A DNA stretch of 29,353 bases from a virus, in the IMG/VR virus record IMGVR_UViG_3300009176_000261, positions 1 through 29,353 of that record. The stretch is one strand, 5' to 3'. The notes beneath the pieces were generated by a model that saw only the letters and a list, made by a program, of their open reading frames with translations, was not told the origin of the DNA and did not search any database. Position 1 is the first letter of the stretch; each line of letters starts with the position of its first letter. Both the position numbers and the translations under genes were made by a program. Positions 1-29,353 of the stretch are shown here, piece by piece.

Positions 1-2
1 CG

Positions 3-1496
3 ATGATCGGTGGCTCGCTCGGTTGGGGGTCGTTGGCGGTTGGCGCTGGGCAGGCCATCGCTGGTGCGGCCGGTGGAGCACTCGGCAACCTTCTCGGCCA
101 CATTCCCGGGGCCTCGACGGTCGGTAGTGCTCTGGACTGGGTTCTCCCCGGGCACGGCTTCAACCCCTTCGATGACGTTGAGGGCTGGCCGATGGGTGAC
201 GTGGGTGGCATGTACACCACGACCGGTGGCAAGGGCGTGGCCGGGATGCACCCGGACATGCGCCGCAAGGTCACTGCGATGATGCAGGCCAACCCCAACA
301 TCCGGGTCAACTCCGGGCTGCGCGACACCCACATGCAGCGGACGATGAAGAAGCGTGGCATCGGAACCTCCGGTGGACCTTCGGCTCATACCAGGGGTAT
401 GGCGGCAGACCTCGGCCCGCCCAGTGAGTACGGGTGGATCACCGCCAACGCTTCCAAGTTCGGCCTCAACTCAGGGGTGAAGCATGGTGAGCCGTGGCAC
501 GTCGGCATGGGTGACCTCCCCGACATCGGCTTCGGCACGATCGGCAACTTCTTCGACCTCATCAAGAACTTCGCCAGCATCATGGGCGGTGGTGCCGCTG
601 AGGTTGGCGCTGCTGGTGGCTCGCTCATGTCGTTCATCGCCAGCCTCTTCGGCGTTGACGCCAACGCCACCCCGGGCGCTGGACCGGCCTTCAACCCCAA
701 CGCCTTCGCTGAGTTGGTGGCCGGGACGCACAACCAGGCGGGCATCCTCTCCGGTGGTGCCAACTCAGGTGCCTTCTCGCGTGTCGGCAACCCCACCGAC
801 AGCAGCATCGATAATGCGATCCCAGGAGCGTCTGGTTCACAGATCGGCTTGCCTGCCGGGGGTGGAGCAGGCACTCAGGCGGCAGGCATCAAAGCGGCTA
901 CTGCTCTGTTCAACGCTGGCTTCCGAACCCGGAGCGAGCTAGAGAAGATCGTCGCCATCTCCTGGCGTGAATCGTCGTGGGACCCCTCGGCTGCTAACCC
1001 CAACGGCCAGGACAAGGGGTTGATGCAGATCAACAACCACGCCTGGGCCAGCCTGCTCAACTCCATGGGCTACTCCAGCGGCGACCTGCTGGACATTCAG
1101 AAGAACGCCAACGTTGCTCACCGGATCTACGCCGACTCTGGCAACTCGTACGACGCTTGGAACTTCAGCAACCACAGCATGTACTGGGGAGCGCCTGCTC
1201 GTCCTGGTTGGGAACGTCCAGGCACCCCAGGTAGCAGTCCGTTCGAGAACACCTCCGGCTCTCACTCTGCCGAGATCGTCTCGGCAGCCAACATCACCGG
1301 TCTTGGCGACGTGATGGATTACGAGATGCCTCGCGGCACTTCCCAACGGGGCAACGTCCTCCAGTTCAACAACAGTTTCATCATCGGTGGCGGCGGTGGC
1401 TCTGGCTCCGGTGGCATCGACGCTCGTCGTACTGCCCAACTGATCGCAGGTCACCTAGAAGACGAGATGAACAACCGACTGGCGAGGGCAAGCTGA
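3..1496 (+). CDS. Tape-measure protein, C-terminal part, with M15 peptidase and lytic transglycosylase domains (5' partial)
   Basis: The frame is open to the window edge, so the first ATG is probably internal and the product is the C-terminal part of a tape-measure or tail lysin. Residues 80-170 carry the M15 (D-Ala-D-Ala carboxypeptidase type) signature: SAHTRGMAAD with zinc ligands H129 and D136, then EPWH with catalytic E163 and ligand H166. Residues 295-395 form a transglycosylase (SLT) domain with WRESSWDP (catalytic E323) and GLMQIN. Gly/Ala-rich linkers and hydrophobic stretches (1-50, 185-215) resemble tape-measure tails. The domains would cut peptide and glycan bonds of the cell wall during DNA entry. 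The stop overlaps the next start (TGATG). The hydrolase domains are well supported; tape-measure identity is inferred from position and composition. Confidence 0.75.
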   Translation: MIGGSLGWGSLAVGAGQAIAGAAGGALGNLLGHIPGASTVGSALDWVLPGHGFNPFDDVEGWPMGDVGGMYTTTGGKGVAGMHPDMRRKVTAMMQANPNIRVNSGLRDTHMQRTMKKRGIGTSGGPSAHTRGMAADLGPPSEYGWITANASKFGLNSGVKHGEPWHVGMGDLPDIGFGTIGNFFDLIKNFASIMGGGAAEVGAAGGSLMSFIASLFGVDANATPGAGPAFNPNAFAELVAGTHNQAGILSGGANSGAFSRVGNPTDSSIDNAIPGASGSQIGLPAGGGAGTQAAGIKAATALFNAGFRTRSELEKIVAISWRESSWDPSAANPNGQDKGLMQINNHAWASLLNSMGYSSGDLLDIQKNANVAHRIYADSGNSYDAWNFSNHSMYWGAPARPGWERPGTPGSSPFENTSGSHSAEIVSAANITGLGDVMDYEMPRGTSQRGNVLQFNNSFIIGGGGGSGSGGIDARRTAQLIAGHLEDEMNNRLARAS

Positions 1497-3025
1497 TGCC
1501 GTACCGCTACGGAATCAAGAACGTCTACCGGCCGACGCAGTTGATCTCCAACGCCTATGGCTGGAGTACGTCACCGGCATACAACAGGGCCGATGTGCCC
1601 ACAGCGTTGATGCAACAACCGTCTGGTATCACAGCCGACGAGTTGTTGCAGCAGTTCGCCTACGAGTGGTTCCAATCAGGAGCCTCCGAGGCTGGACTGA
1701 CCAACCCACCGTTCGTCAGCGGTGCGGCGGGACGCCTCCTTCCCTTCCTCACCGCTGGCGGCGCTCCCGCCCGCATCCTGCGCGGGTACATCCGGCGTGC
1801 CCAGTATGAAGCTGGGGACGCCGTGTCCAAGGCACGGCTCTACTTCATGTTCAACCCCGAGGTGATCACTCGCGAGTACGTGTCATACCTGGATCAGGGC
1901 GCTATCGACCCGTTCAATACCATCTATCAGAGTGGAAACGATGTAGCCCCGCCCTCGATCCTCGACTTCTCCTTCGACCTCTTCTTCGATCGCCAGGAGG
2001 AGGCGATGCAGGTCGATCACCCCGGGGTCTTCGTGGACTACCAGTTCTTCGACCTCGTCGTCCGCAACGTGGTGCCCTCCAACCCCAATCAGGTGAACAC
2101 CACGCTGGCCGACAACGGCGTGATGATGGTCAACCCACGGGACATCACCGTCATCTTCTCCCCACAGATGTCGGTCCAAGGCAGGCCGCTGAATGCCCGT
2201 GTGACCTTTGAGAAGTTCACCCACCGCATGACGCCCACTCGCATGCGTATCTCACTGACGATGCGGGCTGTCTACATCGGGCCGGTGAGAGACATGACCG
2301 AGTACCGGGCCGAGACGTTCGCCGCCCAGGCAGCTATCCCCTACGGCCGTGGCTCTGCTGAGTCCAACATCGCCACGATGACCGAGGTCGTGGACAACGA
2401 GACATCAGCGCTTAACAACTCCACCCCAGCCAGTGATGGTGACAGCACCGACACGAACACTGGTACTGACTACAACACACAGCAGGGGATCGCTGGTGAT
2501 GCCAACTCAGCGACGCGTGCAGCCGCTCTCAACTGGGCGAAGGCTCATGTCGTCCAGGGGACCACGCAGTACAACGCCAACGGGTCCGCTCGCTACAACC
2601 TGCCAGCTTCGGCCGACTGCTCGGGCCTGGTCTGCGCTGCGTACAAGGCGATGGGTATCAACAACACCAAGCTGTTCGGCGCGACCTACGCCGGTACGCA
2701 CCTGATGCTCTCGACCTTCCGCAACACCAACTACAAGTATGTCACTCTGATCGACCACGCCCACATGTTCGGGGACAACGTCCTACAGTACGGCGACCTG
2801 CTGATCCGGCCAGGGCACGTCTCCTTCTTCGATCACTACGACGGGAGCAAGTTCGCCATCTTCTCGGCGCAGGGCCATGACGCCCACCCTCAGGTGGGAG
2901 CGACATCGATCTCCAAGAGCAGCTACCAGAGCAACAGTGGATACATCGCTATCAGGCCACACCCTGTTGGCTCTGATGCCTCGTCCAACGCCACCAACAA
3001 CCCGAACGCTGGGTCGAACGCATGA
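1496..3025 (+). CDS. Tail tube/adaptor-like protein fused to a C-terminal NlpC/P60 peptidase
   Basis: Residues 108-265 (KARLYFMFNPEVITREY followed by beta-rich sequence) resemble the contractile-injection-system tube/adaptor family (Afp7 type), which sits below the tail tube. A Ser/Thr/Asn linker (290-335) joins it to an NlpC/P60 cysteine peptidase domain (337-490) with ADCSGLV (nucleophile C375) and PGHVSFF (H441). Such domains cleave the peptide stems of peptidoglycan. The gene follows the tape measure with a 1-nt overlap and is ATGA-coupled to the LysM-like gene, so it is a structural tail component with wall-degrading activity. A separate late endolysin is less likely because there is no signal peptide and it lies in the tail operon. 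The peptidase is fairly sure; the N-terminal assignment is an inference from motif and context. Confidence 0.7.
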   Translation: MPYRYGIKNVYRPTQLISNAYGWSTSPAYNRADVPTALMQQPSGITADELLQQFAYEWFQSGASEAGLTNPPFVSGAAGRLLPFLTAGGAPARILRGYIRRAQYEAGDAVSKARLYFMFNPEVITREYVSYLDQGAIDPFNTIYQSGNDVAPPSILDFSFDLFFDRQEEAMQVDHPGVFVDYQFFDLVVRNVVPSNPNQVNTTLADNGVMMVNPRDITVIFSPQMSVQGRPLNARVTFEKFTHRMTPTRMRISLTMRAVYIGPVRDMTEYRAETFAAQAAIPYGRGSAESNIATMTEVVDNETSALNNSTPASDGDSTDTNTGTDYNTQQGIAGDANSATRAAALNWAKAHVVQGTTQYNANGSARYNLPASADCSGLVCAAYKAMGINNTKLFGATYAGTHLMLSTFRNTNYKYVTLIDHAHMFGDNVLQYGDLLIRPGHVSFFDHYDGSKFAIFSAQGHDAHPQVGATSISKSSYQSNSGYIAIRPHPVGSDASSNATNNPNAGSNA

Positions 3026-3357
3026 CTGTCCAGAACGGCTCCCGCTACGAGGAAGCAGAGCACAACTCCACCCTTCGTCACTACTACGACGCTTGGGGCC
3101 ATCCGATGATGGAGGATCAGGACGGGCACATCCGCTACATGCGTACCGCTGTCCAATCGCTCTACATCCTCAACACCCTGCCCGCACCGCTTCCTCCACC
3201 GGCCGAGTACTACGTGAAGCAGGACGAGCACATGCCGCTCATTGCCTTCAAGTTCATGGACGACTCGCTGCGCTGGTGGGAAGTGGCCGAGGTCAACCCG
3301 CAGATCTGGTTCCCGCTGGACATCACCCCTGGTAGCTACATCAGGATTCCCTCATGA
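3022..3357 (+). CDS. LysM-like baseplate/tail protein
   Basis: This is a 111-residue protein, ATGA-coupled at both ends. The C-terminal half (DEHMPLIAFKFMDDSLRWWEVAEVNPQI, interrupted, then PLDITPGSYIRIPS) has the LysM-like pattern seen in phage tail protein X and the LysM parts of baseplate adaptors: a Leu/Ile strand, a tryptophan helix with an Asn-Pro turn, and a final strand ending in Gly-x-x-I-x-I-P. In related tails this protein holds the hub to the tube. Its place between a tube-like protein and a hub-like protein supports this. No catalytic motif is visible. The family call rests on pattern and gene order only. Confidence 0.6.
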   Translation: MTVQNGSRYEEAEHNSTLRHYYDAWGHPMMEDQDGHIRYMRTAVQSLYILNTLPAPLPPPAEYYVKQDEHMPLIAFKFMDDSLRWWEVAEVNPQIWFPLDITPGSYIRIPS

Positions 3358-4529
3358 CGATGACCGATGCCTCCAGCGCTACCACCTATCGCTCGACGCG
3401 AGGCCGGTGCCCAATCTTCCGGCTGCAACTCAAGGGCGAGGACTTCCCGGTCACCGTGTTGAACGGGGCTATCCAGCACGCCTACAACACGCATGACGCA
3501 GCGGTCCTGGGCATGTCGTCCTCCGAACTGACGACGACCGATGGCATCCTCAACTCCCCGATCGCCTTCTACTACGGCCAGGCTCCACGGACTGAGTTGT
3601 TCTGCGGCTACGTCGTCAACATCACCGAGCCGAAGACCGGCAAGGGCAACCTCACCTTCTCTGTGGAGATATTCGGTACCTCCCAGCCGATGCAGATCGG
3701 CCGTCCCCGTTACTGGACCAAGAAGACCGTCCCTTCAGCGGTGGAGAACCTGGCCTACTACAACCGGCTGGGCTTCTACGGGCACGATCACACCTATGCC
3801 TGGCCCTCCTTGGCACAGACCTCCGAGAGCGACTGGTTGATGTCTGTCGGCCTGACCTCTCGACTGGGTTGGGTGGTCAGCCACCGCTTCGGAGTCGTAC
3901 TGTGTTACGACCCGGCCGTCCTGTTCGAAAAGGAGGGCGTGTACGCCTCGTTGGTGTCGTCCGACAACCAGGCTTTCGATCCGACTGCTTCCCGGCGTCT
4001 GATTGAGTTCACTCCCACCGAGGTGTCCGACACCGTCCCACAGAGCCTGGGCACCAAGGTCGCCTACTTCGACGGCCAGGGCAACATCCAGGTGGCGACA
4101 CCGACCGGTGACTACCTCGACTACAAGTTCGCTACCGGGTTCGTCATCGACAATCCAGAAGAGGCGGCGATCTACACGACGAGCCAGGAGTCCAGTCCAT
4201 ACCAGTGGAAGCAGAAGGCCGACGCCAACATATGGGGCGACGTTGACATCTTCCCTGGGATGCTGGTCGATGTGCTCACCATGAATCCTCGCTACCTGCA
4301 GGCCAAGTACGACGGGCGCTGGATGGTTCACACCGTGAACCACATCATGGATGCCCAGCAGTTCCAGACCCAACTCAAGATGGCCCGCCCGAGCAACGAC
4401 GCCCGTATCTCCCAAGGTGCCTATCGCCCCTTTTGGGACCAGGCTGGCAAGGCCAGGCCCACGTTGTCGTTGCAGAACGACTACTGGGTGTCGTCGTGGA
4501 CAGACCTGAGAGTGAGGGATGTGCTGTGA
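3354..4529 (+). CDS. Baseplate hub-like protein (gpD/VgrG/gp27-like)
   Basis: This is a 391-residue beta-rich protein between the LysM-like and gp25-like genes, the usual place of the hub (gp27/gpD/VgrG type). The N-terminal part (FRLQLKGEDFPVTVLNGAIQ) and the phrase FYYGQAPRTELFCGYVVNI fit the first hub domain, in which strands build the ring that continues the tail tube. Near the end, IFPGMLVDVLTMNPRYLQAKYDGRWMVHTVNH resembles the closing hub domain that sets the inner surface. No OB-fold spike, lysozyme or PAAR tip is fused to it. The ATGA start and the GTGA end couple it to its neighbours. Function is inferred mainly from synteny. Confidence 0.6.
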   Translation: MTMTDASSATTYRSTRGRCPIFRLQLKGEDFPVTVLNGAIQHAYNTHDAAVLGMSSSELTTTDGILNSPIAFYYGQAPRTELFCGYVVNITEPKTGKGNLTFSVEIFGTSQPMQIGRPRYWTKKTVPSAVENLAYYNRLGFYGHDHTYAWPSLAQTSESDWLMSVGLTSRLGWVVSHRFGVVLCYDPAVLFEKEGVYASLVSSDNQAFDPTASRRLIEFTPTEVSDTVPQSLGTKVAYFDGQGNIQVATPTGDYLDYKFATGFVIDNPEEAAIYTTSQESSPYQWKQKADANIWGDVDIFPGMLVDVLTMNPRYLQAKYDGRWMVHTVNHIMDAQQFQTQLKMARPSNDARISQGAYRPFWDQAGKARPTLSLQNDYWVSSWTDLRVRDVL

Positions 4530-4972
4530 AAGCGATCCTCTACCCATTCCAGATCGGCCTCGACGGCAAGATCAAGGAGACGACCAACTACGACGAGATC
4601 GTGCGGGGCCAGGTGATCGACGCCGTGATGACCAACCAGGGTGAGCGGGTGATGCGCCCTCGCTACGGCTGTGACGTGCAGGCGTCGCTGTTCGATCCCT
4701 CCGACGAACTGGTCCGCAAGGACGCCGCCTCCATCATCAAGACCCGTCTCTCCAACCTCGTCTCCCGAGCGTTCGTCCGTGAGGTGAGTGTGTCGATCGA
4801 AGATCGCACCACTGCATCGGCCAACGTCTTCACGGGTGGCGGGCAGAGCCTGGTCATCTTTGACATCACCTACCGCTCGACGCTGTACAACACCGATACC
4901 ACCCTTTCGATACCGGTGTCATCGTCCGAGTTCGTGCAGCGTCAGCTAACTCAGGGGACTACCGAACTATGA
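4526..4972 (+). CDS. gpW/gp25-like baseplate wedge protein
   Basis: The product is 148 residues from a GTG that overlaps the previous stop as GTGA. An upstream start in the same frame would run deep into the hub gene, so this one was chosen. The sequence has the gp25/gpW family pattern: a start facing the tail (YPFQIGLDGKIKETTNYDEI), then VMTNQGERVMRPRYGCDVQASLF, where NQGERxMRPxYG is the diagnostic stretch, followed by a long helix (LVRKDAASIIKTRL) and a C-terminal beta sheet. In T4 and related injection systems this protein nucleates the sheath at the baseplate wedge. It is followed directly by a baseplate J gene, its usual partner. The family call is strong. Confidence 0.88.
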   Translation: MKAILYPFQIGLDGKIKETTNYDEIVRGQVIDAVMTNQGERVMRPRYGCDVQASLFDPSDELVRKDAASIIKTRLSNLVSRAFVREVSVSIEDRTTASANVFTGGGQSLVIFDITYRSTLYNTDTTLSIPVSSSEFVQRQLTQGTTEL

Positions 4973-6867
4973 GCGACACCGGAATCCTTGTCACGATCGA
5001 AGACGAGAGTGATACCAGGATCGTTCTCGACTACACCAACCGTGACTTCACGGCGATCCGCTCGCAGTTGGTCGGCCTCGCCAAGGGCCTCATGCCTGAC
5101 TGGGCCACGGCCGGGGAGGCCAGTGACTTTGGCACGCTGCTGATCGAACTGTTCGCCTACATGGGCGATGTCATGCACTTCTACATCGACCGCACTGCCT
5201 CCGAGGCGTTCCTAGGCACAGCAGTGCGACGGCAGTCCGTCCTCTACATCGCTGACATGCTGGGATACCGGCCTATCGGCCAGCAGTCAGCGAGTGTGCT
5301 GCTCGACTTCACGCTCGACGCCAACGCCGAGGAGACTGTCACACTTCCGGTGGGGACGAAGGTCTACAACAACGCCGACAACGCCAACAACTTGATGGTC
5401 TTCGAAACGAACCAGGAGGTCTTCCTCGACCCGTTGGCAACACCACCGATCCTCACTGGCTCGTCCTTCGCCACCGAGGGAGTCACCGTCCACGATGACC
5501 TGATGGGGATCAGCCTGGGCATCCCCAACATCGAGTTCATCCTCCCCCACAAGGGCGTCGTCTTCAACAGCGTGAGCGTGCGCTCCGACGAGGCGGGCCA
5601 GAGCCTGCCGTGGACGTTCGTCTCGGACATCTCCATCGCACGGCCGACCCAGGCGGCTTTCACCACGTTCCTGGACGACACCGGGGTGACTCACGTCGTC
5701 TTCGGTGACAACACGGCCGGTCGAATCCCAGCGGCCAACGCCAACCTCTACGTGACCTACCGCTTCGGCCAGGGGGCCGAGGCCAACGACCTGTCGGCTG
5801 ACACGCTGACGGTCATCGCCGCCAACTCGGTCCCCTCAACCACCAACTTGTGGGGTGTCACCGTCCGCAACGCTGCGTCTCCGGTGGGCGGCACCGATCC
5901 CGAGTCGATCGATGCCATGCGCTTCTCCATCCCCCGGGCGGCGTCACGGATCAAGAGCCGTGCGATCACGCTCAACGACTACGGCGACCTGGCGATGCAG
6001 GTCCCCGGCGTCGCCAAGAGCGTGGCCTACGGCACGGTGTACACCGCTGTCCATGTGCGTATCGCTCCCACAGATGGCAAGGCCACCACCCAGTACATGA
6101 CGTACCTCTGCGACTCGGTAGAGGCCTACATGGCCGACAAGATCATCGTCGGCTCACAGGTCATGGCCGAGCCGACCGATGTCAACGCTCTCTGGTACCC
6201 CGTCTACTGCCGGGTTCTGGTCCATGTCATCGAAGGGTTCAACCGCTCGTCGGTGCGGCTCCAGGTGGAGTCGTTGATCCGCAAGGCGGTGGACTTCGAC
6301 TTCGTGGACTTCGGCACCAAGATCACCATCGGCAAGATCTACCGCACGTCGCTGTCGATCCAGGGCGTCGAGTGGATCGAGATCATGTGGCTGAACAACA
6401 CCGAGCCGACCCTGGCCCAGGACAAGCTGATGGCTCCGATCACCAACAACGCCGACCCCAGCCCGATCACGGTGAACGACATGATGACGCCGCCCCTGTT
6501 GATCCCACGCATCGTGCCGCCGCTGACAGTGTTCAAGAAGGCCGACGTGCAGACCAAGCAACTCACGTCGTGGGTCGCCAAGCTGACCACCACGGCCGCT
6601 CATACCTTCCTGGTCGGGGAGGGCATCACGGTGGCCGGGGTCGATGGAACCTTCAACGGCAACTACATCATCACCGCCGTCACCTCCAACACGATCAGCT
6701 ACGCCAAGCAGGTCGCTGACATCGCTGCCGTGGCGGCGACCGGCACGGTCACCCAGTACGACACCCACAACCCCGAGTCCGAGGTGGACTTCCCCGGCCT
6801 GGACGAGAACGAGCGCACTCACGACGGCCTGTGGGTGTGGGCTGTCGGTGGAGTCGTCGGGTCGTAG
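4969..6867 (+). CDS. Baseplate J-like protein (gp6-like wedge)
   Basis: The product is 632 residues, ATGA-coupled to the gp25-like gene. Hallmarks of the J family are visible: LDYTNRDFTAIRSQLVGLAK and LLIELFAYMGDVMHFYIDRTASEAFLGTA near the N terminus, then ARRAA-like text replaced by IPRAASRIKSRAITLNDYGDLAMQVPGVAKS, in which the Arg-rich strand and the 'DYG' loop are typical. The family forms the wedge ring around the hub and opens when the tail triggers. Residues 440-510 include the final wedge strands; the last 100 residues form an extra beta domain (TTAAHTFLVGEGITVAGV) of a kind often added for fibre attachment. The gene is complete and in the expected place. The family call is strong; the role of the C-terminal extension is unknown. 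Confidence 0.88.
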   Translation: MSDTGILVTIEDESDTRIVLDYTNRDFTAIRSQLVGLAKGLMPDWATAGEASDFGTLLIELFAYMGDVMHFYIDRTASEAFLGTAVRRQSVLYIADMLGYRPIGQQSASVLLDFTLDANAEETVTLPVGTKVYNNADNANNLMVFETNQEVFLDPLATPPILTGSSFATEGVTVHDDLMGISLGIPNIEFILPHKGVVFNSVSVRSDEAGQSLPWTFVSDISIARPTQAAFTTFLDDTGVTHVVFGDNTAGRIPAANANLYVTYRFGQGAEANDLSADTLTVIAANSVPSTTNLWGVTVRNAASPVGGTDPESIDAMRFSIPRAASRIKSRAITLNDYGDLAMQVPGVAKSVAYGTVYTAVHVRIAPTDGKATTQYMTYLCDSVEAYMADKIIVGSQVMAEPTDVNALWYPVYCRVLVHVIEGFNRSSVRLQVESLIRKAVDFDFVDFGTKITIGKIYRTSLSIQGVEWIEIMWLNNTEPTLAQDKLMAPITNNADPSPITVNDMMTPPLLIPRIVPPLTVFKKADVQTKQLTSWVAKLTTTAAHTFLVGEGITVAGVDGTFNGNYIITAVTSNTISYAKQVADIAAVAATGTVTQYDTHNPESEVDFPGLDENERTHDGLWVWAVGGVVGS

Positions 6868-6869
6868 CC

Positions 6870-8510
6870 ATGACTGATTCCTGGTGGCCGCTCGGGTACA
6901 GGGACCCGGCCTTCGTCGTACAGCGGCAGGTCTACGGCTTCGAAAACGGCGGTGACTACGTCCGTGGCACGTCGGTCACGACCCTTCCTCATACCGCCCT
7001 TCGATACGCGTCTACGACCCCTGGGTTCACTGACGCGACGAAGAAGGCATACCTCACTATCAGGTGGTGGGGCCATGAGGTGGTGCGTACGGAGATGACC
7101 CCCGGCGTCTTCCAGGTCAAGGAGACTGGTGTCTCCGAGATCAACTGGGGCTGGCCCAACGAGATCGATCCGTCGTGGTCTGAGGTGGCACTGGTCCGCT
7201 CGGGCTTCGGCTTCCCGCTGACCCCAGCGGACGGCCAGACCGTGTTCCGTGCCCTGCACTCGGACTTCACCAATCTCAACGACGATGACGACGTGCCACC
7301 TGTCGTCTACGACCGGCCGCTGCAGCCGGGGCAGTTCTACTACTACACCTTGTTCTTCAAGACGACGCCGTTCGACTGGATCACCGGCATGCAGGCGCTG
7401 GTGTTGATCCCCCACAAGTACGGCTTCGACCAGCACATGTGGGACGCCATCCCTCCTTACTACCAGCGTGTGGACTCCAACCTGCGGGAGGGCGAGGGGC
7501 CGCTCCGTCAGATGCTGCGGGTCTTCGGGGCCGAACTCGACTCCACCCGTGAGTACGTGGAGCAGTGGCAGGAGACGTATCACATCGACAAGTGCCCGCT
7601 GCCGCTGTTGAAGCAGGTCGGGGCCAACTTCGGCGTGCCTTACAAGGCCGGTGTCGGTGACATCCGATACCGGGCAATGCTCGCTGGCCTGCCCGAGATG
7701 CTGGCGATGCGAGGCACCATCACGGCGATGCGCCAGGTCGTGACGACCGGCACCAAGTACGGCGTGGACATCACCCTCGGTGAGAACATCATGCTTCTGA
7801 CCGACGACTCGATCTTCACCGCTGGCACCGGCAACTGGGGTTCGATGCACCCAGGGACCGGCGTCGCTGGCTGGACGGCCATCTCTTCCGACAAGGTGAC
7901 CTTGACCAACACCGGCAACAACCCGCCCAGCCCGATGGGCCTCAACTCAATGCGGATCGTCACCGATGACTCGGTGGAGACGACCAACCTCTCCATCACT
8001 TGCGGCTGTACGAACGGCACCAAGGGCAACGTCGGTGAGGTCTACCCACTGACCGCTGGCATCCCGGTCAGGCCTGGCTCTCAGTACGCCTTCAGCTTCA
8101 AGATGTACCAGGAGCTTGGGTTGAGCACCACCGTGGCCCTGCTCTGGTTCAACGCCGGGGGCAAGCCCAGCGACCTGATCAGTACCTCGCAGGCGACGGC
8201 CTTCGTGGGCACGGCCGGTGCCTGGCAGACCTTTCTGTTTCAGGCCGTGGCTCCACCCACCTCGGTCTACGTGACCCCGGCTCTCTACTTCACCAGCCGG
8301 GTCACCTCACCGGTCGTCGGCCGTTCCGGGTTCATCGACATCGCTGGCGTGATGGTCTACGTCGTGGACGACGTGTCGGCTCCCAAGCAGTACATCGCTC
8401 CCGACAAGTATCTCACCCTGGGTGCCGCCGCCGAGTTCATCGGCCCGGTGATCACGGGTCAGGAAGCCACCACCGGGTTCATCCTCGGAGATCCGTACTA
8501 CGTACCATGA
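6870..8510 (+). CDS. Tail protein I-like baseplate protein with FN3-like and carbohydrate-binding-like domains
   Basis: The ATG at 6870 lies 2 nt after the J stop; earlier starts in frame overlap J and were rejected. Residues 58-166 look like an FN3-type beta sandwich (EVALVRSGFGFP, DRPLQPGQFYYYTLFF). Residues 185-300 carry the P2 gpI-like segment (YYQRVDSNLREGEGPLRQML, then PEMLAMRGTITAMRQVVTTGTKYGV), which in other phages joins the wedge ring to the fibre. Residues 310-515 resemble a jelly-roll carbohydrate-binding module (GNWGS...GWTAIS, then SQYAFSFKMYQELG). The product is a likely adaptor between baseplate and receptor-binding protein. It is ATGA-coupled to the next gene. The gpI-like part is well supported; the others are fold guesses from pattern. 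Confidence 0.7.
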   Translation: MTDSWWPLGYRDPAFVVQRQVYGFENGGDYVRGTSVTTLPHTALRYASTTPGFTDATKKAYLTIRWWGHEVVRTEMTPGVFQVKETGVSEINWGWPNEIDPSWSEVALVRSGFGFPLTPADGQTVFRALHSDFTNLNDDDDVPPVVYDRPLQPGQFYYYTLFFKTTPFDWITGMQALVLIPHKYGFDQHMWDAIPPYYQRVDSNLREGEGPLRQMLRVFGAELDSTREYVEQWQETYHIDKCPLPLLKQVGANFGVPYKAGVGDIRYRAMLAGLPEMLAMRGTITAMRQVVTTGTKYGVDITLGENIMLLTDDSIFTAGTGNWGSMHPGTGVAGWTAISSDKVTLTNTGNNPPSPMGLNSMRIVTDDSVETTNLSITCGCTNGTKGNVGEVYPLTAGIPVRPGSQYAFSFKMYQELGLSTTVALLWFNAGGKPSDLISTSQATAFVGTAGAWQTFLFQAVAPPTSVYVTPALYFTSRVTSPVVGRSGFIDIAGVMVYVVDDVSAPKQYIAPDKYLTLGAAAEFIGPVITGQEATTGFILGDPYYVP

Positions 8511-10513
8511 GCGCCTTCTTCCCCGACTTCATCCGCACGCAGTTGGCGACCACTCCGACACTCTTCGTCGGCAAGACGCTCAAGGTCGTACTGCTGCGCC
8601 AGGCCCCTTCGTTCAACAGCGAGGACAGCCGCTACCAGGAGATCAGCACCCTGCCCGAACTGCTCGCCAAGCCTGGCTGGGCTGAGGTGTCTGGCACCAC
8701 CGGCTACCCGCTGGCAAGCACCATCCCGGCCAACATGTACAAGCCGGTGGGCTTCACCAACAACTACTTCCGAGCCGACCTCTACACCTTCGGCACCCTG
8801 GCCGACACCGAGGTCGCTGGCTTCGCCTTCCTGCTGGTCGGCACCTACGGCGGCAAGGTCGATCCGATCGTGATGGTGACGACGAGTCCGTTCGATGTTG
8901 GACCGCAGATTCTGAGGGCCACCGATGGGATAACGGCTAACCCGGATATCGGACTACCGGTGCCACCGCCACCATCGAATAACCGCTGGCTATTCTCTTG
9001 GGCCGACGCTGCAGGCGGTGCGACCCAGGTGACATCGATGGTCGAGGGGCCGCTGTCGGTGTACCAGGGAGCGCCGCCGTTCGAAGTCAGTCACACTCAG
9101 CACGTCTGGCTCTACCCGCAGCGGGTCAACATGATCGCCAACCCCAGCTTCGAATCGGCGTCTGTCAACACTGGCTACTGGTCAACCAACGGGTCGGCCA
9201 GCCGGGTTGCCATCCCCAACGCCGCCCTGGTCGGCCCGACCGGCAGCCCTGCTGGTGCCTGGTCCGGTCGGTTCCAGAAGGCGGGCACGGTGATCGCTGA
9301 GTCCAACTGGTTCCCCACCCAACGGGAAGAGGACTGGACGATCCAGTTGCATGCCAAGGGCACCGGCAAGCTCAAGGTCGGCTTCGTCGCTTGGAACGAC
9401 GAGTTCAACGTGCTCGGCACGGACTGGGGCACACAAACGTGGACGCTCAACGCCAGTTCGTTCATCCATATCTCAACGTGTCGCACCGTTGCCCAGGCAT
9501 ACCAGGCTTTGATCCGTCTGGAGTGTGACGGCGGCGATCTCACGATCGATCAGGTGCTGTGCGAGAAGGGCCTGCTCCCGGACTGGGACTACTTCGACGG
9601 TGACTCGACCTACGGCGCTCGGGACGACTACATGTGGTACGGCGGTGAGGTCCGCAAGGGTGGCACCTACTCCCTGTGGTATAACAACAAGCGCACCATC
9701 TACGGGCGCATGTTCGGCCGTGAAGTTGACAGTACGGCACTGATCACCGACGACGTGATCGCTGAACGAGGCTTCATTTACAAGTGGGTACCTGCGGGAA
9801 CGTTCATCAACGCCCATCTCGGCGTGCTCTACCCCAACGACCCGATGGCACCGGTCCCGGCCAAGGTCGCTGGCGTGATCGCCTACCGCTCAGGTGTCTC
9901 CGACACCGCAGGGGTGGTCAACCCCTGGGTGGTGGATCAGTATCTCATCCCGGCTCTCGGCACCATCTCTACACCCGACACGCCTGACATGGCGATCACC
10001 GGGATGGTGCGGCTGTCATTCCGGGCGAGATTCGATGCGATCCTGGGTACCGGGTTCCCGTCAGTCGTGATTAAGCAGACCGCCGCCCCGGTACGGGAAT
10101 ATCTCGTCTTCTTGTATCACCCCAACACTGACCTCATGGTCTTCTCGTCGGCAGATCCGGCGCTGACGAGTTTCACCCAGGCCACGATGCTCGCATCGAC
10201 ACCGCTCGGGGTTGCCCACACCTTTGGTGTCGAGGTCGCTCCCAACGCAACGTCCATCGTGTCCATCCTCGATGGGGTTCGTACTACTCAACCAGCGGGG
10301 CAGCTTGTTCTGCCACACACCGCTGCTCCCGTCATGATCGGCGGCGGTGATCCCAACCTGCAAGGGCGCATCTACTGGGCGCAGCTGGAGAAGCTCGACG
10401 GCACCGTCATCTGGCGGTTCGACGCCACTGAGTATCCGGGCACGGGGACGAGCTACACCGATCCACGGGGCCGGGTCTGGACGCTGTCCAACGCCAACGC
10501 CATCGGGCACTGA
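8507..10513 (+). CDS. Receptor-binding/minor tail protein with carbohydrate-binding-like and LamG-like domains
   Basis: This 668-residue protein is the last of the tail operon. Residues 1-135 probably attach it to the baseplate. A Pro-rich linker (VPPPPSNN, about 150-160) follows. Residues 208-355 resemble a CBM4/9-type jelly roll, with MIANPSFESASVNTGYW as the usual opening and QVLCEKG close to its end. The region YFDGDSTYGARDDYMWYGGEVRKGG is the standard 'tail' that follows such modules in actinophage minor tail proteins. Residues 475-650 resemble a concanavalin/LamG sandwich (MVRLSFRARFD, MIGGGDPNLQGRIYWAQL). It likely recognises cell-surface sugars. Codon choice changes near 8890-9000, at the domain border. 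No enzyme motif was seen. Confidence 0.68.
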   Translation: MSAFFPDFIRTQLATTPTLFVGKTLKVVLLRQAPSFNSEDSRYQEISTLPELLAKPGWAEVSGTTGYPLASTIPANMYKPVGFTNNYFRADLYTFGTLADTEVAGFAFLLVGTYGGKVDPIVMVTTSPFDVGPQILRATDGITANPDIGLPVPPPPSNNRWLFSWADAAGGATQVTSMVEGPLSVYQGAPPFEVSHTQHVWLYPQRVNMIANPSFESASVNTGYWSTNGSASRVAIPNAALVGPTGSPAGAWSGRFQKAGTVIAESNWFPTQREEDWTIQLHAKGTGKLKVGFVAWNDEFNVLGTDWGTQTWTLNASSFIHISTCRTVAQAYQALIRLECDGGDLTIDQVLCEKGLLPDWDYFDGDSTYGARDDYMWYGGEVRKGGTYSLWYNNKRTIYGRMFGREVDSTALITDDVIAERGFIYKWVPAGTFINAHLGVLYPNDPMAPVPAKVAGVIAYRSGVSDTAGVVNPWVVDQYLIPALGTISTPDTPDMAITGMVRLSFRARFDAILGTGFPSVVIKQTAAPVREYLVFLYHPNTDLMVFSSADPALTSFTQATMLASTPLGVAHTFGVEVAPNATSIVSILDGVRTTQPAGQLVLPHTAAPVMIGGGDPNLQGRIYWAQLEKLDGTVIWRFDATEYPGTGTSYTDPRGRVWTLSNANAIGH

Positions 10514-10540
10514 GATACTTGGTAGTAGCGTGCTCCCCCC

Positions 10541-10807
10541 ATGGAGCACCTTCTCGTAGCATTCGCCGTGTGGGGCCTGTGGACAGCCCTGATGGAGATG
10601 GTGGAGGCCTCGGCCTGGTTCTGGCGGCTCCTGCCCTTCGTGTTGGGGGTCGGGGGCCAGTGCCTGATCGACTACCATCACTGGTGGCTTGGACTCGGCC
10701 TGGGTGGAGCAGCGATGATCCTGATGCGAATCAGCGATTTGTTGCTGGTAACTACGGACTGGGTTAGGGTCCTCGTCCTGCGACAGCAACGAGCGACCAG
10801 ACAATAG
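10541..10807 (+). CDS. Two-helix membrane protein (holin-like candidate)
   Basis: This 88-residue protein has two hydrophobic segments, about residues 4-38 (rich in Trp, Leu, Ala and Val) and 48-70 (WLGLGLGGAAMILMRISDLL), and a basic C-terminal tail with several Arg. This is the layout of many small phage holins, but the family is too diverse for a motif test. It sits between the last tail gene and an acidic protein. No clear ribosome binding site precedes the ATG. A TAGCGT box lies 9 nt before it (10526-10531), so near-leaderless expression is possible. A holin, a membrane accessory or a superinfection protein would all fit. Confidence 0.55.
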   Translation: MEHLLVAFAVWGLWTALMEMVEASAWFWRLLPFVLGVGGQCLIDYHHWWLGLGLGGAAMILMRISDLLLVTTDWVRVLVLRQQRATRQ

Positions 10808-10817
10808 GAGAAACGCC

Positions 10818-11699
10818 ATGTACATCGTGCTCGGTGACGGGGAGATGACCCGCAAGGAGTTGACCGAGACACTCCAGGAGTTGATGGACAACACGGGGGA
10901 CCAGCCGTACTGGTTCGTCGTCCAGGGCAAGGACGACCCCTCTGACACCGACAAGGCCATCGTCAACTGGCTGGACAAGAACGGGGTCTACTACGAGGTG
11001 CTGACCGACGACGCCGATGCGATGGCCGACATCTACGGCAACGCTCAGGAGACGCACGTCGCCAAGCGCATCGCTCAGAAGGTCGTCAATCTGCTCAACA
11101 CCAAGCCCGAGGAAGGCGAGACGACGGCGCAGATCCTGGCGCTCTACGTCTCGGACGACCCCGCTGCCGAAGAGGATCGCTGGCTCAACGGTGTGATCCA
11201 GGCCGCAGCCGACGCCGGATTCCCGGCTTTCGTGCTCAACGACGGCATGGTGGAGGTTGACTTCTCTGATCCAGAGGCCGAAGGGGCCGAAGCGGACGAA
11301 ATAGAGGAAGAAGAGGACGTGCCACCCACCAAGCCCACCAAGGCCGCTGCCAAGAAGGTTGCCGCCAGCCCGAACGGGGCCAAGCCCAAGGTCAAGACGT
11401 ACACCCGGGAAGACCTGGAAGAACTCTCCCTGACCGAACTCAAGGAGATCGCCACGGCTCAAGGGATCGAACTGCCGCCGCGCACCCGCATCCCCACCTA
11501 CATCGATCACATCCTGGGCGAGGCCAAGGGTGAGGCACCGGCTGCCGAGATCGATACCCCCCCTATCACGACGACCACTTCGGGCAGCAACACCACAGCC
11601 ACCATCACCAGCATCAACGGCGTCAGCGCCGAGAGCCTGGCCGAAGCCGCTGCGGGCATCGTGATGCGGAAGATCGTTGAGGCTCTCCAGGGGGTGTGA
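10818..11699 (+). CDS. Acidic protein with a Rho_N/SAP-like domain, function unknown
   Basis: This is a 293-residue protein with a strong ribosome binding site (AGGAGAAAC, 3 nt before the ATG). The first 150 residues contain mixed helices and strands and no known motif. An acidic stretch (EAEGAEADEIEEEEDV, 153-168) is followed by a Lys/Ala-rich linker. Residues 196-235 (YTREDLEELSLTELKEIATA, then PRTRIPTYIDHILGE) match the Rho N-terminal/SAP-like helix-extended-loop-helix fold, which in other proteins binds nucleic acid. The C terminus has a Thr/Ser-rich linker and a final helix. It is the last gene before the hairpin at 11718-11751. The ribosome binding site suggests high expression. A DNA- or RNA-associated role is only inferred. 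Confidence 0.6.
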   Translation: MYIVLGDGEMTRKELTETLQELMDNTGDQPYWFVVQGKDDPSDTDKAIVNWLDKNGVYYEVLTDDADAMADIYGNAQETHVAKRIAQKVVNLLNTKPEEGETTAQILALYVSDDPAAEEDRWLNGVIQAAADAGFPAFVLNDGMVEVDFSDPEAEGAEADEIEEEEDVPPTKPTKAAAKKVAASPNGAKPKVKTYTREDLEELSLTELKEIATAQGIELPPRTRIPTYIDHILGEAKGEAPAAEIDTPPITTTTSGSNTTATITSINGVSAESLAEAAAGIVMRKIVEALQGV

Positions 11700-11717
11700 C
11701 CATCCCTCCCTGGTAGT

Positions 11718-11751
11718 GAGATATCCCCTGCGGGCGGGCAGGGGATATCTC
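11718..11751 (+). terminator. Perfect 14-bp inverted repeat after the structural operon
   Basis: GAGATATCCCCTGC (11718-11731) and its exact reverse complement (11738-11751) flank a 6-nt loop GGGCGG. It starts 18 nt after the stop of the acidic-protein gene and lies before the next promoter, the expected place for a terminator. There is no U tract, so it may instead be an RNA-processing or protein-binding site. Hairpin terminators without U tracts are reported in actinobacteria. Confidence 0.65.
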
Positions 11752-11761
11752 AACACAGGGG

Positions 11762-11797
11762 TTGCATCCGTGTCAAAGATTCTGTATCTTTGACAAC
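11762..11797 (+). promoter_or_regulatory. Leaderless promoter overlapped by a 10-bp dyad operator
   Basis: TATCTT at 11785-11790 fits the actinobacterial TANNNT -10 box and lies exactly 7 nt before the ATG at 11798, so transcription would start at or next to the start codon. TTGCAT (11762-11767) is a weak -35 at a 17-nt spacing. A perfect dyad covers the -10: TGTCAAAGAT (11771-11780), 5-nt spacer, ATCTTTGACA (11786-11795). A repressor bound here would block polymerase. No ribosome binding site exists upstream of the ATG, in agreement with leaderless expression. The right arm also contains TTGACA, but no -10 lies at a proper distance from it. Confidence 0.6.
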
Positions 11798-12937
11798 ATG
11801 AGCTTCGACAACCCCGACCCGTTCAACCCGAACCTCACCGACGAGCAGTCGGAGGTTTTTCTCTCGCTCCGCTATGTGGACGGTAAGACGCTGGCTCTGC
11901 TGGCGCTCGCCAGCGGATGGACTCCGACTCACGTCGGTGGCGGGGTGGGAGGCATGCTGTTCATCGCTGATGATGGCACGCGCTTCTCGGTGCCGATTGT
12001 CGAGAGCGATCAGAGCGTCAAGAGCCTGAGGTCGAACGTCCGCAAGGTGTTGAGACACCGGAAGCCGAACGGCCCACCCCCTCTCGTCATCGTGGAGAGG
12101 GTGATCGACTACTTGAAGATGGACGCCTCCCGCGCCACCACGCTTCGCATCCTCGCCTCCGAGGCCGGTGCTCCGACCGTGGCAGGGTCCCCAGTGGAGC
12201 CGGTTCCTGATGACGGCGGATCATCGGAACCGGCCCCAGTGGTGACCCCGCCTGGGCGTCATCGTAAGCGACGTATCACTCGCGAAGAGCCTTGGAGCGC
12301 ACATCGCAACCAAAGTGGCGTGACATACCCGTCCGACGCTGTGATGGAGCGCACCTGGAACGACGGCACGACGGACTTCGCCTGCCGCTGGGAGGGTTGT
12401 GACTTCACCGACGACAACGCTCGCACGGTGGCTGCTCACAACGGCGCTCACAAGCGCGGCCAGGGCAAGTCGCCCCAGCCCGAAGTGGATGGCTTCGATC
12501 CCAACCACGTCCCCGGCACCAGCCGCACCCGTCGCATCTTCAAGTTGCGCCGTGAGGTTGACGGTGCGCTGACGGCAGCGCTCGCCCAGGGGATCGACTT
12601 CTCCGTGGTCGATCAGGCCGAGTGGATCGCCACCTGGATCATCGACCACCGCGTCGAGCCAGTGAAGGGCAGCGGCGACGAGGCCGACGAGGTTGAGTTG
12701 ACCCCGGAGCAGATCCTGGACCGGATCGCAGCCCTGGCCGACCGTGGTCGTGGCAAGATCCTGCGGGAGCAGGTTGATAGCACTCAGGCCCTGGCCGAGG
12801 ACTATCTGGAGCAGTTGACAGAGGCTCAGGCCCAGCGTGACGCCGCTCTTGCTAAGGCCTCCCGAGTTGAGGGTAACCTGAGCGCCCTAAGAGACATGTT
12901 CAACGAAACGTTGGCAGACCCGGAGGTAACACAGTGA
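11798..12937 (+). CDS. C2H2 zinc-finger protein, function unknown
   Basis: The product has 379 residues from the ATG at 11798, chosen because the -10 box is 7 nt upstream; the in-frame TTG at 11762 lies inside the promoter. A single C2H2 finger is at residues 196-218: C196, C201, H214, H218 (C-x4-C-x12-H-x3-H). Before it is a basic patch (GRHRKRRITR, 153-162). Residues 260-300 look helical, and 325-370 form a likely coiled coil (AEDYLEQLTEAQAQRDAALA). The finger and the basic patch suggest binding to nucleic acid. As the first gene of the long operon and behind an operator, it could be the regulator of that operon; this is a guess. GTGA overlap with the next gene. Confidence 0.6.
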   Translation: MSFDNPDPFNPNLTDEQSEVFLSLRYVDGKTLALLALASGWTPTHVGGGVGGMLFIADDGTRFSVPIVESDQSVKSLRSNVRKVLRHRKPNGPPPLVIVERVIDYLKMDASRATTLRILASEAGAPTVAGSPVEPVPDDGGSSEPAPVVTPPGRHRKRRITREEPWSAHRNQSGVTYPSDAVMERTWNDGTTDFACRWEGCDFTDDNARTVAAHNGAHKRGQGKSPQPEVDGFDPNHVPGTSRTRRIFKLRREVDGALTAALAQGIDFSVVDQAEWIATWIIDHRVEPVKGSGDEADEVELTPEQILDRIAALADRGRGKILREQVDSTQALAEDYLEQLTEAQAQRDAALAKASRVEGNLSALRDMFNETLADPEVTQ

Positions 12938-13122
12938 ACGTGGCGGAACTCATCGACTCAGTGATCGACAACGGCGGCGACGGCCAAGCCGTGGTCAGCG
13001 AACTGATCAAGTACGGGCACTTGCCCCCGGACGCCAACGACCGACCGGCTGGTAAGACAGCGCAGGAGGTCCGCACGGTGGAAGAGCTTCGCACCAAGAT
13101 GCAGACGTGGCTGGATGCATGA
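12934..13122 (+). CDS. Small hypothetical protein
   Basis: This 62-residue, mostly helical protein starts at a GTG that overlaps the previous stop (GTGA), with GGAGG 8 nt upstream. It is acidic, with a central Gly/Asp turn (DNGGDGQAVVSELIKYG). No known motif was seen. It is coupled to the finger-protein gene, and its own stop overlaps the next ATG, so the three are translated together. Confidence 0.6.
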   Translation: MNVAELIDSVIDNGGDGQAVVSELIKYGHLPPDANDRPAGKTAQEVRTVEELRTKMQTWLDA

Positions 13123-13181
13123 ACCTCATCAAGCGCATGCTCACCGTCGTGATCAACATGACTATGGTGATACTGCGGTGA
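13119..13181 (+). CDS. 20-residue hydrophobic membrane peptide (predicted)
   Basis: The ATG at 13119 overlaps the previous stop as ATGA, and the frame ends at TGA 13179-13181. The peptide has a basic N terminus (MNLIKRM), then an uninterrupted hydrophobic run (LTVVINMTMVIL) and a final Arg. This pattern fits a membrane-inserted microprotein, similar in form to small membrane toxins or holin accessories. Support comes from the coupling overlap and the hydrophobic pattern; the length is too short for any family call. Confidence 0.4.
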   Translation: MNLIKRMLTVVINMTMVILR

Positions 13182-13215
13182 CGTTTGCCGTGATCTGATC
13201 AACGGGTAGCAAACG
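13182..13215 (+). repeat. 7-bp inverted repeat before the 38-residue membrane protein gene
   Basis: CGTTTGC (13182-13188) and GCAAACG (13209-13215) are exact reverse complements separated by 20 nt. They end 3 nt before the GTG of the next gene. The region lacks a good ribosome binding site, so a hairpin could affect start access, or it could be an operator. Chance is not excluded. Confidence 0.3.
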
Positions 13216-13218
13216 CAG

Positions 13219-13335
13219 GTGATCGACTTCCTTCGTGCTTTCGGCATCGCCCTCGGACTGTTCCTCGCCTTCGGGGCCGGGGCCTGGCTGGAGCAGGGTG
13301 GCAAGAGCAAAGACGACGACTATGACGACGAGTAA
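13219..13335 (+). CDS. 38-residue single-pass membrane protein, holin-like candidate
   Basis: The GTG start at 13219 and the TAA at 13333-13335 give 38 residues: a short head (MIDFLRAF), a transmembrane segment (GIALGLFLAFGAGAWL) and a highly charged tail (GKSKDDDYDDE). The sharp split between hydrophobic and acidic parts is not expected by chance. It lies 23 nt before the secreted lysozyme-like gene, so a role in lysis (holin or holin regulator) is reasonable. The start signal is weak (acgcag). No homology can be claimed for a protein this short. Confidence 0.5.
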   Translation: MIDFLRAFGIALGLFLAFGAGAWLEQGGKSKDDDYDDE

Positions 13336-13358
13336 CACCAACAACAAGGAGAAACAAC

Positions 13359-13778
13359 ATGAAGAAGCTCATTGCAGCCCTGTTCGTGGGGTTGACCCTG
13401 TCGGCCGCGCCGGTCGTCACCGAGGTCAGTGGCTCAGGGGGCCAGGTGGAGGCGGCGTGCAGCTATCACCACTGGTCGTCCAACGTCGAACGCTGGCACT
13501 CGACGGCGCTGGCTCAGGGCTGGTCGGAGTGCCAGTGGTATCACCTGTCCTGCATCATCTACCGGGAGTCCCGGGGCAACCCGATGGCTTACAACCGTTA
13601 CGACGCTGCCGGTGGTAGCCGGGGACTGACGCAGATCAACGGCGTCCACACTGGGTGGCTCGGTCGGGCCGGGATCATCCGCTGGCCCTACGACCTGTTC
13701 ACGGCGTGGCGCAACCTGCGCGCTGCGCAGGCTCTCTACAGCCGTGCGGGCTGGTCACCGTGGGGAAGTTGCGGGTGA
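13359..13778 (+). CDS. Secreted lysozyme/transglycosylase-like protein (possible endolysin)
   Basis: This is a 139-residue protein with the strong start signal AGGAGAAAC before the ATG. Residues 1-33 form a Sec-type signal peptide (MKKLIAALFVGLTLSAAPVV), probably cut near VEAA. The mature part has a transglycosylase fold signature: IIYRESRGNP with the likely catalytic Glu, SRGLTQINGVH, and the C-terminal RAAQALYSRAGWSPWGSCG, plus four Cys that could form disulfides. It would cut glycan strands outside the membrane. The export signal means it may not need a holin for transport. It is the only stand-alone wall hydrolase in the window, so it may be the endolysin; the usual actinophage LysA modules are absent. 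A virion or host-modifying role is also possible. Confidence 0.68.
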   Translation: MKKLIAALFVGLTLSAAPVVTEVSGSGGQVEAACSYHHWSSNVERWHSTALAQGWSECQWYHLSCIIYRESRGNPMAYNRYDAAGGSRGLTQINGVHTGWLGRAGIIRWPYDLFTAWRNLRAAQALYSRAGWSPWGSCG

Positions 13779-13978
13779 AGCTCTGTGCCAACTGCGCCAG
13801 CGTGGTCGATCTTGACGGCTTCGTGGAGTGCAACGACTGCACGATGGAGGAGCGGGCGCTGGCCGATGACGCCGCCCGCATCATCACGGTTAACGTCGAA
13901 CACGCCTTCGTGGACGGCCGAGAGGCCACCGACGAGCGTGCCTGGTTGGCTCGCTACCGGGAGGCGAGGGGACGATGA
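13775..13978 (+). CDS. Small zinc-ribbon-like protein ending in RYREAR
   Basis: This 67-residue protein starts at a GTG that overlaps the previous stop (GTGA); longer starts would run into the lysozyme gene. The N terminus has a four-Cys knuckle: C4 and C7 (CANC), then C19 and C22 (CNDC), typical of a small zinc ribbon. The rest is helical and ends with LARYREARGR. The same ending occurs in the next two genes. The DNA for that ending contains GGGAGG (13959-13964), 10 nt before the next ATG, so it also acts as that gene's ribosome binding site. Function unknown. Confidence 0.6.
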   Translation: MKLCANCASVVDLDGFVECNDCTMEERALADDAARIITVNVEHAFVDGREATDERAWLARYREARGR

Positions 13979-14151
13979 GCAAGTTACGAGATGACGCCAT
14001 CGCTCAGATTCAGGTGCTGACCGAAGCCCTCAACGCCGAGAGGGCGTTGGCCGACGACCTGGCCCTCGTCGTCCATCTCTCGATCAAGTACGGACGCCCG
14101 CCCGAGCAAGCGGCCGAGGTGTATGCCCGCTACCGGGAGGCGAGAGCGTGA
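13975..14151 (+). CDS. 58-residue helical protein ending in RYREAR
   Basis: ATGA overlap at the start and GTGA overlap at the end. The sequence is mostly helical (DDAIAQIQVLTEALNAERAL) and probably forms a coiled coil. It ends with ARYREARA, almost the same as the previous and next proteins. GGGAGG at 14135-14140, inside the codons for this ending, stands 7 nt before the next GTG. No family is recognised. Confidence 0.55.
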   Translation: MSKLRDDAIAQIQVLTEALNAERALADDLALVVHLSIKYGRPPEQAAEVYARYREARA

Positions 14152-14336
14152 GCGACGACGACTTGCGGCCCACCAACAGTCGTACCGGCGAGGTCCAGGA
14201 CACGCCGCTGATCGATGACTTGGCCGACGTGCTCAGCCGCATGGTCGTCGGGTGGGAGCCGATCATCGGGCACGACCTGGCCCAACACCCTGAGGTGCAG
14301 CGGGTGATGGCCCGTTACCGAGAGGCCCGTAAGTGA
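14148..14336 (+). CDS. 62-residue protein ending in RYREAR
   Basis: The GTG start overlaps the previous stop. The N terminus is polar (MSDDDLRPTNSRTGEV) and the C-terminal half helical, ending with MARYREARK. It shares this ending with the two previous proteins, although the codons differ (cgt tac cga gag gcc cgt), so selection at the peptide level is possible. The DNA gives a weaker SD-like GAGAGG before the next GTG. The 5' end 'gtgagcgacgacgac' recurs at 15531. No function can be assigned. Confidence 0.58.
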   Translation: MSDDDLRPTNSRTGEVQDTPLIDDLADVLSRMVVGWEPIIGHDLAQHPEVQRVMARYREARK

Positions 14337-14428
14337 CCATCGCCCGGTGGATCTCGTTGGCGGTGATGGCAGTCCTGCTCGGCCTCACTGTGTTACTGAT
14401 CATCGACGTGCAACGGAGGAAGCGATGA
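14333..14428 (+). CDS. 31-residue single-pass membrane peptide (predicted)
   Basis: The GTG at 14333 overlaps the previous stop (GTGA), and the TGA at 14426-14428 overlaps the next ATG. The peptide has a short N terminus (MTIARW), a hydrophobic segment (ISLAVMAVLLGLTVLLII) and a basic end (DVQRRKR), a positive-inside pattern that predicts N-out, C-in. Codons for QRRKR contain CGGAGGAAG, a strong ribosome binding site for the next gene. Coupling on both sides and the membrane pattern support a real gene. Confidence 0.5.
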   Translation: MTIARWISLAVMAVLLGLTVLLIIDVQRRKR

Positions 14429-14520
14429 CCGATCCCGCAGTGCGTGCCGCTGTGGCGACGTTGCTGGTGTTCGCTGTGATCGTCTGGCTGGGTGTTCTGG
14501 TCAAGGTGATGACGAAATGA
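14425..14520 (+). CDS. 31-residue single-pass membrane peptide (predicted)
   Basis: It starts as ATGA within the previous gene's stop, with CGGAGG upstream, and ends as ATGA with the next. After MTDPAVRAA comes a hydrophobic stretch (VATLLVFAVIVWLGVLV) and a basic end (KVMTK). It is equal in length to the peptide before it, so the two may form a membrane pair, as is known for some holin/antiholin and toxin-like peptides. That parallel is only by form. Confidence 0.5.
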   Translation: MTDPAVRAAVATLLVFAVIVWLGVLVKVMTK

Positions 14521-14708
14521 TCGTCAACGACTCCGAGTACACCGACGAAGAGGCGCGCCAGTACGCCGAGAGCGAGCGCGACCTCCACACCCCGGCCAAT
14601 CAAGAGGACAACGGTTACGAGCGTTGCGCCTACTGTCACTACACCCGCCACCCTTGTTCGGTCCACGAACTGGCGTCGCTGGTGCTGGCCCTGTTGGACC
14701 GGCCATGA
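14517..14708 (+). CDS. 63-residue protein with a Cys/His cluster
   Basis: ATGA-coupled at both ends. The N-terminal half is acidic and helical (DSEYTDEEARQYAESERDLH); residues 37-49 hold C37, C40, H41, H45 and C47 (CAYCHYTRHPC), a likely zinc-binding knuckle. The C terminus is a hydrophobic helix (LASLVLALLDRP). Small phage zinc proteins of this kind often act as adaptors to host proteins; nothing specific is shown here. Confidence 0.55.
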   Translation: MIVNDSEYTDEEARQYAESERDLHTPANQEDNGYERCAYCHYTRHPCSVHELASLVLALLDRP

Positions 14709-14821
14709 ACGACTGGCGTGACGCCGCCGCCATCTTCTTCGCCCTGCTCATCACGTCGGTGTGCCTCGGCGTGTTCTGCTACGTCGGATGGTGGGTCGTC
14801 TCCGTGGTGAAGGCGGGATGA
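14705..14821 (+). CDS. 38-residue single-pass membrane protein (predicted)
   Basis: ATG at 14705 overlaps the previous stop; the TGA at 14819-14821 overlaps the next ATG. After MNDWRD there is a long hydrophobic stretch (AAAIFFALLITSVCLGVFC) that continues through YVGWWVV, then ends SVVKAG. The aromatic belt and the length fit one or a slightly long membrane helix. It is one of a series of such peptides between 13119 and 15632. Confidence 0.5.
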   Translation: MNDWRDAAAIFFALLITSVCLGVFCYVGWWVVSVVKAG

Positions 14822-15099
14822 TGGGCGGCACCTTCACCATCTACCCGCCCGACTACGACGGGCCAATAGAGGACGGCTACCGCTGCAACAACGAGAGCGA
14901 GTGGGTGGCGAGCCACCTCAACAAGGGCGACCGCTGCTGGTTCCGCAAGAACAAGCTCTCGATGCGTCCCGGCACCTTCATGAGCGCCTGGTTCTACGAC
15001 GGAGTGATCGCCGAGGTCTACGAAGACGATCCCGACGACTTCATCAGGTGGTCGTTGTTCCTCGACCTCGGTGACGAACTACGAGCGGAGGCTCCATGA
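14818..15099 (+). CDS. Hypothetical 93-residue protein
   Basis: Start chosen at 14818 (ATGATG), where it overlaps the previous stop; a longer start in frame would cover the membrane peptide gene. The product is Trp- and Tyr-rich (ESEWVASHLNKGDRCWFRKN, SAWFYDGVIAEVYEDD) with an SH3-like beta pattern, and acidic at its C terminus. No family was recognised. It is ATGA-coupled to the next gene. Confidence 0.6.
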   Translation: MMGGTFTIYPPDYDGPIEDGYRCNNESEWVASHLNKGDRCWFRKNKLSMRPGTFMSAWFYDGVIAEVYEDDPDDFIRWSLFLDLGDELRAEAP

Positions 15100-15512
15100 G
15101 TGACGAGAAGCTGACCCCGGAGCGGGCCGTGCGCCTGTTGCGGGCCAAGGGTGCCGAGTTGGAGGCCCAGGTGCTGTCGGACCTGGCCGCTGATCCTGAC
15201 GGCAGCGATCCAACGCTCACACGGTCCACCTATCTCGCCGCCGACATCGCCCTCATCGCCCAACTGGTGGCCGACCACATCGAGCGCACCGCCTACACGC
15301 TCACCACGTCGGCGTCGAGCGGCTCGTTCACCGCCACGACCCATCAGCGGGTGAGCCGCGGCTACCTCAAGTCGATCCTGGAGGTGACCGAGTTCGATGT
15401 CGGCTCCAGGGAAGAAGCCGAGTACGTGATGGAGTTGAAGGCCGAGTGCGACGCCTACCTCGGCCGACGCTGGGGACCGGATCACCCCGACTACGACGAG
15501 ATGGGCCAGTGA
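15096..15512 (+). CDS. Hypothetical 138-residue helical protein
   Basis: ATGA-coupled to the gene before. Residues 1-70 are helical (TPERAVRLLRAKGAELEAQV, DIALIAQLVADHIERT); a Thr/Ser-rich link (TTSASSGSFTATTHQ) precedes a second helical part ending with an acidic tail (PDYDEMGQ). No motif was recognised. The length, codon use and coupling make it a credible gene. Confidence 0.6.
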   Translation: MSDEKLTPERAVRLLRAKGAELEAQVLSDLAADPDGSDPTLTRSTYLAADIALIAQLVADHIERTAYTLTTSASSGSFTATTHQRVSRGYLKSILEVTEFDVGSREEAEYVMELKAECDAYLGRRWGPDHPDYDEMGQ

Positions 15513-15530
15513 GCGAGGGATACTTGATGA

Positions 15531-15632
15531 GTGAGCGACGACGACCGAGCGATCCTGACCGTTACCTGTGGTGGGCTGGCTGTGATGCTGGTGATCGTGT
15601 TCATCATCTCGGTCTGGAAGAACGATGACTGA
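15531..15632 (+). CDS. 33-residue single-pass membrane peptide (predicted)
   Basis: GTG at 15531 gives MSDDDRAI, then a hydrophobic run (LTVTCGGLAVMLVIVFIISV) and the end WKNDD, with the TGA at 15630-15632. This frame was preferred to the overlapping frame that ends at 15628, since only this one has a clean membrane segment of the type repeated in the operon. GAGGG upstream (15513-15517) is 13 nt from this start, which is long, and 9 nt from the rival ATG at 15527, so the choice is not certain. It overlaps the next gene by 8 bp. Confidence 0.4.
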   Translation: MSDDDRAILTVTCGGLAVMLVIVFIISVWKNDD

Positions 15633-16029
15633 CTCCACCCTGATACCGGCGTCAGCCGAAGAGATCATCGAAGTGCTGTGGCAGCGCCTGCGTGACGGCA
15701 CGGCCCACTCGGCCAACTGGGGCACGGCGCTGGACAACAGCATCTGGCACGTTGGTACCTACACCTACATCAACGGCATCATGCTCCACGTTGACTTCGA
15801 CTTCGAAGGCATGTGGCTGATGGAGGTGTGCTTCCGTGACCCCGAGCACCGTGGTGATCCCACTCCGGTGCGCTGGCTGGCTGTCGCCACGATCCACGGA
15901 GACACCCGGCACGCCTGGTACCCGACTATCACACCGCAGTACTTCTTCGACCGTACCGTCAAGGCCTGGGACGTGATCGAATGGGCCACGGCCTGGTACA
16001 AGGCACTCGACCTGTCCCGCCATGGCTGA
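15625..16029 (+). CDS. Hypothetical 134-residue protein
   Basis: This is an alpha/beta protein rich in Trp (WQRLRDGTAHSANWGTALDN, SIWHVGTYTYINGIMLHVDF). It probably forms a curved beta sheet with a C-terminal helix (AWDVIEWATAWYKAL). There is no catalytic motif, signal peptide or membrane segment. It overlaps the membrane peptide gene by 8 bp and the next gene by 8 bp, as the rest of the operon does. Function unknown. Confidence 0.62.
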   Translation: MTDSTLIPASAEEIIEVLWQRLRDGTAHSANWGTALDNSIWHVGTYTYINGIMLHVDFDFEGMWLMEVCFRDPEHRGDPTPVRWLAVATIHGDTRHAWYPTITPQYFFDRTVKAWDVIEWATAWYKALDLSRHG

Positions 16030-16351
16030 GGGTGACTACACGATCGTTCCGCCGATCATCTTCGACGCCACTCAGCACTACCTCGACCCCGAGTCGGTCA
16101 AGCGCACGGCTTGCGGTATCAACTTCACCGACAAGGACTGGACGACCGACGACGCTGCCGAGCATCACCACATCTGTTGGCAGTGCTTCATCGTTGGTGA
16201 CTTGCACGATGAGGTGAAGCAACTGCGGAAGGTGGTCGATGCTGCCTACGAGTGGAAGGAAGACCCTGAGTCAGGGCCGCTGCGTGGGCGGCTCTCGGAA
16301 GCCCTCGCTGCCTACGAAGAGTGGTCTAACCCGGACTTTGAGATCGAATGA
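16022..16351 (+). CDS. Hypothetical 109-residue protein with Cys/His residues
   Basis: The N-terminal half has a potential metal site: C31, then HHHICWQC (H48-H50, C52, C55). The C-terminal half is a charged helix pair (HDEVKQLRKVVDAAYEWKED, GPLRGRLSEALAAYEEW). The mix suggests a small zinc-stabilised domain with a coiled coil. It overlaps the previous gene by 8 bp and is ATGA-coupled to the next. Confidence 0.6.
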   Translation: MAEGDYTIVPPIIFDATQHYLDPESVKRTACGINFTDKDWTTDDAAEHHHICWQCFIVGDLHDEVKQLRKVVDAAYEWKEDPESGPLRGRLSEALAAYEEWSNPDFEIE

Positions 16352-16554
16352 ACATCGACCTCTCGCCAGACTTAGTCAAGGAGTTGCGCCGACGTGCCAA
16401 ACACATGGGCGTCAAGCCAGAAGAACTCGCTAGCGCCTACTTGCGAGTGAGATTGCGAAGGGCTGATAGCCCGGTATCACTCAAGACCAAGGCCTACGCA
16501 GGCAAGGCCATGATCCTCTACGAAGAGCCGCCCGATGAATGGTGGAACGAGTGA
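16348..16554 (+). CDS. Small ribbon-helix-helix-like protein
   Basis: This 68-residue protein opens MNIDLSPDLVKELRRRAKHM and continues GVKPEELASAYLRVRLRR: a short strand, a helix, a turn and a second helix, which is the order of Arc/MetJ ribbon-helix-helix regulators. The tail (PPDEWWNE) is acidic and aromatic. RHH proteins bind operators as dimers; possible targets here are the dyads at 11771 and 25444, but nothing links them directly. GTGA overlap to the next gene. Confidence 0.5.
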   Translation: MNIDLSPDLVKELRRRAKHMGVKPEELASAYLRVRLRRADSPVSLKTKAYAGKAMILYEEPPDEWWNE

Positions 16555-16913
16555 TTGTTTCTAGCAACCGCTACGATGAACACATGACCTGTGGTGATAC
16601 CTGGATGGACTACGAGGACGGTCAGCATGAGTGTGGCCTGCCGATCAACCACCAAGGCTGCTGCGCCTGCGGCAAGTGCGGCGTCGTCCGTCTGCAGCGC
16701 CGAGCCGACCCCTACGCCGTGACCTTCAACCACGACATCCCCGAGACACACCGTGAGGGTTACCTGTCGGTGGAGAACCTGGAGAAGATCCAGGCGATGA
16801 ACCTGCAGGACTGCGACCTCGGCTTCCAGGTGTCCTACGACGGCCGGGTTTGGATCTGCGTCAACGGGGTAGCTTTCTTGCGGTTCAAGCCCACGAAGAA
16901 GACTGATGACTGA
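16551..16913 (+). CDS. Cys-rich zinc-binding-like protein
   Basis: The product has 120 residues from a GTG that overlaps the previous stop, with GGTGG 5 nt upstream. An inner ATG at 16584 has TACGAT 6 nt before it (16572-16577), so a shorter leaderless form of 109 residues is also possible. From that ATG, the protein has C, H and C residues at the start of a cluster: C3, H15, C17, H23, C26, C27, C29 and C32 (NHQGCCACGKCGVV), typical of a compact zinc fold. The C-terminal part is beta-rich (DLGFQVSYDGRVWICVNGVA). Function unknown. Confidence 0.58.
   Translation: MIVSSNRYDEHMTCGDTWMDYEDGQHECGLPINHQGCCACGKCGVVRLQRRADPYAVTFNHDIPETHREGYLSVENLEKIQAMNLQDCDLGFQVSYDGRVWICVNGVAFLRFKPTKKTDD
16572..16577 (+). 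promoter_or_regulatory. Possible internal -10 box for leaderless expression
   Basis: TACGAT fits TANNNT and stands 6 nt before an in-frame ATG (16584) of the Cys-rich gene. The distance equals that of the two better leaderless candidates at 11785 and 24767. No -35 of quality is seen at 17 nt, so this is weak. Confidence 0.3.
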
Positions 16914-17085
16914 CGACGAGGAACGTATCTTGATGACGGGGATGCTCGTCGGCAAGCTGCTGGGTGCTGGTATCACCGCCTATGTCCAGGTGGACGATGC
17001 TGGGCAGTACACCGACGAGGTCGCCGTCATCCTCCACGACGAGCCGTACGAGCCGGTCAAGGTCGTGGTCAAGGTCATCTCCTAG
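16906..17085 (+). CDS. Hypothetical 59-residue protein, last gene of the operon
   Basis: ATG at 16906 overlaps the previous gene by 8 bp; TAG at 17083-17085. The acidic N terminus (MTDDEERILM) is followed by a Gly-rich hydrophobic helix (TGMLVGKLLGAGITAYV) and beta strands with acidic loops (ILHDEPYEPVKVVVKVIS). It may be a small soluble protein; the helix is too weak to call a membrane segment. The hairpin terminator begins 23 nt after its stop. Confidence 0.55.
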   Translation: MTDDEERILMTGMLVGKLLGAGITAYVQVDDAGQYTDEVAVILHDEPYEPVKVVVKVIS

Positions 17086-17107
17086 GTCCCTGGCGGGAAC
17101 CCAGGCG

Positions 17108-17133
17108 AGAGGCCCCCGAGAGAGGGGGCCTCT
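17108..17133 (+). terminator. GC hairpin terminator after the small-gene operon
   Basis: AGAGGCCCCC (17108-17117) pairs exactly with GGGGGCCTCT (17124-17133) around a GAGAGA loop. It follows the last gene of the operon by 22 nt, and no open frame crosses it. A short stem CCTGG/CCAGG (17089-17105) lies just before it. The downstream sequence is TCCGCG, without a U tract. Confidence 0.75.
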
Positions 17134-17155
17134 TCCGCGTCCAGGGGTCGGGTGT

Positions 17156-17161
17156 TACTGT
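17156..17161 (+). promoter_or_regulatory. Possible -10 box upstream of the initiator gene
   Basis: TACTGT matches TANNNT and is located between the terminator and the leader hairpin at 17174-17206, where a promoter for the replication genes would be needed. Transcripts would start near 17168 and carry the hairpin in the leader. The -35 region is not convincing. Confidence 0.35.
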
Positions 17162-17173
17162 GCCCGCAACGAG

Positions 17174-17206
17174 GAAGAGGCCAGGCGTCACGCACCTGGC
17201 CTCTTC
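17174..17206 (+). promoter_or_regulatory. Perfect 12-bp inverted repeat in the leader of the initiator gene
   Basis: GAAGAGGCCAGG (17174-17185) and CCTGGCCTCTTC (17195-17206) are exact reverse complements around a 9-nt loop. It lies 28 nt before the ATG and 14 nt before the ribosome binding site AGGAGAGG (17221-17228). It could be an attenuator, an operator or a second terminator. It shares the sequence AGAGGCC...GGCCTCTTC with the preceding terminator. Confidence 0.55.
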
Positions 17207-17234
17207 AATCACCTCGCTGTAGGAGAGGTAACGC

Positions 17235-18194
17235 ATGAAGTATACAGGGGGGCTACGGCTCAGGCGAGAGCACCGGCTGGTGCTGGAGCAGATGGAGTGG
17301 CCTGCCGATCGCATCAGCCGACCAGCATGGCGTGGCGTCATGGAACTGCTGTTCGTGCTCGCCAGCCACTACCCCCGAGCCTGTCCAGGGATCGACACGA
17401 TCGCCTACGAGGCCGGTGGAGTATCACATCGAACGGTCCAGTACTGGATCGCCAACGCTCAGAAACTAGGGCTGCTGGAGGTGCTTCCAGACCAAGGGAT
17501 CAAGAGCCGATGGGGTTCGTCCAAGACGAATCTCTACGTGATACCGGCCTTAGACAAGGTGAGCCGTGGCGCAATACTGACCTCACGCCGTGGCGCAAGC
17601 GTTGCGCCTCGCCGTGGCGCAAGCGTTGCGTCACGCCGTGGCGCAATGCTTGCACCCAAAGGAAGAAGTACTACGTACTCCTTACCAACAAAGGACCCTT
17701 CGGGTCGGAAGACTTCGTCTTCCTCCCCTACGGAACGTGCGACCTCCGGTCGCACTACCGTCTCGGCCATGAACCGAGAGCCAGGGGAGACAGACGCAGA
17801 GTTCCGACAGCGGATCGCTGCGGCGGCGGGAGCCAAGCGACTCGCGGTTCGGCCGCGGCAGAGTGAGCGCAGCCCAGCCCAACGAACCGCGTCACACTTC
17901 GCCACCGGCTGGGTCACCATGGTCGAAGAGAACCCCGAGTTCCGTGACATCCGCCCGTGGGAGTCGAAGGGGATGACCACCGGGTATCTCAACAGCGTGT
18001 TCTTCTACCCGGAGGCCGGTCGGGTCTACGAGGAAGACGAGGTGCGTGCGTTCATCGAAGACTTCATCGAAGCGGTGCGTACCTCACGGGTGCAGGTCAA
18101 GGCAGGGCAGTCGGCGTTCATGCGCTTCACCGGCTGGTGGGGTCGCTCCGACTGGTCGTCGGTGAAGGAGGACGAGCGCCCGTTCATGGGCTGA
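17235..18194 (+). CDS. Winged-helix replication initiator-like protein
   Basis: This is a 319-residue protein with ribosome binding site AGGAGAGG. Residues 28-85 form a helix-turn-helix/winged-helix domain (RPAWRGVMELLFVLASHY, IDTIAYEAGGVSHRTVQYWI, AQKLGLLEVL) of the kind found in phage replication initiators. Residues 110-180 are low-complexity, rich in Arg, Ser, Gly and Thr, and are encoded by the repeat array at 17563-17755. The C-terminal part (190-319) is helical, with Trp-rich motifs (FATGWVTMVEENPEFRDIRP, FMRFTGWWGRSDW) resembling the DnaD-like end that contacts a helicase loader. A DnaC-like ATPase, a DnaB-like helicase and a primase follow, in agreement with an initiator role. A transcription regulator is the alternative. 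Confidence 0.65.
   Translation: MKYTGGLRLRREHRLVLEQMEWPADRISRPAWRGVMELLFVLASHYPRACPGIDTIAYEAGGVSHRTVQYWIANAQKLGLLEVLPDQGIKSRWGSSKTNLYVIPALDKVSRGAILTSRRGASVAPRRGASVASRRGAMLAPKGRSTTYSLPTKDPSGRKTSSSSPTERATSGRTTVSAMNREPGETDAEFRQRIAAAAGAKRLAVRPRQSERSPAQRTASHFATGWVTMVEENPEFRDIRPWESKGMTTGYLNSVFFYPEAGRVYEEDEVRAFIEDFIEAVRTSRVQVKAGQSAFMRFTGWWGRSDWSSVKEDERPFMG
17563..17658 (+). repeat. Four 24-bp direct repeats (iteron-like), probable origin core
   Basis: GCCGTGGCGCAA starts at 17563, 17587, 17611 and 17635, an exact 24-bp period. In unit 2, GGCGCAA (17592-17598) and TTGCGCC (17602-17608) form a perfect dyad around GCG; unit 3 has the same dyad with one change, and unit 4 another with one change (TTGCACC). 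Unit 1 lacks the right arm. The units encode the repeated peptide RRGASVA- in the linker of the initiator. Iterons inside the initiator gene are the arrangement of phage lambda O and related origins. Confidence 0.75.
17667..17755 (+). repeat. Cluster of four inverted repeats with 3-nt loops
   Basis: Directly after the iterons come AGTAC-TAC-GTACT (17667-17679), GACCC-TTC-GGGTC (17694-17706), GGAAGAC-TTC-GTCTTCC (17707-17723) and GTGCGACC-TCC-GGTCGCAC (17737-17755). All arms are perfect and every centre has three bases, as in the iteron dyads. The coded protein is a low-complexity linker here, so DNA or RNA structure may be what is selected. The region could be the unwinding or priming part of an origin. 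Confidence 0.65.
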
Positions 18195-18203
18195 GTTCAA
18201 GTT

Positions 18204-18243
18204 CCCTTCAGGGTTGACGGCCCCGTGAAGGGTGCGTTACATT
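18204..18243 (+). promoter_or_regulatory. Promoter with dyad over the -35, upstream of the DnaC-like gene
   Basis: TTGACG (18214-18219) and TACATT (18238-18243) are separated by 18 nt, the best -35/-10 pair noticed in the window. CCCTTCA (18204-18210) and TGAAGGG (18226-18232) are exact reverse complements that enclose the -35 box, so a repressor or activator site is likely. The transcript would begin near 18250 and include the structured leader that follows. Confidence 0.6.
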
Positions 18244-18262
18244 CGGCATCCCACCGAGTTCA

Positions 18263-18335
18263 CCCCCCAGGGCCAGCGAACAGTTGCAACATGGTCCTGG
18301 GTTACCCCTGGGGGGGCCTCTCGTTGGACAAGTGA
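18263..18335 (+). promoter_or_regulatory. Structured leader with mutually exclusive hairpins and a 14-codon leader ORF
   Basis: The segment CCCCCCAGGGCCA (18263-18275) can pair in two ways. CCCAGGGCCA (18266-18275) pairs with TGGTCCTGGG (18292-18301), 10 bp with one G-U; or CCCCCCAGGG (18263-18272) pairs exactly with CCCTGGGGGG (18306-18315). The two stems share bases and cannot exist together, as in attenuators and riboswitches. An ORF from ATG 18291 to TGA 18335 (MVLGYPWGGLSLDK) overlaps the second stem, but lacks a clear ribosome binding site. The DnaC-like start is 15 nt further on. Confidence 0.5.
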
Positions 18336-18350
18336 AACGAGGTAGAACCA

Positions 18351-18944
18351 GTGGGAACGTTGACCGTGCCGCCTCCTGGCACGTACCAGGAGCTAGCCGC
18401 CGAGAACCAGACAGCCATCCAGGAGTGGCTGGTCTATCTGAAAGCACAGCACGACGCTGACGGCATGCGGGGCGATCGTGCGGTCGGATTCTGGTCGCAT
18501 GGCCCACGCCGCAGCGGCACGACGTATCTTGCGTCGGTGGCTGTGAAGCGTGCGGTACGGGAGAAGGATCGTGACCTGTACGGCACGATCGATTGGGAGT
18601 ACACGACGTTCGCAGAGGCCGTCGAGCTAGTCCGCACGGGCTGGGACGAGACGGCCCGACTCAACCCCAACGACGAGGGGGCCTGGCAGGATGCGATGCG
18701 CGTCGAGCGCATCGCTGACCGGTTGTGGAAAGAGTGCGATCTGGTTTGGGTGGACGATGTCCACCCCGGAGTATCGAGCATGGAGTTCTTCGGGCGTCAC
18801 ATATTTCCGAAGTTGGAGTACCGCGTCAAGATGGGCAAGGCGACTGTTGTGTCAACGTCGTTCTCTGCCAAGCAGTTGGGGATTCTTGAACCAGTTGTAC
18901 GCGACCTCTTCGTGATGTGTGAACCCCGGCGTGCAGAACGGTGA
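18351..18944 (+). CDS. DnaC/IstB-like helicase loader ATPase with a degenerate Walker A
   Basis: This 197-residue protein starts at a GTG with GAGGT upstream. The P-loop region is GFWSHGPRRSGTTYLA (46-61): the pattern of G-x4-G-[KT]-T is kept, but the expected Lys is Thr. Walker B is CDLVWVDDVHPG (129-140) with the two Asp kept, and a sensor-1-like segment is KATVVSTSFSAKQL near 165-180. Position directly before HAD-like and DnaB-like genes and after an initiator suggests a helicase loader, similar to DnaC of other actinophages. It may bind ATP poorly or not at all. The AAA+ fold call is good; the loader role is inferred from context. Confidence 0.65.
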   Translation: MGTLTVPPPGTYQELAAENQTAIQEWLVYLKAQHDADGMRGDRAVGFWSHGPRRSGTTYLASVAVKRAVREKDRDLYGTIDWEYTTFAEAVELVRTGWDETARLNPNDEGAWQDAMRVERIADRLWKECDLVWVDDVHPGVSSMEFFGRHIFPKLEYRVKMGKATVVSTSFSAKQLGILEPVVRDLFVMCEPRRAER

Positions 18945-19353
18945 CCTGGAAGCCAGCTTCCCGGAGCGGCTCATCATCGTCCTGGAGGGTGTACTAGCCC
19001 TCGTCGTCCAGGAACGCCAACACACCGGCCGGTTCCGTCGCACTGACACCATCACGTATCACATCATGTGGCACGAAGTGCCGATCAAACGCTTCATCGT
19101 GACCAAAGAGCGCTATCCCCACTACGAGTTGGAGATCGTCACGTTCTTGGGCGAGTCGCTCGCTGACCAGGCTGCCCAGTACCTGCAACGGATGAACGTG
19201 CCATACGACAGTATCAACTACGAGTCCATCGATGACTTCGTGATGATGCTGCCGTACCAGCGCAACGTCAGGGCCGTGTACGACTCAGACCCGGAGAACC
19301 TGCACCGCTTCGGCCAGGTCGGAGTCGCCGTGGTCAGAGGCGAGGACTGGTAG
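18919..19353 (+). CDS. HAD-like protein with a degenerate nucleophile motif (tentative)
   Basis: This is a 144-residue protein whose GTG start at 18919 overlaps the DnaC-like gene by 26 bp; a GTG at 18931 in frame is an alternative. The segment RLIIVLEGVLALVV (about 18-31) has the shape of HAD motif I (hhhDxDGVL), but the nucleophile Asp is Val and the second Asp is Glu. The segment VRAVYDSDPENLHRFGQVGV and the end VRGEDW resemble the last part of HAD proteins. If the fold is right, it is probably not an active phosphatase. It is translated together with replication genes. An unrelated Rossmann-like protein is possible. Confidence 0.4.
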   Translation: MNPGVQNGDLEASFPERLIIVLEGVLALVVQERQHTGRFRRTDTITYHIMWHEVPIKRFIVTKERYPHYELEIVTFLGESLADQAAQYLQRMNVPYDSINYESIDDFVMMLPYQRNVRAVYDSDPENLHRFGQVGVAVVRGEDW

Positions 19354-19356
19354 GCC

Positions 19357-20661
19357 ATGGCGAACTGGCAGCACGCCTTCCTGTCCAGCATCGTCCTGGA
19401 CGAGTCGATCAAGGAAGCCGTTGACGCCGGTATCACCACGGAGTTCTTCCGTGACCCTGGTTTCGCCAGCGTCTACGAGTACATGCTCAAACACTGGTCG
19501 AAGTACGCCACCGCTCCCGACGAGCACGTCGTCCACGGTGCCTTCCCCACCATCACCTGGACCAAGCAGACTCAGCCGCTGACGTATCTCATCGATCAGA
19601 TGCGGCACGACCGCAAGTTGGTCATCCTCATGAACGGCCTCAAAGAGGCGTCCGAGTACGTTCACGACGAGGATGCCGACGAGATGCAGGGCGTGCTGCA
19701 GCGTGCCCTGACCACGGCCCGCATCGAAACGTCGGAGTCCTATGACGAGGACTTCACCGCCCAACGTGCGGCCATCGAAGAGATGCTGCTCACCCGCATG
19801 GATGACCCCGGTCGCCTGCGTGGTATCTCCACCGGCTTCTCCGGGATCGACTACGTGACCGGTGGGTTCCAGCCCGAGCAGTACGTCGTCCTGATGGGCA
19901 CACCGAAGAGCTTCAAGTCGGCCACGCTGCTGGCGATGGCCCGTGCTGTCCACCAGCAGGCCAAGACACCGCTGTTCATCGGCTACGAGATGTCGAACGT
20001 GGAGCAGACCGACCGCCTGCTCTCGCTCATCTCCGGTGTCGGCCTGACGAAGATCATGAACGGCACCCTCAACCAGAAGGAGTACCGCGCTGTCCAGCTT
20101 GCGCTGTCACAGATGGAGGGCATGTTCCCCTTCGTGTTCTCAACTGATATCACAGCAGCTACGACTGTGGGGGGCGTACAGGCCAAGGTCCAGAACTATC
20201 AACCGGACGTGGTCTTCGTGGATGGCGCTTATCTCATGCAGTCGGAGTTGGACAAGGTAGAGCCAGGCTCGGCCCAGGCCGCGACCTCCATCAGCCGCTC
20301 GTTGAAGCGCATGGCCCAGGCGCAGAAGATCCCCGTCGTCGTCACCACTCAGGCCTCCCTCTCACGTTCGAAGGGGGGCCTCACTCTTGGCTCGGCCATG
20401 TACACCCAGGCCTGGGGCCAGGACTGTGACGTGATGCTCGGCGTGGAGCGCGTGATCGAAGACAACAAGGACCCCGACGACGACACCGGCATCGTCCTGG
20501 TGAAGTTCAAGGTGGTCGAGTCACGGTCAGGCCCACGCAAGGAGACGTTGCTGGAGTGGGACTGGTCGAAGGGGAGTGTGCGAGAGATCGACCCGGCCAA
20601 GGTCAAGGCGTCGATCGAACGGTCTAAGCGGGGTTACAGCTATGAGGACGAGGATGACTAG
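19357..20661 (+). CDS. DnaB-like replicative helicase
   Basis: The 434 residues have the two-part build of DnaB. The N-terminal helical domain (1-125) begins QHAFLSSIVLDE. The RecA-like domain starts about residue 155 with GISTGFSGIDYVTGGFQPEQ. Walker A is GTPKSFKSA (181-189); the usual Gly before Lys is Phe. GYEMS (209-213) contains the catalytic Glu, and Walker B is VVFVDGAYL (285-293). VVTTQAS is motif H3, and the Arg-rich region KVVESRSGPRKETLLEWDW follows. It is slightly short compared with bacterial DnaB, as is usual for phages. The gene lies between a loader-like gene and a primase gene. The helicase should unwind DNA at the fork as a ring. Confidence 0.85.
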   Translation: MANWQHAFLSSIVLDESIKEAVDAGITTEFFRDPGFASVYEYMLKHWSKYATAPDEHVVHGAFPTITWTKQTQPLTYLIDQMRHDRKLVILMNGLKEASEYVHDEDADEMQGVLQRALTTARIETSESYDEDFTAQRAAIEEMLLTRMDDPGRLRGISTGFSGIDYVTGGFQPEQYVVLMGTPKSFKSATLLAMARAVHQQAKTPLFIGYEMSNVEQTDRLLSLISGVGLTKIMNGTLNQKEYRAVQLALSQMEGMFPFVFSTDITAATTVGGVQAKVQNYQPDVVFVDGAYLMQSELDKVEPGSAQAATSISRSLKRMAQAQKIPVVVTTQASLSRSKGGLTLGSAMYTQAWGQDCDVMLGVERVIEDNKDPDDDTGIVLVKFKVVESRSGPRKETLLEWDWSKGSVREIDPAKVKASIERSKRGYSYEDEDD

Positions 20662-20670
20662 GGGGCTTGC

Positions 20671-21621
20671 ATGTTAAGCAACAGCATGTTCAGCCTGCGT
20701 TCCATCTTGGAGAGCGCAGGGGTGATACCGGTACGGGAGCCGGACAAGAAGATCTACGCGCCCTGTCCACAACATGAGAAGCGGACGGGGAAGCAAGACC
20801 GACACCCGTCGTGGTCGATCAACAAGAAGACCTTCGTCCATCTCTGCTTCTCCTGCCGCTACAGCGGCTCGCTCACCACACTCCTGTTCGACCTGCTCGG
20901 GACCGTCCCCGACGATCTCGACAAGGCGATGCTCAAAGAGTTCTTCGTCCAGCGGAGCTTGGAGACTCGCGAGCACCCCGAGGAACATGTCGAGCCGGTC
21001 CTGTCCGACCGGCCACCGCTCACCGAGTGGAGCCTCCGCAACATCCTCCGTGACGTACCGCAGCGCCTGCTCAACCTGCGCCGGTTGATGCGGCCAGCGG
21101 TCGATCACTACGAGGTTCGCTGGGATGGTGATGCCAAGCAGTGGGTGATGCCACTGCGCTCCGCGACGACGGGTGACCTGCTCGGAGCGCAGTACCGTCA
21201 GAAGGGCCTCGTCCTCACCCTTCCTGAGGGCGTGCCCAAGGCCACCACACTGTTCGGCTTCAAGCAGTGCTGCGAGTTCAACTACTGCGCCATCGTGGAG
21301 TCACCACTCGACGCCGTACGGCTGGTCGGTATCGGTGTACCAGCGGTGTCATCGCTCGGAGCCTTCGTCTCCCATGAGCAGGTGCGCCTGCTTGCTACCA
21401 ACTTCACACGGGTGTACCTTGCCCTGGACAACGACAAGGCGGGCAACAGCGCGTGCGAAGTGCTCGGCCCGATGTTGAGGAAGGCAGGCACCGCACCGAT
21501 GCGTTGGAACTACACCGGCCTGGTGGACGACGAAGGCGAACCGGCCAAGGACCCTGGCGACGTGGACACCGACGAGGCGCTGGCCGACTCCTGGTCACGC
21601 ACGTTGCGGATGGGCTTGTGA
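20671..21621 (+). CDS. DNA primase (CHC2 zinc finger and TOPRIM)
   Basis: The product has 316 residues from ATG 20671, with GGGGG upstream; an ATG at 20686 is an alternative. The N-terminal zinc-binding domain has C32, H35, C59 and C62 (CPQH and CFSC), as in DnaG-type primases. The TOPRIM part shows IVESPLDAV (catalytic E210) and YLALDNDKAGNSA (D253, D255). It makes short RNA primers for the fork and should work with the DnaB-like helicase encoded just upstream. It lacks the C-terminal helicase-binding domain of bacterial DnaG, so it is short; phage primases often are. GTGA overlap with the next gene. Confidence 0.85.
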   Translation: MLSNSMFSLRSILESAGVIPVREPDKKIYAPCPQHEKRTGKQDRHPSWSINKKTFVHLCFSCRYSGSLTTLLFDLLGTVPDDLDKAMLKEFFVQRSLETREHPEEHVEPVLSDRPPLTEWSLRNILRDVPQRLLNLRRLMRPAVDHYEVRWDGDAKQWVMPLRSATTGDLLGAQYRQKGLVLTLPEGVPKATTLFGFKQCCEFNYCAIVESPLDAVRLVGIGVPAVSSLGAFVSHEQVRLLATNFTRVYLALDNDKAGNSACEVLGPMLRKAGTAPMRWNYTGLVDDEGEPAKDPGDVDTDEALADSWSRTLRMGL

Positions 21622-21929
21622 AGTATCCCGAGTTTCCTGGACACGTACCTGACAACGATACGTCGATCAATGGGGCGTACCACGCCATCCACACCCGTGA
21701 GGATCGGTGGAAGGCGATCACCGCTCTCATCACACAACGCCCTCTTAGTTGTGATGAGATAGAGGTCATCACTGGCTGGCCGCATCAGAGTGTTAGCGCA
21801 CGTATCCGAGAGCTTGTGCTCAAGAAGAAGATCTATGCCACCAAGGAGCGGCGTAAGTCACGACACAACGTAAGTGTCAGGGTCTACGACCTCATGGTGA
21901 ACCGTCGCCGTACTGTTCCTCGCCAATAG
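21618..21929 (+). CDS. Winged-helix DNA-binding protein
   Basis: The start is the GTG at 21618 that overlaps the primase stop; longer frames extend into primase and were rejected. The 103 residues hold a winged helix at 30-90: RWKAITALITQRPLSCDEIE as helix 1-2, WPHQSVSARIRELVLKKKIY as recognition helix, and wing KERRKSRHNVSVRVYDL. The end is basic (NRRRTVPRQ). It is probably a DNA-binding protein that acts in replication or its control. There is no enzyme motif. Confidence 0.65.
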   Translation: MKYPEFPGHVPDNDTSINGAYHAIHTREDRWKAITALITQRPLSCDEIEVITGWPHQSVSARIRELVLKKKIYATKERRKSRHNVSVRVYDLMVNRRRTVPRQ

Positions 21930-21931
21930 TC

Positions 21932-22381
21932 ATGGCGCACAAGAAGCACTACGTACTTACCTACGACGATGGTGAGACGGTCGATCTGTACTGCGATGTT
22001 CTCCGGTTGGGTGACCATTGTGTCAATATCAAGGAGGGGAACTACAAGAAGCCTGCGAAGTTGCGGTGGCTGATCTACAACCCTCGTAGCCCCAACTCCA
22101 TCCGGGCGGCGCTGGAGATGGCCGCTCGTCACGCCACAGACAACGCCCGAGTGTTGACATACCTCCACATCAACAACGGCAGTTTCGTTTGGGGCAAGGA
22201 ACTGTGTGACCTGTTCGGCACCGCTGCGCTGGAGCGCGTACGAGAACTGCGCTACCAGTACGGCTGGCCCATCCAGTCGAAGACCTCACGCGGCAAGGGG
22301 CCGTGGTGGTACGGCCTGTTCCTCGACCCACCCCCACCCCGACGAAGGATGATCCCCCGTGGCAACTACGACGACACTTAA
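21932..22381 (+). CDS. Protein with a C-terminal winged-helix-like domain
   Basis: This 149-residue protein starts 2 nt after the previous stop. The N-terminal part is beta-rich with Cys21 and Cys30. From residue 76, TYLHINNGSFVWGKELCDLF, AALERVRELRYQYGWPIQSK, then GKGPWWYGLF, is the pattern of a small phage winged helix (helix, recognition helix with ERVRELR, wing with GWPI). The basic, Pro-rich end (DPPPPRRRMIPRG) may be flexible. It follows another winged-helix gene, and the two may work as a pair. It overlaps the next gene by 23 bp. Confidence 0.58.
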   Translation: MAHKKHYVLTYDDGETVDLYCDVLRLGDHCVNIKEGNYKKPAKLRWLIYNPRSPNSIRAALEMAARHATDNARVLTYLHINNGSFVWGKELCDLFGTAALERVRELRYQYGWPIQSKTSRGKGPWWYGLFLDPPPPRRRMIPRGNYDDT

Positions 22382-22643
22382 GCGCCCCATCCGTGTCACT
22401 CTGGAAGAGCGTGACGGCGAGGTGGTGGCGGTGTGGGTCAAACACCGGTATCGCTTCTTGTTCAGCGACGGCCGCACCCTCGACGTGACTAGCGCCCGTG
22501 ATGACAGCGACCTGCGGGAGGCGGTCTTGGCCTACACCAAGGCCGAGCGCATCGAAGGTGTGGCTACGATCCCCCTTCCTGAGCCAGCCGTGGCTCCGAG
22601 GAAGCGTTCGGTGAAGCGTGGAGTTACGCCCGTATCAGACTGA
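22359..22643 (+). CDS. Small hypothetical protein in the replication operon
   Basis: The product has 94 residues from a GTG with AAGGA upstream. The N-terminal beta part (RPIRVTLEERDGEVVAVWVK, then YRFLFSDGRTLDV) is a simple antiparallel sheet; the end is basic and Pro-rich (APRKRSVKRGVTPVSD). No family was recognised. It overlaps both neighbours (23 and 26 bp) and so belongs to the same transcript, next to the SF2 helicase; a helicase accessory is possible. Confidence 0.55.
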   Translation: MATTTTLKRPIRVTLEERDGEVVAVWVKHRYRFLFSDGRTLDVTSARDDSDLREAVLAYTKAERIEGVATIPLPEPAVAPRKRSVKRGVTPVSD

Positions 22644-24192
22644 GGCCATCGACCGGATCGTCCAGCGACACAACCTGCTGCTCGCCCTCACCATGGGTGC
22701 GGGCAAGACGGTCACCGCTGTCGCCGCCATCCGTAGCTTGCGACGCCAGCGTGTGGTCAACAACGGGGTGATCTTCGCCCTCAAGTCCACCAAGTGGCAC
22801 TGGATGCGGGAGATCGCCAAGGTCGATCCACGGGCCAAGGTCCAGGTGGTGGACGGTGACAAGCGTGCCCGCAGCTACGCCATCCGCCACGCTGACCAGT
22901 ACCACTACACGATCATGCACTACGAGTGCCTGGTCAACGACTGGGACCTCATCAAGGAGTACCTGCCGATCGACTTCGTGGTGCTGGACGAATGCACCTA
23001 CATCAAGGGCTTCGCTGCGAAGCGTTCCAAGAAGGCCAAGGTGCTGGGCAAGCACGCCGCCGTCCGCATCGCCCTGTCCGGTCAGCCAGTCGAAGGGGTG
23101 CCCGAGCACCTGTTCAGCATCATGGAGTTCGTTGACCCCGAGGTGCTCGGTGGCTTCCACAAGTTCGATTCGACGTTCATCGTAAGAGATGGCTGGGGGA
23201 GGCCTCTTCGCTACCGTAATCTTCCGTTGATAACACAACGCCTGGGCCAAGCGATGTACCGCAAGAGCCGGGAGGACATCGCTGAGTGGCTGCCCGAGAT
23301 GGTGGAGAAGGAGATGCCGGTCGTCCTCGACCCCATCACCATGAAGCTCCACGACAGGGTGAGGGACGACCTGTCGTTGGCGATCGATCAGGCCCTATCA
23401 GGGGGTGCCAAAGGGTCCTTTGACGTTCTCGCACACTACGGGCGTACCACCTCCGGCGGGGTGGGTACCAGCCTGATGGGCCAGGTCATGAGCCGTCTGC
23501 TCGCGATGCGGATGTTATCGAGCCATCCGCGCCTGCTTCTGTACAGCGCTGATGACTTCGATACGGAGCTATCACGGCGTGGGAGTGAGTACGCCTCAGA
23601 GCTTCGAGCTTCTGGTGCGCTCAAGTCTCTCCCTGAGCACCACGTCAAGCTGGACACCCTGGTGGAGACGGTGGTGGCGATCCTGGACGAGGACCCTCGC
23701 CACAAGGTGGTGGTGTTCAGCTACTTCAAGCCGATGCTGCGGATGATCGCCACCGAACTGATGGGTGCCGTCAAGAGCGGCCCACTCGGCGCTGGCCTGA
23801 CGATGATCACGGGTGACGTGTCTGGCCCGGAGCGTGACAAGCGCATCCAACGCTTCAACAACGATCCATCCTGCCGCATCTTCCTGTCCTCGGACGCCGG
23901 GGCCTACGGCATCAACCTCAACCAAGGTTCACACCTGCTGTGTTACGACCTTCCGTGGTCTAGTGGTGCCCTCGCTCAAAGAATCTCACGCATTGACCGC
24001 ACCGACTCAGCCTTCAAGCAGATCAACATCGGCTACATGTTCGGCCTGAACACCATCGAAGAGCGCATGTACAACATGCTCCAGCAGAAGCGCCGGGTTA
24101 GCCGTGCCTTCATCGACGGCGAGTACGACAACAAGACGGGTGGTATCTCACTGGACTTGGAGTCTTTGCGCGAGTTCCTCGACGCCGTATAG
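22618..24192 (+). CDS. SF2 helicase (SNF2/DEAD-like)
   Basis: The 524 residues contain both RecA-like domains. The Q-motif-like start is ELRPYQTEAI (2-11). Walker A is MGAGKTVT (26-33), motif II VLDECTY (122-128, DEC in place of DEAH/DEAD), and motif III ALSGQPVEG (152-160). Domain 2 holds HKVVVFSYFKPML, FLSSDAGAYGINLNQGSHLL (motif V) and QRISRIDRT (motif VI). SNF2-like phage helicases of this type often help in replication or repair. The GTG start at 22618 overlaps the previous gene by 26 bp; its first residues are already the Q motif, so the start is right. Domain calls are strong; the exact role is unknown. Confidence 0.82.
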   Translation: MELRPYQTEAIDRIVQRHNLLLALTMGAGKTVTAVAAIRSLRRQRVVNNGVIFALKSTKWHWMREIAKVDPRAKVQVVDGDKRARSYAIRHADQYHYTIMHYECLVNDWDLIKEYLPIDFVVLDECTYIKGFAAKRSKKAKVLGKHAAVRIALSGQPVEGVPEHLFSIMEFVDPEVLGGFHKFDSTFIVRDGWGRPLRYRNLPLITQRLGQAMYRKSREDIAEWLPEMVEKEMPVVLDPITMKLHDRVRDDLSLAIDQALSGGAKGSFDVLAHYGRTTSGGVGTSLMGQVMSRLLAMRMLSSHPRLLLYSADDFDTELSRRGSEYASELRASGALKSLPEHHVKLDTLVETVVAILDEDPRHKVVVFSYFKPMLRMIATELMGAVKSGPLGAGLTMITGDVSGPERDKRIQRFNNDPSCRIFLSSDAGAYGINLNQGSHLLCYDLPWSSGALAQRISRIDRTDSAFKQINIGYMFGLNTIEERMYNMLQQKRRVSRAFIDGEYDNKTGGISLDLESLREFLDAV

Positions 24193-24213
24193 CGCCCTAC
24201 CGGAAGGGGAATG

Positions 24214-24238
24214 TTCTCCTACACCCAACAAAGGAGAA
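24214..24238 (+). promoter_or_regulatory. Hairpin sequestering the ribosome binding site of the next gene
   Basis: TTCTCCT (24214-24220) is the exact complement of AGGAGAA (24232-24238), the ribosome binding site of the gene at 24244, with an 11-nt loop between them. In this fold the start signal is hidden, so translation could depend on temperature, a protein or an RNA that opens the stem. The other two genes with the same AGGAGAAAC signal do not have the opposing arm. Confidence 0.5.
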
Positions 24239-24243
24239 ACACC

Positions 24244-24435
24244 ATGGGTAGTCAGAGCCAGGGGCAGGCCGGAAGCGGGGGGCAGAGTCAGGACCAGCCG
24301 ACTCGTCCGCAGCAGGTCAACCCCAACGACCCGACCGATCCGAGGAACGATCCCAACTACGATCCGACCACGGACCCCAACTACGACCCCAACGATCCCA
24401 ACCGGGACCCGAGGATGCCGCGACAAGGCCGGTGA
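24244..24435 (+). CDS. Disordered Asn/Asp/Pro-repeat protein
   Basis: The product has 63 residues; the ATG is chosen because AGGAGAAAC ends 3 nt before it. The first half is Gln/Ser/Gly-rich (GSQSQGQAGSGGQSQDQ). The second half repeats short Asp-Pro units (NDPNYDP, TTDPNYDP, NDPNRDP). The whole protein is predicted to be unfolded, with no Cys and almost no hydrophobic residues. The strong start signal suggests it is made in quantity. It follows the helicase gene by 51 nt, and the terminator starts 7 nt after its stop. Function unknown. Confidence 0.58.
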   Translation: MGSQSQGQAGSGGQSQDQPTRPQQVNPNDPTDPRNDPNYDPTTDPNYDPNDPNRDPRMPRQGR

Positions 24436-24441
24436 CGGCAC

Positions 24442-24467
24442 AAGGCCCCCGCTACGGCGGGGGCCTT
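24442..24467 (+). terminator. Strong terminator hairpin with UACG tetraloop
   Basis: AAGGCCCCCGC (24442-24452) pairs with GCGGGGGCCTT (24457-24467), an 11-bp perfect stem. The loop TACG is closed by C-G and belongs to the very stable UNCG class. It ends the replication operon. The tail is CTCGCG, with no U tract. Confidence 0.82.
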
Positions 24468-24481
24468 CTCGCGTAACAGGG

Positions 24482-24625
24482 AGAACCCACCCAGGTCGCT
24501 CCCCATAACCACAAAGGAAGCGTTCGGTCGGCCGGGGCGAGGGGCGCTCCCCATAGGGGGCGACCTAGCTTTGACCGCCTTAGGACAGGGTTAGTGGTTG
24601 CTACCCCGTTACCTGGGTGGGTTCT
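24482..24625 (+). ncRNA. Candidate structured RNA closed by a perfect 15-bp stem
   Basis: AGAACCCACCCAGGT (24482-24496) is exactly reverse complementary to ACCTGGGTGGGTTCT (24611-24625), enclosing 114 nt. Inside, AACCAC (24507-24512) pairs with GTGGTT (24594-24599), CGGTC (24525-24529) with GACCG (24573-24577), and AAGG with CCTT. CGCTCCCCATA occurs twice (24497-24507, 24545-24555). A rival pairing, AGGTCGC-T-CCCC (24493-24504) with GGGG-GCGACCT (24557-24566 or one base earlier), would open the outer stem. No good ORF is present, so a structured RNA is the better view. A promoter of its own was not found. Confidence 0.5.
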
Positions 24626-24778
24626 AGCCACTGAGGGTTCACTGCCACATGGGAGCGGCGGGGAGGCCCGAAGGCGACGACCCGGTGCATCATGGAACAG
24701 CTTCTGCTCATAGGCAGGTACCACCGTAGCACACCCGTGTTGTGACACGGCGCATGGTCGAAGTGGTACCTTGTGGGG
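24626..24778 (+). promoter_or_regulatory. Upstream region and leaderless promoter of the gene at 24779
   Basis: TACCTT (24767-24772) fits TANNNT and is 6 nt before the ATG at 24779, so the mRNA would be leaderless or nearly so. CCGTGT (24735-24740) and ACACGG (24745-24750) form a perfect dyad around TGTG, over the -35 region (TTGTGACA, 24740-24747). The rest (24626-24734) holds no convincing ORF; a GTG frame that starts near 24594 would give 39 residues of low quality. Confidence 0.5.
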
Positions 24779-25276
24779 ATGCCAGAACCCAAGAAGCGCC
24801 GCACCGTACCTCGCCAGTCACCGTCCACCGTGGTGGACACCACCGTTCGTGAGTACATCATGAACCGCTCCCTACGGGAGAAGTCCGAGACGGACGAGGG
24901 CAGGCTCAAGAAGCAGTTGATGGATGAGCTAGCTGCTCACGGCAAGCTCAAGGAGGGCGGGCACCGGGAGATCGACCTCGCTGCACCTCAGGCCTTCCCC
25001 TCCTATAAGGGGGGTAAGGCGGTCATCAAGAACATCACCGGCATCGAGCGCAAGCGCCGTGTCTCCCAATCCCTGAACGAAGAGCGCACCATGGCTCTGC
25101 TCAAGGAGAAGGGCCTGCTGGATCTCTGCACCGAGGTAGTGGTGGTGCTCAACGAGGACGCCGTGCTCGGGGCCAACTACTCAGGCCAGATCGCAGACGA
25201 GGAACTGGCTGACCTCTACGACGAGAACGAGACGTTCGCCTTCTACCTCGTTGAAGGCACCGCCGATGCCACGTAA
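24779..25276 (+). CDS. Hypothetical 165-residue protein
   Basis: Start is the ATG at 24779, two codons inside a longer GTG frame, because the promoter box leaves no room for a ribosome binding site. The N terminus is basic (EPKKRRTVPRQSPSTVV), then a charged helical part (REYIMNRSLREKSETDEGRL, KKQLMDELAAHGKLK) and an acidic C terminus (IADEELADLYDENETFAFYL). The region ITGIERKRRVSQSLNEERTM may bind nucleic acid. I do not recognise the family. As the first gene behind a dyad it could be an early gene. It overlaps the next gene by 11 bp. Confidence 0.6.
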   Translation: MPEPKKRRTVPRQSPSTVVDTTVREYIMNRSLREKSETDEGRLKKQLMDELAAHGKLKEGGHREIDLAAPQAFPSYKGGKAVIKNITGIERKRRVSQSLNEERTMALLKEKGLLDLCTEVVVVLNEDAVLGANYSGQIADEELADLYDENETFAFYLVEGTADAT

Positions 25277-25427
25277 GGACTGCGTCGAGATGAAGGTCCG
25301 CTTCCCGCCCACCGTGCGTGACCGGCTGGAAGCGGAGGCCGAGCGACGTGTGGTGTCGATGAACCTGTTGGTCGAGAAGGCGGTCGAACGTTCCCTTGAT
25401 GAGTGGGAGAAGCAGAAACTCTGCTAG
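25266..25427 (+). CDS. Ribbon-helix-helix (Arc-like) regulator
   Basis: ATG 25266 to TAG 25425-25427 gives 53 residues. The pattern is an Arc/CopG-type ribbon-helix-helix: strand VEMKVRFPP, helix TVRDRLEAEAERRVV, turn SMNLL, helix VEKAVERSLDEWEKQ. Such proteins bind operators as dimers of dimers, with the strand in the major groove. The palindrome at 25444-25458, just after its stop and before the next gene, is a natural target. It overlaps the previous gene by 11 bp. Confidence 0.68.
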   Translation: MPRKDCVEMKVRFPPTVRDRLEAEAERRVVSMNLLVEKAVERSLDEWEKQKLC

Positions 25428-25431
25428 CAAC

Positions 25432-25458
25432 TACACTGCTAACGTGGCTACTAGCCAC
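25432..25458 (+). promoter_or_regulatory. Promoter -10 and 15-bp palindromic operator
   Basis: TACACT (25432-25437) fits a -10 box, and the expected start of transcription falls near 25444, where GTGGCTA-C-TAGCCAC (25444-25458) forms a perfect 7-bp dyad. A protein bound there would block the start. The -35 region is not clear. The gene downstream has AAAGGAAC as ribosome binding site. Confidence 0.48.
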
Positions 25459-25479
25459 TTGGAACACACAAAGGAACAC

Positions 25480-25794
25480 ATGAGCTACGAAACGACATGG
25501 TTCTCGGAGCGGCGGGGATACGTTCGGTGTCGCACGATCGGCCACTCCTGGTTCGACTACGACTCCACCTGGACCACCACCATGGGTTACCCACTGACCC
25601 TGCGCTGCGAGCGCTGCGGTACAGAGCGCCGTGATGTGATCGGTGCCTTCGGACAGCTAGTCACCCGCCACTATCACAAGCCAGAGAACTACGACCTGAC
25701 TCCCGGCGAAGAGCGGTTGGCCCGCAGCGACTTCCGCCTCATCCTGTTGGAGCTACGCAACGAGGATCGTCCACCCCAGGCGCGTGCGATATGA
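25480..25794 (+). CDS. Small zinc-ribbon-like protein
   Basis: The product has 104 residues from ATG 25480, chosen by the AAAGGAAC signal; longer starts in frame cross the promoter. The central part LRCERCGTER has one CxxC, and C19 (RCRTIG) could complete a metal site with H23 (GHSW). The protein begins with a beta-rich aromatic segment (YETTWFSERRGYVRCRTIGH). The C terminus is helical and basic. Proteins of this form in actinophages are usually of unknown function. ATGA overlap with the zinc-finger gene. Confidence 0.58.
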   Translation: MSYETTWFSERRGYVRCRTIGHSWFDYDSTWTTTMGYPLTLRCERCGTERRDVIGAFGQLVTRHYHKPENYDLTPGEERLARSDFRLILLELRNEDRPPQARAI

Positions 25795-26264
25795 CCGACA
25801 TCCTCACACCACCGGCCGAGGTCGAGCCGCCTGCACCAGCCGACGACAAGCAACCCTGCGAGGTCTGCGGTGAGCCGTTCACCACCGGCCCAGGCATGGC
25901 TCGTCACATGGCGAAGGTGCATCCAGAGGTACGGATGAAGACGCAGGACACCGAGTGTCCCGAGTGCGGCAAGTGGCTGACCAACGGCAGCCTCGTCCGT
26001 CACCGTCGCAAGGTGCATGGCATCTATGCCCGCCGTAGCCGTGGCCCAGGTCGTCCTCCTGGTAGCAAGAACATGCCCGCTAAGACTCCTGCTACTGTGC
26101 GAACGCACGTAGACAGGAACACCAGCCCCTTGACGGCTGATCAGATCACAACGGCGGCAGCTATCAGTCTCTTCCCTGCTGGGGTACCCACCCGGAAGCT
26201 CCAGGTGCTCCTGCGTTGGCACGAATCAACGCTGACATTCCTACGAGAGGTTCAAGATGAGTGA
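25791..26264 (+). CDS. Protein with two C2H2 zinc fingers and an AT hook
   Basis: The 157 residues show, in order: a Pro-rich start; finger 1 with C23, C26, H39, H44 (C-x2-C-x12-H-x4-H); finger 2 with C56, C59, H71, H76 (C-x2-C-x11-H-x4-H); and RSRGPGRPPGSK (82-93), the GRP core of an AT hook. The C-terminal helical part (SPLTADQITTAAAISLFPAG) may bind partners. These are DNA-binding modules common in eukaryotes and less so in phages. It lies between small zinc-binding and MerR-like genes in an accessory or regulatory block. The finger motifs are directly visible; the function as a DNA-binding factor is inferred. Confidence 0.72.
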   Translation: MTDILTPPAEVEPPAPADDKQPCEVCGEPFTTGPGMARHMAKVHPEVRMKTQDTECPECGKWLTNGSLVRHRRKVHGIYARRSRGPGRPPGSKNMPAKTPATVRTHVDRNTSPLTADQITTAAAISLFPAGVPTRKLQVLLRWHESTLTFLREVQDE

Positions 26265-26718
26265 CGCCGTGACCGAACGGTTTGCCGACCTGGACTACCC
26301 CGGTCGCAAGAAGCCAGTCAACCGAGACGCCGTGCCAGCGTCGTCTGATACCACCGAATGGGACGAACGTCCGGTGTACTACCTCGTCAACGGCGAGCGC
26401 CGGGAGTTCTTCTTGATCTCCCACCTCGCCAAGGCGCTGGGCTACAGCGTCCAGTCGATACGTGCCTGGGAGGCGCAGGGTCTGCTCGCTCGTACCCCCT
26501 ACCGTTCGCCGCGCACCAAGGCACCGGTCGCTGCGGGCCGGTCGAACAAGGGCAAGCGGCTCTGGACTCGCGAGCAGATCGCAGGTATCGTTCGCATAGC
26601 GAAGCGGCACAAGGTGATCTTTCCTGACCGCAAGGGCATCAAGCATCCCCCGACGCCAACCTTCGCACGGGAGGTCGGAGAGTTCTTCTCCACCCTCACG
26701 GCACAAGACACACACTGA
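26257..26718 (+). CDS. MerR-like helix-turn-helix protein
   Basis: This 153-residue protein overlaps the previous gene by 8 bp. Residues 50-110 follow the MerR pattern: EFFLISHLAKALGYSVQSIR as helix-turn-helix, WEAQGLLARTPYRS as the 'W-E-x-x-G-L' wing, then KGKRLWTREQIAGIVRIAKR as the R-x-[YW]-T-x-x-x-[IL] helix. The usual long coiled coil is short, so it may be an excise-like or regulatory protein. Its place directly before a ssDNA-binding-like protein and DNA polymerase gene suggests a role in replication or control. The DNA-binding fold is well supported. Confidence 0.75.
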   Translation: MSDAVTERFADLDYPGRKKPVNRDAVPASSDTTEWDERPVYYLVNGERREFFLISHLAKALGYSVQSIRAWEAQGLLARTPYRSPRTKAPVAAGRSNKGKRLWTREQIAGIVRIAKRHKVIFPDRKGIKHPPTPTFAREVGEFFSTLTAQDTH

Positions 26719-26750
26719 CATTGCAATAACACAACACACTGCGAGGAACC

Positions 26751-27503
26751 ATGAGTCCCACGAAGCGACCCGCTCGTCGCGTCCCACGCCAAGGTGACGC
26801 CGAGCCGACCACCCCGCCGCCAGCCGCCACGAATGGCGACGGCGACGAAGACGAAGACGACGACCCACCGCCGCGTCCGAAGAAGAAGGCATCGTCCGGT
26901 CCCGAGACAGCCCTGCGTGGTGGCTACACCGCGGCGCAGCAGATCATGGACTCCACGTCTGACTTCGCTCAGACGTTGAAGCTGGAAGAGAAGGCGGTCT
27001 TCATCAAGTTCCTGGAAGACGTGCCCTACGTCTCGTTCCGTCGTCACTGGATCGAACGCTCGTCCAAGGACGGCAAGAGCCTGCGTGCCTGGACATGCCT
27101 CAAGTCCGTCAACAAGGAGTGCCCGCTCTGCGAGATCGGTGACCGCCCGCAGGCCGTCGCCGCCTACAACGTGGCGCTGCTCGGTGACGAGGGCCAGGTG
27201 CTGCTCAAGTCCTGGGACCTCGGCCCCCGCCTGTTCAATGTCATCAAGGGCTACAACAACGACCCGAAGATCGGGCCGCTGACCCGTGGCTTCTTCATGG
27301 TCAGCAAGACCGGCAAGAAGGGCACCGTCCAGCACAACGTGTCGGTGGTGTCGAAGACGGCGTTGGAAGAGGACTACGACATGGAGGTCCCCGACCAGGC
27401 GGCACTCGACCGCTTGGAGCGCTACGGTCCTGACGTGGTGACCATTCCGAAGACCAAGGAACTGGAAGAGATCGCGTCCGAGTTGGACGACGACTACGAG
27501 TAG
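26751..27503 (+). CDS. ssDNA-binding-like protein
   Basis: The product has 250 residues with GAGGA before the ATG. A disordered N terminus (1-55), basic then acidic (NGDGDEDEDDDPPPRPKKK), precedes a beta-rich core (83-215) with aromatic positions (VPYVSFRRHWIER) and the metal-site candidate C116, C124, C127 (ECPLC). The C terminus is acidic (KELEEIASELDDDYE), as in ssDNA-binding proteins that recruit partners by that tail. The similarity to T4 gp32-type phage SSBs is in layout (core with Cys cluster, acidic tail). The gene is right before the DNA polymerase. I infer SSB; no decisive motif exists. Confidence 0.6.
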   Translation: MSPTKRPARRVPRQGDAEPTTPPPAATNGDGDEDEDDDPPPRPKKKASSGPETALRGGYTAAQQIMDSTSDFAQTLKLEEKAVFIKFLEDVPYVSFRRHWIERSSKDGKSLRAWTCLKSVNKECPLCEIGDRPQAVAAYNVALLGDEGQVLLKSWDLGPRLFNVIKGYNNDPKIGPLTRGFFMVSKTGKKGTVQHNVSVVSKTALEEDYDMEVPDQAALDRLERYGPDVVTIPKTKELEEIASELDDDYE

Positions 27504-27507
27504 AGGG

Positions 27508-29352
27508 ATGCGTCGGGCACCCCATCTCATCCTCGACCCCGTCGAGCTTCGCCATGCTGTTGCTGAGATACGACAGCACGACATCGTCACCATCGATATC
27601 GAGACGACGAAGCTGTCGCCACGCCTCAACACGTTGCGATGGGTCGGGATGGGGGTGCCCGGTCGCGTCTTCCTCGTACCGGTGCAGCATCCCAAAGGCC
27701 TGCTGCTCAAACCCGAGCGCAAGGTCAAGACGACGAAGTGCGCCGAGTACCCGCCGCCTGACCCACGGGGCATGACACCTGGCGGCAAGCCGTCGAACGC
27801 CACCATCGAAGTGCTGCGGCCAGCGGAGTACGCCCCGCCACCCGATCAGATGTTCGCTGACGAGGTCTGCTCCCTCATCAAGCCGATCCTGTTCAGCACA
27901 CGCATCGCCAAGCTCGGCCACAATGTCAAGTTCGACCTGGAATCCCTATCGAAGTACTTCGATGATGAGATACCGCCGCCTCCCTACCACGACACCCTGA
28001 TACTGCGGCACATCCTCAACGAGGATCACATCAGCTACTCGTTGAAGGAACTGACCTGCAACCGCTACAAGATCCCGCGCAAGGAGCGGGCCACGTTCTA
28101 CCCGCCGCTGGGCGAACTGGGTACTGACAACTTCGCACTCGACGTGGTGGCCCGGTACCTGGCTAAGGACTTGCGGTATGCGTGGCTCTCCTTCTGCAAC
28201 GACTGGCCCCGGCTCCGTGAACTGCAGGACGCCTACGACTTTGAGATGTCGATCTACCCAGCGATCATGGCGATGGAGTACGCCGGGTTCCCGGTGAACC
28301 TGGACGAGATCGACCGAGTCCGTGACGATCTCGACACTGGCATCCACGCTGTGGAAGAAGAGGTCTGGCAACGCACGGGTGACTCGTTCAGCCTCAGCCT
28401 GACCGACAAGAAGCGATGGGTGATGTTCGGGGAGGGCAAACCCCTCTATGGCGATCACAAGCGGCCACTCATCAGCCAGAGCCTGCCGGTGATCTCCCGC
28501 ACACCCGAGGCCCAGGTACCTCAGGTCACCCAGGGAGTGTTGGAGGCCTACCAGAACACGGGCAACGAGGTGGCCTCGCTGTTCCTGCAGTGGTCGGAGT
28601 TGGAGAAGCTGCGGGGCACCTTCATCGGCTCCCCGGATGGCGGCGAAGACGGTAAGCCCACCGGCATCTACCGCTTCCTCCGACCGACACGCACCTTGCC
28701 CACGGTCCACACCAGCTTCAAGCAACACGGCACGAAGACCGGACGCCTGTCAGCATCGGAGCCGAACCTGCAGCAGTTGCCCAAAGGAGAGACGGCAGGA
28801 GCCACGATCCGTGAACTGTTCGTAGCCGGGTATGGCTACGTCCTGATCGTTGCCGACTACGACCAGATCGAACTGCGCTGCGCTGGCTACCTCTCCCGTG
28901 ACCCGAAGATGCTGCAGGTCTTCCAGCGGGGCGAGGACATCCACCGCCGAGCGGCCTCGGTGATGTTCCAGGTGCTCCCGGAGGAAGTCACCGACCCTCA
29001 GCGCAACCTCGGTAAGACACAGAACTTCGCCGTGCTCTATGGCGCTGGCGAAGAACGCATCGCCGTGGTCGGTCACATGTCGAAGAAGCGGGCGCGTGTG
29101 ATGATCCGCAACTACTACGAAGAGTTCACCGAGCTAGAGCCTTGGAAGGAGCGGGTGCTGCGGGAGGCCCGTGATGTAGGAGATCGTGCTGACCCAACAC
29201 GTTTGCCTCCATACGTGGCTATCCCACCCTTCGGCCGACGCCGCAGGCTCCCAGACCTGTTCCACCCTGAGTTCAAGCCAGCCCGTGCGGCCGAGCGCCA
29301 GGCTGTCAACGCCAGGGTCCAGGGCTTTGCTGCCAACATCTCAGCGCCGTAA
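27508..29352 (+). CDS. Family A DNA polymerase, frame ends before motif C
   Basis: The 614 visible residues contain a 3'-5' exonuclease: exo I VTIDIETTKL (D30, E32), exo II HNVKFDLE (D143), and exo III YLAKD (Y217, D221). The polymerase part has TGRLSASEPNLQQLP, motif A VADYDQIELR (D450), and motif B RNLGKTQNFAVLYG (R499, K503, F507, Y511). After ERQAVNARVQGFAANI, where family members continue with about 60-80 residues up to the catalytic His-Asp-Glu of motif C, the frame gives SAP and stops at TAA 29350-29352. Without motif C the protein could not be active. The window ends here, so intron, split gene or frameshift cannot be told apart. The start lies 5 nt after the SSB-like stop, with AGAGGG nearby. 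Confidence 0.85.
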   Translation: MRRAPHLILDPVELRHAVAEIRQHDIVTIDIETTKLSPRLNTLRWVGMGVPGRVFLVPVQHPKGLLLKPERKVKTTKCAEYPPPDPRGMTPGGKPSNATIEVLRPAEYAPPPDQMFADEVCSLIKPILFSTRIAKLGHNVKFDLESLSKYFDDEIPPPPYHDTLILRHILNEDHISYSLKELTCNRYKIPRKERATFYPPLGELGTDNFALDVVARYLAKDLRYAWLSFCNDWPRLRELQDAYDFEMSIYPAIMAMEYAGFPVNLDEIDRVRDDLDTGIHAVEEEVWQRTGDSFSLSLTDKKRWVMFGEGKPLYGDHKRPLISQSLPVISRTPEAQVPQVTQGVLEAYQNTGNEVASLFLQWSELEKLRGTFIGSPDGGEDGKPTGIYRFLRPTRTLPTVHTSFKQHGTKTGRLSASEPNLQQLPKGETAGATIRELFVAGYGYVLIVADYDQIELRCAGYLSRDPKMLQVFQRGEDIHRRAASVMFQVLPEEVTDPQRNLGKTQNFAVLYGAGEERIAVVGHMSKKRARVMIRNYYEEFTELEPWKERVLREARDVGDRADPTRLPPYVAIPPFGRRRRLPDLFHPEFKPARAAERQAVNARVQGFAANISAP

Positions 29353-29353
29353 G

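Follow-up and report, generated by a model that had tools for sequence, protein, structure and literature searches.

The window analyzed here, a 29,353-nucleotide stretch of viral DNA (IMG/VR record IMGVR_UViG_3300009176_000261), carries a replication module in which an O-like initiator gene is followed by genes for a probable helicase loader, a small product, a DnaB-like replicative helicase, and a DnaG-like primase (Table 1). The AlphaFold2 model of the initiator, for which the protein and 21 relatives served as input, has a mean pLDDT of 79.5 and consists of a winged-helix domain (residues ~4 to 119), a disordered linker (~121 to 180; pLDDT ~44), and a helical C-terminal domain (~187 to 312). 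The first-pass annotation had placed two sets of repeats in the linker of a winged-helix initiator-like gene, ahead of loader, helicase, and primase genes; the family matches (weak for the loader) and the model agree with this arrangement, with the trailing repeats lying within the disordered linker and the iterons at its edge. The nearest relatives of the initiator, those of L002 and L005, are 37 to 41% identical to it, and a gene 32% identical to the loader occupies the same place in L002. No initiator relative was found by tblastn among cultured phages or plasmids or in a GTDB-based genome scan, and a Foldseek search with the initiator model returned generic wHTH folds only, none at an E value of ≤0.001. 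The small gene between loader and helicase has no family match (weakly phrog_7207, E 0.067); small genes matching it are present in L002 and L005, and its product is a candidate replication factor.

Table 1. Replication genes and repeat elements of the initiator locus, in positions of the window
Feature	Position	Strand	Evidence
Initiator gene, 319 aa	17235..18194	+	phrog_391 O-like, E 3.6e-6
Probable helicase loader, DnaC-like AAA+, GPRRSGTT and DLVWVDD motifs	18351..18944	+	phrog_50, E 0.0064 (weak)
Small gene between loader and helicase	18919..19353	+	Matching small genes in L002 and L005
DnaB-like replicative helicase	19357..20661	+	Pfam DnaB_C, E 8.1e-26
DnaG-like primase (Toprim)	20671..21621	+	Pfam Toprim_2, E 5.4e-10; phrog_47, E 5.1e-22
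Iteron array, four 24-bp units, core GCCGTGGCGCAA	17563..17658	none	7-bp dyad perfect in unit 2, with 6 of 7 pairs in units 3 and 4; dyadic iterons at matching place in many relatives
Hairpin 1, AGTAC-TAC-GTACT	17667..17679	-	Complementary-strand loop c(GTA)g
Hairpin 2, GACCC-TTC-GGGTC	17694..17706	-	Complementary-strand loop c(GAA)g
Hairpin 3, GGAAGAC-TTC-GTCTTCC	17707..17723	-	Complementary-strand loop c(GAA)g
Hairpin 4, GTGCGACC-TCC-GGTCGCAC	17737..17755	-	Complementary-strand loop c(GGA)g

The 12-bp cores of the iterons are exact at 17563, 17587, 17611, and 17635, the starts and 24-bp period given by the first-pass annotation, and this array is the top-scoring tandem repeat in the whole window (score 114). 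The 7-bp dyads around a 3-nt center that had been ascribed to all four copies are present in copies 2 to 4, copy 2 being perfect as read from the sequence (GGCGCAA-GCG-TTGCGCC, 17592 to 17608), whereas copy 1 has none (3/7); the peptide repeated across the array is RRGASVA. The four additional perfect inverted repeats with 3-nt centers, likewise noticed before, code for residues ~145 to 174. Their centers are TAC, TTC, TTC, and TCC in the coding strand, each closed by a C-G pair; read from the opposite strand, they are C-GTA-G, C-GAA-G, C-GAA-G, and C-GGA-G. All four thus belong to d(cGNAg), an unusually stable type of DNA minihairpin in which the loop contains a sheared G:A pair. Judged from the window by itself, four dyads with 3-nt loops within 100 bp are only mildly unusual (Markov sequences reach 4 in 1 of 60), and four dyads of the C-TNC-G class are beyond chance (null maximum of 1 across 60 Markov sequences). 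The hairpins occupy a shallow dip in GC content, with an 80-bp minimum of 0.53 at 17640 versus 0.62 for the window; GC skew gives no clear origin signal.

A helicase profile yielded 80 viral loci, and an iterated initiator profile recovered the initiator in 59 of the loci gathered. In a first set of 28 initiators mutually less than 70% identical, we counted coding-strand C(TNC/TNNC)G hairpins with stems of at least 5 bp against a null in which codons were permuted with the protein unchanged and codon usage fixed (300 permutations; 200 for the held-out set described below). There are 56 such hairpins versus 2.60 ± 1.66 expected (maximum of 9 in 300), distributed over 26 of the 28 initiators, whereas the mirror class C(GNA/GNNA)G is not enriched (4 versus 2.0 expected), and in the other 335 kb of these loci the two strand classes are equally frequent, at 28 each. 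Unbiased ranking of loop and closing-pair types places C(TTC)G (18 versus 0.45), C(TAC)G (14 versus 0.18), C(TCC)G (8 versus 0.63), and C(TGC)G (6 versus 0.27) at the top, with a single occurrence of G(TNC)C. Stems are up to 12 bp long; two of the longest (L020 and L022) lie at the start of the open frame, terminator-like and outside the array. For a held-out test, a second search and a genome search supplied 18 more initiators, all below 70% identity to the first set; they gave 19 hairpins versus 1.27 ± 1.14 expected (maximum of 5 in 200) and 1 of the mirror class versus 1.16. Over both sets the orientation is 75 to 5. Two of the 28 initiators and 7 of the 18 have no hairpin of the class (11 of the 18 have at least one), so the module is common but not universal. 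Hairpin number does not correlate with GC content (rho 0.23, P 0.23). Two relatives with contigs of 116 and 118 kb contain no cluster of this class apart from the array, which lies at 56 kb on the 118-kb contig and at 112.8 kb on a contig of 115.7 kb.

Whether the repeats are kept where the peptide is not was the check proposed with the first-pass annotation, and L002 and L005 speak to it directly: both lack the repeated peptide and have dyads at the same place, with hairpin loops TTAC, TAC, TTC, and TGC in the former and TTCC, TTC, and TTC in the latter. This is the opposite of peptide repeats kept without dyads and thus supports an iteron-type origin. On the complementary strand, the four-base loops TTAC and TTCC become GTAA and GGAA and belong to d(cGNNAg), another stable DNA tetraloop class. 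The four-base loop CAAG (CTTG on the complementary strand) also occurs in initiators, three times versus 0.27 expected (L012 at 4189, L013 at 4386, and L026 at initiator nucleotide ~480), and CTTG on the coding strand does not occur. One member of the held-out set comes from a 735-kb actinomycete scaffold, Nonomuraea typhae NZ_VRLV01000004.1 (114537 to 127742; L117), where a related initiator-loader-helicase-primase module, likely a prophage, carries a hairpin with a 10-bp stem, ATCTAGAGAC-TTC-GTCTCTAGAT. This contig hints at the host group, the hosts of these GC-rich phages probably being actinobacterial, and may offer a culturable model.

The stem sequences diverge among relatives, and their paired positions covary. 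In a group of 16 relatives (L038 group), an 8-bp stem is paired in every sequence; double changes occur in 5 of the 8 pairs and are 100% paired, and sliding the partner by 1 to 3 columns reduces this to 0 to 1. Of 10 cases in which a stem continues past a mismatch, 4 have A.C in the coding strand, equivalent to T.G in the complementary strand, and none has G.T; the numbers are small, but the asymmetry is the one that folding of the complementary strand would predict. DNA energies from ViennaRNA are almost equal for the two strands and do not separate them, so the stability of the bottom strand rests on published loop chemistry. Wherever relatives have both elements, iterons are 5' and hairpins 3'. 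Iteron arms are specific to each phage, and iteron loops include AAT, ATT, CAC, and TCA; the trailing arms have no sequence in common among phages or within one array, and their loop class and strand are fixed. A frequent layout is X'-TNC-X-Y-TNC-Y'-X', in which two mutually exclusive hairpins use one common arm (L013, L014, L015, L018, L019, and L023), and the row often ends in a long GC-rich hairpin with a different loop. In the comparison, the one-strand GNA-hairpin array recurs more widely among the phages than any one iteron does, and its retention in dozens of distantly related phages despite sequence differences points to a widespread origin design.

The locus shares with lambda O/ori-lambda and the P22 gene 18 origin dyadic iterons in the linker-coding DNA of a winged-helix initiator, with loader and replicative helicase genes directly downstream, although the lambda and P22 initiators are only remotely similar to that of the window. 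The suggestion that the layout equals that of lambda is nevertheless not supported: in the same scan neither the lambda nor the P22 origin has C-TNC-G hairpins beside its iterons, AT-rich DNA being found there in lambda, whereas the window has a separate hairpin module. The earlier proposal of an origin in the initiator gene is therefore supported by the comparison for the iterons in the linker and amended for the trailing repeats, which form a module of their own. The more distant BRock-type Streptomyces phages have a helicase 30% identical to that of the window, a related primase, and an initiator homologue in the C-terminal part only, but no hairpin array in the whole BRock genome; the module is thus not essential to this helicase set and goes with the winged-helix/iteron part of the initiator. 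Clusters of the hairpin class are likewise missing from the other cultured phages with a related helicase or primase (MS1, Cantare, LE2-3, GMA6, and Dorin) and from phi11 and TP901-1.

The closest matches to the hairpins come from two other systems. Scanned in the same way, bases 1 to 12,000 of phage N4 give exactly three matches, all in one orientation and immediately upstream of gp1, gp2, and the RNA polymerase gene gp15; from their position we take these to be the three early promoters. The N4 vRNAP early promoters and the hairpins of the arrays have in common a 5- to 7-bp stem, a GNA triloop, a C-G closing pair, and placement on the template strand for rightward synthesis. They differ in that N4 has one hairpin per site, in noncoding DNA and read by the giant vRNAP, whereas up to several stand in a row here, in a coding gene. 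In N4, sub-physiological supercoiling suffices to extrude the small hairpins; SSB melts the hairpin of the non-template strand and leaves that of the template strand intact, and a sheared G:A pair holds the loop together (PMC4496689). Streptomyces telomeres contain serial hairpins with GNA or CTTG loops, the diverging stems of which show compensatory change (PMC7205883), and the helix-turn-helix protein Tap binds GCA-looped single-strand hairpins and, together with Tpg, starts DNA synthesis there (PMC4513846). Our scan of a Streptomyces linear plasmid end recovered the row of CAAG-loop hairpins (CTTG on the other strand) as published (PMC7205883). The telomeres resemble the present arrays in loop type, including CTTG on the complementary strand in L012, L013, and L026, but they are replicon ends with a terminal protein, whereas the arrays lie beside iterons in a coding gene, internal on contigs that may not end where the genomes do.

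From these comparisons, positions 17563 to 17755 are probably a replication origin inside the initiator gene, the trailing repeats probably act as DNA hairpins, and with moderate confidence we favor a theta-type origin of two modules. In the first, the phage-specific dyadic iterons would be bound by the winged-helix domain of the initiator; in the second, the downstream inverted repeats, with TNC or TNNC loops closed by C-G, would provide cGNAg or cGNNAg minihairpins on the complementary strand. Iteron-bound initiator together with negative supercoiling would melt the linker DNA, upon which the complementary strand could snap into sheared-G:A hairpins resistant to SSB while SSB opens the coding strand. 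The hairpins would then stop re-annealing and keep the coding strand accessible to DnaB, which would enter with help from the loader; they would also designate the complementary strand as the template on which the first leading-strand primer, pointing rightward, is made. That this strand folds and serves as template is argued by analogy, since the hairpin strand is the template in both N4 and Streptomyces telomeres. As to how the hairpin strand is used, we tentatively suggest a class of dsDNA phage origin in which the array might choose the strand and be an internal, telomere- or N4-promoter-like single-stranded start, read by the phage primase or initiator and taking the place of the AT-rich melting region of lambda-type origins in these GC-rich phages.

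Alternatively, the hairpins could be N4-like promoters or primer starts in their own right, with a hairpin-reading RNA polymerase or primase starting RNA rightward just beyond the template-strand GNA hairpin, as a transcript or a leading-strand primer. Loop, closing pair, stem length, and orientation match the three N4 scan matches, and the nearly uniform orientation over both initiator sets would fit; we nonetheless regard this as unlikely. Neither gp50 of N4 nor its polymerase domain has a tblastn match at an E value of ≤1 in the window or in the two 116- to 118-kb relatives (G001 and G002), contigs that may be incomplete, and the PF00940 profile found no match, its control being equally silent; the single hairpin per N4 promoter also contrasts with the rows seen here. 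With no N4-type RNA polymerase found, any protein that reads the hairpins would more probably be the initiator, loader, or primase, and the phage primase could fill that role under the promoter reading as well.

It is improbable that the locus is a plain lambda-like iteron origin whose trailing dyads are extra double-stranded protein-binding sites or decayed iterons. The iterons do adjoin the trailing dyads, and the initiators hold an excess of dyads overall (145 versus 82 expected), but the iterons carry other loops, and the trailing stems covary and keep one loop class and one strand while their arms have no common sequence. Structures in the initiator mRNA or in an antisense RNA, regulating initiator or loader expression, might explain covarying stems within a coding region, yet they are very improbable: the coding strand accepts A.C but not G.U within the stems, the four-base loops GTCA, GGCA, and GACA depart from the GNRA pattern that an antisense RNA would need, and an Rfam search gave no match. 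To our knowledge, moreover, the UNC loops with a C-G closing pair that the coding strand would form belong to no known stable RNA class. A coding or compositional artifact, in which peptide repeats such as RRGASVA and GC-rich codons create chance dyads, would suit the mildly unusual dyad cluster of the window alone but is ruled out by the codon-permutation and strand controls, since the null with amino acids and codon usage fixed is exceeded ~20-fold on a single strand, a result repeated in the held-out phages.

The two-module origin that we favor would extend initiator-gene origins by a conserved module of strand-specific DNA hairpins, and one loop chemistry would link lambda-like iteron origins, N4 hairpin promoters, and Streptomyces telomeres. 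A literature search of incomplete coverage found no description of such an array in phage initiators, and the one-strand hairpin design is apparently undescribed. It allows one to test directly whether strand choice and the first priming event at a theta origin are set by single-stranded DNA hairpins, and the loop and closing-pair pattern gives a simple sequence rule for locating origins in uncultured phage genomes.

Several other elements were observed around the module. The gene at 26751 to 27503 matches phrog_14578 (E 4.2e-5), and its product, probably a phage single-strand DNA-binding protein, is relevant if SSB acts at the hairpins. Between the initiator and loader genes lies a structured element (18245 to 18330 in the window, 5895 to 5950 in L005, and ~3488 to 3545 in L002) with the conserved sequence CCCCCCAGGGCCA...TGGTCCTGGG(G)TAACCC(C)TGGGGGG that folds in each of the three phages as a long stem with interruptions; it may be an mRNA leader or a second origin element. 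A GAAGAGGCC...GGCCTCTTC hairpin, probably a terminator, recurs immediately before the initiator gene in several of these phages, at 17108 to 17133 and 17174 to 17206 in the window, ~4890 to 4925 in L005, ~2489 to 2520 in L002, and ~4255 in L020.
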